Source: Moraxella sp. VT-16-12
Lineage (GTDB): Bacteria > Pseudomonadota > Gammaproteobacteria > Pseudomonadales > Moraxellaceae
DNA: 64,000 bases
Direction: 5' to 3'
NCBI RefSeq assembly: GCF_002224245.2
Contig: NZ_NKHK02000005.1
Span: forward strand, 62,001 to 126,000
A model generated the notes under the pieces. That model was not told the origin of the DNA, ran no database searches, and saw only the letters and a list, made by a program, of their open reading frames with translations. Positions 1 through 64,000 of this stretch are shown here, piece after piece (position 1 is the first letter of the stretch; every line of letters starts with the position of its first letter). A program made the position numbers and the translations under genes.

Positions 1-703
1 CGGCATTTTTATTGACCCCCAAGTTTTTGGCAATGCCATCACCCAGCCCAATGATGGTCAGCCTATCTGCCATGACATACGCCATCACCGATAAAATGCC
101 AACCAACCATAAAGTCTCATACCTGCCAGCCAGCACACTTGAAAAATCACCAAATCGCCACACTGACAACATTTGCACCGTCTCAGTTTGATATGCCAAA
201 AACAGCGTCAATGAGTCAATAATCCCCCCAAAAACAATCCCCACCAAAGGTATCATCAAAAAATCAGTTGGTGGCAAGCGTTTAATCAGTTGCATAAATA
301 TCATCATGCCAACAAATGCCATGACGGTCGCCACGCTCATTTTACCCAGCATGGGCAGTGTTGGCATGTACAAACTTGTCAGCAAAATTCCCAATACTGC
401 CGACTGTGTTGCCCCCACCATGGACGGCTCAACAAAGCGGTTTTTAAGCACCACCTGCATCATCATACCAGCAATCGCCATACTCGCCCCTGTCAATATC
501 AACGCAAGCGTACGTGGCAGACGGCTGACAAAAAACAACTGCAAACTATCATCTGTGCTATCAAAAAGTTTCGCCCACGAAAAATCTGCCACGCCCACCG
601 AAATACTGATGATAATAAGCAGTAGCAAAAGCACAAACGCACCAAGATTGACAAAACTTGGGGCAAGACCGTGTGGCGATAAACTCGCTGTCGTTGTGGT
701 CAT
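1..703 (-). CDS. Ferric-siderophore ABC transporter permease (FecCD family), 3' end outside window
   Basis: Inner-membrane permease that would pass an iron-siderophore from the periplasmic receptor into the cytoplasm. The reverse strand from 703 is open to the window edge (about 234 codons). It shows alternating hydrophobic helices and the FecCD-family stretch SRLPRTLALILTGASMAIAG near residues 60-80, followed by the GATQSAVLGIL segment. The start at 703 was chosen over an in-frame ATG at 712 because AAGGA lies 10 nt upstream of 703 but almost touches 712. It lies downstream of the binding-protein gene, so the two form one uptake operon. Similarity is to the CeuB/FatD/VctD group (catechol-type siderophores); the substrate is not certain. 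The C-terminal part and any partner permease or ATPase lie beyond the left edge. Confidence 0.85.
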   Translation of the reverse strand, partial: MTTTTASLSPHGLAPSFVNLGAFVLLLLLIIISISVGVADFSWAKLFDSTDDSLQLFFVSRLPRTLALILTGASMAIAGMMMQVVLKNRFVEPSMVGATQSAVLGILLTSLYMPTLPMLGKMSVATVMAFVGMMIFMQLIKRLPPTDFLMIPLVGIVFGGIIDSLTLFLAYQTETVQMLSVWRFGDFSSVLAGRYETLWLVGILSVMAYVMADRLTIIGLGDGIAKNLGVNKNA

Positions 704-851
704 GAAGAGCATTTCCTTGGGTTTACGATGGGATTAAACACCCAACCATCATGCTAAAATGAATCTTTATTTTGGCGTTTTATTAACGGATAAGGCTTTA
801 ATAAATATGGTGATTGGTTGGCAAATCTTTATCAGTTTATCCTACAAACAC

Positions 852-881
852 ACAAAAGGCGAATATCATGTTCATTCGCCC
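852..881 (-). terminator. Intra-operon hairpin between receptor and permease genes
   Basis: Perfect inverted repeat GGCGAAT / ATTCGCC (859-865 with 874-880), followed on the minus strand by TTTTGTGTG. It sits between the receptor stop and the permease start. It is probably a leaky terminator or mRNA-stabilising hairpin that lets the abundant binding protein exceed the permease. Confidence 0.6.
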
Positions 882-904
882 TTGATGTTCATCACCACAA
901 AAGA

Positions 905-1903
905 TTAGTTGGCAGATTTGGCATTAAATGCGTCTGCAACAATTTTGGTGTCTTTTAGCCATTGATAATAACCACCAAACGCCAAATAAGAATCTGGGCT
1001 GACATAGACGATTTGGTTGTTTTTGTAGGCTTTGGTGTTGTGCATGAGTGGGTTGTTTAACACTTCTTTGGCAGACACCCCTTCTTCACCAACAGCAGAT
1101 GTGCGGTCAAGCACAAACAGCCAATCAGGGTCTACTTTTTGTAGATACTCAAAACTGATGGGCTGACCGTGGCGAGCTTCTTGGATATTTTCGTCCGCCA
1201 TTGGAATGCCAAAGGTGGTGTGCAAATAGCCATAGCGGGAGTTTTTGCCATAAGCACTCATTTTGTTGCCGTTAATCAAAATCGCCAAACCATTACCCTT
1301 ACCTGCAACGGCTTTTTTGACTTCTTCAATGGCACTGTCTATCTCAGCTTGGGCTTTGGTGGCTTCGGCTTCCTTACCAAAAATACGCCCAAAATCCGCC
1401 AGTTGCTGTTTGCTAGACTCATAAACATTATTGGTGTCAATGGTTAAATTATAAGTTGGGGCAACTTTGGCAAGCTCGTCTATTTTTTCTGCCATGCGAC
1501 TGCCCACAAAAACCGCTTGGGGTTTTAGGGCGTGCAGGGCTTCTAAATTTGGCTCAAATAGCGTGCCAACAGGCGTACCATCTGGCGTGCCGTCCGCTTT
1601 TAGATTGAGCATGGCAATGCGTTCTGCCGTCATCTCCGCCGATGGCATTCCCTGTACCGCCACACCCAGCATCTTTAAATTTTGTAAAGCGGTCATGTCA
1701 TACACAGCAATCGGCATGGGATTGGCGGTGATTTCTTGGTCGCCTGTGGCGGTTTTGATGGTCAGCTTGTCATTGGCAGTTTTGCCATCAGCAGAAGATT
1801 GGGGAGTGGTTTCGGCAGGGGTTTGGGTGGATTGGTTGTTGCAGGCGGTTAATGACAGCCCCAAAACAGCCACCAAACCCAAACTTAATGCGGTTTTTTT
1901 CAT
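905..1903 (-). CDS. Siderophore-binding lipoprotein of an iron ABC transporter
   Basis: Substrate-binding protein (peripla_BP_2 fold) that captures a ferric siderophore and delivers it to the downstream FecCD permease. The N-terminus is a lipoprotein signal: a short charged region, a hydrophobic stretch, then the lipobox LTAC with Cys21. A Q/T/S-rich linker follows and the binding domain begins near residue 45. The length of 332 aa is normal. The pattern of PMPIAVYD near residue 62, GTLFEPNLEALHALKPQAVF and the late SPDSYLAFGG segment fits the CeuA/FatB/VctP branch. AAGGAAACATC precedes the ATG. A promoter and a Fur-like box lie about 70-120 bp upstream, so iron repression is expected. Confidence 0.85.
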   Translation of the reverse strand: MKKTALSLGLVAVLGLSLTACNNQSTQTPAETTPQSSADGKTANDKLTIKTATGDQEITANPMPIAVYDMTALQNLKMLGVAVQGMPSAEMTAERIAMLNLKADGTPDGTPVGTLFEPNLEALHALKPQAVFVGSRMAEKIDELAKVAPTYNLTIDTNNVYESSKQQLADFGRIFGKEAEATKAQAEIDSAIEEVKKAVAGKGNGLAILINGNKMSAYGKNSRYGYLHTTFGIPMADENIQEARHGQPISFEYLQKVDPDWLFVLDRTSAVGEEGVSAKEVLNNPLMHNTKAYKNNQIVYVSPDSYLAFGGYYQWLKDTKIVADAFNAKSAN

Positions 1904-1972
1904 GATGTTTCCTTGTTAAAACTGGTCTTGTATTTTAGATGACCATCATACCACCTAAAACCAAATCATCGC

Positions 1973-2001
1973 ATTATAGCAAAAGCAAGGTTTTTTTTCA
2001 A
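1973..2001 (-). promoter_or_regulatory. Sigma-70 promoter of the siderophore uptake operon
   Basis: On the minus strand TTGAAA (1996-2001) and TATAAT (1973-1978) are separated by 17 bp, and TG stands one base before the -10 (extended -10). This is the best-matching promoter seen in the window. Confidence 0.7.
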
Positions 2002-2002
2002 T

Positions 2003-2021
2003 GGGAATGAGAATTTTTATA
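2003..2021 (-). promoter_or_regulatory. Possible Fur box
   Basis: GGGAATGAGAATTTTTATA matches the 19-bp Fur consensus at about 13 positions by eye and abuts the -35 of the uptake-operon promoter. Position and the gene's role support it; the match itself is moderate. Confidence 0.45.
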
Positions 2022-2154
2022 TTTTAAAAACATTGTTTACCATAAAAACACAAAACCGCTTGTTTTTCAATCAGTTGCTAATAAAAAACGTTTTCTTTTT
2101 AATACATTTTTGATACAATGGCGAAATATTTTAGTATTTACAATCATTCACATC

Positions 2155-3240
2155 ATGACCGACATCCATCTATCCAAAAGTACGCCACCACCCATAAATC
2201 CCTACCACACACCCCATCACGAGCCTAGTGTGCACGATTTTTATTTTTATGGCACAGGCACAGAGTATTTTAAAATATGGATTGTAAATCTGTTGCTCAC
2301 CATCATTACGCTGGGGATTTATTCACCGTGGGCAAAAGTGCGTCGGCTGCGTTACTTTTATGGCAACACCCAAATTGATGGACAGGCATTTGATTTTACT
2401 GCCAACCCCAAACGCATTTTGGTTGGGCGATTGATTGCTCTTGGGATTTATTTGCTCATTACAGTGCTAGGGCGGTTCTCACCCGATGTGGCAGTGGTAG
2501 GCTCACTGATTATCTTTATCATCATGCCTTGGATTATGCGTTCTACCTTGCGATTTCGGGCAAGAAATAGCCAATATAACAACGTATCTTTTGCTTTTGA
2601 AGGCTCGCTTGGGTCAGCATATCTCATCATGCTCGCCTTTATCGCAATATTTTTTAGCAGTGGTCTGCTTACTCCTTGGGTGTGGTGGCTGTTTAAACGC
2701 TATCAGTTTGACAACACCTATTTTGGGCGATTAAAATTTAACTTCAACACCAGCATTTGGGACATTTATAAAGCCACGATTGTCCCCATACTGCTACTTA
2801 TCATGGTATTTGTGGCAGGTGTGCTGCTATTTTTGGGAGTGGGTACAACTGGTGAGAATAATGACGCTGTTCTTGGCTCGGTTGTTTGGATAATGATTGG
2901 GGGGTTTTATTTTGCTACCTTATTGGTGCTGCCACTCATGCAAGGCTATATCCATCAGGCGATTTGGAGCAAACTGACACTTGGCGATAATGGGTTTGAG
3001 CTTGTTGATTTTAGCCCTTTAAAATTTGCACTTATCCAACTGACCAACTACATCGCCATCGTGCTAAGCTTAGGACTGCTTTACCCTTGGGCGGTTGTGC
3101 GTATGCACCGCTACAAAGTTGAAACACTAAGTCTGATTGCTTATGATAATTTTCATGCCATGACCACGCCAAGCGTTGAAAATGTCTCACCACTTGGCGA
3201 AGAGATTGGTGATGTGTTTGATTTTGATGTGTCGTGGTAA
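2155..3240 (+). CDS. DUF898 family multi-pass membrane protein (YjgN-like)
   Basis: Integral inner-membrane protein of unknown function. The family signature appears twice in related form: FYGTGTEYFKIWIVNLLLT followed by LGIYSPWAKVRRLRYFYGNT near residues 28-65, and LSLGLLYPWAVVRMHRYKVE near the C-terminus. Between them are about six hydrophobic helices. The open frame reaches back to a TTG at 2110, but the ATG at 2155 is a better start and gives 361 aa, usual for the family. No clear Shine-Dalgarno is visible. The next gene, an M48 peptidase, begins 4 bp after the stop, so the two are surely co-transcribed. This DUF898-peptidase pairing suggests envelope quality control, but that is inference. 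Confidence 0.8.
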   Translation: MTDIHLSKSTPPPINPYHTPHHEPSVHDFYFYGTGTEYFKIWIVNLLLTIITLGIYSPWAKVRRLRYFYGNTQIDGQAFDFTANPKRILVGRLIALGIYLLITVLGRFSPDVAVVGSLIIFIIMPWIMRSTLRFRARNSQYNNVSFAFEGSLGSAYLIMLAFIAIFFSSGLLTPWVWWLFKRYQFDNTYFGRLKFNFNTSIWDIYKATIVPILLLIMVFVAGVLLFLGVGTTGENNDAVLGSVVWIMIGGFYFATLLVLPLMQGYIHQAIWSKLTLGDNGFELVDFSPLKFALIQLTNYIAIVLSLGLLYPWAVVRMHRYKVETLSLIAYDNFHAMTTPSVENVSPLGEEIGDVFDFDVSW

Positions 3241-3244
3241 AAAT

Positions 3245-4249
3245 ATGATGGAACAACACACAAAAATTCGCTACTTTGATGGCAAAACCAGCACCGCTCA
3301 TGTTGCTCATATCACGCCTGTTTATTATCAAGGCAAGGTAGATGGCTTTATTGTCAGCTATCTTGGGCATGAAAAACGCCATTTTAACAAAGACTGCGAA
3401 TATTTACCTGCGGTGGCTGGCTCGCCCCATGTCCTGATGATGAAAGATGGGGCTAGGATAGAATTTATCGGCGATGTGCCTACATGGTTGGAACTTGACA
3501 ATCATTCGCTATTTACCAAAATCTCACACATGGAAAATCGCTGGACGTGGATTGGTGCCAGCGTCATTGTGGTGTGTGTATTTGTGTTTGGTATGTTTAA
3601 ATTTGCCATACCCTTGGCATCACACCACATCGCCCAACAACTGCCTGCTGATACCTTGATGACGGTGGGCAAACAAGCCGAAAGCTATGTGATGGACATG
3701 ACCAAGCCTAGCACCCTACCCAAAGCTCGCCAAGATGATATTATCGCCTTGTATGATAAGCTAGATGGCAATCCAAAAGCCAAAGTCATCGTGCGTGGTG
3801 GGGGCGAGATTGGTGCAAACGCTCTTGCCATTCCCAATAATACCATCATCATCACCGATGAGCTTATCAAGCTGACTGATGATGACAACCAAATTCTGGC
3901 GGTACTGGCTCACGAACAGGGGCATTTGGTACATCGCCACAGCCTAGAACAAGCCATCAACAGTCTAGGTGTCAGCGCGCTAATTGTGGTCATCACAGGT
4001 GATATGTCTGATATGCTGTTGACCTTACCTGCCTTACTGACCACCGCCAGCTACTCCCAAAAAGCGGAGATGGAAGCGGATAAATTTGCCATTGATGAGC
4101 TAAAACGCCTAAATATTTCGCCCATTCATCTTGCCAATTTCTTTAAAAAAATGCAAGAAACAAACGGTGGCGATGAAGGACATTGGTCAATACTTTCAAC
4201 TCACCCCCAGATAGATAAAAGAATCGAGCAAGCTCATCAGCATCAGTAA
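3245..4249 (+). CDS. M48 family zinc metallopeptidase, membrane anchored
   Basis: Predicted zinc endopeptidase of the HtpX/BepA/Oma1 superfamily. Residues 1-90 form a small N-terminal domain, and a single transmembrane helix lies near residues 97-118 (WIGASVIVVCVFVFGMF). The catalytic domain follows, with the zinc motif HEQGH (two His and the general-base Glu) around residue 222 and the downstream ligand in EMEADKFAID. STHPQIDKRIE near the end is also typical of the family. The start at 3245 (next codon also ATG) was taken rather than an upstream start inside the DUF898 gene. Length 334 aa. It lies 4 bp after the DUF898 gene. The substrate is unknown. Confidence 0.85.
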   Translation: MMEQHTKIRYFDGKTSTAHVAHITPVYYQGKVDGFIVSYLGHEKRHFNKDCEYLPAVAGSPHVLMMKDGARIEFIGDVPTWLELDNHSLFTKISHMENRWTWIGASVIVVCVFVFGMFKFAIPLASHHIAQQLPADTLMTVGKQAESYVMDMTKPSTLPKARQDDIIALYDKLDGNPKAKVIVRGGGEIGANALAIPNNTIIITDELIKLTDDDNQILAVLAHEQGHLVHRHSLEQAINSLGVSALIVVITGDMSDMLLTLPALLTTASYSQKAEMEADKFAIDELKRLNISPIHLANFFKKMQETNGGDEGHWSILSTHPQIDKRIEQAHQHQ

Positions 4250-4280
4250 AACGCCAATTTAGCAGTTTTGATAAACATCA

Positions 4281-4400
4281 TCAAGACGAATAACCCCTTG
4301 GATTTTGACTTTGCCAACGCCATGTGTCCACACACATACGTTCAATGTCAAACTCAGCCGTCCAGCCAAGCAAGGTTTTGGCTTTGTTAGTGCTGGCAAA
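4281..4400 (-). pseudogene. galE 3'-end relic
   Basis: About 110 bp are roughly 90% identical by eye to the last part of the intact galE at 16185-16310, including a 53-nt stretch without a mismatch. On the minus strand it still reads KTLLGWTAEFDIERMCVDT and the rest of the GalE C-terminus, ending in its own TGA at 4281. Similarity stops abruptly near 4400. The relic and the intact galE flank the giant gene in the same orientation, so it looks like a duplication or recombination scar. Confidence 0.85.
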
Positions 4401-4696
4401 TACGTTCTATACACTGTATCATGTGCCAGCCAAGATTTATTGGCAACAAACCATCGGGCTGCTTCAATAAAACTTATCATCAATTCATTGTTTGTTCTCT
4501 GATGTCATCAGTAAATTTTTTAATATGGCAGATTGACCATACTTCGCCATTGCTTGCTTTTGCTCACACCATTTTGATTGATAAACACAAAACAATGATG
4601 TTTTTAGTTGTTATTTGTTTTTAATAAAACAGTCATCATTTATCAAGTGGTGAGTTGAAGTTGAATTTTTGGTTATCAACATGACACTGATACAAG
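4401..4696. other. Intergenic stretch without a recognised gene
   Basis: AT-rich DNA between the galE relic and the stop of the giant gene. Only short open frames occur and none has recognisable similarity. A minus-strand frame running into the galE relic (4483-4259) continues the relic in a wrong frame and is not credible. No clear terminator was found for the giant gene. Confidence 0.5.
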
Positions 4697-7600
4697 CTAG
4701 ATAATGTTGTTATCTTTATCCACATAGAATGGGTGATTATTATTTGTATCATCCCAATAGATGTGGCGGTCAAGGTCATCTTTTTTATCAGCTTTGTCAT
4801 TAAAATCACCCAAACCATCATTATTATTAACAGCAACATCATTGTCTGCAATAAATAGCTTGTCTGTGGCATCTTCTATCAAATCAGACAAAGTGTTTTT
4901 AGTGATGTCAGCCGTGTGATTGCTTGAATTTTGCATTTGATTACCATAACTTTGGGCAGTTGTGCCACTCAAATCAGCCACACCCACATCAAAATTCATC
5001 CCATGACTGACCAAGCTTGATAAAGTTACAAAATCAGTAGTATCGCTAATATTTGTTGATGTATGGTCAATGCTACTAGTGGCTTTGTCCGCACCTTGCT
5101 TGGCATGAATGCTTATGGGGTTGCTTTGCATATTAAGCACATCAGCACCCAGATTTGTGCCATAAGCAGTTACTGCGTCTTGAATTGGTTGTAAAGCGGT
5201 TTGATTGCCAGCAGCAAAACCATCAGGCATATCTTTATCATTTTCAAGATTGTCAAGGTTAAGTTTAGACTTCTTAGCAAGCAAAAACTTGGTATCGGTA
5301 ACACTTTTTTCTGACACAGCTACAATAGTTGCAGTTGCATCAACCAATAGCGCATGAGTGTTGGAGACGGTGGAGATGTCCTTACCATTACTGTCGTATT
5401 TGGCAACGATAAGATCAAGTTCACGCACAAAACTAGCACCCGCACTATCAGTAACTTCAATGGCAAGAGCAACCTTTTTTTCGTTAGCATCATCAATACT
5501 AATACCATCTTTCAGCTTTAACACACCAGCAACGATCTCGAAACGCTCATCGCTGACTCGATAAGTGAAGGTTTCGCCGGGGTCGGGGTCGTGCACGCCG
5601 AATTTGCCGATAACATGCCCGGGCGTTTCGTCGGCGATGTAGTTGCCCCGAACGTACGCCCATTGCGGGGCGTGGTTGGGCTGCGGGCTGCCGACGGGGT
5701 TGGTTTCGGCGCTGGTGACGCTCTCTTTTTCGTCTGCGCCGTCGGTAAATTCGACGTGCACGCTGATGCGCTTGCCGTTGTTGGCATCGGTGAGACGGTA
5801 GCTGCGGCTTGTGGCGCCGTCAATGGCTTTGCCGTCGGCCCGCCATTGGTAGCGCACGTCGGCGGAGACGATGTCGCCGTCGTAAACGTGGGCGGTGAGG
5901 GTTTCGCCGCTTTTGACCAGGCCGCGGATAAAGACGTCGGCTTTGTAGTCGTTATTGCGAACGATGTTGTTTTGACCGAGGTTTTCGATGCCGCCGCCTT
6001 CGATGAGCTTGCCGTGTTCGGTATAACCGTGCGGATAGCCGCCGCCGTAGATGGTGTTGTTTTCGACGACGATGTCGCGGCTCATGTCGTCCAGACGCAG
6101 TTTGCGGATGCCGCCGGTGGGTCCGCCGGCGACGTTGGCGTAGTGGATGGTGTTGCCCGCCACGCGCCCGCCTGCCAAACCGCTGATCCAGATGCCGTCG
6201 CTATTGCCGGTGAAGGTGTTGTCTTCAACATTGATGTTTTTGGTGACGGTGTCGGCATGGGCTTTGCCGTAGTTGGTGTCTTTGCGGTTGAACTGGCTAC
6301 CTGAAACCACGACGCCGAAGCCGGTGTTGCCTTCGAAGCGGTTGCCGCGGATGTCGATGTCGGTGGTGCTGCGGCCGGGGTTGGGCTCGACGTCGATGCC
6401 GGATTGCGGCATATGGCCGCTGGTGTTTTTGAACACGGAATCCAGCACTTTCACGCCTTTGGCATCGGTGATTGACAGGCCCTGGCGGCGGTTGTTGTCG
6501 GCCACGACGTTGTAGAAGGTGACGTTCTGGCTTTGCGGATCGGCGCCGCTGTTGATGCCGACGTAGAAGCCGTCGCCCCAGAAGTCTTTGGCGGTCACTT
6601 TTTCGATCACCACGTCTTTGGAGGAGATGACGCGCACGCCGTAGCCGTATTGCCCGGTGAGACCCTTATGCTGGTCGCGTTCGCCGATCAGCGTACCGCC
6701 GATGAGATGGGCGTTGTCGGCTTTGTAGAAGGTGATGAGGTTGTAGCGCTCCTGATCGGTGGGAATGGCTTTGAGCACGGTATCGTCGGCAAGCTTCAAG
6801 ATAACGTTGGGCTTCATCATCAGCCCGCTCGGGTAGTTGCGCGACAGGCTGTGCGGCCCTTGTTGCGCCGTGGCGTCAATCATATAGGTGCCGCCCGGCA
6901 TTTCCACCACGCCGCCGCCCTGCTCGGCCACGGCATCGATGGCTTTCTGGACGGCGAGGGTATCGTCGGCCTTGCCGTCGCCTTTGGCGCCGTAAGCGGC
7001 GTCTTTGACATTGGCGACGAAATCCGTGGTCGGCTTGGGCACATGCACGCCAAGTTTGCCGTCCCCCGGTGGATTGGGAGCGGGCGGTGTGGGCGGGGTG
7101 CCGATATTGGGATTGTCTTTCACGGCGACGCTAAAGGGTTTGCTCAGTTCGTTGCCGGCGCGGTCGGTGGCAGTGATGGTGAGGTCGATATTTTGTTCTT
7201 TGCCATAGTCCAGCGTTTCTCCGCTTTTGAGCTTGAGGTGGCCATAGGCATCGATTTCAAAGCGGTTGTCGCTCACGGTGTAAACATGATCGTCGCCGCG
7301 GTCGCCATCCACGGTGCGCACGCGGCCTGCGCTGGCGCCTGCCTGGCCTTCGTCCACCAACAAGGGGCGGTCGGCGCGGATGTCTGTGGGCGCGGCGTTG
7401 TTGGTCAGGCTGTCGATGGGCAGGGTGGGTTTGCTCACCGCGGTTTCGGTTTGTTTGCTGCCGTCGGGGAATTCCACGCGCACGCTCAAAGATTTGCCGC
7501 TGTCTTCGGGGCGGATGGTGTATTCGCGGTTTGTCGCTCCTGCAATGTCTTTGCCCTCAATCTGCCATTGGTATTGGATGAACCGGGCAAGCGGCACGCC

Positions 7601-10600
7601 GTCGCCGTCTTCCACCTGGGCAAAGACGGTGGCGCCGGTTTTGAGCGCGCCTTTGACATAAACGGCGGCGTGGGTTTGGTTGTCGGCGGTGGTGATGTTG
7701 TGGCTGTCGACGCCAGTATTTTGCGCCTCGCTGCGCATTTTGCCGCCGTACATCACGTTATCGTGGATATGGACGTCGCGGGTGGCATAGGTTTCGATGT
7801 CGAAATAGGGAATGCCGCGGCCGTCATCGTGAATGGTATTGCCCGCCACTTCGCCGCCTTTGAGGCCGTTAAGCTTGATGCCGTCGCGGTTGCCGTGAAG
7901 CTGGTTGTTGAGGATGCGCACGTTTTCGATCACTGCATCGCCGTTGGCAGAAACGATGATGCCTTCGGCAGCGTTGTTTTCAAACACGGAATCGATGATT
8001 TCCACATTGGTCACTTTGCCGGGGACTTTCGTCTCGCCATCCGGACCGACCACCGGCGAATGCGCGCTGGGATTGGGTTCGATATCGATGCCAGCCTGCG
8101 GCGACACGCCGAAGGTATTTTTGAAAGTGGAGCGGATGACATTGATATTGTCGCCGTTGGTGATCGACAAGCCCTGGCGGGTGTTGTTGTCGGCGGTCAC
8201 GTTGTAGAACACCACGTCTTTCGGCGTAGGTTCGCGGTACTTGTCGCGTCCCAGATAGAAACCATCAGTGAGGAAATCCTTACTGGTGACATTTTCAATC
8301 ACCACATTGCGCACCGAATACATCAGCACGCCGTAACCGCTGCCAACCGCGCCACTGTCGCGCGTGCCCTGCAAAGAGCCGCCGAGAATATGGCTGTTTT
8401 CCACATCGCGCAGGCGGAAAATGACCGAATTGCTGCCCGTCTGCTGATTGATGTCGGCCTGCATCAAGGTATCGTCCGCCATGCGCACGGTGACGTTGCT
8501 GCGCAGATGCACGCCTTTGAGACCGTCAATGCGGTAAGTGCCGCCGGGAATATCCACCACGCCACCGCCCTTCTCGGCAGCGGCATCAATGGCTTTTTGG
8601 ATCGCGGCGGTGTCATCGGTTTGCCCGTCGCCTTTCGCGCCGTAGGCAGCGTCTTTGACATTGGCGATGAAGTCGGTGGCGGGTTTGGGCACATAGACGC
8701 CGAGTTTGCCGTCGTTGGGCGGTGTGGGCGGATTGGGTGCGGGATAGTTGGGGTCGTCTTGGACTTGTAAAGTAAAGGTTTCGCTGTATTTTTCACCGCC
8801 TTTATCGGTGGTAGTGATTTCCAGGGCGATGGTTTTTTCCTGCGCGAATTCGACTTTGACGCCGTCTTTGAGCTTGAGGTTGCCCTGGGCATCGACTTCA
8901 AAGCGCTGGTCGTTCACGGTATAGGTGTGGCTGTCGCCTGCATCGGGATCAACGGTGGCGAGTTTGCCGATCACCGCGCCGGCCTGGTTTTCAGGTAGCC
9001 TGTCGGCAGAGAGTGTGATGTCGGTGGGGGTTTGGTTGCGGATGTTGTCCACCGGCGGTGTGGCGTCGCTTTCGGCGCTTTCCGTTTGCCCCGCGTTGTC
9101 GGTAAAGCTCACTTTGACGGTGAGGGTTTTGCCGCGATCGGCGGCACTCGGCGTATAACGCGCCGCCGTTGCGCCGCCGATGGGCACGCTGTCGGCCAGC
9201 CATTGGTATTGCACATTCGCGGCTTTGCTGGTGCCGTTGCCGTCATAAAACTGCGCGGTGAGTTCTTCGCCGTTTTGCGCGTTGCCGCGGATAAAGACTG
9301 CGGCTTTGAATTGGTTGTCGGCAATGGTGTTGCCACTGGTGTCGCGCGGCATGATGGTACCGCCGTAGAGGGTGTTGCCAGTGATCTCCACGTCGCGGGT
9401 GGGGCGCGGATCGGGGTTTTTCACGGCATGATAATCGCCGTTGTAAAGACGGATGCCGCCGGAGTCATGATGATGGGCGTCGGGGTCGATGTGGATGGTG
9501 TTGCCTTTGATGCTGCCGCCTTCGAGACCGCGCAAGATGATGGCGTCGCGCGGGTTGCCGCTTAATGTATTGTTTTCAAATACAACATTTTGCACGCGAC
9601 TGCCCGCCGAGTTGTTCGCCACCAAAAAGCCAATGTGGTTATCGAGGAACTGGTTGCCGCGGATTTCCACGTTGCTGACGTCCTGCCCTGCATTGGGTTC
9701 AAGATCAATGCCCGCGCGCGGGTCGGTGCCATCGGTATTTTGGAAGATGGAGTTTAGAATTTTGATGTTTTTTCCGTGGGTAACGCTCAGTCCTTGGCGG
9801 CGGTTGTGATCCGAGGTGACTTGATAGACGGTAACGTTTTCGTTTTGCGTGGGGTGGGTGCTGTCTTTGCCGAGATATATGCCGTCGCCCCACATGTTTT
9901 TGAGGGTAACGTTTTCAATGGTGATATTGGTGGCGGCCATCAAGCGAATGCCGTGTCCAGCTTCGCCGTCGATGCCGGTGTGTGTCTCGCGATCGCCCTC
10001 CAGCGTACCGCCGATGATGTGGGCGTTGTCCACATTGCGGAAACGGATGAGATCGTAATGGGTTTCGCCGTTGGTGATGGCTTTCAGTACGGTGTCGTCT
10101 GTCAGACGCAAAATCACATGGCTTTTCATATGCAAGCGATTATTGACGGCGTCCACCATATAGGTGCCGGCCGGAATCTCGACGATGCCGCCGCCTTTTT
10201 CGGCCACGGCATCGATGGCTTTTTGGATCGCGGTGGTGTCGTCGCTTTGCCCGTCACCTTTGGCGCCGAACTCTTTGGCATTGGCGATGAAATCAGTGAT
10301 CGGCTTGGGGACGTGGACGCCGAGTTTGCCGTCATTCGTGGGCGGATTGGGCGTGCCGGCAATGGGCAGGGTCGGCACTTCGTATTCGGTGGTTTCGCGC
10401 ACGCCGCCGTCTTTGTCGAAGCTCGCTTCCACGCTGATGCGTTTGCCCGCGTCTTCGGGACGCACGGTGTAGGTCGCGGCGGTCGCGCCATTGATAGGCT
10501 TGCCGTCGGCGAGCCATTGATAGCCCAAGTTGCGCGGCGCGCCGTCGTCGTTGTGCACTTCGGCGGCAAGCGTCGCCCCTACTTTGTTTTCTCCGCGCAC

Positions 10601-13600
10601 AAAGGCTACGGATTCAAAGATGTTGCCCGAAACGCTGTTGTTTTGCCCGGCATCGATGATGCTGCCGGTTTTTACGGTGTTGCCGGTAACGGTGTTGTCA
10701 TGGCTGTTCGCGTTCAGCGCCAGCGAGTGCTGGCTGCCGTAGTACCAGCCTTTGCCGATGTCGCTGATGTGGTTGTTGGTGATGGTGTGGCCGCCGGTGT
10801 TGTTGACCACGATGCCCGCGCCGCCGGTTTTGATGGTATTGCCGTCGATGACAATGTTGCGGATGTCGGCGTTTTCAACGTCCGCCCTCTCCAGCAAGGC
10901 GATGCCGTAGCCGGTGTTGTTGTCGAATGTCGAGTTTTTGATGGTGACGTTGCTCACCTGTTGCTGGCTTTCCGGCTCAATGTCGATACCGGCCATCGGC
11001 GGCGTGCCGCCCTGTCCGCCGGTGTTTTTGAAGGCGGAATCCTCAATCAGCACTTTGTCGGCAGAGGTGATCGAAATGCCCTGGCGGCGGTTGCCGTCGG
11101 CAGCGAGTTGATAGATGGTGACGTTTTGGCTAGGCGTGCGCGGCAGGCTGCCGCTGTCGCTGATGTGCACGGCATCGCCCCAAAATTCGCGTGCGATGAC
11201 CTTCTCAATGACCACGTTTTTGGCGCTGGCAATCTTGATGCCCGAGCCCCATTCGCCTTGGTCATTCAAATGGCTGTGGCGGTCGCCCCGTAAAGTACCG
11301 CCCATGATGGCGACGTTTTCGGCGTTGTAAATATTGAAAATATCGTAGTGCTTCTCGCCATTGGGGATGACTTGCATCACCGTGTCGTCCGCCATGCGGA
11401 TGATGACGTTGCTTTTCACCTGCAAACCGGAAGTGCGAGGCACATCGCCCGGCCCGAGCACGCTGGTCGCCGCGCCGTTAATCATATAGGTGCCCGCCGG
11501 AATCTCGACGATGCCGCCGCCCTTGGCAGCCACGGCATCAATGGCTTTTTGGATCGCGGCGGTGTCATCGGTTTGCCCGTCGCCTTTCGCGCCATAGGCA
11601 GCGTCTTTGACATTGGCGATAAAATCAGTGGCGGGTTTGGGCACATAGACGCCGAGTTTGCCGCCGTTGGGGGCGGGGTATGTGGGATCGTCTTGGACGT
11701 TGAGCGTGAAGGTTTCTTGATAAGACGCGCCGCCTTGGTCGGTGGTGGTGATGTTGAGCTTGATGTTCGGTTCTTGGGCAAAATCGACTGTTTCACCGGC
11801 TTTGAGCTTGAGATTGCCCTGGGCATCTACTTCAAAGCGTTGGTCGCTCACGGTGTAAGTATGTTTGTCGCCTTGATCGGGGTCGGTGGTGGTCAGTTTG
11901 CCCACAATTGCGCCCGCTTGGTTTTCAGGTAGCGTGGTGGCGGAAAGGGCAATGTCGGTCGGCGCTTGGTTGGGTGTCGGTTGCGGTGCGGGATAGTTGG
12001 GATCGTCCTGCACGTTGATGGCGAAGGTTTCGCTGTATTTTTCACCGCCTTGATCGGTGGTGGTAATTTCCAAGGATATGGCTTTTTCCTGCGCAAATTC
12101 GACTTTGACACCGTCTTTGAGCTTAAGATTGCCTTGGGCATCGACTTCAAAGCGGTTGTCGTTTACCGCGTAAGTGTGGCTGTCGTTTGCATCGGGATCG
12201 ACGGTGGCGAGTTTGCCGACAATCGCGCCCGATTTGTTTTCAGGTAGCCTGTCGGCGGATAAAGTAATGTCGGTGGGGGCATGGTTTTGCGGCGTGGGTG
12301 CAGCATCGATGACGAGTTCGAGGTTGGCAAGTTCGTTGGGGTTGTCGGCAAGATCGACAAAAGCATCATCGGCCACGGTCACGCTGGCTTTGCCTGCTGC
12401 GCCTGCGGTGAAGGTGGCAGTGAACGTTTTGGCATCCACTTGGCGGAAGTTGGAGAGCGTGCCGCCTTGGACGATGACATCATCAGCAGTGAAGCCTTTG
12501 ACGGCTTCGCTGGCTTTGAAAGTGAGCTGGGTGCTGCTGCCGGGCATCAACATGGACGGCGTGGCGCTGATGGTAAGCGTCGGCGCGGTAGTGTCGGCAG
12601 CGGGTGGCGGCGGTGCGGGCGTGTCTTCGGTAACTTGGGCGGTGGCGGCGCTGGTCGGCGCTTCCAGATATTGTGTGCCATCGCTGAATTTGGCGCGCAC
12701 GGTGATGGATTTGCCTTTATCCGCATCAGTCAAGGTGTAGGTTTGCGCGGTTGCACCGTCAATCGGGCGGTTGTCGGCATACCATTGATAGGTGATGCCG
12801 TCTGCGGGCAGTCCGTCGGCATCGGCGGCTTTGGCAGTGAGCGTGGCGCCCACTTTCGCTTCGCCTTCGATGGTGATGGTGCTGTTACCCAGATGCGGGC
12901 GGCCTATCCAGGTCAAATTACTTTTTAATAACGGGTTTAGCGTTTCTATTACCACGCCGTTGCCATGATAAGTACCCGCCGAATGCATGATTTTGCCGTT
13001 GCCGATGTAAATCGCCGAGTGGTAGACGTTCATGAAGAAGTTGCCGCCGGTACCTGCACCTTCGGGGTCTTGCTTGGAGAAGAAGAGAATGTCGCCGACG
13101 CGGTAGTTTTCTTCGCCGCCGCTCTTGCCGTTATAAAGGGCGACCTGGTTTTTCCAGTACATCCATTTGAGCTGGGCGTTGGCGCTGTAAGGGCCTTTGT
13201 CGCCTTGGGGTTTATCTTGGAAGTCGATGCCCCAGCCGTAGGAGGAGGTGTTTTGGTTGTTGGCATAGGTGGTGTCTTCGAATTTCCAGCCCGCCATAAC
13301 CATATTGATAAAGGCCGAACAAGTGATGGCAAAGGCTTCTTTGCCACTTGGTGTTTTCACCATTTTGGGCGTACCCGAAACGTAAAGCGGCGTTTCACCA
13401 TTGCCGTCCCAGACGAGTTTGTCGCCGGCATCGAGGTAGGTTGTCGCCACTTGCAGCATGGCTTTGGTATTGGCGGCGCTGTTTTCGACGGGCAGAGTGT
13501 AGTCATCAAGCTGCGGCAGGGCGTATTTGCCGTTGGCAAGGGGTACGGCGACGCGGTTCAACAGCCCTTGTGCCGCATCGGGCAGGGTGTCGCTGATAGT

Positions 13601-16051
13601 GTAGCGGATGCCAATGTTGTCGTTGACGTGGTTGAAATCGGTGATAAGCGCTTTGTCGTCGGCTTTGAGCGGCGCAGCCATGAGTTCGGCGATATTGGCG
13701 AAGACGTGCACATTGTCGCCTTGCACGGGAGCAGTGGCATCACTGGTGACATCTTCGGAGAAGTTTTCGCCGTCTTGATAGATGACGCGCACACTGATGG
13801 TTTTGCCTGCGTCTTCGGAGCGCACGGTGTAGGTGGCCCGGGTGGCGCTTGTAATTGCTTTGCCGTCGGCAAGCCACTGGTATTGCACAACGCCAGGTAC
13901 GCCGTTGTCGTCGGTGATGCTGGCGCTGAGGTTTTCGCCCACTTTGGGCAGGCCGTTGATGACGACGTTGCCCGGCACGGAGAGCGGTATGCGCAGGCCG
14001 GTTTCAGCGTTCTGGTTGAAAGCGAGATCGGAAAATGCGCCGGCGGCAACGCGAATATCGCCACTGCCGACACCGGTGTAGGTAGCGGTGTAGGTGGTGG
14101 CGTCAACCTGGACGAAGTTGTCGATACGGCCGTTATTCACTTGAATATCATTGGCAGCGAAATTCTGCACGGGTTCGCTGAGTTTGAAGGTGAGCTGCGC
14201 GCTTTCGCCCTTGCCGGTGAGGAAGGGTTTGTCGGCGCTGATGGTGAGCACGGGGGCTGTGGTGTCCGGTGTGTTGTCGTTGCCGTCATTGAGACGTAAT
14301 GTACCGCTCTCGCTGATGTTGTATTCGGAGGCGTTTTCCGCACGCACTTCACTGCCATTTTGCAGGGCGGAGGCGGCAATGCGGATGATGCCGCTTTGTG
14401 CATTCAGTGTGATGCCCGCAGGAGGATCATTTCTGAATTGCCAAATGTGGCGGCTGCTGTCGAAGTAGGATTCCATGCTGTGTGCAGTACCGCTTTCGTC
14501 GTGAAAATGCACGGTGAGCGCTTGCGTACCGGCTTGCGGCGTAATCACGGCGCTGCCTTTTTCACTGCCGGCTTCCAGTTGCGGCGGCGGGGGAGGATCG
14601 TTGTCGGAAATGGCGGTGACGGTGCTGTTTTCTTGCGCGTCAATTTTCGCGCCTTGTGCGTTGGCAATTTCCACGCGGAAGGTTTTGCCGTGGGCAAAGC
14701 TGTTGTTGTCCAGCGTGGGGATTTGCAGAGTGGTGCTGTCTTCTCCGGCGGGGATGGTAACAGTGTACGAGGTGGCCTGTACGTCGCTGCCGTTGCTCTT
14801 CTCATGTACGACGTGCACGGTGAGGGTGATTGCCTGCTGGGCGGGTTTATCGAGCACCAGATTGTAAGCGGCGGACTGCCCTTCTACAACTGCCACATCA
14901 CCGCGCAGTGAAACCGTCGGCACATCGGCGGGCAGCGGCGGTGCATCTTTAATGGACAAAGCAAGTTCGGAAGCCTTGTCATTCTGGTTCCACGCCAGAT
15001 CGGAGAATGTGCCGGGGGCGACGGTGAGGCTTGCCTGCCCAGCTTTGTCTGCGGTGTAGGTGGCGGTGTAGGTGGTGTCGTCGACTTTGGTAAAGCCGCT
15101 GAGCGAGCCATTTTTGACAACAACATCATTGCTCTCGAAATTCTGCACGGGTTCGCTGACCTTGAAGGTCACCAGCGTGCTTTCTCCAGCGAGCAGATCG
15201 CTTTTGGCAATGCTGATGGTCAGGGTCGGCGGGGTGGTGTCAGCAGGTTCGGCAATAGGTGCAGTAGCGATACTGACAAGCTTCTCAATATTACCTGCAT
15301 TATCCTTATAAGTGGCTTGAACACTGATGGTGGCATCTTTGTCATCCATGATAAGAACATAAGTGTTGCCCGTTGCCCCCTGAATGGCTTGCCCACCTCT
15401 AAACCACTGGTAAGCGATAGAATTTGGGACACCATCACCATCAGCAACCGTAGCAGTTAGGGTTTGACCAACTTTAAGGGCGCCTTGTATGTTAATGACA
15501 CCCACTTGATTGAGCTGGGGAGCCGGCTGAATATCATCACTTATGCCATTTCGGTGATCTTTGGCATAATCTTTTAGGGCAACGCCAGCACCGGCAACAG
15601 CAAATGCACCAACAGCAAAAGGAGTGAGACTTATTTGCGTTGAGATGGCACTAGAAACCCACCAAGGGCTAGGCATGGCAAAACCACCCAAGGCATGACC
15701 TTGAATGGCGTTATCATCCAAATTAGTAATATAATCAACAACTTCGGCGCTATCAGGAATATAGTAATAATATTGACTGTTTTCAGCAAAACCGACAAGT
15801 CCAGTATCATCATAATTATAAAAGCCTTCAATGATCACATCAGGGCTGTGTGCCATATCATAAGTATAGATATGCAAATCTTTACCCCGACGCTGAGCAA
15901 TGATGTAGTCAGGAGCATGATTGGTTTGGGGATTTAATAGTTCATAATTAACCTGCGGAATGGCTCGAATGATGTGGGGAGTATTCGCTCTTGTGGGAAT
16001 GGTTTGACTGTGGATTAAGGCTTGATTATTGTGAATGTTAATGGTGAGCAT
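4697..16051 (-). CDS. Giant chimeric surface protein with BapA-like prefix, Ig/cadherin repeats, NlpC/P60-like domain and four beta-helix modules
   Basis: 3784 residues, no Sec signal. Residues 1-165 resemble the prefix of BapA/LapA-type adhesins sent out by type I secretion and end in a Gly/Ala-rich hydrophobic stretch (PFAVGAFAVAGAGVAL). Next come Ig-like domains with a YQW core (183-265, ~700-780, ~1060-1140 and after each helix module), Big-type Ig domains (~270-367, ~597-690, ~1150-1250), a Calx-beta-like domain (~374-484), an NlpC/P60-like domain (~780-1050; Cys911, His1011, His1023), cadherin-like repeats (~1260-1453, ~2344-2437, ~2887-2980, ~3464-3550) and four pectate-lyase-3-like beta-helix modules from ~1470, ~1907, ~2445 and ~2995. 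The last ~230 residues are low-complexity and acidic; no GGxGxD repeats. AAGG stands 7 nt before the ATG. The core (about residues 270-3510) is GC-rich, the ends AT-rich. The secretion apparatus is not in the window. Adhesion or glycan processing is inference. Confidence 0.85.
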   Translation of the reverse strand: MLTINIHNNQALIHSQTIPTRANTPHIIRAIPQVNYELLNPQTNHAPDYIIAQRRGKDLHIYTYDMAHSPDVIIEGFYNYDDTGLVGFAENSQYYYYIPDSAEVVDYITNLDDNAIQGHALGGFAMPSPWWVSSAISTQISLTPFAVGAFAVAGAGVALKDYAKDHRNGISDDIQPAPQLNQVGVINIQGALKVGQTLTATVADGDGVPNSIAYQWFRGGQAIQGATGNTYVLIMDDKDATISVQATYKDNAGNIEKLVSIATAPIAEPADTTPPTLTISIAKSDLLAGESTLVTFKVSEPVQNFESNDVVVKNGSLSGFTKVDDTTYTATYTADKAGQASLTVAPGTFSDLAWNQNDKASELALSIKDAPPLPADVPTVSLRGDVAVVEGQSAAYNLVLDKPAQQAITLTVHVVHEKSNGSDVQATSYTVTIPAGEDSTTLQIPTLDNNSFAHGKTFRVEIANAQGAKIDAQENSTVTAISDNDPPPPPQLEAGSEKGSAVITPQAGTQALTVHFHDESGTAHSMESYFDSSRHIWQFRNDPPAGITLNAQSGIIRIAASALQNGSEVRAENASEYNISESGTLRLNDGNDNTPDTTAPVLTISADKPFLTGKGESAQLTFKLSEPVQNFAANDIQVNNGRIDNFVQVDATTYTATYTGVGSGDIRVAAGAFSDLAFNQNAETGLRIPLSVPGNVVINGLPKVGENLSASITDDNGVPGVVQYQWLADGKAITSATRATYTVRSEDAGKTISVRVIYQDGENFSEDVTSDATAPVQGDNVHVFANIAELMAAPLKADDKALITDFNHVNDNIGIRYTISDTLPDAAQGLLNRVAVPLANGKYALPQLDDYTLPVENSAANTKAMLQVATTYLDAGDKLVWDGNGETPLYVSGTPKMVKTPSGKEAFAITCSAFINMVMAGWKFEDTTYANNQNTSSYGWGIDFQDKPQGDKGPYSANAQLKWMYWKNQVALYNGKSGGEENYRVGDILFFSKQDPEGAGTGGNFFMNVYHSAIYIGNGKIMHSAGTYHGNGVVIETLNPLLKSNLTWIGRPHLGNSTITIEGEAKVGATLTAKAADADGLPADGITYQWYADNRPIDGATAQTYTLTDADKGKSITVRAKFSDGTQYLEAPTSAATAQVTEDTPAPPPPAADTTAPTLTISATPSMLMPGSSTQLTFKASEAVKGFTADDVIVQGGTLSNFRQVDAKTFTATFTAGAAGKASVTVADDAFVDLADNPNELANLELVIDAAPTPQNHAPTDITLSADRLPENKSGAIVGKLATVDPDANDSHTYAVNDNRFEVDAQGNLKLKDGVKVEFAQEKAISLEITTTDQGGEKYSETFAINVQDDPNYPAPQPTPNQAPTDIALSATTLPENQAGAIVGKLTTTDPDQGDKHTYTVSDQRFEVDAQGNLKLKAGETVDFAQEPNIKLNITTTDQGGASYQETFTLNVQDDPTYPAPNGGKLGVYVPKPATDFIANVKDAAYGAKGDGQTDDTAAIQKAIDAVAAKGGGIVEIPAGTYMINGAATSVLGPGDVPRTSGLQVKSNVIIRMADDTVMQVIPNGEKHYDIFNIYNAENVAIMGGTLRGDRHSHLNDQGEWGSGIKIASAKNVVIEKVIAREFWGDAVHISDSGSLPRTPSQNVTIYQLAADGNRRQGISITSADKVLIEDSAFKNTGGQGGTPPMAGIDIEPESQQQVSNVTIKNSTFDNNTGYGIALLERADVENADIRNIVIDGNTIKTGGAGIVVNNTGGHTITNNHISDIGKGWYYGSQHSLALNANSHDNTVTGNTVKTGSIIDAGQNNSVSGNIFESVAFVRGENKVGATLAAEVHNDDGAPRNLGYQWLADGKPINGATAATYTVRPEDAGKRISVEASFDKDGGVRETTEYEVPTLPIAGTPNPPTNDGKLGVHVPKPITDFIANAKEFGAKGDGQSDDTTAIQKAIDAVAEKGGGIVEIPAGTYMVDAVNNRLHMKSHVILRLTDDTVLKAITNGETHYDLIRFRNVDNAHIIGGTLEGDRETHTGIDGEAGHGIRLMAATNITIENVTLKNMWGDGIYLGKDSTHPTQNENVTVYQVTSDHNRRQGLSVTHGKNIKILNSIFQNTDGTDPRAGIDLEPNAGQDVSNVEIRGNQFLDNHIGFLVANNSAGSRVQNVVFENNTLSGNPRDAIILRGLEGGSIKGNTIHIDPDAHHHDSGGIRLYNGDYHAVKNPDPRPTRDVEITGNTLYGGTIMPRDTSGNTIADNQFKAAVFIRGNAQNGEELTAQFYDGNGTSKAANVQYQWLADSVPIGGATAARYTPSAADRGKTLTVKVSFTDNAGQTESAESDATPPVDNIRNQTPTDITLSADRLPENQAGAVIGKLATVDPDAGDSHTYTVNDQRFEVDAQGNLKLKDGVKVEFAQEKTIALEITTTDKGGEKYSETFTLQVQDDPNYPAPNPPTPPNDGKLGVYVPKPATDFIANVKDAAYGAKGDGQTDDTAAIQKAIDAAAEKGGGVVDIPGGTYRIDGLKGVHLRSNVTVRMADDTLMQADINQQTGSNSVIFRLRDVENSHILGGSLQGTRDSGAVGSGYGVLMYSVRNVVIENVTSKDFLTDGFYLGRDKYREPTPKDVVFYNVTADNNTRQGLSITNGDNINVIRSTFKNTFGVSPQAGIDIEPNPSAHSPVVGPDGETKVPGKVTNVEIIDSVFENNAAEGIIVSANGDAVIENVRILNNQLHGNRDGIKLNGLKGGEVAGNTIHDDGRGIPYFDIETYATRDVHIHDNVMYGGKMRSEAQNTGVDSHNITTADNQTHAAVYVKGALKTGATVFAQVEDGDGVPLARFIQYQWQIEGKDIAGATNREYTIRPEDSGKSLSVRVEFPDGSKQTETAVSKPTLPIDSLTNNAAPTDIRADRPLLVDEGQAGASAGRVRTVDGDRGDDHVYTVSDNRFEIDAYGHLKLKSGETLDYGKEQNIDLTITATDRAGNELSKPFSVAVKDNPNIGTPPTPPAPNPPGDGKLGVHVPKPTTDFVANVKDAAYGAKGDGKADDTLAVQKAIDAVAEQGGGVVEMPGGTYMIDATAQQGPHSLSRNYPSGLMMKPNVILKLADDTVLKAIPTDQERYNLITFYKADNAHLIGGTLIGERDQHKGLTGQYGYGVRVISSKDVVIEKVTAKDFWGDGFYVGINSGADPQSQNVTFYNVVADNNRRQGLSITDAKGVKVLDSVFKNTSGHMPQSGIDVEPNPGRSTTDIDIRGNRFEGNTGFGVVVSGSQFNRKDTNYGKAHADTVTKNINVEDNTFTGNSDGIWISGLAGGRVAGNTIHYANVAGGPTGGIRKLRLDDMSRDIVVENNTIYGGGYPHGYTEHGKLIEGGGIENLGQNNIVRNNDYKADVFIRGLVKSGETLTAHVYDGDIVSADVRYQWRADGKAIDGATSRSYRLTDANNGKRISVHVEFTDGADEKESVTSAETNPVGSPQPNHAPQWAYVRGNYIADETPGHVIGKFGVHDPDPGETFTYRVSDERFEIVAGVLKLKDGISIDDANEKKVALAIEVTDSAGASFVRELDLIVAKYDSNGKDISTVSNTHALLVDATATIVAVSEKSVTDTKFLLAKKSKLNLDNLENDKDMPDGFAAGNQTALQPIQDAVTAYGTNLGADVLNMQSNPISIHAKQGADKATSSIDHTSTNISDTTDFVTLSSLVSHGMNFDVGVADLSGTTAQSYGNQMQNSSNHTADITKNTLSDLIEDATDKLFIADNDVAVNNNDGLGDFNDKADKKDDLDRHIYWDDTNNNHPFYVDKDNNII
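5920..7065 (-). repeat. Beta-helix module 4 of the giant protein
   Basis: Same architecture (AYGAKGDGKADDTLAVQKAI, RRQGLSIT, GIDVEPN) with a slightly longer C-terminal rung region. It is followed by the last YQW Ig-like domain and the cadherin repeat that crosses the GC junction. Confidence 0.75.
6294..6305 (+). other. Eikenella-dialect DNA uptake sequence (11/12)
   Basis: TGGCTACCTGAA differs only at the first base from AGGCTACCTGAA, the uptake sequence reported for Eikenella in the Neisseriaceae DUS dialects. It lies in module 4, on the strand opposite to the other three sites. Confidence 0.6.
7650..8715 (-). repeat. Beta-helix module 3 of the giant protein
   Basis: Nearly identical start to module 1 at the DNA level. 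Central rungs read TRQGLSIT and GIDIEPN. It contains a short extra loop with VVGPDGETKVPG not seen in the other modules. Confidence 0.75.
8990..9001 (-). other. Eikenella-dialect DNA uptake sequence (12/12)
   Basis: The minus strand reads AGGCTACCTGAA exactly. It encodes the RLPE of an RLPEN motif at the start of a cadherin-like repeat. Confidence 0.75.
9290..10335 (-). repeat. Beta-helix module 2 of the giant protein
   Basis: Same plan as module 1, with EFGAKGDGQSDDTTAIQKAI in place of the AYGAKGDG start and RRQGLSVT / GIDLEPN in the central rungs. It is the most diverged of the four at its start and is followed by a YQW Ig-like domain. Confidence 0.75.
10600..11660 (-). repeat. Beta-helix module 1 of the giant protein
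   Basis: Starts with a LGVYVPKPATDF-type linker, then AYGAKGDGQTDDTAAIQKAI and GGGIVEIPAGTY, the N-terminal pattern of pectate_lyase_3 domains. Further rungs contain RRQGISIT and GIDIEPE. Its DNA is closely related to module 3; a block of about 60 nt at 11537-11597 recurs without mismatch near 8588-8648. Confidence 0.75.
11924..11935 (-). other. Eikenella-dialect DNA uptake sequence (11/12)
   Basis: The minus strand reads ACGCTACCTGAA, one mismatch from the consensus, at the equivalent TLPEN site of another cadherin-like repeat. Confidence 0.55.
12239..12250 (-). other. Eikenella-dialect DNA uptake sequence (12/12)
   Basis: The minus strand reads AGGCTACCTGAA exactly, again at the RLPEN position of a cadherin-like repeat. 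Confidence 0.75.
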
Positions 16052-16184
16052 GGGGCAACCTTAATTAATATTTTGGCAATATACTTATTGTATTACTGCA
16101 AGAATCATGCCTTTATCAAGTGGATTCACCCACCGTCAACACCTTTAAATATCAGGATTTAAGCGTTTTTGCCTAGGTCTAGGT
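16052..16184 (-). promoter_or_regulatory. Leader region of the giant gene
   Basis: AT-rich gap between galE and the giant gene. Minus-strand -35-like elements TTGACG and TTGATA occur, but no -10 at good spacing is convincing. The (CTAGGT) tandem at 16173-16188 spans the galE stop. The gene may be read through from galE or from a weak promoter here. Confidence 0.3.
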
Positions 16185-17219
16185 CTAGTTTGAATGATAA
16201 CCCTGTGGATTTTGACTCTGCCAACGCCATGTGTCCACACACATACGTTCAATGTCAAACTCAGCCGTCCAACCAAGCAAGGTCTTGGCCTTATCAGCAC
16301 TGGCATAACATGTGGCAATATCCCCTGCTCGTCTTGGAGCAATCACATAAGGCACGTTTTGACCAGTGGTGCTGACAAAGGCACCAACTAGCTCTAACAC
16401 ACTGGTGCCATGTCCTGTGCCCAAATTTATCGGCTCAAAGCCAAAGGCAGACGTTTGTTTGGCGATATATTCAAGCGCCTTAACATGCCCTTTTGCCAAA
16501 TCCACCACATGAATATAATCACGCACCCCCGTGCCATCAGGCGTGTCATAATCATCGCCAAACACAGAGAGTTTTTCAAGTTTGCCCACCGCCACCTGCG
16601 AGATATAAGGCATTAAGTTGTTGGGAATGTCGCTTGGGTCTTCGCCAATGGTGCCTGATGCGTCCGCCCCAATGGGATTAAAATAACGCAAGCTGATGAT
16701 GTTCCATGATGGCACACGCTCCGATTTTGCCAAGTCTTCTAAAACATACTCCACTGTGAGCTTGGACTGCCCATAGGGGTTAGTGCAAGAGCGTCTGGCG
16801 GTCTCCACAATCGGCAACATCTCAGGGTCGCCATACACGGTGGCTGATGATGAAAAGATGAAGTTTTTGACACCAAAGTCTGTCATCACTTCTAAAAGAT
16901 TGAGCGTGCCTGATACATTGTTTTGGTAGTATTTTAAGGGCTTTGCCACGCTTTCGCCCACCGCTTTTAAACCAGCAAAATGTATCACCCCAAAAAACTC
17001 ATGCTCGGTAAATACTTGGGTTAGGTGCGTTTTGTCTAGCACATCACCCTTAATAAAGGCGATTTTTTGATCAACAATCTGCTCCACTCGCTCTATCGCC
17101 ACAGGGCTAGAATTGGATAAATTGTCATACACCACTGGCTCAAAGCCTAATTTGATAAGCTCAATCAACGTATGTGAGCCAATATAACCCGCCCCACCTG
17201 TTACTAAAATTTTTTTCAT
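16185..17219 (-). CDS. galE: UDP-glucose 4-epimerase
   Basis: Interconverts UDP-glucose and UDP-galactose (and in some enzymes the N-acetyl forms), supplying precursors for capsule and lipooligosaccharide. It is a short-chain dehydrogenase/reductase of 344 aa. The NAD motif GGAGYIGSH is at residues 7-15, the catalytic Ser sits in FSSSATVYG, and the YxxxK pair is in NPYGQSKLTVEY near residue 150. An in-frame extension exists upstream, but the ATG at 17219 has AAGGGGA 5-6 nt before it and matches the family's N-terminus. It is last in the galU-pgi-ugd-galE string. A relic of its 3' end lies at 4281-4400 beyond the giant gene. Confidence 0.95.
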   Translation of the reverse strand: MKKILVTGGAGYIGSHTLIELIKLGFEPVVYDNLSNSSPVAIERVEQIVDQKIAFIKGDVLDKTHLTQVFTEHEFFGVIHFAGLKAVGESVAKPLKYYQNNVSGTLNLLEVMTDFGVKNFIFSSSATVYGDPEMLPIVETARRSCTNPYGQSKLTVEYVLEDLAKSERVPSWNIISLRYFNPIGADASGTIGEDPSDIPNNLMPYISQVAVGKLEKLSVFGDDYDTPDGTGVRDYIHVVDLAKGHVKALEYIAKQTSAFGFEPINLGTGHGTSVLELVGAFVSTTGQNVPYVIAPRRAGDIATCYASADKAKTLLGWTAEFDIERMCVDTWRWQSQNPQGYHSN

Positions 17220-17254
17220 GGTTATCCCCTTGTCCGTTTGCGTGGGCTGGCGTG

Positions 17255-18535
17255 TCAATTTTTTCGCCCAATACCAATATAATCGCCCGTCAAGCACGCC
17301 ACATCATCATCAGATAAGATATTTTTGGCATCAAAGATTGGCACGCTTGCTTTATTTAACTCATGAACGTCAGGTTTAGCCAGCCCTGACCAGTTAATGA
17401 TAAACAAACCATCAACATCTGCCAAGGCTTGATATGGATCATCTGTCAGATGAAATAGCGGCTCATCGCCATAACGTGCCTTTAACTCAAAGGTGGTTTG
17501 ATTGGCATAAACCACTGTCTTGATTTGATACGACCACAACAGTGCCAATAGTGGGTGAATGGCACTGCCTGTGCTAATCCCTGCCCCACTACGATAGCCC
17601 GCCCCCCAAATCAGCACTGTTTTATGCTCAATAAAGCCATTAAAATATCGCCAAAATTTACGAAAAATCAGCTCTTTTTGATCTTCGTTAATTTGCATCA
17701 CCGCATCAAGCACATGCGATTTGACCGCTTGGTCATCAAATTGGTGTTTTAATAAGTCAAGCTCACTCGGCAAACTTTTGCCACCAAAACCCCAGCCTGC
17801 CCCCAAATAGCTATGTCCCACACGGCTGTCCGAGCCTATGATGCGTTCTATGTCTTTGATGTTGATGTTTTCTTTATCAGCAAGACGTGCCATTTCATTC
17901 ATAAACGACAAACGTGTGGCAAGCTGTGCCATGATGGCGGCACGGGCAAACTCTATGGTCTTGATGGGGGCGATTTGATGGGTTGTTGCTTGGGATTTTA
18001 AAAAGGAGAGTATCTCACATTGCCCCACGCTGTTTGGGGTTTTTTCGCCAATCAGCACCAAGTCCGCTTGATAAAAACTGCTAAAATTTGCTCCATCTTT
18101 CATAAACACAAAGGGCAAATAATACACCCATTTACTAATGAATTTATCGGCAAATTGTTGTATGCGACCCATCGCCCCAATGCCACTAATAATGACTTGG
18201 GTGTGTGGGTTATCCACAATTTTGGCAATCAACGCCAGCTCATCACAAGTGCTATGCTCGTCAATAAACACCCATAATAGCTTGCCTTGGGCGTTTTGAC
18301 AAAACGCAATCACTTCATCACGATGGTGTTTGGGATAGGTGGTGATTTTGTCCTGACGATAAAGCGACCAAAGTGCGTGGATTTGGCGGTCAAACTGATA
18401 ATGTGCCAAAGTATCATCAAGGGCATCAGGCAAGGCTAAAAAATGTACGGCTTTATGCAAACTGGCAAGCAAAATCCCTGCGTTAATCGCTTCATGATTT
18501 GCCCCAATGATATAAATGTCGTGATAATTTTTCAT
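17255..18535 (-). CDS. UDP-glucose/GDP-mannose dehydrogenase-like protein lacking catalytic residues
   Basis: 426 aa with the three-part layout of UDP-glucose 6-dehydrogenases: an N-terminal Rossmann region, a central helical domain (LATRLSFMNEMARLADKENI near residue 215) and a C-terminal UDP-binding region. The active-site loop, normally GGSCFPKD, reads GGKSLPSE, so the nucleophilic Cys is Ser and the following Lys-Asp is Ser-Glu. The Lys and Asn of the usual AELIKLxxN helix are Arg and Met (EFARAAIM). The N-terminal nucleotide motif is also altered (IIGANHEAINAG in place of GxGYVG). It is intact, with no stops, between pgi and galE. It is either a non-catalytic paralogue or an enzyme with another activity. 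Confidence 0.7.
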   Translation of the reverse strand: MKNYHDIYIIGANHEAINAGILLASLHKAVHFLALPDALDDTLAHYQFDRQIHALWSLYRQDKITTYPKHHRDEVIAFCQNAQGKLLWVFIDEHSTCDELALIAKIVDNPHTQVIISGIGAMGRIQQFADKFISKWVYYLPFVFMKDGANFSSFYQADLVLIGEKTPNSVGQCEILSFLKSQATTHQIAPIKTIEFARAAIMAQLATRLSFMNEMARLADKENINIKDIERIIGSDSRVGHSYLGAGWGFGGKSLPSELDLLKHQFDDQAVKSHVLDAVMQINEDQKELIFRKFWRYFNGFIEHKTVLIWGAGYRSGAGISTGSAIHPLLALLWSYQIKTVVYANQTTFELKARYGDEPLFHLTDDPYQALADVDGLFIINWSGLAKPDVHELNKASVPIFDAKNILSDDDVACLTGDYIGIGRKN

Positions 18536-18550
18536 AACGTGTCCACATGG

Positions 18551-20176
18551 TTATTTGGCAGTTTTGGCTTTTATCTTGGTAAGCAAAGTGCAGGTTGATG
18601 AATCAAAACCGCTCACATCATCACCTATCAAGGCATCATACACCCGATTTGCCATCACTTTGCCAATCTCCACACCCCACTGGTCAAAGGGATTAATTTG
18701 CCACAATACGCTCATCACATAGACTTTATGTTCATACAAAGCAATCAAAGACCCCAAAGTTTTGGGGGTCAGACTATCAAGTAACAAGGTGGTGGACGGC
18801 TGATTGCCACGATACTGCTTAAATTTGGCAAATTCATCGTCATGCTGATAAGATGCTGGCAAAGCGTGGTTGCCAAACGCCAACACTTGGCTTTGAGCCA
18901 GACAATTTGACAAAGACAGCTCATGCTGATAGGACAGATGGGCATAGGCAGTTTGCCTGTCATCATAGCGACGAATTGGTGTGATAAAATCACAAGAAAC
19001 TCGCTGCGTGCCTTGGTGCAAAAGCTGATAAAAAGCGTGCTGAGCGTTTGAGCCAATATCTCCCCACAAAATCGGACAAGTGGCATAATCTACCTGCTCG
19101 CCCGCCCTATTGACGGATTTGCCGTTGGATTCCATTTCAAGCTGAGTCAAATAGCTGGGAAAATGGCTAAGCCTACCATCATAAGGTAAAACAGTGTGAG
19201 CATTGATTCCCAAAAATGTGCTGTTCCACACACCAATCAGTCCAAGCAATACGGGCAGATTTTGAGTAAAATCTGCGGTGGCAAAATGCTTATCCATGTC
19301 ATTTGCCCCAGTGAGCAGCTCATAAAAATTTGCCATACCAATTTTAATGGCAATGGCAAGTCCAATGGCTGACCACATAGAAAAACGGCCACCCACCCAG
19401 TCCCACAATAACAGCTGATTGTTTTTATGAATGCCCCACTGGCTCATCTTATCAGGACGAGTGGAAATGCCAATAAAATGACGGCGTAAAATGGCGTCTT
19501 GATTATCGCAAGCGGACAACAGCCAACCCAAAGCAGTTTTGGCATTGGATAATGTGTCAATCGTCCCAAAAGACTTGGATGAAATGATAAACAGCGTGGT
19601 TTGCGGACTGAGTATTTTTAATAACCCATCAAGCTGGGTGCCATCCATATTGGAAACAAAATGCACACGAATGCTTGTGTCCGCCCACTCTGATAAGGCG
19701 GTGGTCGCCATCAAAGGCCCCAAATCCGAGCCACCCACACCGATATTGACCACATCTGTGATGGCATGTCCTGCAAAACCACGCCATACGCCTGTGCGGA
19801 TACGGCGAACCATGTCATCGGCACGAGCCAAGCTGTCATGTACTTGGACGTTGACATCCATGCCATCAACCATCAGTGGTGTGTCTTTGGGGCTACGTAA
19901 AGCAGTGTGTAGTGCGGGGCGATGTTCGGTGTCATTGACCTTTTCACCCATCAGCAGAGCATGAATTTTGGCGGACAACTCATAGACGTTGGCAAGCTCA
20001 ATGAGTTTGGCAAAAATTTTATCATCTATGGCCTGTTTGCTAAAATCCATATAGATGTCGCAGGCAGAGGCACTAAATTTTTGTCCACGCTCGTCATCAT
20101 CAGCAAACAACTTGGTCAAAGTCTGATTATTTTGGGCAAGTGTCTGTAAGGCTTGCCAAAGCCGGCATTTATCCAT
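18551..20176 (-). CDS. pgi: Glucose-6-phosphate isomerase
   Basis: Interconverts glucose 6-phosphate and fructose 6-phosphate, here placed among nucleotide-sugar genes. 541 aa from the ATG at 20176, which follows the galU TGA by one base. An upstream in-frame ATG at 20206 would overlap galU by 29 bp and adds residues not typical of the family. Motifs seen: NIGVGGSDLGP near residue 145, the sugar-phosphate loop FIISSKSFGTIDTLSNAKT, the signature QLEMESNGKSVN containing the active-site Glu, and late GVEIGKVMA. Co-transcribed with galU and the ugd-like gene. Confidence 0.95.
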   Translation of the reverse strand: MDKCRLWQALQTLAQNNQTLTKLFADDDERGQKFSASACDIYMDFSKQAIDDKIFAKLIELANVYELSAKIHALLMGEKVNDTEHRPALHTALRSPKDTPLMVDGMDVNVQVHDSLARADDMVRRIRTGVWRGFAGHAITDVVNIGVGGSDLGPLMATTALSEWADTSIRVHFVSNMDGTQLDGLLKILSPQTTLFIISSKSFGTIDTLSNAKTALGWLLSACDNQDAILRRHFIGISTRPDKMSQWGIHKNNQLLLWDWVGGRFSMWSAIGLAIAIKIGMANFYELLTGANDMDKHFATADFTQNLPVLLGLIGVWNSTFLGINAHTVLPYDGRLSHFPSYLTQLEMESNGKSVNRAGEQVDYATCPILWGDIGSNAQHAFYQLLHQGTQRVSCDFITPIRRYDDRQTAYAHLSYQHELSLSNCLAQSQVLAFGNHALPASYQHDDEFAKFKQYRGNQPSTTLLLDSLTPKTLGSLIALYEHKVYVMSVLWQINPFDQWGVEIGKVMANRVYDALIGDDVSGFDSSTCTLLTKIKAKTAK

Positions 20177-20177
20177 G

Positions 20178-21041
20178 TCAAATCTCTTTGCCAAGATGCT
20201 TGGCAAAATACATAAACGCCTGCATATAAGTTGTCATGTCGCCAGCATCAAAGCTGTTGCCCTTTAAGGTAACCACGTCCATGCCCTGCTCACTAATGAG
20301 TGCATCAATAGCATCGGTCAGCTGAATCTCACCACCCACGCTTGGTTTGGTTTTTGCCAAAAAGTCAAAAATCCTTGCTGAAAACACATATCGCCCCACC
20401 ACCGCCAAATTGGACGGTGCAACCTCCAAAGATGGCTTTTCTACAAAGCCAAGCACATCAAAAGACTGATTGGTATCTGATTTTTGTATGGTGAGTTTAT
20501 CGTTGAGCTTAGCAATGCCGTATTTATGCACTTCACTATCCGCCACAGGGTCAACCAAAATCTGGCTACGCCCTGTTTGGGTAAATTGGCTTAACATATA
20601 CGCCAAATTATCCACCCTAAAATCTGTGTTAAAAGGGTCAAGCACCACATCAGGCAGCAGTACGACAAAAGGATTATCACCAACCACGCTTGCTCCTTGT
20701 AATACCGCATGCCCTAGCCCCAAGGGCTTGCCTTGACGCACACTGATGATACGCACACCCTCTGGTAAAAAGTTCAGACTGTCCGCTAAACTGTCTTTAC
20801 CTTTACTGCGAAGCTGACTGTCAAGCTCGGCATTGATATCAAAATAGTTTTCAATCGCTTGCTTTTGGGCATGATTAACAAGCACAATGTTTTTAATACC
20901 AGCACGTACTGCCTCCATAACCACATAATGAATGGCAGGTTTATCACCTAGGGGCAACATCTCTTTGGGCACTGCCTTTGACAGTGGCAACATACGTGTA
21001 CCAAAACCTGCGGTGGGGATGATAGCGTGGGTGGGGGTCAT
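20178..21041 (-). CDS. galU: UTP-glucose-1-phosphate uridylyltransferase
   Basis: Makes UDP-glucose from UTP and glucose 1-phosphate. 287 aa. The nucleotide-binding start FGTRMLPLSKAVPKEMLPL is at residues 13-31 with the conserved Lys; later come GLGHAVLQGASVVGDNPF and the VEKPSLE segment with the second Lys. This is the classical bacterial GalU, unrelated to the eukaryotic enzyme. It lies between the Stealth capsule gene (11 bp gap) and pgi (1 bp gap), tying basic sugar supply to the capsule operon. Confidence 0.95.
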   Translation of the reverse strand: MTPTHAIIPTAGFGTRMLPLSKAVPKEMLPLGDKPAIHYVVMEAVRAGIKNIVLVNHAQKQAIENYFDINAELDSQLRSKGKDSLADSLNFLPEGVRIISVRQGKPLGLGHAVLQGASVVGDNPFVVLLPDVVLDPFNTDFRVDNLAYMLSQFTQTGRSQILVDPVADSEVHKYGIAKLNDKLTIQKSDTNQSFDVLGFVEKPSLEVAPSNLAVVGRYVFSARIFDFLAKTKPSVGGEIQLTDAIDALISEQGMDVVTLKGNSFDAGDMTTYMQAFMYFAKHLGKEI

Positions 21042-21052
21042 GGCGCACTCTT

Positions 21053-22162
21053 TTAAACAGTATAATATTTATTCAAAAATTGAATGAGTTTTTCTTTGTA
21101 GTCAGGAATTTGACTATTATTATCAACATAAAAATCATTGGCGCAAAACGAATGTGGTAATAAACTCTCATCTTGTTGCTTCAATAATTTATCATAACAA
21201 GTCAAGGCTGTTCGTGAACGAATATTAAAATAATAACAAACATCTATCTTTTCTACCGATTGTTGTTGACAATACATCAGCCATGGCACAAGAAAAGTTG
21301 CCATATTTAAATCGTTATTAGTACGAAATTTATTCGGTAAAAACCGCACAATCTCTTCTTTAAACATTGTCCACGCTTGTTCATAAGCACTCTTTTTGAG
21401 GGGATAGTAAGTATGCACTAAGGTATTATCAATCTTGATAGGAAATTGGTTTTGAAGTAACGATTGGACACTCATGCAGGCACTAAGTGTGGGGGTGTCC
21501 AATCCTCTTTTTTGTATATCACTTAGCCTCTTAGCGGATACAAAAAGCGATGCTACGCCATTGGCTGAGAAAAAATGTGATTTTTTTAGTGGCTTAGCCA
21601 CAAAAACATCATCATTAAAATACAAAAAATTCTCAGATAATTCTGGGATACGATATAAAAATGCTTCGATTACATGAGAATTAAATGTGGGCAAATATTG
21701 CCCATCAATAATTTGATGATGAAAAACTAATATTACATCCTGAAAGCCACCAATCCATTTAGGCACTTGATTATCTGTAACTAGATAAATATTTCGTATC
21801 CATGGCATATTTCTTTGCACAGATTTAATGGAATAGTATAATTCATCATGATTTTCAAATCGTGCGTCATTAGTAGCAAATTTCCCCAATGATTGATGAT
21901 TGTTTTCATAAATTGATTTATGAAATTGATATCTTTCTTGCCACAAAGGATCGGTATTATCAACCCAAGTGTAAACCACATCTACTGGACATTCCTTAGA
22001 TGAAAAAACCCTACTATCCTGCTCACCAAGCAGAGTTGCAACTTCTTTATTTTTACTCATTTGCAACTCTGTATGCGTAAAAGGATATCGCTTATCAAAG
22101 TAGTCCCTAAAAAATATGCCGGGGGTTTTGATAAGTTTTCTTATCTTACGCCAAATTTTCAT
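21053..22162 (-). CDS. Stealth-family capsular polysaccharide phosphotransferase
   Basis: Predicted to transfer a sugar-1-phosphate onto a growing chain, making phosphodiester links. The Stealth conserved regions are visible: CR1 VDVVYTWVDNTDPLW near residue 55; CR2 from RFENHDELYYSIKSVQRNMP through YLVTDNQVPKW to FNDDVFVAKPL; CR3 near HTYYPLKKSAYEQAW; and a final Cys/Asn-containing CR4-like region. An in-frame TTG extends the frame to 22180, but the ATG at 22162 is preferred; it lacks a strong Shine-Dalgarno. 369 aa. Its AT content is higher than that of galU next to it, usual for capsule-specific genes. The donor and acceptor sugars are unknown. Confidence 0.85.
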   Translation of the reverse strand: MKIWRKIRKLIKTPGIFFRDYFDKRYPFTHTELQMSKNKEVATLLGEQDSRVFSSKECPVDVVYTWVDNTDPLWQERYQFHKSIYENNHQSLGKFATNDARFENHDELYYSIKSVQRNMPWIRNIYLVTDNQVPKWIGGFQDVILVFHHQIIDGQYLPTFNSHVIEAFLYRIPELSENFLYFNDDVFVAKPLKKSHFFSANGVASLFVSAKRLSDIQKRGLDTPTLSACMSVQSLLQNQFPIKIDNTLVHTYYPLKKSAYEQAWTMFKEEIVRFLPNKFRTNNDLNMATFLVPWLMYCQQQSVEKIDVCYYFNIRSRTALTCYDKLLKQQDESLLPHSFCANDFYVDNNSQIPDYKEKLIQFLNKYYTV

Positions 22163-22511
22163 GCTATCATATATCGCCAAATGCGTTTAAAAGGAATTGA
22201 AGTTATCACCACTTCATATAGATGATTCAACATCCCTGATTACTATTTACTACAATTGCCAACTCAATTATCAAAATACCACTAATATACCCATCTCTCA
22301 TTCTAGAACAAAAACAAAACTAAAGTAGCATAAGACATTTAAGCCAACAAGCTTTGTCAAGACGCCTTATATCACTTAACTGTGATTGCAATACACTCAT
22401 CAAGCATCACCTTCAACGTTATTAGACACTAAAGATGATGCACCTGATTAACAGCACAACCGCATAATTCAAGTGTTCAAACAACCAAAAATATCAAAAA
22501 CTCAGATGCTT
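22163..22511 (-). promoter_or_regulatory. Intergenic region with a possible promoter for the Stealth-galU-pgi-galE genes
   Basis: 349 bp without a gene. On the minus strand a perfect TTGACA (22355-22360) is present, but the candidate -10 sequences (TGTCTT at 17 bp, TATGCT at 22 bp) are poor. No terminator is seen for the upstream polymerase gene. The gap suggests a separate transcription unit for the downstream genes. Confidence 0.35.
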
Positions 22512-25500
22512 TTAAGACGATACCTGCATATCAAGCAGTTTTTGTAGATTGCGTTCTTTATTTACATTAGGAAATACAGCGACCATGCCACGGTAACATT
22601 GTTCTGCCAATACCCTATCCCCCACCACCAATGCAATTTCTGCAACCAACTCCCAATAGTCATAACCATCATCCACCTGTGGCTTACGAATCAATTGATA
22701 TGCCTGATCAATCAATGCCATACGATAATGCGCCAAAACAATCATAGGTGCAAACTTTGTCATTTGCTCACTACGCATTCGCTGAGTCACTGTTAAAATT
22801 TCCCGCCATGCACCACACTGTGTAAACATCGTGATACACAACTCAAGCAATACTTCATCACTCACAACAACATCAAAATCACCATTAAGATAGGCAGTAA
22901 ACGCATCCATGCGTTTTAAGTGGCACAGTGACTTTAAATAATTCAGCACATCATTAGGCATCAGCATTGCGCCCATTTGTATGAGAATATCACTATGCTC
23001 CACACAATAGTGATAGCTTGCCTGCGCATAATCCATCTGAGCACTCACAACATGACTGGCATAGTCTTTACTTGTCAAACAGGCATTATGCCTTCTAATG
23101 TAATGGTAACAAGCTGCGTACGCTTCATCCTGTATGGATGCCATGGCGGCAATCAGTTGTGGCTTATATAATCGATGCTCATCCTCTGTCCACACAGAAT
23201 GCAGAATAGATTCATCTATTAGCTGGCAAACAGAAGCATAGTCTTTTTCAAGCAATGCACTAAAGACATCAACTAATATTTTTACCTTCTTATTCATTAC
23301 AGTGCCATCTATCAAGTTGTGATATTGCTTTAAAAATGCATCATTATCACCCACATAGGCACAGCCTAATAAGTACAACATTACATCACTTATCTGTTTG
23401 GGTTTGTTTTTAGAAAAATAAGCAATAGCCGATTGATAGTCCTGCAACCAGAAGTTTGCTTTTATCATCCAATATGTTTGCTCTTTTTGAGATAAACCTG
23501 ATGTAGGCAAATACTCCATTAGCTTTTGATATTTGCCCTGCATATACATCGCTTGAGCGATCTCAGTAGTGCTCTGTTCTTCCTGCTGCATCAGCAATTG
23601 CTCTAAAAGCATCCATTCCTGATTGTCTTTTGCATAGCCCAAAGCTTCTGCGATGAAGTCATTACCATCTATCGATACACCAGCTTTAGGACTATCTAGT
23701 GCGGTAATAGCCTGGTATACACGTTCACAGTTTTGACAGTCACGATGTGCGAAAGTATTGTCTAAGCGCGCCTGATATTCAGGCAGTGCCTTGCCATTAT
23801 TTTTTAAGATTGCCTCTAAATCTGCAAGTAGCGCAGATTCATTATACGATACAGCTCCAAAGCCATGAGTTTTATAATCAAAATACCCTCTTTGCCATTG
23901 TTCAGAAAAAAACTCATCAAAATCAAACTGATAATACAAAACTGCCTTACCTAAATAACCCATCTCAAATGCAACGCTTGAATAATCCGTAATCATTAAA
24001 TCTGAGGTCTGGAACAATGTTTGAATACTTTCATCGGAACTGGCTTGCCATATTTTAATATTTTTCGGCAATTTAAACTGATCTAAATAGGTTTCTACAT
24101 TTTTATGGGGAGCAAACACAATTTCATACTGATAAGTCTCAATCAGTCGCTGCAATGTCTCACTGACCAAAAATGATCGCCATTTCTGTGCATACTCAGA
24201 TGCCATAAAGTCAGGATTTCTCAAAAATACCCCATGTGTCGTATCATACCTGCCAAGTAAGTATTTACGCCAAGTTGGCATCACTACAATGCGCTTAGTA
24301 TTTTTCACATTCCCTGCTAAAAGCACATCATGCCGTGGAAATCCCGTTAATTTAATCTCCTTTTTCCCATATTTATAATGATTATCATCTCCTGCAATAG
24401 ATTGATATTCATCATGTGTGGACACAATCATCAGCGTCATGTACTGAATCTTTGAATTATACCAAGCATATAAATCGTTTTGGGTGACACCATGCGGCAA
24501 AAAAACGAAGTCTTTTCCAACCAACCCTTTATCGCCAAAATAGTCCACAATATAATCATCAATATGGGAGCTGATGATTTTTGCACAGTTCTTTAATTCA
24601 GTCTCAAAGTGCACCGACCCAAAATCCAGCAACTGAAAGCCTTCTGCTTTCAATCTATCCCAATCATGGGAACTTCTACGCAGTGCAAAATAGGCAGGCT
24701 GCGCTGGATGCTGGGTCATTAAATAACGATAGAAATGCTCAGCATTATCATCCGCCTGAACATCTCGATCCATAATAATCCATGTATTATTTTTTACTGG
24801 ATATTTAAAAAGTTTTGCATAGTAATTCTTAATCTCAGTGGTCTTAATAGGTGTACGAACGTGCTGACCCGCGAAACCTATCTTAGCTTTATTACCATCT
24901 ATCGCCACTGAAATATCGCCATCATCAGACAAAGGCAGCCAATAGCGATACTCATAAATAAAAGTGTGCTCTAAAAAATTATGACGCAGAATTTTTTTAT
25001 GTGTTGGCTGCACTATACTATCATGGTCAAAAAACATCGCATGACTGTCTTTTGGTGCAAAATAATATATCAGAACCTCATTTTTTACCACATCGTATTT
25101 TTCAACATACGCAATCTGCCTATCCTTGTTAGGTGCTTGATTTTTATATAAATTTAGCATCCCTGACTTTTCATAAAACCATGTGCCTGCAAGACTAAAA
25201 GCATCAATGGCATCTTCATCAATATAACTAAAGACTTCTTTCAATAAGGACACATAAGTGTCTTTTTGTGCCTGACTAAGAAAATTTAACGCATCATGCT
25301 TATTTACAATACCTTTTATTTGCCAAATATGGTAATACATCACTGAGTTTTGGATAAATTTTGGAACATAACCTAGCGCTTCTTTATAATTCTTTAATGT
25401 CTGTAGGCAACCATAACGTAGCACCTCATCATAGCCTGAGGGTTTCGCCCAGCCTGTATCCAGCGTACTGCTACCATCCTCTCTTTTGCGATAATAATAT

Positions 25501-26330
25501 TTTGCATCTTTAATAAACGCCACCCTACCCTGCTGCTGATGTAATGCCAAGGCATAGTTCATCATAAAAGTTGCATCCTCAAACGAGGGCTTAATTCTAG
25601 TATCAAATCTTAGATTGTTTTCTTTAATGATTTTGCTATTTAGGATTGCTAAGCTTACCGAAAGTTGAATGTATTGATTTTCATCTTTTACATCAAAACA
25701 GGTAATATTTTGCTTAAATTTATAATTCTGAGGATGCGTATCTTTGTACTGTTTACTTTGTTCATAATAGAAAATTAAATTACAAGACACCATCCATAAA
25801 TCTTTGTGTGTTTCAATGGCATTGTCAATATTTTTAAAATAATCTATATCTAAAAAATCATCTGGATCAATAAAAGTACACCAATCTGTCATAATATAAT
25901 CAATGCCCATACTGCGAGCAGACGCCTGACCACCATTTTTTTTGTAATAATAATGAATATTGTTAGGGTATTTTTTTTGCCATTTTTTGATGATTTTTGC
26001 GGTATTATCCGTAGAACCATCATCCACTAAAATCACCTGAATATGTTTTTTAAAATCCAGCGTCTGACTCACCAGTGAACGAAAATATTCATCAAGGTAT
26101 TTTTCCACATTATAGGCAGCAGAAACGACCGTAAACTGATTTTTTCCCTCATATCTGACAGGGATTTTTCCGATGAACTGCTTGCTTCTTTTTTGATACA
26201 TATCCTTAAAAAATAGCTCTGGATCGCGCTGTAGTTTTTTAAGCTTTCGCACCACAGCATCTTTATTTTTTGCCATACTTTTTAACGAAGCTTCTACATC
26301 ATTGCGATTTAAGTCTTTTAGTAATTTCAT
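22512..26330 (-). CDS. Large capsule polymerase: GT2 glycosyltransferase fused to TagF-like glycerophosphotransferase
   Basis: 1272 aa. Residues ~60-330 form a GT-A glycosyltransferase of family 2: VSAAYNVEKYLDEYF, the nucleotide motif VDDGSTDNT, NGGQASARSMGID and the acceptor-side DPDD. Residues ~500-880 resemble CDP-glycerol:polyol glycerophosphotransferases (TagF/TagB): LPHGVTQNDLYAWYN with the catalytic His, PTWRKYLLG, and the strongly conserved ITDYSSVAFEMGYLGK with Asp/Ser. From ~900 to the end the sequence is helical and repeat-like (TPR type), probably for assembly with partner enzymes. Such fusions polymerise teichoic-acid-like capsules in other Gram-negative pathogens. No CDP-glycerol synthesis gene is in the window. 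Confidence 0.85.
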   Translation of the reverse strand: MKLLKDLNRNDVEASLKSMAKNKDAVVRKLKKLQRDPELFFKDMYQKRSKQFIGKIPVRYEGKNQFTVVSAAYNVEKYLDEYFRSLVSQTLDFKKHIQVILVDDGSTDNTAKIIKKWQKKYPNNIHYYYKKNGGQASARSMGIDYIMTDWCTFIDPDDFLDIDYFKNIDNAIETHKDLWMVSCNLIFYYEQSKQYKDTHPQNYKFKQNITCFDVKDENQYIQLSVSLAILNSKIIKENNLRFDTRIKPSFEDATFMMNYALALHQQQGRVAFIKDAKYYYRKREDGSSTLDTGWAKPSGYDEVLRYGCLQTLKNYKEALGYVPKFIQNSVMYYHIWQIKGIVNKHDALNFLSQAQKDTYVSLLKEVFSYIDEDAIDAFSLAGTWFYEKSGMLNLYKNQAPNKDRQIAYVEKYDVVKNEVLIYYFAPKDSHAMFFDHDSIVQPTHKKILRHNFLEHTFIYEYRYWLPLSDDGDISVAIDGNKAKIGFAGQHVRTPIKTTEIKNYYAKLFKYPVKNNTWIIMDRDVQADDNAEHFYRYLMTQHPAQPAYFALRRSSHDWDRLKAEGFQLLDFGSVHFETELKNCAKIISSHIDDYIVDYFGDKGLVGKDFVFLPHGVTQNDLYAWYNSKIQYMTLMIVSTHDEYQSIAGDDNHYKYGKKEIKLTGFPRHDVLLAGNVKNTKRIVVMPTWRKYLLGRYDTTHGVFLRNPDFMASEYAQKWRSFLVSETLQRLIETYQYEIVFAPHKNVETYLDQFKLPKNIKIWQASSDESIQTLFQTSDLMITDYSSVAFEMGYLGKAVLYYQFDFDEFFSEQWQRGYFDYKTHGFGAVSYNESALLADLEAILKNNGKALPEYQARLDNTFAHRDCQNCERVYQAITALDSPKAGVSIDGNDFIAEALGYAKDNQEWMLLEQLLMQQEEQSTTEIAQAMYMQGKYQKLMEYLPTSGLSQKEQTYWMIKANFWLQDYQSAIAYFSKNKPKQISDVMLYLLGCAYVGDNDAFLKQYHNLIDGTVMNKKVKILVDVFSALLEKDYASVCQLIDESILHSVWTEDEHRLYKPQLIAAMASIQDEAYAACYHYIRRHNACLTSKDYASHVVSAQMDYAQASYHYCVEHSDILIQMGAMLMPNDVLNYLKSLCHLKRMDAFTAYLNGDFDVVVSDEVLLELCITMFTQCGAWREILTVTQRMRSEQMTKFAPMIVLAHYRMALIDQAYQLIRKPQVDDGYDYWELVAEIALVVGDRVLAEQCYRGMVAVFPNVNKERNLQKLLDMQVSS

Positions 26331-26390
26331 GTTATGCCTTTCATGGATTTAGCAATAAATAAGATAATGGAAGAGTCTCAAAGACTGATT

Positions 26391-27575
26391 TTAAGCAGCG
26401 CCATCACCACTTAAGATTTTTTTTAGGCTATTTATGATACGACTCTGATCTTCTGTGGTCATTTTTGTAAATAGCGGGATAGACACTTCATGAGCATATA
26501 ACTGCTCTGCCACTGGGAAATGCTCAGGCTGTAAATGATACATGTCTCTCCATACAGGGTGTTTATGTAGTGGAATAAAATGCACAGAACAACCGATGCC
26601 AAACTTCGACATCTGTATAATAAAATCTTCTCGTGATATGCCTGCTCCAGCCGTTAGTTGAATGGGGTACAGGTGCCACGCATGTTGATGTCCTGCCTCT
26701 TTATTCGCAACAAATGGTAGAATGATGGGGAGATCTTTTAGTGCTTCATGGTACGCCTCTGCGAGCAGCTCTCGCTTTTTTTGAAACTCGTTAATGCGTT
26801 TTAGCTGCTGCACACCGATCGCAGCACAGATGTCTGGTAGATTATACTTATACCCTGGCTCAATGACTTCATAAAACCATGCTGGTGTTTTTGATTGGTA
26901 ACGATCGAAAGCATCTCGACTAATACCATGCAGTCTCATAACTTTAGCGCGCTTAATCAACGCTTTATCTCTTGAAACCAACATACCGCCTTCACCTGTA
27001 GTCATGGTTTTATTTGCATAAAAACTAAAGACCGTGGCATCACTCTGGAGTGTGCCGATTAAATCACCTTTGTATTTTGTTGGAAAGGCATGAGCGGCAT
27101 CCTCTATGACTTTTAGCTTGTGTTGCTTAGCTATGCTTAAAATAGCATCCATATCCGCAGACAAGCCCGCAAAATGCACAGGGATGATTGCCTTCGTTTT
27201 GGTTGTAATCGCCGCTTCAATCAGCACAGGATCAATACAGTAAGTGTTGGGATCAGAGTCCACGAACACAGGGTGCGCACCTAAATAACGCACCACTTCT
27301 GCAGTAGCAGTAAACGTATAGGTGGGTACGATCACCTCATCACCCGCTTGCACCCCCACTGCTTCTAGTGCAAGATGCAATCCTGATGTGGCAGAATTTA
27401 CTGCGATCGCTTCAAGAGTCTCATCACCTAGGAATGTGATAAAATCTTGTTCAAATTGCCTCGCTTTTGGGCCCGTCGTCACCCAGCCAGAACGCAAGGT
27501 TTCGACCACCTCTTGAATTTCGACCTCTGTAATGTCAGGCAAAGAAAAAGGAAGAAATTTTTGATCATGAATCAT
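26391..27575 (-). CDS. DegT/DnrJ/EryC1 family sugar aminotransferase
   Basis: PLP-dependent transfer of an amino group to a 4-keto nucleotide sugar, giving a 4-amino sugar. 394 aa, fold type I. The N-terminal LPDITEVEIQEVVETLRSGW and TTGPKARQFE are typical. NSATSGLHLAL forms the PLP phosphate site near residue 60; IEDAAHAFPT contains the Asp-His pair; the PLP lysine is in SFYANKTMTTGEGGML near residue 190. Together with the 4,6-dehydratase upstream it makes the usual two-step pair for bacillosamine- or FucNAc4N-type sugars. No N-acetyltransferase or initiating sugar-phosphate transferase follows. Confidence 0.85.
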   Translation of the reverse strand: MIHDQKFLPFSLPDITEVEIQEVVETLRSGWVTTGPKARQFEQDFITFLGDETLEAIAVNSATSGLHLALEAVGVQAGDEVIVPTYTFTATAEVVRYLGAHPVFVDSDPNTYCIDPVLIEAAITTKTKAIIPVHFAGLSADMDAILSIAKQHKLKVIEDAAHAFPTKYKGDLIGTLQSDATVFSFYANKTMTTGEGGMLVSRDKALIKRAKVMRLHGISRDAFDRYQSKTPAWFYEVIEPGYKYNLPDICAAIGVQQLKRINEFQKKRELLAEAYHEALKDLPIILPFVANKEAGHQHAWHLYPIQLTAGAGISREDFIIQMSKFGIGCSVHFIPLHKHPVWRDMYHLQPEHFPVAEQLYAHEVSIPLFTKMTTEDQSRIINSLKKILSGDGAA

Positions 27576-27597
27576 AGTAGTTTAGCACCTAAAAAAA

Positions 27598-29061
27598 TTA
27601 ATATGCTTGAATAAGATGGCTTTTGATATAACCATCAACAAAATAGCTTAGTTGATTAATCAACCATAGAATATTATTATCCTCGTAAGCTTTTAATAAA
27701 TTCGATTCAAATATTTCTATCTCATCAATTGGGAAGCTTTTTTCCATTGCTTTTATAATCAAGGGGTGTTCTGTTTTTTGCAAACCCTCTCCCGAAATAA
27801 GCAGTTCTTCATACAGCTTTTCACCAGGTCTTAACCCTGTATAAATAATATCAATACCATCAGGATTGGATTGATTCTTGATGGCATGGCCACTTAGTCG
27901 AATCATTTTTTGAGCCAGATCATTAATCTTCACAGGCTTACCCATATCCAATAAAAAAACATCGCCACCCATCGCCATCGCCCCTGCCTGAATCACAAGC
28001 TGGGATGCCTCAGGAATAGTCATAAAATAACGGGTAATTTCAGGATGTGTTACAGTGACAGGTCCACCCTCTTGAATCTGTCGCTTAAACAAAGGGATGA
28101 CTGATCCAGATGATCCTAAAACATTGCCAAATCGCACCATAGAGATCTTAGTCTTATGATTTGGATTGGCGGCTAAGCCCTGACAAACAATTTCCGACAG
28201 TCTCTTACTGCAACCCATAATGTTGGTTGGGCGAACAGCCTTATCTGTCGAAATCAAAATAAAGGTATCTACACCCGCCTTGATAGCTGCTCTTACGCAA
28301 TTTGCTGTACCAATAAAATTATTAATCACACCCGCAAAAGGATTATGCTCAACCATTGGCACATGTTTATAAGCAGCGGCATGATACACAGTATCAACAT
28401 AAAATTTAGAATAAATGTGGCTGAGTACAATGTTGTCCAACACACTACCTATCATAGAAAAAATAGGTAATGCATCATTGCCTTTTTTTAATTCAGTTTC
28501 TATGGTGTATAGTGCATATTCAGATACATCAAACAAAATTAGTGTTTTTGGATTTAATTTCACCACCTGTCTGGCAAGCTCACTACCAATTGAACCACCA
28601 GCTCCTGTAATTAATACAGTTTTATTTGTGATATTTTTATTTAGCAAATCACCTAATGGCTTCACTACATTTCTACCCAACAAATCCTCTAATTGAATGT
28701 CATAAATTTGTGACGTATTTGCACGCCCTAGCAAAATATCAGTTAAGTTAGGCAAAGTGAGTACTTTTACTGGAAATTGATTTAAAAACCCATAAATCTC
28801 CAAGCGTCTTTTTTGTGGCAGTGAGGGGATGGCCAAAATGACAATCTTAACACCATACTGATCAATGATGGATTTAAGATGGATTGGCTCATAAATGCCC
28901 ACCCCTTCAATATTGTCGTCATCAAGTGTCTTATTATCATCTATAAAGCCCGCCACATGATATTCATTTTTATTACATAGATGATAAAACAACTCTCTAC
29001 CACCAGCACCCGCACCATATATCACCACTGAATCTTTACGTACACTGTTTTGTTGCTCCAT
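27598..29061 (-). CDS. UDP-GlcNAc 4,6-dehydratase-like enzyme (PglF/CapD family, no membrane domain)
   Basis: 487 aa. The N-terminal Rossmann segment (VIYGAGAGGRELFYHL near residue 14) is followed by the catalytic SDR domain, with NAD motif TGAGGSIGSELARQ near residue 150, HAAAYKHVPMVEHNP, and STDKAVRPTNIMGCSKRLSE, which carries the MxxxK that replaces YxxxK in this family. It should convert UDP-GlcNAc to a 4-keto-6-deoxy sugar for the aminotransferase next door (22-bp gap). Most PglF/WbpM homologues begin with four transmembrane helices; none is seen here, so this is a soluble short form. First gene of the capsule synthesis region, separated from the export genes by a degenerate IS. Confidence 0.85.
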   Translation of the reverse strand: MEQQNSVRKDSVVIYGAGAGGRELFYHLCNKNEYHVAGFIDDNKTLDDDNIEGVGIYEPIHLKSIIDQYGVKIVILAIPSLPQKRRLEIYGFLNQFPVKVLTLPNLTDILLGRANTSQIYDIQLEDLLGRNVVKPLGDLLNKNITNKTVLITGAGGSIGSELARQVVKLNPKTLILFDVSEYALYTIETELKKGNDALPIFSMIGSVLDNIVLSHIYSKFYVDTVYHAAAYKHVPMVEHNPFAGVINNFIGTANCVRAAIKAGVDTFILISTDKAVRPTNIMGCSKRLSEIVCQGLAANPNHKTKISMVRFGNVLGSSGSVIPLFKRQIQEGGPVTVTHPEITRYFMTIPEASQLVIQAGAMAMGGDVFLLDMGKPVKINDLAQKMIRLSGHAIKNQSNPDGIDIIYTGLRPGEKLYEELLISGEGLQKTEHPLIIKAMEKSFPIDEIEIFESNLLKAYEDNNILWLINQLSYFVDGYIKSHLIQAY

Positions 29062-29807
29062 TATCTCACCTTATATATGCCAAGTTGCTAAACGCATCCT
29101 TAATATCTATGTTTTCGTACCTGAAAACACCACTAACCCACATTATTAACTAACATCATTGCATTAACATATCTCTTCATCTATGACGACATGCTTGGTT
29201 TTTTTCACAAAAAAAAGTAAGTGTCATGATTCCATACCACCAAACCTAAAAAATTAACCAAATCCCATAAATAATGTTGCAGTTTATCAACATCTTTATT
29301 TCAACACTACTCGCATTCTTTTAAGTGGAGCTCAAAGTTGACAGTTATACCATTAAACTTGGCTAGTATGACAGCCCATAGATAGACCCCATCATCTCTT
29401 TCAAAGATGCTAAAAAGGTTTTTAGTACACCACGATCACGCTTGAGCTTACCATGAAAGTTACGTTGGCATTTAGCACCAAAGTAGCTTTTGTCAAGCTC
29501 TATTTCACATATAATAATATTTTCTGACTTGGTACTTATAAATTTCTTGACGAAAGATGTTGTATCGATGGTTAATTGTATTACGCTTAATGCTAATCAA
29601 AAGCATTATTTTGACAACATCCGCATCAACACAAAACAATTTAATGATTTTTTTGACTTTATAGGCACTTAATTGACCGTTGTATTTCATATAGCCAGTC
29701 TAGTATTGGTTGGGTTGCTGGTCTAGAGCCTCCAAATATCCAACAATTACAATTTTATTCATTTTACACCCATGTACCAACAGATAAGTTAAATTATTTA
29801 CCAAAAA
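29062..29807. other. Intergenic region between capsule export and synthesis operons
   Basis: 746 bp with no intact gene. It holds the transposase relic at 29260-29690. Flanking parts are AT-rich and unassigned; the promoter of the synthesis genes must lie at 29062-29260, but no convincing -35/-10 pair was found. Confidence 0.6.
29260..29690 (-). pseudogene. Degenerate IS1016-type (IS1595 family) transposase
   Basis: The first ~60 codons (29690-29505) read like the N-terminal HTH of IS1016 transposases (SAYKVKKIIKLFCVD, TINHRYNIFRQEI). After a stop and a one-base frameshift the catalytic core resumes as EIELDKSYFGAK and then FHGKLKRDRG. A large internal deletion leads to the C-terminal piece AKFNGITVNFELHLKECE, ended by stops. 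It lies between capsule export and synthesis genes. No terminal inverted repeats were identified, so the ends are approximate. Confidence 0.8.
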
Positions 29808-30455
29808 TCACAAACCACGATAAACCCCAAACGCCTCTTCCATATCATCAAATACTGTCATCACCCCAGCATCTAAAATGGCGGCTTTATCACAATATTT
29901 TTTGACCAGATTTAGCTCATGAGACACCAAAATCATCGCTTTATGCCCACGTTTTTCAAACAGCTCAGTTTGGCATTTTTGTTTAAAACTGGCATCCCCC
30001 ACCGAAATCACTTCATCAATCAAATAACAGTCAAAATCAATCGCCATAGAAATGGCAAAGGCCAATCTTGCTTTCATGCCTGATGAATAGACTCTAACAG
30101 GCTCATATAAGTATTTGCCCAATTCAGCAAAGGATTCCACCATCACCATCGCTTGATGATAATCTGTGTTATAAATGCGACAGACAAAACGAACATTATC
30201 CGCGCCGGTCAGACTGCCTTGAAACGCTCCACTGAATGCAATTGGCCATGAAATGTTCATGTCTTTAATGATTTTGCCTGAAGTGGGTTTTTCCACACCA
30301 CCTAATAATCTGACCAATGTGGATTTGCCCGCGCCATTTCTGCCCAATATACCAACTTTTTCACCGTTGTCAATGGTGAGATTGATGTCTTTTAGTACTT
30401 CTCTTTTGCCTTTGCCAAAGGGGTAAACTTTGGTAACATGTTCTAATTTAATCAT
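29808..30455 (-). CDS. ctrD: Capsule export ABC transporter ATPase (KpsT/CtrD type)
   Basis: ATP-hydrolysing subunit of the capsule exporter at the inner membrane. 215 aa. Walker A is GRNGAGKST near residue 39, the signature motif is [12 protein letters not shown] near residue 126, Walker B is [12 protein letters not shown], and the switch His is in LVSHE. The short length and the SSGM signature variant are characteristic of the KpsT/CtrD/BexA group. It is the last export gene, 5 bp after the permease gene. Confidence 0.93.
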
Positions 30456-30460
30456 ATTTT

Positions 30461-31258
30461 TTATATTTCTGCTTTATGGCTAATATGTCTGATTAACATC
30501 AAACCAACAAAAGACAAGATAATATTACAAGAAATCATATAAGCAATACTTTCATAAGTGGGAATCACATCACCATAATACCCATGACGAATCATTTCGG
30601 TAAAATGTACCATGGGCACATATAAAATATATTCTTTAGCAATCTCAGGCAGCCAATGCACAAAAAATAACGCCCCTGAAATGGGAAACATGACAAAGCT
30701 AATCATACCCCAAAGGCGATTTACCAAATCTGATAATTCACACAGTGATCCCATTACAAATGAAAACGCCACGGTAAACCACACCAACAATGCCCCACCA
30801 TAAACCATGTATAAAAAATCATTGGGTAAAGACATCTCGCCGAGCACATAAAAAATAAAAGACAATAATAAAAATGAAATCAGCGCCCCAAAAATCTCCA
30901 ACCATATTCGCGCCAAAAACACGTCCAAAATGGTCACATTACGATGATATAACAACCCTGAATTGGCGCCTATGGCTTTGGTGACTTTGCTGGCACTATT
31001 ACGCCAACATAACACCACCGAATAACCAATCACTGCAAACGGAATCATTTCTATGCCATGCTGTCCCGCTCGAACCAGTCCCCAAAATAAAGAAATGAAA
31101 GCCACAAAAATCGTTGGCTCAATAAAAAGCCACGCAAAACCAATATTATGTCGTCCATAGCGCGTGATAATCTCACGCATGAGCAGGGCATAAACCACTC
31201 TAAACTGAATTTTTAAAGAATGACCAAATGCCTTAAAGGACGATAAATAATTAGTCAT
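30461..31258 (-). CDS. ctrC: Capsule export ABC transporter permease (KpsM/CtrC type)
   Basis: Integral membrane subunit that moves the lipid-linked capsule across the inner membrane. 265 aa with about six transmembrane helices of the ABC-2 type. The motif [16 protein letters not shown] near residue 36 is highly typical of KpsM/CtrC/BexB. Its start overlaps the end of the ctrB-like gene by 8 bp, indicating translational coupling. Confidence 0.93.
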
Positions 31259-32384
31259 TATGCTCTTTCACCCCAGCGATGAACAAACGCAGTGTCCCCC
31301 ACAACAAAAGACAGAACACCAATCCCGACACCGCATTTTTAAAGCGTTCAGGCTTGGTGGCTTCATCAGGCAGTGAAGGCGCAGCTAAGGTCTCTAAATA
31401 CAGCTGTTTTTGATTAAAATCAATTTTGGCCTGCTCATAGCTTGCCATCGCAGACACCAGTTGTTTGTCCGCCAGCTCTTTTTCTAATTGCAAGCGCTGA
31501 AACTCCACCGAGCGATTAGAAAGCGACACGTCTGTGGGGCCAGTCACCAGTTTGGATTTTTCGGCGATGTTCTTTTTTAGGCTTTTAATGCGCGTTTCCA
31601 TCGCTTTGATTTGTGGGTTTTCTGGGGTGATTTCTTTGGCTTGGGTTAATTGCGTTTCGGTCTGAATGAGTGCATCTTGCAATTTTGAAATCTCTTGCAG
31701 CACAATGGCAGACTGTCCTTCTGGATTAAAGACTTCATTTTTTACCCGATATTCTGCCAAATTATTGGCAGCAGCCGATGATTTGTCTTGGGCTTCTTTG
31801 ACTTCTTTTTCAGAGGCGACCAAAATGTCATTTTTGGCATTATTGTTAATGCGGTTAATGACGTCTTCGCTCATCTTTAATAAGGCCTGATTGATTTTTT
31901 GAGCGTCATCGGCAGTATAAGCTTCTATTTGTAAGGTGGAAATGGAAGACGCTGGGTCATAAACCACTTTGACTTTTTTATCAAAATATTCATAAAAATT
32001 CTCAAAGGTGGGTTTTTTTATCACCCCAAAACGGCTGACAATGTCCACTGACTTATCAGAATATTTATTTTGAATGTCCAGCTCGTCTTTTAGATTTTGG
32101 GTAGCATCACGACTGGTCAAATAATCACGCACCAAATAACTGTCATCAGATGAAGCACTAAATCCAATATTTTGTAGCATCATGCCCAATCCTGAGGTGG
32201 ATTGCTGATTAGGGCTTCTGATGACAAATTTAGATTCTGACGTATAAACATCAGAGGCAATAAATCCATAATAAATAGACAGCAGTAGTGTTGGCACAAC
32301 CACACACAACCAAAATAAAGGGTCTAAATATGTGGTGATTTTTTTAATTTTTGGTTTTTTTAACATATTGTCCCCATCATTCAT
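31251..32384 (-). CDS. ctrB: Capsule export inner-membrane adaptor (KpsE/CtrB type)
   Basis: Polysaccharide co-polymerase-like protein linking the ABC transporter to the outer-membrane channel. 377 aa with a transmembrane helix near residues 25-45 (LFWLCVVVPTLLLSIYYGF), a periplasmic domain starting at YTSESKFVIRSP, a long coiled-coil region near residues 190-310 and a second helix near the C-terminus (NAVSGLVFCLLLWGTLRLF). The ATG at 32384 overlaps the preceding stop by 8 bp (ATGAATGA); an internal ATG six codons later is the alternative. Confidence 0.9.
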   Translation of the reverse strand: MNDGDNMLKKPKIKKITTYLDPLFWLCVVVPTLLLSIYYGFIASDVYTSESKFVIRSPNQQSTSGLGMMLQNIGFSASSDDSYLVRDYLTSRDATQNLKDELDIQNKYSDKSVDIVSRFGVIKKPTFENFYEYFDKKVKVVYDPASSISTLQIEAYTADDAQKINQALLKMSEDVINRINNNAKNDILVASEKEVKEAQDKSSAAANNLAEYRVKNEVFNPEGQSAIVLQEISKLQDALIQTETQLTQAKEITPENPQIKAMETRIKSLKKNIAEKSKLVTGPTDVSLSNRSVEFQRLQLEKELADKQLVSAMASYEQAKIDFNQKQLYLETLAAPSLPDEATKPERFKNAVSGLVFCLLLWGTLRLFIAGVKEHND

Positions 32385-33549
32385 TTAAATTATCTATGGT
32401 GTTAATAATAAATGCTCCTTGTCCTATCAAAGTAACAAATTTACGAAACTCCACGGCTGGGGCATTAGACACATAAATCAAATCTTTGTCCTTAACGGCA
32501 AAGTTTTGAGCGACAATATAGTTAATGGGGTCTTTAAGATTTAAGCGATAAATAACAGGCACAATAGACTGGCGACGAAACTCTGGGGGCAAAGCTTGGT
32601 ATTGCTCAGCATTTAAAACATTAATGGATTCTTGACGAAAAATAAACACACCACGAGCATCTGCCCGACTGTCATTTAAACCACCTGCCCGAGCCAATGC
32701 TTGCATGAGTGAGATGCCACCTGTCTCAAAGCTAATCTCATCATTTTTGGCGACCGCTCCTAATACGGTAAAACTTTTGGTTTGATAATGCACCGCCACC
32801 ACGTCGCCTTTTTGTAATAAGACATTTTGGGCAGGGTCGCTCATCACCTTATCAAAGGGCATCTCCACCGATTGTCCACGGCGGTTGAGCTGAATGGTTA
32901 CACGGCTAGATGGGTGCTTTGTACCACCTGCGGCAGCAATGGCATCTAACAGTCTCTCTCCTTTGCCTGTCAATGGCATGCGAGTACTGTTATTGACTTC
33001 GCCAATGATGGTGATATCAGCAGTATTATTTTTGGCAATGCGTACGACCGCACTTGGGTTGTTAGCCTTTTTGTGCAAGCCTTTAACAATCATGTCCTGC
33101 ACTTGTTGTGGGGTTTTGCCCGAAACAACCAGTTTACCCACAAAAGGAATGGTAATCTGTCCACGATTATCCACCATCTGTTCGGGTAATTTCACTTCTT
33201 TTGAACCTGTTAAAGTGGCAATATCGCTGGCAGAACCAAATAATAAGGCAGGGGGTGCTTCCCAAATGGACACATCCACCACATCGCCTGCATTGATGGT
33301 GTTATTAAAGCCTGATGACGTACGAAAATAATCGGAAAAACGCCTGTTTGGGCTTACATCTGTGGTCCGATGAGTGATTTGATTGTCAATATCAATGATG
33401 GTTAGACCTGTGCCTGCGGTATCTACCTGTTGTTCTATGATTCTTTTGCTAGGACCTGATGCGGGCTGCCAGTTACTGATGGCTTGGCAGCCTGATAAGG
33501 CAGTGATAAGTAACATACTACTCATCGAGTAAAGAAAGGGAGTTTTCAT
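32377..33549 (-). CDS. ctrA: Capsule export outer-membrane lipoprotein (KpsD/CtrA type)
   Basis: Outer-membrane channel for capsule export. 390 aa. The lipoprotein signal ends in LSGC with Cys21. The polysaccharide export (Poly_export) domain begins near INAGDVVDVSIWEAPP (residue ~85), and SLBB-like soluble ligand-binding domains follow (VPLTGKGERLLDAIAAAGG and SFTVLGAV). It is first in the ctrABCD-like operon behind a promoter at 33581-33610. There is no clear Shine-Dalgarno, but a hairpin ATAACT/AGTTAT sits just before the start codon. Confidence 0.92.
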   Translation of the reverse strand: MKTPFLYSMSSMLLITALSGCQAISNWQPASGPSKRIIEQQVDTAGTGLTIIDIDNQITHRTTDVSPNRRFSDYFRTSSGFNNTINAGDVVDVSIWEAPPALLFGSASDIATLTGSKEVKLPEQMVDNRGQITIPFVGKLVVSGKTPQQVQDMIVKGLHKKANNPSAVVRIAKNNTADITIIGEVNNSTRMPLTGKGERLLDAIAAAGGTKHPSSRVTIQLNRRGQSVEMPFDKVMSDPAQNVLLQKGDVVAVHYQTKSFTVLGAVAKNDEISFETGGISLMQALARAGGLNDSRADARGVFIFRQESINVLNAEQYQALPPEFRRQSIVPVIYRLNLKDPINYIVAQNFAVKDKDLIYVSNAPAVEFRKFVTLIGQGAFIINTIDNLNE

Positions 33550-33550
33550 T

Positions 33551-33566
33551 ATAACTGCAAAGTTAT
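33551..33566 (-). promoter_or_regulatory. Hairpin just upstream of the ctrA start codon
   Basis: Perfect inverted repeat ATAACT-GCAA-AGTTAT in the 5' leader, ending 2 nt before the ATG. It could limit ribosome access. Sequence evidence only. Confidence 0.35.
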
Positions 33567-33580
33567 CATCATTACATTTT

Positions 33581-33610
33581 ATTATAACATAAAAACCACT
33601 TTAATACCAA
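33581..33610 (-). promoter_or_regulatory. Capsule export operon promoter
   Basis: On the minus strand TTGGTA (33605-33610), 18 bp spacer and a perfect TATAAT (33581-33586), 30 bp before the ctrA ATG. Confidence 0.55.
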
Positions 33611-33647
33611 TTGTTTACCCTTGCTTACAAACAACATACCCGACATA

Positions 33648-33678
33648 AAAAATAGATGGCAAAATACCATCTATTTTT
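33648..33678 (-). terminator. Rho-independent terminator after lpdA
   Basis: 12-bp perfect stem (AAAAATAGATGG with its complement) around a 7-nt loop. T-runs lie on both sides, so it could act in both directions. It ends the sdh-suc-lpd block before the capsule operon. Confidence 0.8.
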
Positions 33679-33730
33679 ATATGACATGCAATTTTTAGAT
33701 ATAGCTCAAAAATTAAAGCATGTAAATGAC

Positions 33731-36458
<2,728 letters not shown>

Positions 36459-36525
36459 ACAAAACTCCAATATTTTTAAGTATTAAAACAATGCCAAAAG
36501 CCCATCAGCTCTTGGCAAAATTAAA

Positions 36526-39396
36526 TTATTGCAACGCTTCAACAGACACATTCAAAGCGTTGGCAATGAGTGCTTTTTGTTGAGCGTTGTGCATTTTTGG
36601 TGAGCCTGTCGCAGGAGCGGCGGCTGATGGACGAGCTGATGGCTTGATGACTTTGGCATCGGTCAAATGTTCATCAACCAAACCATACAAATGCGGAGCC
36701 AGATATAGCCATGCACCTTGGTTAAGTGGCTCTTCTTGTGTCCACATGATTTGCTCTAAGTTTGGATATTTGGCAAGTTCAGCCACGATACGCTCTTTGG
36801 GCAGCGGATATAGCTGCTCAATACGCACAATCGCCACATCATCAATGCCAAGTTTGCGGCGAGCTTCTAGTAGCTCATAGTACACTTTACCACCACATAG
36901 CACCAAACGCACCACTTTGCTGTTGTCGAGTGCATCAATCTCAGGCAGCACCGTCTCAAACTTACCATCTACCAACTCATCAAGCATGGATGTGGCTAAT
37001 GGGTGGCGAAGTAGAGATTTTGGCGACATCACCACCAATGGTTTGCGGATTGGGCGTACCACCTGACGGCGTAGTGCGTGGAAAATCTGTGCAGGGGTGG
37101 TTGGGGTAATCACCTGCATGTTGTCTTCGGCACACAACTGTAAAAAACGCTCCAAACGTGCTGATGAATGCTCAGGACCTTGACCTTCAAAGCCGTGTGG
37201 CAATAGCATGGTCAAACCACAAACACGTTGCCATTTGGTCTCGCCAGATGAGATAAACTGGTCAATCACCACCTGAGCACCATTAGCAAAATCACCAAAC
37301 TGAGCTTCCCAAACAATCAAAGCGTTTGGCATGGTGGTGGCATAGCCATACTCAAAAGCGAGCACCGCTTCTTCGGACAGTAGCGAGTTGTATGTGGCAA
37401 AGCGGGCTTGGTTTTCGCTGACGTGTTGTAGCGGAATGTACATACTGCCGTCTTTCATGTTAAACAGCTCTGAATGACGGTGGCTAAATGTACCACGACC
37501 CACATCTTCGCCCGTGATACGCACCAGCGAGCCTTCGTCCACAAGACTGGCGTACGCCAAAGTCTCAGCAGCTCCCCAGTTGAGTGGCTCTTTGCCAGTT
37601 TGCATGTTAAGACGCTGCTCTATCACTTTGGCAACTTGGCGTTGTAGCTCAAAGCCTTCTGGGATTTTTGCCATGGCATGAGCATAAGATTTTAGTTTTT
37701 CGGCAGGCACGCCTGTTTGCCAATCATCTTCTAGTGTATGACCCAAGTACGGCTTCCAATCCACAAACAGCTTGGTATCAGGCTCTTTGGCAAGCCCTTG
37801 TGCCACATCATCACCGTTGTCTAGGGCAACACGATAAGCGTCTTCTATTTGACTTGCCTCTTCAGCAGTCAATACGCCTTCATCAACCAATTTTTGAGCA
37901 TATTGGGTGCGAGTGGTGGGCAGTTTTTTGATGATTTGATACATCAAAGGCTGTGTTGCCATTGGCTCATCAGATTCGTTATGACCATTACGGCGATAAC
38001 ACACCAAATCTAGCACCACGTCTTTACCAAACTCAGTGCGATAATCTAGCACAAGCTGGCTGGCAAACACCACCGCCTCAGGGTCGTCGCCATTGACGTG
38101 CAAAACAGGGGCATGCACCATTTTGGCAACATCTGTACAGTATTCAGTAGAGCGAGCGTCTTCGGGGCGAGAAGTGGTAAAGCCCACTTGGTTATTGATG
38201 ACAATGTGTACTGTGCCGCCTGTTTTGTAGGCACGAGTTTGCGACATTTGGAAGGTTTCTTGGTTGACACCTTGACCAGCAAAAGCAGCATCACCATGCA
38301 CCACGATAGGCAACACGGTACTGTTGTCAATGTCATAGCCATATTTTTCACTACGGCGAGCTTGTCTGGCACGCACCGAACCAAGCATCACAGGCGAGAC
38401 GATTTCTAGGTGAGATGGGTTGTAAGCCAATGCCAAATGTAGCTCACCGCCTTTGGTGATGACGTTTGAGCTAAATCCGTTGTGATATTTAACGTCGCCT
38501 GAACCTGTGGTGGGCTGAATTTTGCCATCAAACTCATCAAACAGCACTGATGGATTTTTACCCATGATATTGACAAGCAGGTTTAAGCGTCCACGGTGAG
38601 CCATACCAATGACCACTTCTTTGGCACCATAAGTACCCACACGTTGAATCATCTCGTGCACTGATGGGATAAAGCTCTCGCCACCTTCTAAGCCAAAACG
38701 TTTTACGCCTGTATATTTACGAGCCAAATACTTTTCTAGCCCTTCGGCAGCGGTCAGGCGTTCTAGGATTTCAAGTTTCTTTTCTTTGTCAAACTTGATG
38801 TAGCCTTGGTTGGATTCAATGTATTTTTCAATCCATTTTTTTTCGGTGGCGGTAAAGACGTGCATGTACTCATAGCCAATACTGCCACAATAAATCCGCT
38901 CACACACTTCAATGATTTCACGCAACGTGGCTTCGGATTTGCCAATATGCATCAGCGTGGTCGGAAAAACGGCATCTAGGTCAGACTCAGACAAGCCATG
39001 ATATTGTAAAGTCAAATCTTCAATGGCTTCACGCTTTTGTAGTCCTAATGGGTCAAGTTTGGCTTTGCGATGACCACGGCGGCGATAGGCACTAATAAGC
39101 TGTTGCACTGCCATTTGTTTAGGATCGCACTCACCAGTACCAACAGTCTGCACGACAGGACGAGCATTGGTTTGGTTACGTGCCAAAAGCAAAAACTGCT
39201 CTTTGATGGCATTGTGTGGGGCATCGCCTGCTTGCTCATATTGAGCAAAATATTGCTGCCATTCTTCGCTTACGCTGTTTTTATCCGCCAAATAGTCTTC
39301 ATAAAGCGTCTCAATGTACGCAATCCCATCTGCGGTCAGCTCAGTATTTTTATACGCAATGGTATCTTTACTGCTGTTTGTCATAATACTCGCCAT
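36526..39396 (-). CDS. sucA: 2-oxoglutarate dehydrogenase E1
   Basis: Thiamine-diphosphate-dependent decarboxylase of 2-oxoglutarate in the TCA cycle. 956 aa. The N-terminal segment DGIAYIETLYEDYLADKNSVSEEWQQYF binds the complex. YHNGFSSNV, the TPP site HGDAAFAGQGVNQE and NNQVGFTTSRP follow, and the C-terminal transketolase domain includes ISSGETKWQRVCGLTMLLPHG. ATGs at 39396 and 39384 are both possible; the first gives MASIMTNSS. It has its own promoter, separated from sdhB by a terminator. Confidence 0.95.
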   Translation of the reverse strand: MASIMTNSSKDTIAYKNTELTADGIAYIETLYEDYLADKNSVSEEWQQYFAQYEQAGDAPHNAIKEQFLLLARNQTNARPVVQTVGTGECDPKQMAVQQLISAYRRRGHRKAKLDPLGLQKREAIEDLTLQYHGLSESDLDAVFPTTLMHIGKSEATLREIIEVCERIYCGSIGYEYMHVFTATEKKWIEKYIESNQGYIKFDKEKKLEILERLTAAEGLEKYLARKYTGVKRFGLEGGESFIPSVHEMIQRVGTYGAKEVVIGMAHRGRLNLLVNIMGKNPSVLFDEFDGKIQPTTGSGDVKYHNGFSSNVITKGGELHLALAYNPSHLEIVSPVMLGSVRARQARRSEKYGYDIDNSTVLPIVVHGDAAFAGQGVNQETFQMSQTRAYKTGGTVHIVINNQVGFTTSRPEDARSTEYCTDVAKMVHAPVLHVNGDDPEAVVFASQLVLDYRTEFGKDVVLDLVCYRRNGHNESDEPMATQPLMYQIIKKLPTTRTQYAQKLVDEGVLTAEEASQIEDAYRVALDNGDDVAQGLAKEPDTKLFVDWKPYLGHTLEDDWQTGVPAEKLKSYAHAMAKIPEGFELQRQVAKVIEQRLNMQTGKEPLNWGAAETLAYASLVDEGSLVRITGEDVGRGTFSHRHSELFNMKDGSMYIPLQHVSENQARFATYNSLLSEEAVLAFEYGYATTMPNALIVWEAQFGDFANGAQVVIDQFISSGETKWQRVCGLTMLLPHGFEGQGPEHSSARLERFLQLCAEDNMQVITPTTPAQIFHALRRQVVRPIRKPLVVMSPKSLLRHPLATSMLDELVDGKFETVLPEIDALDNSKVVRLVLCGGKVYYELLEARRKLGIDDVAIVRIEQLYPLPKERIVAELAKYPNLEQIMWTQEEPLNQGAWLYLAPHLYGLVDEHLTDAKVIKPSARPSAAAPATGSPKMHNAQQKALIANALNVSVEALQ

Positions 39397-39820
39397 ATTG
39401 GTGGTTAATCTATCATTTGGTCAATCATAAACCAAACAAATCATCTGTCTGCGTGTACAATACGCACATCTTGCATAGTGTACGCCATTTAACAAAATAT
39501 AACAAGTTTCAATCCCCATAAAAACACGCCCTGTTTAAAAATTTTACCACCACCATCCCACAATAACCATAAATCAAGTAAAATTTAGCCTTATTCTATT
39601 AATTTCATCAATATTTTTAATTAAAATTTTTAATGACATAATCCAATATCTCACCAAAAATCAATGTTCATTTATTTTAAAAAATGATGATTTTTCAAAT
39701 AGATGGTGCAATATTTATTAATAATTATTCCATTCACTTCCCCATGCTTAACTTGGGCTTTTTAAAGGTTTTGCTAAAAATGTTACGCCATTATTTCATC
39801 TGTTATTTTATGTTTAAAAT
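39397..39820 (-). other. sucA upstream region
   Basis: AT-rich non-coding DNA of more than 400 bp between the sdhB terminator and sucA. Apart from the promoter at 39477-39505 nothing is recognised; short frames on either strand have no coding character. Confidence 0.5.
39477..39505 (-). promoter_or_regulatory. Possible sucA promoter
   Basis: Minus-strand TTGTTA (39500-39505), 17-bp spacer, TACACT (39477-39482), about 80 bp before sucA. Confidence 0.45.
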
Positions 39821-39850
39821 AAAAAAAAGACCTTATGAAAAGGTCTTTTT
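39821..39850 (-). terminator. Terminator after sdhB
   Basis: Stem AAAGACCTT / AAGGTCTTT with a 4-nt loop and a run of Ts on both strands; it ends 12 bp beyond the sdhB stop. Confidence 0.85.
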
Positions 39851-39862
39851 GTTTGCCACAAA

Positions 39863-40573
39863 TCAGCTAGCGGTTTCTAAAAGCATGTTGCGAATATGTC
39901 CGATGGCTTTGGTGGGGTTTAGACCCTTAGGACATACTGACACACAGTTCATGATACCACGGCAACGGAACAAACTAAACGGGTCATCAAGGCGAGCCAA
40001 TCTGGCACGAGTATCCGTATCGCGACTGTCAATGATAAAACGATAGCCGTTTAGCAGTGCTGATGGTCCCAAAAATTTGTCTGGATTCCACCAAAATGAT
40101 GGGCAAGACGTTGAGCAACACGCACACAAAATGCACTCATATAAGCCGTTGAGTTTTTCACGGTCAGCCTGAGATTGTAGGCGTTCTTTGGCTGGTGGTG
40201 GCTGGCGGTTAATCAGATATGGGTGCACTTTTTCGTACTGAGCATAAAACTGGTTCATGTCCACCACCAAATCTTTGATGACAGGCAGACCTGGCAATGG
40301 ACGCACCACGATTTTATTTGGCAAGGTATTCATGTTAATCAAACACGCCAAGCCATTTTTACCATTGATATTAACGCCATCAGAGCCACAAATTCCCTCA
40401 CGGCAACTACGACGAAAAGTCAAAGTTTCGTCCATTTTTTTTAGGCGTAATAGCACATCAAGGAGCATACGGTCAGAGTCTAACAGCTCAATCTCGTATG
40501 TCTGCATATAAGGGGCTTTGTCTTTATCAGGGTCGTAACGATAGATTTCTACAATGCGAGTTCCACGACTCAT
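39863..40573 (-). CDS. sdhB: Succinate dehydrogenase iron-sulfur subunit
   Basis: Carries electrons from the flavin of SdhA to the membrane quinone site through three Fe-S clusters. 236 aa from the ATG at 40573 (GGAGAAG upstream); an upstream in-frame ATG at 40615 lacks support. 2Fe-2S ligands in [11 protein letters not shown] with a later Cys (GLACLI), 4Fe-4S in [12 protein letters not shown], 3Fe-4S in [12 protein letters not shown]. Last gene of sdhCDAB. Confidence 0.95.
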
Positions 40574-40640
40574 AATTCTTCTCCACAGGCGTGTGGCTAG
40601 TCTATTTGGCGACACGCCTTTTGTTAGTTTTAATTAGAAT

Positions 40641-42488
40641 TTAGAATGTACGCACACGGGGGACACAGTATTCCACCGTCAAAGGCTGTTTACGCACAGG
40701 CTTATAAATCACACGGTTGCCCTCAGAGTACCAAAGCGTATGTTTCATCCATTCATGGTCATTACGCCCAAGCGGTGCGTATGGGTCATCTTCTGGACGC
40801 TCATAATCAAGCACACTATGAGCCCCACGGCACTCATGGCGTAATGCTGCCGACAGCATGGTCGCTTTGGCAACTTCATACAAGTTTGCCACTTCCAAGG
40901 CCTCAATACGAGCAGTATTAAAGACGGCTGATTTGTCTTTTAGGTGGATATTAGCAACTTTTGGTGCAAGTGCCAAAATCTTCTCAACACCTTCATCCAT
41001 CAAGGCTTGAGTGCGGAACACCCCAGCATGAGCCTGCATGACAGCACGAATCTCATCAGCCACTTCTTGGGCGTTATAGCCTTCAGTGGAGTTTTGAAGT
41101 TTGTCAAGGCGAGCTTGGGTAAAGTCCAGCACACGTGGATTCATTGGTTTATAACTGTGGTCAGATTTGGCAAACTCGTCCAAAATATGCTGACCTGCCG
41201 CACGACCAAAGACCACAAGGTCAAGCAATGAATTAGTACCTAAGCGGTTTGCCCCATGTACTGACACACACGCACACTCACCAATGGCATACAAACCTTT
41301 CACGATACGACCTTCGGTATATAGGCCTTCTTCGTCAACATGACCATCTAGCACAGGCACGGTTACTTGACCGTGAATGTTGGTGGGAATACCGCCCATC
41401 ATGTAGTGAATGGTTGGCACAACTGGCACTGGTTCTTTGGTGATGTCCACGTTAGCAAAGTTATGACTAATCTCAAACACCGACGGCAGACGTTTCATAA
41501 TCTCAGCATGACCTAGGTGCGTCATATCCATCACGATATAGTCGCCATTAGGACCACAGCCACGACCTTCTTTGATTTCTTGGTCCATAGAACGAGACAC
41601 GAAATCACGGGGAGCAAGGTCTTTTAGGGTTGGGGCATAACGCTCCATGAACGGCTCGCCATGTTTGTTACGCAAAATTGCCCCTTCACCACGACAGCCT
41701 TCGGTCAAAAGCACACCCGCTCCTGCCACGCCTGTGGGGTGAAATTGCCAAAATTCCATGTCCTGCAAAGGAATGCCAGCACGCACCGCCATACCCAAAC
41801 CATCGCCTGTGTTGATGTAGGCGTTGGTTGATGCACGGAAAATACGTCCTGCACCACCTGTGGCAAGTACGGTTGTTGGTGCTTGGAAAACAGAAATGTT
41901 ACCTGTTTCTTGGTCAAGTGCAATCACACCATTGATGTTGCCTTCCAAGTCTTTAATCAAGTCAAGAGCAATCCATTCAATATAAAACTGTGTGCCTTTT
42001 TCTAGGTTTTTTTGATAAAGGGTGTGCAGTAGTGCATGACCTGTACGGTCGGCTGCCGCACAAGCACGTGGCACTGGCTTTGCTCCATACTCAGCACTAT
42101 GACCACCAAAAGGACGCTGATAAATCGTACCATCGGCATTACGGTCAAAAGGCATGCCCATATGTTCTAGCTCGTAGACCACTTTTGGGGCTTCACGGCA
42201 CATATATTCAATGGCGTCTTGGTCGCCCAGCCAGTCAGAACCTTTAACGGTGTCATAAAAGTGAAAATGCCAGTTGTCAGGACTCATGTTCCCCAAAGAG
42301 GCTCCGATACCACCTTGGGCGGCCACGGTATGTGAACGGGTTGGGAAAACTTTGGTCAAAACGGCAACTTTCATGCCACCTTCAACCAACTGTAAAGATG
42401 CTCGCATGCCCGAGCCACCACCACCAACGATGACCGCATCAAAGTTTAAGGTGGGGATATTGTCAATTTTTTCTTGTGCTAATGCCAT
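40641..42488 (-). CDS. sdhA: Succinate dehydrogenase flavoprotein subunit
   Basis: Oxidises succinate to fumarate. 615 aa. FAD-binding VGGGGSGMRAS near residue 21; RSHTVAAQGGIGAS with the His that carries covalent FAD; substrate residues in FHPTG, EGCRGEGAIL, SRSMDQEI (catalytic Arg) and HYMMGGIPTN; GTNSLLDLVVFGRAAG near residue 405. Located between sdhD and sdhB. Confidence 0.96.
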   Translation of the reverse strand: MALAQEKIDNIPTLNFDAVIVGGGGSGMRASLQLVEGGMKVAVLTKVFPTRSHTVAAQGGIGASLGNMSPDNWHFHFYDTVKGSDWLGDQDAIEYMCREAPKVVYELEHMGMPFDRNADGTIYQRPFGGHSAEYGAKPVPRACAAADRTGHALLHTLYQKNLEKGTQFYIEWIALDLIKDLEGNINGVIALDQETGNISVFQAPTTVLATGGAGRIFRASTNAYINTGDGLGMAVRAGIPLQDMEFWQFHPTGVAGAGVLLTEGCRGEGAILRNKHGEPFMERYAPTLKDLAPRDFVSRSMDQEIKEGRGCGPNGDYIVMDMTHLGHAEIMKRLPSVFEISHNFANVDITKEPVPVVPTIHYMMGGIPTNIHGQVTVPVLDGHVDEEGLYTEGRIVKGLYAIGECACVSVHGANRLGTNSLLDLVVFGRAAGQHILDEFAKSDHSYKPMNPRVLDFTQARLDKLQNSTEGYNAQEVADEIRAVMQAHAGVFRTQALMDEGVEKILALAPKVANIHLKDKSAVFNTARIEALEVANLYEVAKATMLSAALRHECRGAHSVLDYERPEDDPYAPLGRNDHEWMKHTLWYSEGNRVIYKPVRKQPLTVEYCVPRVRTF

Positions 42489-42533
42489 GTTAATTCCTAT
42501 CAGATAGTTAAATGATTATTGGGAAAATTTTGG

Positions 42534-42893
42534 TTAGCCCCAAAAAATAATCACGCCCCAAACCAAATATACCAAAATCGCCGCTACGGTTACAATTTGT
42601 AAAACCAAACGCAACCCTGACGATTTGACATAGTCAGTAAAGACCGTCCACATACCCACCCACGCATGAAACACCAGCGATAAGATAGACACCAAAGTAA
42701 AAATTTTCATGGGCAATGATGTCATAAAACAATGCCAAGTTTCATAATTAACATCATTAGTCAAGAAAAAACCAATAATGACCAAACTATAAACTGCCAA
42801 CACCACCGCACTGGCACGTTGCAAGAACCAATCACGAGAGCCTGAACCTGTCAGACCTGACGCACTTTTTACGCTAAAACTATTTCTTTGCAT
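42534..42893 (-). CDS. sdhD: Succinate dehydrogenase membrane anchor subunit D
   Basis: Three-helix membrane anchor that with SdhC holds haem b and the quinone site. 119 aa from the ATG at 42893, which overlaps the sdhC stop as ATGA; a start five codons upstream is possible. SRDWFLQRASAVVL opens helix 1, and HAWVGMWTVFTDYVKS holds the haem-ligand His and the conserved Asp-Tyr. Confidence 0.93.
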   Translation of the reverse strand: MQRNSFSVKSASGLTGSGSRDWFLQRASAVVLAVYSLVIIGFFLTNDVNYETWHCFMTSLPMKIFTLVSILSLVFHAWVGMWTVFTDYVKSSGLRLVLQIVTVAAILVYLVWGVIIFWG

Positions 42894-43282
42894 CAGAACA
42901 TCACCCATATCAATGAAGCCACAATCAAGATAACAGCGATGACAAAGCTGACAATTGCTGCTGTCTTACCAGAGTTGAACTCTTCGTTCATGCCCATATC
43001 AGCAAGTAGATGCTTGACACCCATCACAAAATGATAAGCCGTGCCTGCCACAAAAATCCACGCCACAAAACGCAGAGCAACGTTATCAAATACAGTATTA
43101 AATCCTTGTTCTGATGACAAGGATGTCTGCAAGACACAAAGCATCACAGGCATAAGCAAGAACAGCACCACACCTGACACACGGTGCAAGATTGAAGCCA
43201 TAGCGATGGGTGATTTTGAGTTCACCGCAAGCACTTGACCCATAGACAAGTTAATTGGTCGGTTGCTTTTCACAGCGGGCAT
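42893..43282 (-). CDS. sdhC: Succinate dehydrogenase cytochrome b556 subunit C
   Basis: Membrane anchor with three helices. 129 aa. RPINLSMGQ near the N-terminus, SILHRVSGVVLF (quinone-site Ser/Arg), and HFVMGVKHLLADMG with the haem-ligand His. First gene of sdhCDAB; AAGG lies directly against the ATG, an unusually tight spacing, but the N-terminal sequence fits the family. Confidence 0.93.
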   Translation of the reverse strand: MPAVKSNRPINLSMGQVLAVNSKSPIAMASILHRVSGVVLFLLMPVMLCVLQTSLSSEQGFNTVFDNVALRFVAWIFVAGTAYHFVMGVKHLLADMGMNEEFNSGKTAAIVSFVIAVILIVASLIWVMF

Positions 43283-43799
43283 CCTTATAAAAAATTACGC
43301 CTAAAACGGCAAGGAGAGCTGGCTGGCTGTCGGGTGTACGTTTTTAATACACACTAAGAACTTCCTTAGCACTTAGCACAGCAAATACCAAAAATCAAAA
43401 ATTTTACAAAATCATCACTAAAAATCACAAGTGATTATCATTTATAAAATTAGGTAAATAAATCCTTGAAATTATAAAACGCTTAGCAAAATTTTACAAA
43501 TGAATTTAGTGGTTTTGTGTAAAATTTCATAAATATTTATAAAAATCCATCAGCATTTTAGTAATATTGTTACAAATTATTTCAAATAACAGTATATGAT
43601 AACTATTTACAATAAACTTATGAAATTTATTTAAAATGGGCTTGTAAGTTTACCAAAGTTTTTGTATCATCATAACGCTTGGAAAATTTACAAAGTCTCC
43701 ATGCACAAAAGGAGTTTGTATTTTGATTGCCAAGGCTGGTCATCAAAATATGTTTATGTCTTATTTAGGAATAGGACACCACCAACCAATGAGGTTATT
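43283..43799. promoter_or_regulatory. Divergent regulatory region between sdhC and gltA
   Basis: 517 bp, very AT-rich, no gene. On the plus strand TTGTAA (43642-43647), 17 bp and TATCAT (43665-43670) make a good gltA promoter. On the minus strand a weaker TTGTAA-N16-TATTTG pair near 43390-43420 may serve sdhC. Short A/T inverted repeats are present, but no named operator was recognised. Confidence 0.5.
43642..43670 (+). promoter_or_regulatory. gltA promoter
   Basis: TTGTAA and TATCAT with 17-bp spacing, about 130 bp before the gltA start. Confidence 0.5.
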
Positions 43800-45077
43800 A
43801 TGTCAAAACAAGTCAAATTAGTGGTAGATGGTCAAGAATATGAGATGCCTGTGCTAGAAAGCACCCTTGGTCGTCCCGTTTTGGACGTAAGTGCAGTAAA
43901 CAAAGCAGGATTTTGGACGTATGACCCCGGCTTTATGGCGACAGCACCCGTGGAGTCTAAGCTGACCTATATCGACGGCGACAAAGGTGAACTGCTGCAC
44001 CGTGGCTATGCCATTGATGAGCTGGCGGACAACGCCGAATATCTAGAAGTTTGCTACGCCCTTTTGTATGGCGATTTGCCAAATGCTGAGCAAAAGGCAG
44101 CGTTCTATGAGCGTGTTTCTAGCAAAATGGCAGTGCATGACCAATTGCGTAAATTCTTTGAAGGTTTTCGCCGTGATGCTCACCCAATGGCGATTATGGT
44201 CGGTGTGGTTGGTGCGTTATCTGCATTTTATCACAATCACCTTGACATCTCTGACCCTGCTCACCGTGATGAGACAGCGGTAGATTTGATTGCCAAAGTA
44301 CCAACACTTGCCGCCATGAGCTACAAATACTCCATTGGCGAGCCTTTCTTGTATCCAAGAAAAGATTTTAGCTACGCTGAAAACTTCTTGTATATGATGT
44401 TTGCTACCCCTGGCGATGTCGATTATAAGCCAAACCCTGTGTTGGTTAAAGCGATGGACAAAATCTTTACCCTACACGCTGACCACGAACAAAACGCTTC
44501 TACTTCTACGGTGCGTCTGGCAGGTTCAACAGGTGCCAACCCTTATGCGTGTATCGCCGCGGGTATTGTAGCACTATGGGGACCTTCACATGGCGGTGCT
44601 AACGAAGCGGTATTGACCATGCTAGATGAGATTGGCACGATTGACAATGTCGCACCATTTATGGAAAAAGTCAAAACCAAAGAAGCCAAATTGATGGGCT
44701 TTGGACACCGTGTTTACAAAAACTTTGACCCACGTGCCAAAGTGATGAAAGAGACCTGTGATGAAGTACTAGGTGCATTGGGTGTTAATGACCCCAAGCT
44801 ACAACTGGCGATGGAATTAGAAAAAATCGCCCTATCTGACCCCTACTTCATTGAGCGTAAGCTCTATCCAAACGTGGACTTCTACTCTGGCATTATCCTA
44901 AAAGCCATTGGCATTCCAACATCCATGTTTACTGTCATCTTTGCCCTAGCTCGTACAGTGGGTTGGATTAGCCATTGGATTGAGATGCACTCAGAGCCTT
45001 TCAAAATCGGTCGTCCACGTCAGCGTTACACAGGCGAAACACACCGTACATTTGTTAAGCTTGAAGACCGCAAATAA
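43800..45077 (+). CDS. gltA: Citrate synthase
   Basis: Condenses acetyl-CoA with oxaloacetate, the entry step of the TCA cycle. 425 aa from the ATG at 43800 (GAGG 7 nt before); the frame extends 46 codons upstream but that part has no family similarity. Type II (hexameric Gram-negative) features: N-terminal small beta domain ([16 protein letters not shown]), and catalytic residues in [21 protein letters not shown] and NVDFYSG (His, His, Asp). Divergent from sdhCDAB, the standard gammaproteobacterial arrangement. Confidence 0.96.
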
Positions 45078-45093
45078 TATTGGTCAAACCTTC

Positions 45094-45126
45094 AAATTTC
45101 CCAAAGTTCGCTTTGGGAAATTTTTT
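45094..45126 (+). terminator. gltA terminator
   Basis: 13-bp perfect stem AAATTTCCCAAAG / CTTTGGGAAATTT, TTCG tetraloop and a T-run. Confidence 0.9.
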
Positions 45127-45210
45127 ATACCGTTTATAAATGTACACTATAAATTCGTAAAAAATCATGATAATATAGGCTTTATCAATATAAATTTTTA
45201 TGGATAAGCC

Positions 45211-46545
45211 ATGACCCAAACACCAAACAGCCAATCCACTCGCCAAAAACCCCCACATTTTGAACGCCCTGACCATGAACGTGTTGTCATCACAGGCATG
45301 GGCGCCATCACACCAATTGGCAATGATTTAGATGGTCTATGGGCAAACCTGATGGCAGGCAAAAGTGGCATTGATGTCATTGATGGTTTTGATGATGTTG
45401 ATGGCGATATGAGTGAATTTCGCTCACGCATTGCAGGACGCATTAAGAATTTTGATGCCAAAACCCATCTTAATCCCAAAGACGTTCGCCGTTATGATGA
45501 GTTCATGCACTATGCCCAAGTTGCCAGTGCCCAAGCCTTGTATCATGCAGGTCTGATAGATGGCATTCAGGGTGATAGCTTGCCCATCAATGTAGATAGC
45601 GAACGCTTTGGGGTCATAATGGGCTCAGGCATTGGCGGACTACAAACCATAGAAAGCAGCCGTGATACTCTGCGCGCACATGGTGCTAAAAAAGTCTCGC
45701 CCTTTATTATCCCAGGCACGATTGTTAATATGCCCGCAGGTCTTATCGCCATTCGCCACAATCTGCGTGGAGCAAATCTTGCCACTGCCACCGCCTGCAC
45801 CACATCCACACACGCCATCGGTCTAGGGGCAAGACTCATCGCCTATGGAGATTTGGATGCTGTGGTGGTGGGCGGCAGCGAAAAAGGCTCAACGCCCCTA
45901 GGTATGTCAGGCTTTGCCGCCATGCACGCCTTGTCCACACGCAACGACGAGCCAACTCGTGCTTCTCGTCCTTTTGACAAAGACAGAGATGGTTTTGTGT
46001 TGGGAGATGGGGCAGGTGCTTTGGTGCTAGAAAGTTTGGCACACGCCAAAGCTCGTGGAGCGACCATCTTAGCAGAAGTGGCAGGTTTTGGCATGAGTGA
46101 TGATGCCAGCCACATCACCGCACCGCCCACTGATGGCAACGGAGCAAAAAGAGCCATGCAAAATGCCCTAAATGATGCAGGCATCAGTCCTGATAAAGTT
46201 GGCTACATCAACGCCCACGGCACTTCCACCCCCGCAGGAGACGTGGCAGAAAGCCATGCGATACAGGCTTTATTTGGCGATGATATTTTGGTCAGCTCCA
46301 CCAAATCCATGACAGGGCATTTATTGGGTGCAGCAGGAGCGGTTGAAGCCATCATCAGCGTGCTGGCTCTGCAACACCAAATCCTACCCCCCACCATCAA
46401 CCTAGACAACCCAGACCCTGATTGCACATTAGACTATATCGCCCACACTGCTCGCACCGTCAGTGATGTTGATTATGCGGTGTCTAACAGTTTTGGCTTT
46501 GGTGGGACAAATGGGAGTTTGGTGTTTAGACGGTGGGATAACTAA
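45211..46545 (+). CDS. fabF: Beta-ketoacyl-ACP synthase II
   Basis: Elongates acyl-ACP in fatty acid synthesis. 444 aa, about 30 longer than Escherichia coli FabF because of an N-terminal extension (TPNSQSTRQKPPHFERPD) before VVITGMGAITPIG. Catalytic triad: Cys in TACTTSTHAIG, His in NAHGTSTPAGD, His in KSMTGHLLGAAG. GVIMGSGIGG and NSFGFGGTNGSL are also diagnostic. The stop overlaps the stop of the convergent PP2C gene. It could be an additional FabF-type paralogue rather than the housekeeping copy; no acpP/fabG neighbours are present. Confidence 0.88.
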   Translation: MTQTPNSQSTRQKPPHFERPDHERVVITGMGAITPIGNDLDGLWANLMAGKSGIDVIDGFDDVDGDMSEFRSRIAGRIKNFDAKTHLNPKDVRRYDEFMHYAQVASAQALYHAGLIDGIQGDSLPINVDSERFGVIMGSGIGGLQTIESSRDTLRAHGAKKVSPFIIPGTIVNMPAGLIAIRHNLRGANLATATACTTSTHAIGLGARLIAYGDLDAVVVGGSEKGSTPLGMSGFAAMHALSTRNDEPTRASRPFDKDRDGFVLGDGAGALVLESLAHAKARGATILAEVAGFGMSDDASHITAPPTDGNGAKRAMQNALNDAGISPDKVGYINAHGTSTPAGDVAESHAIQALFGDDILVSSTKSMTGHLLGAAGAVEAIISVLALQHQILPPTINLDNPDPDCTLDYIAHTARTVSDVDYAVSNSFGFGGTNGSLVFRRWDN

Positions 46546-47294
46546 GCCCAGCTTGCCACCACAACCGAACAATCATCATACCCTACACAAGCCTTAACCG
46601 CTTGACGTAGGGTTTCTAATTTTTCACACAGACCATCGCCACATTGCCAAAGCTTGGATAATGTTTCATCATCTAACTCATCGGTCAATCCGTCTGTACA
46701 CAATAGCAAACTTTCGCCTGGTTTTAATGTGCATTTGGCTCTATATACACTAAAATCATATTCTTCACTATCAGCGATTAGGCATTGCGACAGGGCGTTA
46801 TACATACTGGCGTAATTCCCATCAGGCTTGGCAAGCCCTTCGGCTATCATGTCATTGAGTACGGTATGGTCATGACTTAGCTGGGTAAATTTACCAGCAT
46901 TATCAATAAGATAAATACGACTATCGCCAATATTAAAAAACCGACATGCCCCACACTCATCAATCACCACCCCTGCTAATGTCGTACTAGACCCATACGC
47001 CACAGGGCTGATTTCTTCACAAAATTGCTCAAAATTTCGCTCAAAAAAGTCCCTTGCACCTATTTTATCAAGCGGTGTCTCGGCGATTTTTTGTAACCAA
47101 AAACGACTGGCAAGGTGCGAGCTTGGGCTATTAGACACGCCATCTGCGACCGCCAAACAAAATCCGCTTGATGGAACTTCCACCAAGCGAGCTTTGTTGA
47201 GTTTGGCAAATTTGACTTCTACCCCAGCAAACAAGGCATCTTGATTGCGTGCTTTGCCTTGTCCTACCATCTGGAAGTAGGCGACTTCCATCAT
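46542..47294 (-). CDS. PP2C-family serine/threonine phosphatase
   Basis: Metal-dependent protein phosphatase, soluble, 250 aa. Motifs in order: QGKARNQDALFAG (first metal Asp), LAVADGVSNS, FFNIGDSRIYLI, LLLCTDGLTDEL and DDCSVVVASW with the last metal Asp. There is no kinase, FHA or vWA gene beside it, which is unusual for a bacterial PP2C. The ATG at 47294 overlaps the stop of the upstream gene (ATGA), so it is translated together with the EVE-like gene; an in-frame extension overlapping that gene was rejected. Third gene of the cassette. Confidence 0.85.
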   Translation of the reverse strand: MMEVAYFQMVGQGKARNQDALFAGVEVKFAKLNKARLVEVPSSGFCLAVADGVSNSPSSHLASRFWLQKIAETPLDKIGARDFFERNFEQFCEEISPVAYGSSTTLAGVVIDECGACRFFNIGDSRIYLIDNAGKFTQLSHDHTVLNDMIAEGLAKPDGNYASMYNALSQCLIADSEEYDFSVYRAKCTLKPGESLLLCTDGLTDELDDETLSKLWQCGDGLCEKLETLRQAVKACVGYDDCSVVVASWA

Positions 47295-47767
47295 ACCGGC
47301 AACGCCACACCACGAGCAGTCATCATTGTGGCGACTTTTTCGTACCATTCCTTGATGATTTGTGTGGTTTCAGCGTGGTCATTGGTACAGCGGTTTATTG
47401 CACCCATTGGAGCAGGGCATTCACGCACTTTTTTACCATCAATTTCCCAATCTAATATTCGTATGGGTCGGCGGTTTTCTATCCACTTAGTGCGTGGGTC
47501 GCTGTCATTCTTGATTTGATATGCTCCACCAATCACTTGCACGAGGGCAATAAACTTTGCTCCATCACGAATAGCAACAATGTCATTGACTTGCATTTTG
47601 TGGCGAAACCGCTCAATTTGCTCCTGACCGCCTTCCCATTCGCCAAGCCCAATAAATCTGCATTGTTCCAAAATATACGGAATATTTGGTGCAAAATCGC
47701 CTTGCTCGTCTGTTGGGTGCATTTGCATGTGCCAAAAATTGTTTGGGGTGAAAGTTTCGTTAGTCAT
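47291..47767 (-). CDS. EVE/PUA-like domain protein of unknown role
   Basis: 158 aa, soluble. The pattern FWHMQMHPTD near residue 11, CRFIGLGEWEGG, FRHKMQVNDIVAIRDGAKFIALVQVIG and the later RTKWIENRRPIRILDW resembles EVE-like (PUA-fold) domains that in other proteins read modified bases or RNA, such as the N-terminal parts of some McrB-like restriction proteins. The assignment is by sequence pattern only. A strong AAGGAG lies before the ATG. It is the middle gene of the cassette with the PP2C gene downstream and an unknown protein upstream. Confidence 0.6.
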   Translation of the reverse strand: MTNETFTPNNFWHMQMHPTDEQGDFAPNIPYILEQCRFIGLGEWEGGQEQIERFRHKMQVNDIVAIRDGAKFIALVQVIGGAYQIKNDSDPRTKWIENRRPIRILDWEIDGKKVRECPAPMGAINRCTNDHAETTQIIKEWYEKVATMMTARGVALPV

Positions 47768-47776
47768 GATAGCTCC

Positions 47777-48301
47777 TTAGCTACTGATAGTGATGGTGAT
47801 ATTGCTTTCGCTTACGCCAAGTGTCAAAGCCAGACGGCGTTTAGCTTCGCTGATGGTCAAAGTTTCATCTATGTTAGACGGACTTTGTATTTGTCTGGGT
47901 TCAATCACGGGATTAGTCGGGATAACAGCATGAAATTCCAACTCATCTACATTGATACCAAAATCCTGCAAAGTGTAATAAGCAACAGGATTTGCATTAC
48001 CTTTAATTTTCTCTCCATTAATTGTTAATATATGAATATCAGCATACTCACTAATATATACTTCGTAACGGTCGCCCTTAGAATTTGGCTTAATATCACT
48101 GATTTTGCCAAGCAAAAAAGCAGTATGCGAAGGAGCTTCTGGTTCGCCCCAATTTCCAATAAGTTGTATGCAAATCAAATATTTGCAACGATTAGCACGG
48201 CGTACATTAAAACGCCAATCACCACTGCAACCCACTTCTAAAATTTCGCTTTTGCCATTGTAGGTAAAAACAACCAAGCATTCATCATGTTTAGTACTCA
48301 T
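47777..48301 (-). CDS. Conserved protein of unknown function, first gene of the PP2C cassette
   Basis: 174 aa, no signal peptide or membrane segment. The N-terminal ~130 residues look like a small beta-rich domain (LVVFTYNGKSEILEVG, LIGNWGEPEAPSHTAFLLGK, YEVYISEYADIHI, NPVAYYTLQDFGI). The C-terminal tail LTISEAKRRLALTLGVSE is probably a short helical module that I associate with other uncharacterised proteins. Not assigned to a named family. A promoter (TTGCAA-N17-TATCAT) lies 30-58 bp upstream and GGAA before the start, so it heads a three-gene operon. Confidence 0.65.
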   Translation of the reverse strand: MSTKHDECLVVFTYNGKSEILEVGCSGDWRFNVRRANRCKYLICIQLIGNWGEPEAPSHTAFLLGKISDIKPNSKGDRYEVYISEYADIHILTINGEKIKGNANPVAYYTLQDFGINVDELEFHAVIPTNPVIEPRQIQSPSNIDETLTISEAKRRLALTLGVSESNITITISS

Positions 48302-48330
48302 AAATAATATTCCAATATAAATGTTATTAT

Positions 48331-48359
48331 ATGATAATATTTGAAGAAATATATTGCAA
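48331..48359 (-). promoter_or_regulatory. Promoter of the PP2C cassette
   Basis: Minus-strand TTGCAA (48354-48359), 17-bp spacer and TATCAT (48331-48336). Confidence 0.5.
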
Positions 48360-48400
48360 GTAAAATTTATAAAAAATTGATAGCTAATTGATTTTAAACC

Positions 48401-49591
48401 CTAATCCACCTTATTCCCCCGACCTGCCAACCAACCAAAACCAATATTGACGCACATCAGCACAAACAGCACCTGCAAAGACAGCTCCCAAGTCCCTGTT
48501 TTTTCATACAATTTACCAAGCACCAATGGACCAAAAAACGCCACCACATAACCCACCGCCTGCACCATGCCTGATAAATCTCGTGCAGTCTCCGTGCTGG
48601 TCGTGCGAATGGAAAACAGCATGAGCGACAGCGTAAAGATGGATGCCCCACCAAAACCCATCAACGCCGACCACACATACAAATAATCAGGCAGCCACAA
48701 CAATCCACCCGCTCCGATGGCATTGGCAAAGCTTGCACATAACGCAATGATTTTAATAGAAAAATTACGCTTAATCAAAAAGGTCAGCAAAAATATAGCC
48801 ACAGGTGCAGCAAACTGAAACGCCAAAGCCAGCAAACTGCTTTGTGCCAAATCCAACCCATAACTCATACCGATGGACGGCAAAAAGCTTGCCACCGTAT
48901 AAAATAGCAAAGACTGTATCCCCATATACACGCCCATATACCACGCATCACGATTTTGCCACACACGAAAGTTTTGGTCGGTATGAGCATGGGGGACATT
49001 TTGGAGATTTGATGGGATTTTATTTGCCTTTGATGACTGGTAAATAAACAGCAACATCAGCCATGCCAGCACCGCAAACACACCCCAAGATGATAAAGCC
49101 ACCTGCCATGACACCACCGTCATCACCGGCACAACCACATAAGCACAAAATCCTGCACATACCGACATGGATAAACTAAACACACCTGTGGCAAGAGCAA
49201 TGTTGTTTGGGGCGTGTTTTTTGATAAAAGGAGCAGTCAGGGCATTTAACAGCCCAATGGCAAACGACAACGCAACTGTCAAAGCAAACAGACCGACCAC
49301 ACCCGCCCACACCCGCCCCAGCACGCTCACAGCAAGCACGCCTGTGCTGATTATCATCATCTGCTCCAAGCCAAAACGCCGAGCAAGAGCAGGAGCAACC
49401 AATGCCCCAAAAGCAAACATTGGCATGGGCAATGCCCCAAGATAACCAATGGCAGACACCGACAAACCGAGAGCCTCTGTCAGCGTAGATGCCAGCGAGC
49501 CTATCATCACAATGGGCGAACGCATATTAACAGCCAATAAAATCAGCGTGATGATAAGCAAGGTTAAAGATGTGGTGGTTTTTTTGGACAT
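48401..49591 (-). CDS. MFS transporter, CynX/NimT (cyanate permease-like) family
   Basis: 12-helix major facilitator protein, 396 aa. Begins with NMRSPIVMIGSLASTLTEALGLS, the periplasmic-loop start typical for CynX/NimT/YycB. APALARRFGLEQMM contains the cytoplasmic loop between helices 2 and 3. A longer loop between helices 6 and 7 is rich in polar residues (SSKANKIPSNLQNVPHAH). Substrate unknown: cyanate, nitroimidazole resistance and other roles exist in the family. Stands alone between the PP2C operon and nqrM. Confidence 0.82.
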   Translation of the reverse strand: MSKKTTTSLTLLIITLILLAVNMRSPIVMIGSLASTLTEALGLSVSAIGYLGALPMPMFAFGALVAPALARRFGLEQMMIISTGVLAVSVLGRVWAGVVGLFALTVALSFAIGLLNALTAPFIKKHAPNNIALATGVFSLSMSVCAGFCAYVVVPVMTVVSWQVALSSWGVFAVLAWLMLLFIYQSSKANKIPSNLQNVPHAHTDQNFRVWQNRDAWYMGVYMGIQSLLFYTVASFLPSIGMSYGLDLAQSSLLALAFQFAAPVAIFLLTFLIKRNFSIKIIALCASFANAIGAGGLLWLPDYLYVWSALMGFGGASIFTLSLMLFSIRTTSTETARDLSGMVQAVGYVVAFFGPLVLGKLYEKTGTWELSLQVLFVLMCVNIGFGWLAGRGNKVD

Positions 49592-49642
49592 GGCGGTTTT
49601 TAGCTACTAAAAACTAAATTTTAGCAAAAATTTCAGTATGGC

Positions 49643-49671
49643 AAAATAAAAAAGAGCGATGACTCGCCCTT
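49643..49671 (-). terminator. Terminator after nqrM
   Basis: Minus strand AAGGGCGA / TCGCTCTT stem (one G-U pair), 4-nt loop, then TTTTTTATTT. Confidence 0.75.
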
Positions 49672-49687
49672 GTTGTTGATTTTTTGA

Positions 49688-49954
49688 TTAAGCTTTTTTG
49701 GCAATCTTATCAAGTGTCGCCTGATTGGCAAGCATGGCTTTTTTGTCATCTTCGCTCAGACTGTCGCATTTGTTTGGGTCATTACCACAAAACTGGCAAT
49801 ACTCATCACCCATCAAGTTGGCAACGCCCCCACACGAGCCTTTGAGTGGCTGTTTTTTAACCAAATAACCCACACCCATAAATAAAAAAAACAACAAAAA
49901 CACCCCAAAAGTTACCACAAACATGGGAACAAACTGAGCAACAACATCATTCAT
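49688..49954 (-). CDS. nqrM: Na+-translocating NADH:quinone reductase maturation protein NqrM
   Basis: Small membrane protein needed to place iron in the Na+-NQR complex. 88 aa with one transmembrane helix (residues ~9-32) followed by the family's KGSCGG motif and a Cys cluster (YCQFCGNDPNKC). GGAG before the ATG. The nqrABCDEF genes are not in the window, so it is uncoupled from them here. Confidence 0.88.
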   Translation of the reverse strand: MNDVVAQFVPMFVVTFGVFLLFFLFMGVGYLVKKQPLKGSCGGVANLMGDEYCQFCGNDPNKCDSLSEDDKKAMLANQATLDKIAKKA

Positions 49955-50071
49955 GGCTAATTACTCCAAATGGCTGAGAAAATGAGTGGCTTTTGTTCAC
50001 CATTATAAATCTTTTTTAACAAAAAATCAGCTTATCGTCTCATTTTTGCCAAAAATCTTAAATCCAACAAT

Positions 50072-50104
50072 AAAAACAAGGTGCACCGTTGGCACACCTT
50101 TTTT
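50072..50104 (-). terminator. Terminator after the creD-coupled small ORF
   Basis: AAGGTG / CACCTT stem with an inner CC/GG pairing, flanked by T-runs on both strands, directly after the small ORF stop. Confidence 0.6.
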
Positions 50105-50106
50105 AA

Positions 50107-50277
50107 TCATAATTTGCCAATTTGACAGCAAACCTGCTTATCAAAACTTAGCACCACGCCTAATTTTGGCACATACAGCCAATGCAAAAACTCCACATAA
50201 TCGCCCAAATGTTTGATGATGACAGATTTGGACTTGCCCAAAAAATGATGGTCTGCTTTGTGGTTGAAATTATTCAT
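50107..50277 (-). CDS. 56-residue ORF translationally coupled to creD
   Basis: Too short to be called by length alone. The ATG lies inside the last codons of creD (GATGAATAA), a classic coupled start, and creD's GGAGAG serves as Shine-Dalgarno. It encodes MNNFNHKADHHFLGKSK followed by SVIIKHLGDYVEFLHWLYVP and a C-terminal end with adjacent cysteines (QVCCQIGKL). A terminator follows at once. No family recognised. Moderate hydrophobicity suggests a membrane-peripheral role, but nothing more can be said. Confidence 0.55.
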   Translation of the reverse strand: MNNFNHKADHHFLGKSKSVIIKHLGDYVEFLHWLYVPKLGVVLSFDKQVCCQIGKL

Positions 50278-51703
50278 CACGCTCTCCTTGCAAATCTAGG
50301 GCAGACTGATTTAAAACATCAGGCTTGTTTTCAGCGCCCACGCCATACCAATCCACATGGCGAGTTGCCACCATCACCACCGCAATAAATACAAAACAAA
50401 ATACCGAGCCAAGCAGTAAATTTAGCCCATTTGCTGACATGATGACATAAAGAGCAATATACAGCGAACCTAGCACTGCCCCAAACGCCACGCCACGTAA
50501 GGCAGAGCCGAGCATATAACAAGCATACCACCCAATCAAGCTCACGCACGCAATACTGGCGATGACATAAGCATACAAAAAGGCGATTTGCTCAGCCAAG
50601 GATAACAAAAGCAGATAAAACACCAATAAAGCACTGGCAACCAGCAAATACTGCACAGGGTGAATGGGGCGAGCTTTAATGACTTCAAACAAAAAGAAAG
50701 TTCCAAATGACACCATGATGATAAGCAGTGCGTATTTGATACTGCGGTCAGTAAGCGTATAAGTGTTGCCTGTTTGGACAAATTCACTCATCAATGCAAG
50801 GTGCGAGTATTGAGACACATCACTCATTGAATTTGCACCCATCTGCACAAGCTTGCTTTGGTTTTGTTGGCTAAGCATGGGGCTGTGCCAAGTAGCACTA
50901 AAACCATCTTTGGTAAATGATTTTTGGGCAGGTAGAGCAATGCCGGTAAACTTAGGATTTTGCCAGTTGCTACTTAATGATACTTTGACATCCTGACCCA
51001 CAGGCATGACCCCAAAACCGCCAATGCCTGCCACATCAAGCGTAAAACGAACATCCAAAGGCTGACCTTCTAAAAACTCACGCTCGCTGATGGGCAAATC
51101 CACTTGCAAATAAGACAGTTGTAACGCCCCATCAGAGCTAAATTTGGCAGGATATTTCTCACCATTAACCACAACATCAGTTGGGGTAACACCACGCAAA
51201 TCACTCATGGCAATGATGAGTTTTAAAGGATGACCAGACGGCTTGTGTGGTGTAGGTTTACTTGGTGTTAATAACACTGGGGGCACATGATGAGAAGCGG
51301 CATTGGCATCATCTAAAACAGGAGCTGGGCTGGCGGTATCTTTGGGTTCATCTGGAATATGCACAGTGGCATTTTTGGGGCTAAATGTCTGATGAACCGC
51401 TACTTTTGAGCGAAAACTGACCGCCTGATAGATTCCCCGTTCATATTCATCATCACGCACAAGTGCTTGGGTGCTGATGTCGCTGTTTTGGGCGAAAATA
51501 TAGCTTTGAGTGTCATCATGTTCCACCAACAAAAATGGCGTAACCAAAATCTGCTCGCCCACATAGGACGATTTGATGTCATCAATCACATCTTTATGGT
51601 AGGCTTGGCGTTCATGCACCAAACCACGAAGAAAAAACATACCCACCGCAAACAGCAGGCACATCGCCCCAATAATCACAATTTTTGCACCAATTTTTTG
51701 CAT
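50270..51703 (-). CDS. creD: CreD family inner-membrane protein
   Basis: Target of the CreBC two-component system in enterics; in other bacteria linked to envelope stress and beta-lactam response. 477 aa from the ATG at 51703 (GGGGTGATT upstream); the eight extra upstream codons are not needed. N-terminal transmembrane helix (IVIIGAMCLLFAVGMFFL), a large periplasmic domain (~30-300) with VTPFLLVEHDD, FTLDVAGIGGFGVMPVG, and about five to six helices in the C-terminal third (from ALLIIMVSFGTFFLFEVIKA). It carries a Pro/Thr/Ala-rich insertion near residues 120-160. Third gene of creBCD. Confidence 0.92.
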   Translation of the reverse strand: MQKIGAKIVIIGAMCLLFAVGMFFLRGLVHERQAYHKDVIDDIKSSYVGEQILVTPFLLVEHDDTQSYIFAQNSDISTQALVRDDEYERGIYQAVSFRSKVAVHQTFSPKNATVHIPDEPKDTASPAPVLDDANAASHHVPPVLLTPSKPTPHKPSGHPLKLIIAMSDLRGVTPTDVVVNGEKYPAKFSSDGALQLSYLQVDLPISEREFLEGQPLDVRFTLDVAGIGGFGVMPVGQDVKVSLSSNWQNPKFTGIALPAQKSFTKDGFSATWHSPMLSQQNQSKLVQMGANSMSDVSQYSHLALMSEFVQTGNTYTLTDRSIKYALLIIMVSFGTFFLFEVIKARPIHPVQYLLVASALLVFYLLLLSLAEQIAFLYAYVIASIACVSLIGWYACYMLGSALRGVAFGAVLGSLYIALYVIMSANGLNLLLGSVFCFVFIAVVMVATRHVDWYGVGAENKPDVLNQSALDLQGERDE

Positions 51704-51806
51704 AATCACCCCGTTTTGGTTTATCAATCAAGGGTATTTTAAAAACCTTTTATGGAAAAATGATGGAAAAATGCGGATAAATGATGAAGATTGTGTGAAA
51801 AAACCA

Positions 51807-53267
51807 TCAAGCATTTGGTAGCACCAACACCACCTTCACCCAATTTTCTGAACTCTCATCAAACTGCCCAAATGTCGCCGTGCCACCATGCAACTCCACA
51901 ACTTGTTTGACCAGTGTCAATCCTAGCCCTGTGCTTTTTTGGCGATTTGCATGACCTACGCTAAAATACCTATCAAAGGCTTTTTTAATAATAAAATCGT
52001 CCAATTTTTCACCATTATTGATGATGGTGATGGTGGTATTTTTACTGTCTTGCGTGATGTTAATTTTAATCGTGTTTTTGCCATAATAAATGGCATTATC
52101 TATGATGTTTAACACCGCTTGACTTAGCCAAAACTCATCGCCTTTTATCACCACACCGCTTTTATCAAATAGCACCGTTTTATTTAACTGTTTGATGTTG
52201 GCTGATTTTAAATTTAAGCAATGCGTTATCATCTCATCAACATCTATGCTTAATTTATCGAGTTTAAAATTGGGCTGTTCTAGCTTGGCAAGACTAAGTA
52301 GCCTATCCACCAAAGCGGTGAGTTTATCAGCTTGGGTTAAGATGATGTTGGTAAATTGTTTTTTCTCATCAGCCGTCAAATCATCCGTCAATATCTCGGC
52401 ACTTGCCCGAATGGCAGTCAAAGGCGATTTCAGCTCATGGGTAAGTGTATGAACGTACTCGGTAACGTAGGCTTTGTTTTCAATGGTGTCTTTCATGGCG
52501 TGAATGCTTGCCATCAGCTCATTTAGCTCACGTCCTAGATAAAAATGTGGCGGTGCAGTACTGGCAAGCCCCTTAGTATAGCGATTGACACGCTCTATGC
52601 CGTGTCGCAACCACCATGCCATAAATGTGGCGGTGGCAAGCGTTATCACCATGATGGTTAAGATGATTTTGATGATTTCATCGGTACTTTTGTTGATATA
52701 TGGCACAAGCGTTTGGGTGGGTTTGCCTACCGACAATACGCCTATTAGTTTATCTTGATGAATAATCGGACTTGCCACATACATGACAGAATGCCCATCC
52801 ACATCGGTACTTCTTGCCCCATATTTGCCCTGCAAAGTCAGATAAACATCGTTCCAGCGACTAAAATCTGCCCCCACGCTGGCATTTTTGCTGTCATAAA
52901 TGACCACGCCTTGTTTGTCAGTAATGTACAAATGATAGGTACTTTTGTCTTTTTGGTGATACCACAATAAATCATCAGCACCAGTAAACACATGGGCAAG
53001 ATGTTTATTAAATGATTGATTTAACTCATTTTTATCAAGCGTTGCCACGTCATCTGCCACCATCACCGCCAACAGACGAGACGTGTCCACAAGACTGTCT
53101 TCCACCACTCTTTTGGCAGATGGTCGCACGGTTTTTTGAATGTGATACAACGCCAAGCCCATAGACAGCAACGTGATAAGCACAAAGGTCAGCCATATTC
53201 GCACAAAAATGCTAAAACTTAGCTTTTGTTTAAATACTCTATCAAGCAAATGATGAAAATTTAGCAC
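51807..53267 (-). CDS. creC: Two-component sensor histidine kinase CreC
   Basis: Membrane sensor kinase. 486 aa. Transmembrane helix at ~21-43, a periplasmic sensor with DGHSVMYVASPIIHQDKLIGVLSVGKP near residue 160, second helix at ~195-215, HAMP-like linker, HisKA H-box HELKSPLTAIRAS near residue 270, and the ATPase domain with NIIDNAIYYG (N box) and STGLGLTLVKQVVELHGG (G2). The start is GTG, overlapping the creB stop by 7 bp. The N-terminal sequence RIWLTFVLITLLSMGLALYH resembles CreC of enterics. Confidence 0.92.
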   Translation of the reverse strand: MLNFHHLLDRVFKQKLSFSIFVRIWLTFVLITLLSMGLALYHIQKTVRPSAKRVVEDSLVDTSRLLAVMVADDVATLDKNELNQSFNKHLAHVFTGADDLLWYHQKDKSTYHLYITDKQGVVIYDSKNASVGADFSRWNDVYLTLQGKYGARSTDVDGHSVMYVASPIIHQDKLIGVLSVGKPTQTLVPYINKSTDEIIKIILTIMVITLATATFMAWWLRHGIERVNRYTKGLASTAPPHFYLGRELNELMASIHAMKDTIENKAYVTEYVHTLTHELKSPLTAIRASAEILTDDLTADEKKQFTNIILTQADKLTALVDRLLSLAKLEQPNFKLDKLSIDVDEMITHCLNLKSANIKQLNKTVLFDKSGVVIKGDEFWLSQAVLNIIDNAIYYGKNTIKINITQDSKNTTITIINNGEKLDDFIIKKAFDRYFSVGHANRQKSTGLGLTLVKQVVELHGGTATFGQFDESSENWVKVVLVLPNA

Positions 53268-53980
53268 AATCCATACCCCAAGCCACGATGTGTCAAAATC
53301 AGCTCATCATCACAGATGGCAGAAAGTTTTTGGCGTAGCGTTTTGATATGACTGTCAATGGTGCGAGATAAGCGGTGTTCTGGGTGGGGGCTGATGCTTG
53401 CTAAAATCTGCTCACGGCTTAAAATGTGGGTGGGATGATTTAAAAATGTGAGCATGATAGACAGTTCGGTTTTGGATAGGTTGAGACTGACATTATTTAA
53501 AAACAGCGTATAATCACAGGCTTGGTAACGCCATATATTTCTTCCTACCAACTTGGTAAAACTGTTGGCAGTTAAGCGATTGGCATTATCGGTGGCAGGT
53601 TTTGAAGCCAAAAAACCGTCTCGTCGCCAAATGGCTTTGAGCCGTGCGATGAGCTCTCGTGGACTAAACGGCTTGGCGATATAGTCGTCCGCCCCCAATT
53701 CAAGCCCCAAAATGCGGTCTATCTCATCTGCTCGTGCCGTCAAAAACAGTATCGGTACATGAGCATGACATTTGTGTGAGCGTATCGTTTGGCACACACC
53801 AAAACCATCACCATCTGGCAAACCCACATCAAGCACCACCGCATCAAGGTGCGACACCGCAAGGCATGGAGCAACTCTGGCGACAGTATCCGCCCACGAC
53901 ACCACATACCCTTCACGCTCCAAAGCAAAGCGTAAGGTGGTGGCAATGGCAGGGTCATCTTCAATGATGAGAATGTGCAT
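53261..53980 (-). CDS. creB: Two-component response regulator CreB
   Basis: OmpR/PhoB-type regulator, 239 aa. The receiver domain has acidic EDD near the start, phospho-acceptor Asp in VVLDVGLPDGDG (~residue 52), Thr in LTARAD and Lys in IAKPFSPREL. The C-terminal winged helix shows LSKTELSIMLTFLNHP and SRTIDSHIKTLRQKL. Expected to control creD. First gene of creBCD, behind a promoter whose spacer is an inverted repeat. Confidence 0.92.
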   Translation of the reverse strand: MHILIIEDDPAIATTLRFALEREGYVVSWADTVARVAPCLAVSHLDAVVLDVGLPDGDGFGVCQTIRSHKCHAHVPILFLTARADEIDRILGLELGADDYIAKPFSPRELIARLKAIWRRDGFLASKPATDNANRLTANSFTKLVGRNIWRYQACDYTLFLNNVSLNLSKTELSIMLTFLNHPTHILSREQILASISPHPEHRLSRTIDSHIKTLRQKLSAICDDELILTHRGLGYGLC

Positions 53981-53998
53981 GGTGATATTTTGTGCAAG

Positions 53999-54027
53999 TT
54001 AATACTAAATGTACTAATTTAGCACAA
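53999..54027 (-). promoter_or_regulatory. creB promoter with palindromic spacer
   Basis: Minus strand TTGTGC (54022-54027), 17 bp, TATTAA (53999-54004). The spacer holds an inverted repeat CTAAAT-N6-ATTTAG (54005-54022), a possible operator. Confidence 0.4.
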
Positions 54028-54064
54028 GATGGCTTGGGCAACAAGTCAGATTGTTTGATTTGGG

Positions 54065-54256
54065 TTATTTATTTAAGGTTTTGTGCTTGGCGATGAGCTG
54101 TTTTAGGAGATGATTATTTTTGTCAAAATTACGACAGTTGGTACAAATCAACAAATGCGATTTAACTGCCATACTTTGTGATGCCGATAACGACCCATCA
54201 TAAGACTGGCTCACCCATTCGGTGATTTTTTGGCAGTTTTTAAAGCGTTTAAGCAT
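54065..54256 (-). CDS. Small zinc-finger anti-sigma factor
   Basis: 63 aa from the ATG at 54256 (GGAAA 5 nt before). An earlier in-frame ATG at 54316 overlaps the sigma gene but adds residues unlike the family. CQKITEWVSQSYDGSLSAS then HLLICTNCRNF gives the His-x3-Cys-x2-Cys zinc pattern of short zf-HC2 anti-sigma factors that travel with ECF sigma genes. No transmembrane segment, so it would act in the cytoplasm, perhaps sensing redox or metal through its Cys. Last gene of the Hvf operon. Confidence 0.8.
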   Translation of the reverse strand: MLKRFKNCQKITEWVSQSYDGSLSASQSMAVKSHLLICTNCRNFDKNNHLLKQLIAKHKTLNK

Positions 54257-54300
54257 GGTATTTCCATTTGATAGGATGGCATCAAAAAAATCATTGGTTT

Positions 54301-54894
54301 TTAATGATTTAGCCATTTAATAGATAAACAATTTTGCAATCTTAGTCTTGCTCTGTGCATAAGTACATAAAAATTTTGCCGACTAATATCCAACTCACCG
54401 CAAATCACATCGGTATCTAATTCAACATATTCTTTCATCAAAAACGCTCGTGCTTGCTCTTTGGGCAGATTATCCAAGCACAGCTCCAATATTTGCCAAA
54501 AACTGTCCTGCTCAGCCAGTTGTGTGGGGTCGCCCAATGATTTATCAAACGCACAGATACCACTATCAGTGTGCCAATGCCCATCTTCATCAAACAAACA
54601 TTCTAAAAACTCTGTGTCATCATTATCATCATCGATCAAATCGCTAAGCGTGATGTATTTTTGATTTTGGCGGATAAAATCGCTGATTTTGTTTTTTAAA
54701 ATGGCAAATACCCAGCTTTTGAGTGCTGATTTTCCCTGAAAACTGTCGGCATATTTTAGGGCATTTGCCAATGCTTCTTGTACCACGTCCCGAGCGTATT
54801 GCTCATGACCTAGCTGATTATAGGCAAAACGATACATTGGCGTGTATAATTCGCTAAGATTGTCATCATCAAATAAAGCGTTGTGATTGGTCAT
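54301..54894 (-). CDS. ECF-type RNA polymerase sigma factor
   Basis: 197 aa from the ATG at 54894. Region 2: LYTPMYRFAYNQLGHEQYARDVVQEALANAL and SFQGKSALKSWVFAILKNKISDFIR (DNA melting). An acidic insert (DDDNDDTEFLECLFDEDG) lies between regions 2 and 4. Region 4: LDNLPKEQARAFLMKEY through LDISRQNFYVLMHRARLRL. The SRQNFYVLMHRAR helix is typical of the sigma factors found with DUF692/DUF2063 operons. It likely directs transcription of the promoter before hvfA. Confidence 0.88.
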   Translation of the reverse strand: MTNHNALFDDDNLSELYTPMYRFAYNQLGHEQYARDVVQEALANALKYADSFQGKSALKSWVFAILKNKISDFIRQNQKYITLSDLIDDDNDDTEFLECLFDEDGHWHTDSGICAFDKSLGDPTQLAEQDSFWQILELCLDNLPKEQARAFLMKEYVELDTDVICGELDISRQNFYVLMHRARLRLQNCLSIKWLNH

Positions 54895-54983
54895 GGGGTA
54901 TTTTAGCCTAAAATTCGCGTATTGTAACAAATAATCCCTACCAATAAAACACTCCGTATGATTAAATTATCATTAAATAATAA

Positions 54984-55724
54984 CTATTTATGATTAAACA
55001 TCACCTGATTTTCTATTAATGTGTCAAATAAACTTTCCATATTATCTAGCAAAGCATTATCCAACTTAAAATATGCCACAATGTCATTTTTTAATGTCAT
55101 CATATTATCATAAACTTTATCACTTTCTTGAATAAAGGTCAAAATAATAAAACTTATCACATTAATCGTCATAAAGGCGGTTTGGTGTTGATTGTCTTGT
55201 GATTGGCGATACACCAAAATAAATGTTTCTTGACAATCATCTGGCAAATAATCCACACTCATTTTATCTACCGCATACTGATAATGCAGCACCTGCAATG
55301 TGCCATTTAATGACAAACCATCAGCCAAAAACAGCTTTGGCTCTACGTTGGGCAGATTGTCCACATACAGCTCTATCCACTCATAATGAGCCAGCTCAGC
55401 GATGAATGCAGGCAAACCAAGCAAATCAATCACATCACCATTTTGCAGATAATCCACAAATTGCTGATTAATCTCACTAAAATAAGGGCTTGCCATATCG
55501 CCATGTTTGATAAATGACAATAACAGCTTTTGCCAAATATCATCATCCATCACTTGCTGACAGATGGGAAAGCATTGACTGATAAAGCCTGAAATGTTGT
55601 TATAAATCAAACGTTGGTATAATTGCCCAACTCGGCTTGGCATATTGTCGCCATCATCATGCGATTGTTTGCGGATATATTCGCCAAATTTATGCTGAAA
55701 GCTTTGTAAATGAACTGCATTCAT
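54984..55724 (-). CDS. hvfC: DUF2063 protein, partner of the MNIO enzyme (HvfC/BufC type)
   Basis: 246 aa. The N-terminal DUF2063 domain (residues ~5-95) shows QSFQHKFGEYIR, RVGQLYQRLIYNNISGFI and PYFSEINQQFVDYL. The rest is a less conserved beta-rich region with LAHYEWIELYVDN. HvfC proteins bind the precursor leader and present it to the DUF692 oxidase. The gene starts 2 bp after the hvfB stop, showing tight coupling. Its AT content is higher than that of nearby housekeeping genes. Confidence 0.88.
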   Translation of the reverse strand: MNAVHLQSFQHKFGEYIRKQSHDDGDNMPSRVGQLYQRLIYNNISGFISQCFPICQQVMDDDIWQKLLLSFIKHGDMASPYFSEINQQFVDYLQNGDVIDLLGLPAFIAELAHYEWIELYVDNLPNVEPKLFLADGLSLNGTLQVLHYQYAVDKMSVDYLPDDCQETFILVYRQSQDNQHQTAFMTINVISFIILTFIQESDKVYDNMMTLKNDIVAYFKLDNALLDNMESLFDTLIENQVMFNHK

Positions 55725-55726
55725 GA

Positions 55727-56635
55727 TTAAGCGGTTTTGTGATTGAGTGATTTTTGGGCGTGCGTTTGTTGTAATTCACGGATAAATTTGACTTCATGAA
55801 TAAGCTCGCCAATATCAGGAAAATTAAAATCACGCTCCAAACAAGTAGGAATTTTGTCAGCAGTTTTGCCCGTACGCTGATAAATCTCATCATAAGCAAC
55901 CGTTAATAATTCCCACACTTGCTCAATCACGCTCTCACCATGCGTGTCAATAATCAAACCATCCGTATCTACATAATGCCCCGCCACGTGTAAATAACAG
56001 GTACGTTCCAGTGGCAACTGACGCAGGTATTCATGTGGGTTAAATCCAAAATTTTGGCTATTGACAAAAATATTATTAACATCCAAATGCAACAAACAGT
56101 CCGCTTCTTCTACCACTGCTTTGATGAACTGAGCATCGCTCATCTCACTGCCATCAGAGCGATAATAATAAGAGGCATTTTCTAAGCCAATTTGTGTACC
56201 TAAAATATCTTGCACTTGTTTAATGCGATTGGCAACCCACATGACCGCTTCTGATGTACAAGGAATGGGCAACAAATCATACAAATGCCCTTTTTCATCA
56301 CTACACCACGACAGATGTTCGGTAAATAAGCTCATGCCGTGCGACTGCATAAATCGCTGAATGTTTTTAACATGATTGATGTCTAACTCTTTGGTGCTGC
56401 CAATGGATAAAGATAAGCCATGACAGATAAATTCAAAACGCTCGGTATAAGGACGTAACATATCATCAAAACGCCCACCAACAATTCCAGATGAGTTTAT
56501 CCAGTTTTCTGGGGCAACTTCAAAAAAATCAATATGCTGATTGATGAGCATTTGATTGTCTTGCATTTGCGACAGTAGTTCACGGCGAAAGCCCAAGCCT
56601 GCACCACAAAGAGTGCCTTTTGCATGATGTGTCAT
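55727..56635 (-). CDS. hvfB: DUF692 multinuclear non-haem iron oxidase (MNIO; HvfB/BufB type)
   Basis: Iron-dependent enzyme that modifies Cys residues of a precursor peptide, giving oxazolone/thioamide or thiooxazole products in characterised relatives. 302 aa, TIM-barrel. GAGLGFRRELLSQM at the N-terminus, FEVAPENWINSSG, FICHGLSLSIGS, EHLSWCS, IGLENASYYY, LHLDVNNIFVNSQNFGFNP and CYLHVAGH with DTHGESV: the His, Asp, Glu and Asn residues in these motifs are the conserved metal ligands. Lies between the rhodanese gene and hvfC. Confidence 0.92.
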   Translation of the reverse strand: MTHHAKGTLCGAGLGFRRELLSQMQDNQMLINQHIDFFEVAPENWINSSGIVGGRFDDMLRPYTERFEFICHGLSLSIGSTKELDINHVKNIQRFMQSHGMSLFTEHLSWCSDEKGHLYDLLPIPCTSEAVMWVANRIKQVQDILGTQIGLENASYYYRSDGSEMSDAQFIKAVVEEADCLLHLDVNNIFVNSQNFGFNPHEYLRQLPLERTCYLHVAGHYVDTDGLIIDTHGESVIEQVWELLTVAYDEIYQRTGKTADKIPTCLERDFNFPDIGELIHEVKFIRELQQTHAQKSLNHKTA

Positions 56636-56654
56636 GATATGATTCCAATATTAA

Positions 56655-57041
56655 TCATTGATAGCCTTGTCTGATGAGCTCATCATAACCGCCGTGATTG
56701 ACAACATGAGTATAGCCCATATTTGTCAAAGTTTGGCGAGCGACTTCGGCACGGTTGCCACTGCGACAATATAGATGAATGGGTGCGTTTTTGTTAGGCT
56801 CAATGTCAGCGATTTTGTCAGCAATCATCTCTATGGGGATGTTTAAACTGTCTTTTAAATGTCCTGATTGGTACTCATGAAAAGTACGTACATCAATCCA
56901 AATGCCTGCCTGTTTTGGCTGGCTTTGCTGTTGTGTTTGGCTGTTTTGCTCTTGTTGAGCGGTTTGTGTTTCATGACTGGCAGAGCTGGTGCAAGCGGTC
57001 AATGCCATCAACATCGCCAAAATCATCGTCAATCGTTTCAT
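56655..57041 (-). CDS. Rhodanese-like lipoprotein in the Hvf operon
   Basis: 128 aa from the ATG at 57041 (AAGG 7 nt before). The signal ends in the lipobox LTAC, followed by a Gln/Ser-rich linker and one rhodanese domain: WIDVRTFHEYQSGHLKDSLNIP, then the active loop LYCRSGNRAEVARQTL with the catalytic Cys, and VVNHGGYDEL. It resembles single-domain periplasmic sulfurtransferases (PspE type). It sits between the precursor and the MNIO enzyme. I know of no standard Hvf/bufferin operon with a rhodanese at this place. It may repair or remove sulfur from the exported peptide, or handle thiosulfate; this is inference. Confidence 0.85.
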   Translation of the reverse strand: MKRLTMILAMLMALTACTSSASHETQTAQQEQNSQTQQQSQPKQAGIWIDVRTFHEYQSGHLKDSLNIPIEMIADKIADIEPNKNAPIHLYCRSGNRAEVARQTLTNMGYTHVVNHGGYDELIRQGYQ

Positions 57042-57104
57042 GCCATACCTTAGATAAACAAGATGACAAAACCAAAAAGGCTTTGCCATCGTCAGACAAA
57101 TCAA

Positions 57105-57479
57105 TTATTTTGCACCACCACAGCTGGCGTTGGCGTTTTTATTGGCATGACCACCACAGCTGGCAGTTGCTGATTTTTCAGATTTTGCCCCACAACTGGC
57201 GTGAGCATTTTTATCTGCATGTCCGCCACAGCTGGCATGGGCAGTTTTGCCACCACATTTAGCCTCTCCGCATTTGGCTTCGCTAGATTTTGCTCCACCA
57301 CATTTAGCCTCTCCGCATTTGGCTTCGGCAGATTTATGGGCATGGTTTTGATAGCCTTGTGCCATAGGTTTGGCGGTGGCCTGATTTTCCATTTGAGCAC
57401 CGTTAGTTGCACATGCAGTCAAGCCAGTTGCCAATACGCTTGCCATGGCAAGACCTGTGATTTTTTTGGTGTTTGACAT
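57105..57479 (-). CDS. hvfA: Cys-rich precursor peptide of the HvfA/bufferin type
   Basis: 124 aa. N-terminal signal peptide MSNTKKITGLAMASVLATG, followed by LTAC at residues 20-23, which also reads as a lipobox. The mature part has four EAKCG motifs (residues ~53-82) and four ASCG motifs (~88-122) separated by charged Lys/His/Asn linkers, and no other Cys. Characterised HvfA has EGKCG sites; here the Gly is Ala, and the ASCG group is different again. AAGGACAACT precedes the ATG. First gene of the operon behind an ECF-like promoter. A 45-bp tandem duplication builds the EAKC part. Expected periplasmic or membrane-anchored copper/metal buffering peptide. Confidence 0.85.
   Translation of the reverse strand: MSNTKKITGLAMASVLATGLTACATNGAQMENQATAKPMAQGYQNHAHKSAEAKCGEAKCGGAKSSEAKCGEAKCGGKTAHASCGGHADKNAHASCGAKSEKSATASCGGHANKNANASCGGAK
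57250..57339 (-). repeat. 45-bp tandem duplication in hvfA
   Basis: Two copies (57250-57294 and 57295-57339); the first 33 bp of each are identical. Each encodes a 15-residue unit with two EAKCG motifs. It is in frame, so copy number can change the number of modifiable Cys without breaking the gene. Confidence 0.85.
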
Positions 57480-57524
57480 AAGTTGTCCTTACCTTAACAT
57501 GAGTGAAAATTAAAATAACCATTG

Positions 57525-57542
57525 TATCACAAGTTTGTGATA
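57525..57542. promoter_or_regulatory. 18-bp palindrome upstream of hvfA
   Basis: TATCACAA-GT-TTGTGATA, a perfect 8-bp inverted repeat placed at the expected transcription start of the ECF promoter and 46 bp before the hvfA ATG. It looks like a dimeric repressor or activator site; the regulator is unknown. Confidence 0.55.
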
Positions 57543-57547
57543 AGAGT

Positions 57548-57575
57548 TAGACAATGCATGAGTGGGAAATCTTAC
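57548..57575 (-). promoter_or_regulatory. Candidate ECF sigma promoter of the Hvf operon
   Basis: Minus strand GTAAGA (57570-57575), 16-bp spacer, TGTCTA (57548-57553), near the common ECF pattern GTAAC...CGTCTA. Fits autoregulation by the sigma factor encoded in the operon. Confidence 0.5.
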
Positions 57576-57667
57576 AAAAAAATTAAAAATTTTTTAGCAG
57601 TTATCATTAAGTCCAAATACTCTAAATAATTTTTTAGATTTTTAATGGTTTTATATAATATAAATCT

Positions 57668-57701
57668 AAAAAAACACCGCCCATCTTTGAGCGGTGTTTT
57701 T
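57668..57701 (-). terminator. dnaK terminator
   Basis: 10-bp stem AAAACACCGC / GCGGTGTTTT, 10-nt loop, T-run on the minus strand. Confidence 0.88.
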
Positions 57702-57715
57702 GATTAAGACTAAGA

Positions 57716-59641
57716 TTATTTGTCTTTGACTTCGGTAAACTCAGCATCCACCACGCCGTCATCTTTGGCTTGGCTTTGGCTTGCTCCTGCCCCTTGGGCA
57801 AAGTCTGTTGGGTTAGCTCCGCCTTGTTCTTGACTATAAATCTTAGTGCCGATTGGCAAGAAGGCGTTGTCAAGTGCTTCAAGTTTAGACTTGATTGCGT
57901 CCACATCGTCTTCTTTGGTGGCAAGTTCTAGCTCGCTGATGGCAGTTTCAACCGCTTTTTTCTCGTCATCAGTGGCTTTATCGCCATTTTCTTTGAGAGC
58001 TTTTTGAACGGCGGCAATGCGACCATCGGCTTCGTTACGAGCGTTTGCCAGCTCAGCAAATTTCTTATCCGCTTCGGCATTGGCTTCGGCGTTACGAATC
58101 ATCTCTTCAATCTCGGCTTCGGACAGACCGCTGTCAGCTTTGATTTGGATGGATTGTGATTTGCCTGTGCCTTTGTCTTTGGCTGAGATATTCATGATAC
58201 CATCAGCGTTGATGTCAAAGGTAACTTCAATCTGTGGTACGCCACGTGGTGCAGGCGGAATGTCAGTCAAGTCAAAGTTGCCCAAAAGTTTGTTTTGGTT
58301 GGCAATTTTACGCTCACCTTGATACACCTGAATGCTTACCGCAGGTTGGTTATCAGCAGCCGTTGAGAACACTTGTGATTTTTTGGTAGGAATCATGGTG
58401 TTCTTTTCAATAATCGCTGTCATCACACCGCCCATGGTCTCAATACCTAGGGTAAGTGGGGTAACATCAAGCAAAAGTACGTCTTTTTTGTCGCCAGAAA
58501 GTACCGCACCTTGAATGGCTGCACCTATTGCCACCGCTTCGTCAGGGTTCACGTCTTTGCGTGGCTCTTTGCCAAAGAATTCTTGCACTTTTTGCTGAAC
58601 CAATGGCATACGGCTTTGACCGCCCACCAAAATCACATCATCAATGTCGCTGGCAGAAAGCCCAGCGTCTTCTAGGGCAATCTTACAAGGAGCGATGGTG
58701 CGAGCCACCAATTCTTCGGTCAAGGCTTCTAGCTTGGCACGGCTGATGGTAACAACAAGGTGCTTAGGACCTGTGGCATCTGCGGTAATATAAGGCAAGT
58801 TTACTTCAGTACTGGTCGCAGATGATAGCTCAATCTTGGCTTTTTCAGCAGCTTCTTTTAGGCGTTGCATTGCCAAAGGGTCGCCTTTTAGATTGACGTT
58901 TTGCTCTTTTTTGAACTCATCTACCAAGTAATCAATCAGAGCAATGTCAAAGTCTTCACCACCCAAGAAAGTATCCCCATTGGTAGAAAGCACTTCAAAC
59001 TGCTGTTCGCCGTCCACATCAGCAATCTCAATGATAGACACGTCAAAAGTACCACCACCTAAGTCATACACAGCGATGGTGCGGTCGCCTTCTTTTTTGT
59101 CCATACCAAAAGCAAGGGCAGCAGCGGTTGGCTCATTGATGATACGTTTAACGTCCAAACCTGCGATTTTACCGGCATCTTTGGTGGCTTGACGCTGAGC
59201 GTCATTAAAATAAGCAGGTACAGTAACGACCGCTTCGGTTACAGGCTCGCCCAAATAATCTTCTGCGGTTTTTTTCATTTTTTTCAAAACTTCAGCAGAG
59301 ATTTGTGGTGGAGCTTGTTTTTTGCCATTGACTTCTACCCATGCATCGCCGTTGTCAGCTTTGACGATTTTGTAAGGCACAAGTCCGATGTCTTTTTGCA
59401 CCGCTTGCTCATCATAACGACGACCAATCAAACGCTTAACGGCAAATAAGGTGTTTTGTGGGTTGGTAACCGCTTGACGTTTGGCAGCTTGACCAACCAA
59501 GGTTTCACCGTCTTTAAAAGCGACAATAGATGGGGTGGTGCGAGCGCCTTCAGCGTTTTCAATCACTTTGACGTTGCTGCCTTCTAGGACTGCCACACAA
59601 GAGTTGGTTGTACCTAGGTCAATACCAATAACTTTACTCAT
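57716..59641 (-). CDS. dnaK: Hsp70 chaperone DnaK
   Basis: ATP-driven folding chaperone. 641 aa. [17 protein letters not shown] at the start, phosphate loop [13 protein letters not shown] near residue 195, [14 protein letters not shown] near 340, substrate-binding domain from [14 protein letters not shown] (~395), helical lid and the C-terminal EEVD-type tail represented by [13 protein letters not shown] good promoter lies upstream. dnaJ is not adjacent; grpE is nearby with one unknown gene between. Confidence 0.97.
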
Positions 59642-59690
59642 AGTTTTTCTCCGATTTTCGTTTAGATTTTGGCTTTTGCCAAACTTGTTT

Positions 59691-59723
59691 GTTATATCTG
59701 TATCAAATTTTGCTTTTCAAGGG
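59691..59723 (-). promoter_or_regulatory. dnaK promoter with heat-shock-like -35
   Basis: Minus strand CCCTTGAAAA overlaps a -35 TTGAAA (59715-59720), then 18 bp and TATAAC (59691-59696). CTTGAAA is the sigma-32 -35 element; the matching sigma-32 -10 (CCCCAT) is not clear, so both forms of RNA polymerase are possible. Confidence 0.5.
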
Positions 59724-59819
59724 AAAACTTGACAAATTTTTAAAAATTTTTTTGGGAATTTTTTAGTTTTAAGCCATTGAAAATTAAAATAAAATCCCAA
59801 GGTGTTTTTTTTGATTTTG

Positions 59820-60320
59820 TCAAGGCGTGCATACTTTGCCATCAAAAGTGGCATGGCGGTTTAGGGTGTATTGTTTGCCATCATACCGCCACACCCCAAA
59901 GCAAAAACCACGTCCGCCCACCATCACATCAGGATAGCCATTTTTGCCCCGTGTGGATAAAGACTGATAAATGCCTGCCATCTCACCAATCAGCACCTGA
60001 TAACTTGATTTATTTTGGCTCAGTAGGCTAAAACCTGTGCCTGTTACCCCATATTTAAAGACATTGCTGTCAGTGATAAGTACTTCGGGGGCGTTGTCGC
60101 CATTGATGTCTTTGACAAATTCAATGTTGTGTTTAGTCAAGGTGCAATCTTGTTCATCCCCCAAACAATTTACATCATAAAAATCGTATTGTTTGGGGCG
60201 GTATTCATAGCCCACGACATCAAAGATGGCGATGATGTCTTTTTGGGACAAACAATGCTCGCCCACAGCAAAACCGCCCAAGGCTTGACACATCATCAGT
60301 CCTATGGACAGCTCTCCCAC
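59820..60320 (-). CDS. Unknown secreted-looking protein between grpE and dnaK
   Basis: 166 aa from a GTG at 60320, 2 bp after the grpE stop; ATGs at 60296 and 60293 are alternatives. The first ~25 residues are hydrophobic (LSIGLMMCQALGGFAVG) and could be a signal peptide. The body has an FG-GAP/VCBS-like pattern: FVKDINGDNAPEVLITDSN and GYPDVMVGGRGFCFGVWRYDG, with several Cys that could form disulfides. No function known. It is probably transcribed with grpE. Its place within a heat-shock cluster is unusual. Confidence 0.65.
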   Translation of the reverse strand: MGELSIGLMMCQALGGFAVGEHCLSQKDIIAIFDVVGYEYRPKQYDFYDVNCLGDEQDCTLTKHNIEFVKDINGDNAPEVLITDSNVFKYGVTGTGFSLLSQNKSSYQVLIGEMAGIYQSLSTRGKNGYPDVMVGGRGFCFGVWRYDGKQYTLNRHATFDGKVCTP

Positions 60321-60322
60321 CG

Positions 60323-60853
60323 TTAAGCCCCAACCATCACCATCGCAGGTCTTAGGGTGCGTTCGTTTAGGGTGTAGCCTTTTTGCAGCACTTGCCCAAT
60401 CACGTCTTTTTCGGTGTCAGGCAGTACGCCTACCGCTTCATGGACATCAGGATTAAAGGCGTCGCCCACCGCCCCAACTGCCACCACGCCATTTTTTTCT
60501 AGCACGCCAAGCAAAGATTTATAGGTCAGCTCCACGCCCTCTTTGGTGGCGTCATCGGTGATGTTGGCAATGGCACGCTCTAAGTTGTCCACCACATCAA
60601 GCAGCTCTTTGGCGAATTTTTGTAGGGCAAACTTTTTGGCTTTGTCGGTTTCTTGCTCCATACGGCGTTGGGCGTTGTAGGACTCAGCATTGGCACGAGC
60701 TTGTGCTTCTTTGGCTTGTTTGACGTCGTTTTCCAAGCCTTCAATCTTAGCAATCAGTGCTTCTAGCTCGCTGGCGGTGGTATCAGCATTTTCGGCACTG
60801 TCGTTTTGGGTGTCGGTGCTTTGGGGGTTTTGGGATAATTCTTGCTCGCTCAT
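60323..60853 (-). CDS. grpE: Nucleotide exchange factor GrpE
   Basis: Releases ADP from DnaK. 176 aa from the ATG at 60853; a 36-codon upstream extension has no family similarity. An acidic, Gln/Ser-rich N-terminus is followed by a long coiled coil (residues ~40-95, ALIAKIEGLENDVKQAKEAQ), RRMEQETDKAKKFALQKFAKELLDVVDNLERA, and the beta domain with FNPDVHEAVG and VLQKGYTLNERTLRPAMVMVG. Divergent from rlmB. Confidence 0.95.
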   Translation of the reverse strand: MSEQELSQNPQSTDTQNDSAENADTTASELEALIAKIEGLENDVKQAKEAQARANAESYNAQRRMEQETDKAKKFALQKFAKELLDVVDNLERAIANITDDATKEGVELTYKSLLGVLEKNGVVAVGAVGDAFNPDVHEAVGVLPDTEKDVIGQVLQKGYTLNERTLRPAMVMVGA

Positions 60854-60981
60854 GACATTTTGCTCACTAAAAATAAAATCCCTATCTTGATAAAGGTTCG
60901 GTGTGAAAATTTCAAGGCAATCATGAAAATTCTCACAAAACTGGGGTAAAATAAACACCACAAGCGTATCGGAAAACTTTT

Positions 60982-61800
60982 ATGACCACCAAACACAAAT
61001 CCAAAGCCACCCCAAAAAAATCCCAAAAGCATGACAAAAAAAAGCCTAGCACGCCCCATTTTTATGGCATTCACGCTGTCAAAGCGATTTTGTCCACACG
61101 TCCGCACGATGCTTTGGCATTGTTTGTACAAAGCTATGACAACCATACCAATCGTGAGCATGATGAGATTGTCGCCCTTGCCAAATCTGCTGGCGTGTCG
61201 GTACAGACTGCCCACAAAGACAGCCTAAATGAGCTGTGTGGTAGCACCCAACATCAAGGCGTGGTACTGTCGGCTCGCACCCGTCCTGTGCTAGATGAGC
61301 ATACTTTGGACGATTTTGTTAGCGAGGACTCTGTGTTTTTGATACTTGACCAAATCACCGACCCACACAATTTTGGGGCAATCCTTCGCACATCTGCCGC
61401 CCTTGGTGTATCAGCTGTCATCACGCCACGTCATCAAAGTGTGGGACTAACACCTACCGTCGCCAAAGTGTCCGTTGGTGGGGCAGAAAGTGTGGCAGTG
61501 GTGGCAGTAACCAATCTGGCACGCTGTATTGAAACACTCAAAGCAAAAGGGGTGTTTGTGTTTGGTACGGCACTTGATGATACCGCCAAGCCCCTACAAC
61601 GCTGTGATTTTAGCGGTAAAATCGCCATCATCATGGGCTCAGAAGGTGAAGGGCTTAGACGACTGACAGGCGAGCTGTGTGATACGCTCGTTTATATTCC
61701 GATGACCGACAGCACCCACCGCCCCCAAAGTCTTAATGTCAGTGTGGCAACAGGTATGGTACTGTGGGAGGTGATGAGAAACAGACACCCAAATCATTAA
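60982..61800 (+). CDS. rlmB: SpoU-family 23S rRNA 2'-O-methyltransferase RlmB
   Basis: Methylates a guanosine of 23S rRNA (Gm2251 in Escherichia coli). 272 aa. The Lys-rich N-terminal tail is followed by FYGIHAVKAIL (substrate-binding domain) and the SpoU domain: LILDQITDPHNFGAILRTS (motif 1), IIMGSEGEGLRRL (motif 2) and IPMTDSTHRPQSLNVSVATGM (motif 3). Motif 3 has a few more residues than the usual IPMxGxxxSLNVS loop, so it could be another member such as a TrmH-like enzyme, but the N-terminal domain favours RlmB. Confidence 0.85.
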   Translation: MTTKHKSKATPKKSQKHDKKKPSTPHFYGIHAVKAILSTRPHDALALFVQSYDNHTNREHDEIVALAKSAGVSVQTAHKDSLNELCGSTQHQGVVLSARTRPVLDEHTLDDFVSEDSVFLILDQITDPHNFGAILRTSAALGVSAVITPRHQSVGLTPTVAKVSVGGAESVAVVAVTNLARCIETLKAKGVFVFGTALDDTAKPLQRCDFSGKIAIIMGSEGEGLRRLTGELCDTLVYIPMTDSTHRPQSLNVSVATGMVLWEVMRNRHPNH

Positions 61801-61929
61801 ATATTTGCCATAAAAATCATGCTCATAAAAGCCGTAATCACCCACCAAATACCCCCTTGACGATGGGCTTTTAACATGACAAAATGAGATGATTTTTAGC
61901 AAAAATCTCACCTTCAACCCCAAAAAAAC

Positions 61930-61952
61930 AACCGTCCAAACAGGGCGGTTTT
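61930..61952 (+). terminator. Possible bidirectional hairpin between rlmB and cstA
   Basis: AACCGTCC / GGGCGGTT stem (one G-U pair) with a short T-run on the plus strand and a longer one on the minus strand. Confidence 0.4.
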
Positions 61953-61979
61953 ATCAAACAACAACCCAAAGGAGCGGTT

Positions 61980-63581
61980 ATGTTGTGGTTTTTCTTTTGT
62001 GTTGCCGTTTTGGTAACAGGTTATTTTGTTTATGGCAAAATTATAGAAAAAATCTTTGTCATCAACCCCAATAAAAACACGCCTGCCTACACCATGGCAG
62101 ACGGCGTGGACTATATACCCATGTCCAAAGGACGCATTTGGCTCATTCAGCTACTTAACATTGCAGGCACAGGTCCGATATTTGGACCTATCTTGGGAGC
62201 GTTATACGGTCCTGTGGCAATGTTGTGGATTGTGCTGGGCTGTATCTTTGCGGGGGCAGTTCATGACTATATGTGTGGCATGCTTTCAGTACGCAACCGT
62301 GGGGCAAGTATGCCTTATTTGACAGGCAAATACCTAGGTCAACCCATCAAGCATTTTATCAACCTATTGGCGGTGGTTCTGCTGATACTGGTCGGTGTGG
62401 TTTTTGTGGCAAGCCCTGCCCAACTGCTTAGCTCCATCACCATGGACACCTTTGGTAGCGGTGCCACTGGTGCAGTTTCGGTGAACAATGCCGAAGCCAT
62501 CACCCAAGCCACCCAAGCTGCCACCGATACCGCTTTTGGCATGACCAAAGAGATGATTATTGTGGTGTGGACGGCGATTATTTTTATTTATTATATCATT
62601 GCCACCTTGCTACCAATTGATAAAATCATTGGCAGAATTTATCCTTTCTTTGGTGGGCTACTGCTCTTTATGTCGCTGGGCATGACTTATGGTTTGGTCA
62701 AAAACGAGCTTGGCGGACAAGGCGATTATTTCTTTAATAGCATGGGCGGTCTTAGTGTAGAGAGCTTTTTTCAAAACTTACAACCTAAGGGGGATTTGCC
62801 CATCTGGCCTTTGCTGTTTTTAACCATCACCTGCGGGGCATTGTCAGGCTTTCACGCCACCCAAACGCCCTTGATGGCAAGATGTGCCATGAATGAGTCC
62901 GAAGGTCGCTTTATTTTTTATGGTGCCATGATTACCGAAGGCATCATCGCCCTGATTTGGTGTGCGGTTGGTATGTCTTTCTATCCTGATTTACCCAGCT
63001 TACAAGAAGCCATCAAAGCAGGCTCACCCTCAAAAGTGGTCTATGACAGCTCCATCGCTTATCTTGGAACAATCGGTGGCATCTTTGCAGTTTTGGGCGT
63101 GGTGGTACTGCCGATTACCTCTGGCGACACCGCATTTAGAGCAGCACGGCTTATCATTGCTGAGTTTTTAAACATGGAGCAACGCACGCTACTAAAACGT
63201 TTGTGGATTGCCATTCCGCTATTTGTGATTGGCTTTATCGTCTCAAAAGTGGATTTTCAGATTTTGTGGCGGTATTTTAGCTGGGCAAACCAAACCGTTG
63301 CGGTGGTCATGCTGTGGACGGCAGCAGGATATTTGTACCGTTATCGCAAATTCCACTGGATTTGCACGCTCCCTGCCATCTTTATGAGTACGGCGTGTTA
63401 CACCTTCCTTGCTTATAATAAAATCGGCTTTGGGCTGGATTACACCCTATCGGTCTATATTGGTATTGGACTGACTGTTTTGACGGCATTGGCATTTTTT
63501 ATGCTGGTCAAACGTGAAGCGGTGGCAGGCGACCCTGATGCCCTCGTGGTAGAACAAAAAATCTCCCACATCAAAGCCTAA
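61980..63581 (+). CDS. cstA: CstA family carbon-starvation/peptide or pyruvate transporter
   Basis: Polytopic inner-membrane protein, 533 aa, clearly shorter than the ~700-residue Escherichia coli CstA but containing the CstA core: YGKIIEKIF, DGVDYIPMSKG, LLNIAGTGPIFGPILGALYGP near residue 55, AGAVHDYMCGMLSVRNRGAS, FHATQTPLMARCAMNE and TSGDTAFRAARLI. About 13-14 helices. AAAGGAGCGGTT stands before the ATG. A strong terminator follows. Relatives import peptides or pyruvate under nutrient limitation; the substrate here is not shown. Confidence 0.88.
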   Translation: MLWFFFCVAVLVTGYFVYGKIIEKIFVINPNKNTPAYTMADGVDYIPMSKGRIWLIQLLNIAGTGPIFGPILGALYGPVAMLWIVLGCIFAGAVHDYMCGMLSVRNRGASMPYLTGKYLGQPIKHFINLLAVVLLILVGVVFVASPAQLLSSITMDTFGSGATGAVSVNNAEAITQATQAATDTAFGMTKEMIIVVWTAIIFIYYIIATLLPIDKIIGRIYPFFGGLLLFMSLGMTYGLVKNELGGQGDYFFNSMGGLSVESFFQNLQPKGDLPIWPLLFLTITCGALSGFHATQTPLMARCAMNESEGRFIFYGAMITEGIIALIWCAVGMSFYPDLPSLQEAIKAGSPSKVVYDSSIAYLGTIGGIFAVLGVVVLPITSGDTAFRAARLIIAEFLNMEQRTLLKRLWIAIPLFVIGFIVSKVDFQILWRYFSWANQTVAVVMLWTAAGYLYRYRKFHWICTLPAIFMSTACYTFLAYNKIGFGLDYTLSVYIGIGLTVLTALAFFMLVKREAVAGDPDALVVEQKISHIKA

Positions 63582-63592
63582 TATCCACCAAC

Positions 63593-63620
63593 AAAAAACC
63601 GCTCTTTTGGGCGGTTTTTT
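63593..63620 (+). terminator. cstA terminator
   Basis: Stem AAAAAACCGC / GCGGTTTTTT with an 8-nt loop. Confidence 0.88.
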
Positions 63621-63671
63621 ATACACATTATGAAAATTTTTTATCAGTCAAACACACACCTTATTTTAAGA

Positions 63672-63677
63672 TATAAT
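63672..63677 (+). promoter_or_regulatory. -10 element before the last gene
   Basis: Perfect TATAAT 34 bp before the ATG at 63711; no good -35 at 16-18 bp. Confidence 0.35.
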
Positions 63678-63710
63678 CTAAAAGATAATGCAGCAAACCA
63701 AGGGCAATTC

Positions 63711-64000
63711 ATGATACACAAACAACTCATCAAAGCCACCAACATCATTGCTCTGACAAGCATTTTATTGCTCATCTATTGTGTGTTTGCAATCATTTTG
63801 ATTGTAGTATTTGACTTAAAAATATCTCAAACCAACATCAAAAACATCTTTGAGATGAGCCTTTTTGGCATTTTAATCATGTTGGTGGGGTCATTTATTT
63901 TAAATGTCATGCTCAACCTAACTTATATCGCCAAACAAAAAGAGTATCTCGCCAAGATAACCAATGACACTCAGCCCACTCAAACTTCGCTAAAACGCTA
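63711..64000 (+). CDS. Small two-helix membrane protein, cut by or ending at the window edge
   Basis: ATG at 63711, open to the window end (96 full codons, then TA, which may be the start of a stop codon). Two hydrophobic segments, residues ~12-34 (IALTSILLLIYCVFAIILIVV) and ~52-72, followed by a charged tail with TYIAKQKEYLAK. AAGGG precedes the start at a good distance. No family recognised. Confidence 0.6.
   Translation, partial: MIHKQLIKATNIIALTSILLLIYCVFAIILIVVFDLKISQTNIKNIFEMSLFGILIMLVGSFILNVMLNLTYIAKQKEYLAKITNDTQPTQTSLKR

Follow-up and report, generated by a model that had tools for sequence, protein, structure and literature searches.

The window (the whole stretch of 64,000 nucleotides of Moraxella DNA analysed here) carries on its minus strand one giant open frame, whose first codons consequently lie at high window coordinates. 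The gene is the last of a galU-pgi-ugd-galE-like run and stands between galE and an M48 peptidase gene, with a copy of the galE 3' end on its far side.

3176..4249, plus strand: M48 peptidase gene, which adjoins galE in relatives
4290..4398, minus strand: 109-bp duplicate of the galE 3' end next to the M48 gene, matching 16197-16305 at 91% identity (blastn E 3.5e-39)
4697..16051, minus strand: giant mosaic gene of 3784 codons (open frame)
4697..5533, minus strand: low-GC C-terminal shell, codons 3507-3784 and stop, GC3 0.32
5534..15241, minus strand: GC-rich core of about 9.7 kb, codons 271-3506, GC3 0.72 (0.84 at fourfold sites)
15242..16051, minus strand: low-GC N-terminal shell, codons 1-270, a prefix domain and then one YQW Ig-like domain, GC3 0.35
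16185..17219, minus strand: intact galE (TIGR01179), directly upstream of the giant gene and in the same direction

A three-segment likelihood fit over all codons finds two steps in GC3, one at codon 270 (window 15241) and one at codon 3506 (window 5533), with values of 0.35, 0.72 and 0.32 in the N-terminal shell, the core and the C-terminal shell. Without Met and Trp the values are 0.33, 0.72 and 0.31 (likelihood ratio 306), and at fourfold sites alone GC is 0.39, 0.84 and 0.29, so the steps are synonymous and not driven by amino acids. On a coarse grid the observed value was 297 against 39.8 for the largest shuffle, and none of 100 block shuffles came near it. The gene is a mosaic and its steps are real. 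An earlier note on this DNA had described A/T-ending ends around a G/C-ending middle (about 5525-15240), and the two sharp fitted steps fall close to these limits. Its term 'host-like' for the ends is only approximate: they are AT-rich, but the shell has a GC3 of 0.33 (182 of 548 codons) against 0.46 in ten neighbouring genes (2272 of 4989; z -5.5) and is thus more AT-rich than its surroundings. The codon-use distance of the core is 0.31 to the neighbours, 0.44 to the shell and 0.10 to the core of a related gene in genome G017. Together with the uptake-sequence dialect described below, composition and codon use support a foreign origin of the core.

Comparisons within the genus covered 22 genomes, namely the window's own (G000) and 21 congeners. 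The G017 relative has 3148 codons and stands at another locus, between other genes. It also has a GC-rich core with lower-GC ends (GC3 0.46, 0.80 and 0.46, with steps near codons 401 and 2992 that none of 100 shuffles reached). DNA identity to G017 is 86% over 1336 bp in the stretch with beta-helix module A and 65-88% in the other aligned pieces. An empty site cannot be defined for the G017 gene, as its flanking genes are not neighbours in relatives. Across 11 other giant genes or gene parts, the likelihood ratio was 239 for G017, 150 for G006 and 10-32 for the other nine. Two of these nine, G018 and G011a, were also shuffled, and their observed values were reached in 12 and 4 of 100 shuffles. 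The giant gene of G006 (L036:3786-17591) steps in the opposite direction: its AT-rich core has a GC3 of 0.21 and its two ends have 0.45 and 0.40, and none of 100 shuffles reached its value. In the G018 relative (L034:3-10322), a single chain of uniformly low GC combines GH20 and Spherulin4 domains with beta-helix and weak NlpC-like ones.

It is conceivable that nothing was transferred, and that selection on repeats or locally biased gene conversion made the core GC-rich, since repeats do exist in the gene and giant genes can be odd in composition. However, we consider this extremely improbable, given the rise from 0.39 to 0.84 at fourfold sites and the nine giant genes or parts that lack a comparable step; these two observations disfavour selection and biased conversion as causes. 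Moreover, G018 holds a homologous NlpC-like module (68% identical) and a homologous beta-helix module at a GC3 of 0.42, with a step within chance.

Pfam matches in the protein comprise Big_12, beta-helix/pectate-lyase-like and cadherin domains and a weak NlpC/P60 domain, while the two shell ends, searched separately, match no Pfam family at E 0.01.

14966..15241, minus strand: first Big_12 Ig-like domain (PF19078, residues 271-362), directly past the N-terminal step
12902..13744, minus strand: NlpC/P60-like module with TCSAF and YHSAIYIGNG stretches (PF00877, E 6e-5)
10652..11647, minus strand: beta-helix module A (module alignment A1)
9332..10321, minus strand: beta-helix module B (module alignment A1)
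7682..8695, minus strand: beta-helix module C (module alignment A1)
6002..7045, minus strand: beta-helix module D
5405..5677, minus strand: cadherin-like domain (codons 3459-3549) holding the C-terminal GC step, where amino acid identity to G017 is kept and nucleotide identity drops

The PF00877 profile gives 23.4 bits for the NlpC-like module alone, against a cut-off of 23, and 19.3 for the whole protein; the corresponding module of G018 scores below the cut-off. A structure model of the window module has a pLDDT of 36 and is too poor for use. Common to the beta-helix modules are N.RQG, GID.EP and an aspartate that falls within a WGDG-like stretch. The protein is likely type I-secreted and polysaccharide-acting. 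RTX nonapeptide repeats near the C-terminus gave no Pfam or NCBIfam match at E 0.1.

In size and in its Ig-like and cadherin-like repeats, the protein resembles the type I-secreted giant adhesins of the LapA and BapA kind. The likeness extends to a prefix domain common to giant proteins of the genus, some of them beside exporter genes. Unlike those adhesins, the window protein has a middle built from four beta-helix modules and an NlpC/P60-like domain. The closest known systems to these modules are the AlgE mannuronan C5-epimerases of Azotobacter, whose A-module beta-helix fold also appears in the predicted model of module D, and the alginate epimerase/lyase 8ja4/8jaz. The DPHE motif of AlgE4 and AlgE6, presumably the catalytic motif of AlgE, is absent from the modules, and in the HMMER alignment dpheq lies in an insertion beside the WGDG-like stretch. 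The best sequence match to the modules in the PDB is the gp22 tail fibre (7qoj), which shares GEWG, WGDG, NRRQG and DIEP, and phage tail spikes of phrog_2234 match all four. In contrast to both phage families, the modules here are bacterial and stand four to a chain behind an exporter-type prefix. DDxP proteins, as described in PMC7730722, are likewise modular, giant, type I-secreted and built by adding segments. The window protein differs from them in that its whole middle appears to be of other origin and that its C-terminal junction looks as if one homologous repeat had crossed over into another.

The reading frame is kept at both junctions. The N-terminal step separates the first YQW domain from the first Big_12 domain, and the C-terminal step lies inside the single cadherin-like domain of codons 3459-3549. 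Alignment with G017 follows the sequence through this second step. Over codons 3400-3450, 33 of 51 residues are identical (nucleotide identity 0.78, GC3 0.76), and in the next two blocks before codon 3507 the counts are 26/30 and 21/26, with nucleotide identities of 0.83 and 0.82 and GC3 of 0.83 and 0.73. In the two blocks after codon 3507, 18/24 and 16/19 residues are identical, nucleotide identity is 0.62 and 0.65, and GC3 is 0.25 and 0.16; past codon 3549 only 2 of 16 aligned residues agree. Across the step, close to 80% of the residues remain identical to G017, whereas identity of the DNA drops from 0.82 to about 0.63. It reads as one domain built from two lineages, and these alignments support a switch between homologous repeats, the pattern expected of homologous recombination.

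The surroundings of the gene indicate a further event. In 10 of the 21 other genus genomes (G001, G002, G005, G006, G009, G010, G011, G015, G018 and G021), galE and the M48 gene are adjacent and convergent, their matched stretches lying 8-250 bp apart. The two were not found side by side in another ten genomes, and in G016 a contig ends where a galE end meets the M48 gene. The window has the giant gene in this interval. Among relatives, G021 has the nearest galE (87%). The galE upstream is intact (1035 nucleotides with stop; 440.5 bits against the TIGR01179 cut-off of 262.3 in NCBIfam), and the 109-bp copy of its 3' end beyond the giant gene ends with its own stop codon near the M48 end, as in the empty site. 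The empty site in congeners, taken with the duplicated galE end, leads to the conclusion that the whole giant gene was inserted between galE and the M48 gene. This is the pattern to be expected after a one-sided homologous insertion at galE, and an alignment with nine relatives fits either galE end as the one brought by the insert. The composition step inside the gene and its insertion are two separate events. Between the galE remnant and the stop codon of the giant gene lie 298 bp (window 4399-4696) with no match in the 21 congeners.

These results bear on whether the core was exchanged in situ within an adhesin already resident at this locus. The earlier note had drawn this conclusion from junctions in frame, in or beside domain types shared by both sides, and the junctions are indeed so placed, at the YQW/Big_12 boundary and within a cadherin-like domain. 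Its appeal to homologous recombination also agrees with the intradomain C junction. What does not survive is the claim of a replacement as opposed to insertion of a whole gene, because the locus is empty in ten of 21 congeners and galE is duplicated beyond the gene. The resident host shell that was said to have received the core here fares no better, as no close relative of it was found in the 21 congeners. Replacement in place therefore appears improbable.

Of the 22 genus genomes, 11 (the own among them) match the 270 N-terminal residues, frequently where a giant protein begins. Their prefix is only 36-44% identical to the 13 other prefixes compared, so a kind common in the genus is present with no close relative (best 44%). 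The G017:C14 prefix is 37-47% identical to the other rows, and the two pair weakly in a tree (87/95, long branches). Two rows taken for comparison, G000:C43 and G017:C20, show 49-77% identity to all rows but those of the window and G017:C14. The C-terminal 278 residues match the own genome and, over their first 44 residues only, G017 (2 of 22 genomes); the last 234 have no match at E 0.001 in the 21 congeners. The shell thus belongs to a genus-wide kind, and neither orthology to a known resident gene nor origin in this species follows from these matches.

Exporter genes are neighbours of giant genes or gene ends in G009 and G017, where the genes were named by eye, and in G000. The G000:C11 exporter has an HlyD-type adaptor at 313 bits (cut-off 208.65), and its LssB-type permease (682.2 against 693.1) and TolC-type protein (80.8 against 225.15) fall below the NCBIfam cut-offs with good Pfam matches. 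This contig encodes the C-terminal portion of a giant protein, after which come TolC-, LapB- and HlyD-type genes (L202:2-8930). A second giant-protein N-terminus, ended by the contig end, is found at the end of G000:C43 (L041:8872-9942); it lies beside an exonuclease III-like gene and has a prefix 77% identical to G018:C33.

The mosaic may also have been assembled outside the species and imported ready-made, with shell and core both foreign, for example from another Moraxella holding it beside galE. This would be a special case of the insertion that we favour, and we regard it as evenly poised. A shell more AT-rich than the neighbouring genes and insertion of the whole gene with galE homology speak for it, as does the G017 gene, which indicates that such mosaics exist elsewhere; against it, no nearly identical mosaic was found in the 22 genus genomes searched.

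Evidence on the source of the core comes from DNA uptake sequences. The window core and the G017 core each contain four copies of the decamer GCTACCTGAA, which is absent from the other 54,291 window bases and from the 12,000 bases of the G018 locus. Synonymous shuffles of each core gave a mean of 0.003 copies and never more than one, and none of 2000 reached four. The sites in the window are as follows.

12239..12250, minus strand: eikDUS AGGCTACCTGAA, over the LPE codons of a cadherin-like repeat
11924..11935, minus strand: eikDUS variant ACGCTACCTGAA, on the LPE codons of the repeat that follows
8990..9001, minus strand: eikDUS AGGCTACCTGAA, over the LPE codons of a third repeat
6294..6305, plus strand (opposite to the gene): eikDUS variant TGGCTACCTGAA, in beta-helix module D

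The dodecamer AGGCTACCTGAA is printed as AG-eikDUS in PMC12061091 and is called characteristic of Eikenella in PMC11316581, and the eikDUS copy numbers given in PMC3630211 are 3269 for E. corrodens ATCC 23834 and 2245 for N. shayeganii 871. The dodecamer occurs twice in the 2.15-Mb own genome, both times in the core, and in more than three copies in none of 369 class genomes. The cores hold four of the seven GCTACCTGAA copies in G000 and all four in G017; elsewhere there are three in G018, six in G021, two in G006 and one in G011. The reversed decamer, as a control, occurs once in G000 and seven times in G017, so neither genome is enriched. Within the window, the octamer TACCTGAA is enriched (five against 1.5 expected; 1 of 100 shuffles), and the 12-mer with two mismatches allowed is not (five against 3.4 expected; 25 of 100 shuffles reach five). 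The telling point is only where the eikDUS sites lie, and not their genome-wide number.

In each core, three of the four sites cover the same LPE codons of homologous repeats and the fourth is the shared module D site, which makes two independent contexts for the eight sites. This arrangement could also suit a core from another GC-rich bacterium, in which the apparent eikDUS would be chance or codon accidents kept by repeat duplication: three sites per core share one repeat position, the decamer is not enriched genome-wide, and distant cadherin-like and beta-helix relatives occur in many groups. The sites themselves argue otherwise. They use rare codons (in the window core, CTA encodes 5 of 173 Leu and CCT 12 of 163 Pro, and three of the five CTA fall within eikDUS sites), and the second context is unrelated and on the other strand. 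All six core repeats with LPE have CTA CCT GAA, whereas the seventh LPE, outside the repeats in the G017 shell, is TTG CCT GAG. Five other Neisseriaceae dialect decamers are absent from the window core, and one of them, Simonsiella-type, occurs once in the G017 core; Pasteurellaceae uptake signals are absent from both cores. We consider a donor of this other kind unlikely, and eikDUS points to the Eikenella clade as a likely donor, if indirectly, with no genome known to be of Neisseriaceae among those searched.

Searches for closer relatives of the core extended to mobile elements and to increasingly wide taxa. Plasmids gave 17 records by protein for a 999-residue part, all below 60% identity, and six by DNA for 7542 bp, covering 1-2% of the query. 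Phages searched with module D gave 343 records below 60%, and no viral contig was confirmed with module A or with the NlpC-like module. In named genomes searched with the module alignment, G017 stood at 69% and the next at 45% among the matches listed (the best 80 of 290 relatives). Module D matched 21 of 299 family genomes, only G017 exceeding 50% over most of the query, and module A matched six of 390 order genomes at E 1e-10, only G017 closely. The NlpC-like module was found in the own genome only among 369 class genomes, and residues 1180-3505 matched, among 398 phylum genomes, the own and three others at 37-55% over single modules. One of these, G1362 (a 55% cadherin match), has no eikDUS in three stretches examined.

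Taken together, we consider it probable that the gene is a two-lineage mosaic, with a core from the Eikenella clade and AT-rich ends of Moraxella type, and that it was inserted whole at galE. A block of about 9.7 kb from an Eikenella-clade member of the Neisseriaceae, comprising Big_12, YQW and NlpC/P60-like domains, four beta-helix modules and cadherin-like repeats, would have been fused in frame to the AT-rich N- and C-termini of a Moraxella-type, type I-secreted giant protein, through recombination at domain types common to both. The gene would have been inserted whole between galE and the M48 gene, leaving the duplicate of the galE 3' end, with the graft preceding or following in either order, and natural transformation is the presumable route. 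The shell may carry the protein through the LapB-like/HlyD/TolC-like exporter of the genome, and outside the cell the beta-helix modules may bind or cut a polysaccharide, putatively the cell's own capsule or the matrix of a neighbour.

Mosaic adhesins are known and their donors are rarely traceable; here a sequence tag seems to point to the source across families, and one of the junctions can be narrowed to a single domain. If this reading of the tag is right, secreted modules form a pool common to oral Neisseriaceae and Moraxella, and dialects of uptake sequence can serve to trace grafts in genomes that do not use them. The graft hints both at the origin of the foreign core and at how such surface proteins are rebuilt. 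Among the papers listed on type I-secreted adhesins, mosaicism and Moraxella-Neisseriaceae exchange, none was seen to describe such a graft. We tentatively raise the broader possibility, which may well prove wrong, that uptake-tagged Eikenella-type polysaccharide modules were grafted more than once into type I-secreted proteins of Moraxella at unrelated loci. Secreted giant proteins of the genus would then serve as sockets, with middles swapped across families by transformation and repeat-to-repeat recombination, and G006 would represent another donor.

Lastly, contig G000:C11 carries type I restriction-modification genes (L203:1937-7358, at 19937-25358 of the contig) identified by Pfam as hsdR, hsdS and hsdM, with GC3 of 0.71, 0.47 and 0.73. 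A comparison of this island with plasmids gave no clear source. Two further copies of GCTACCTGAA lie in its hsdS gene at a distance of 750 bp, and it is possible that these genes are a second GC-rich import of similar source.
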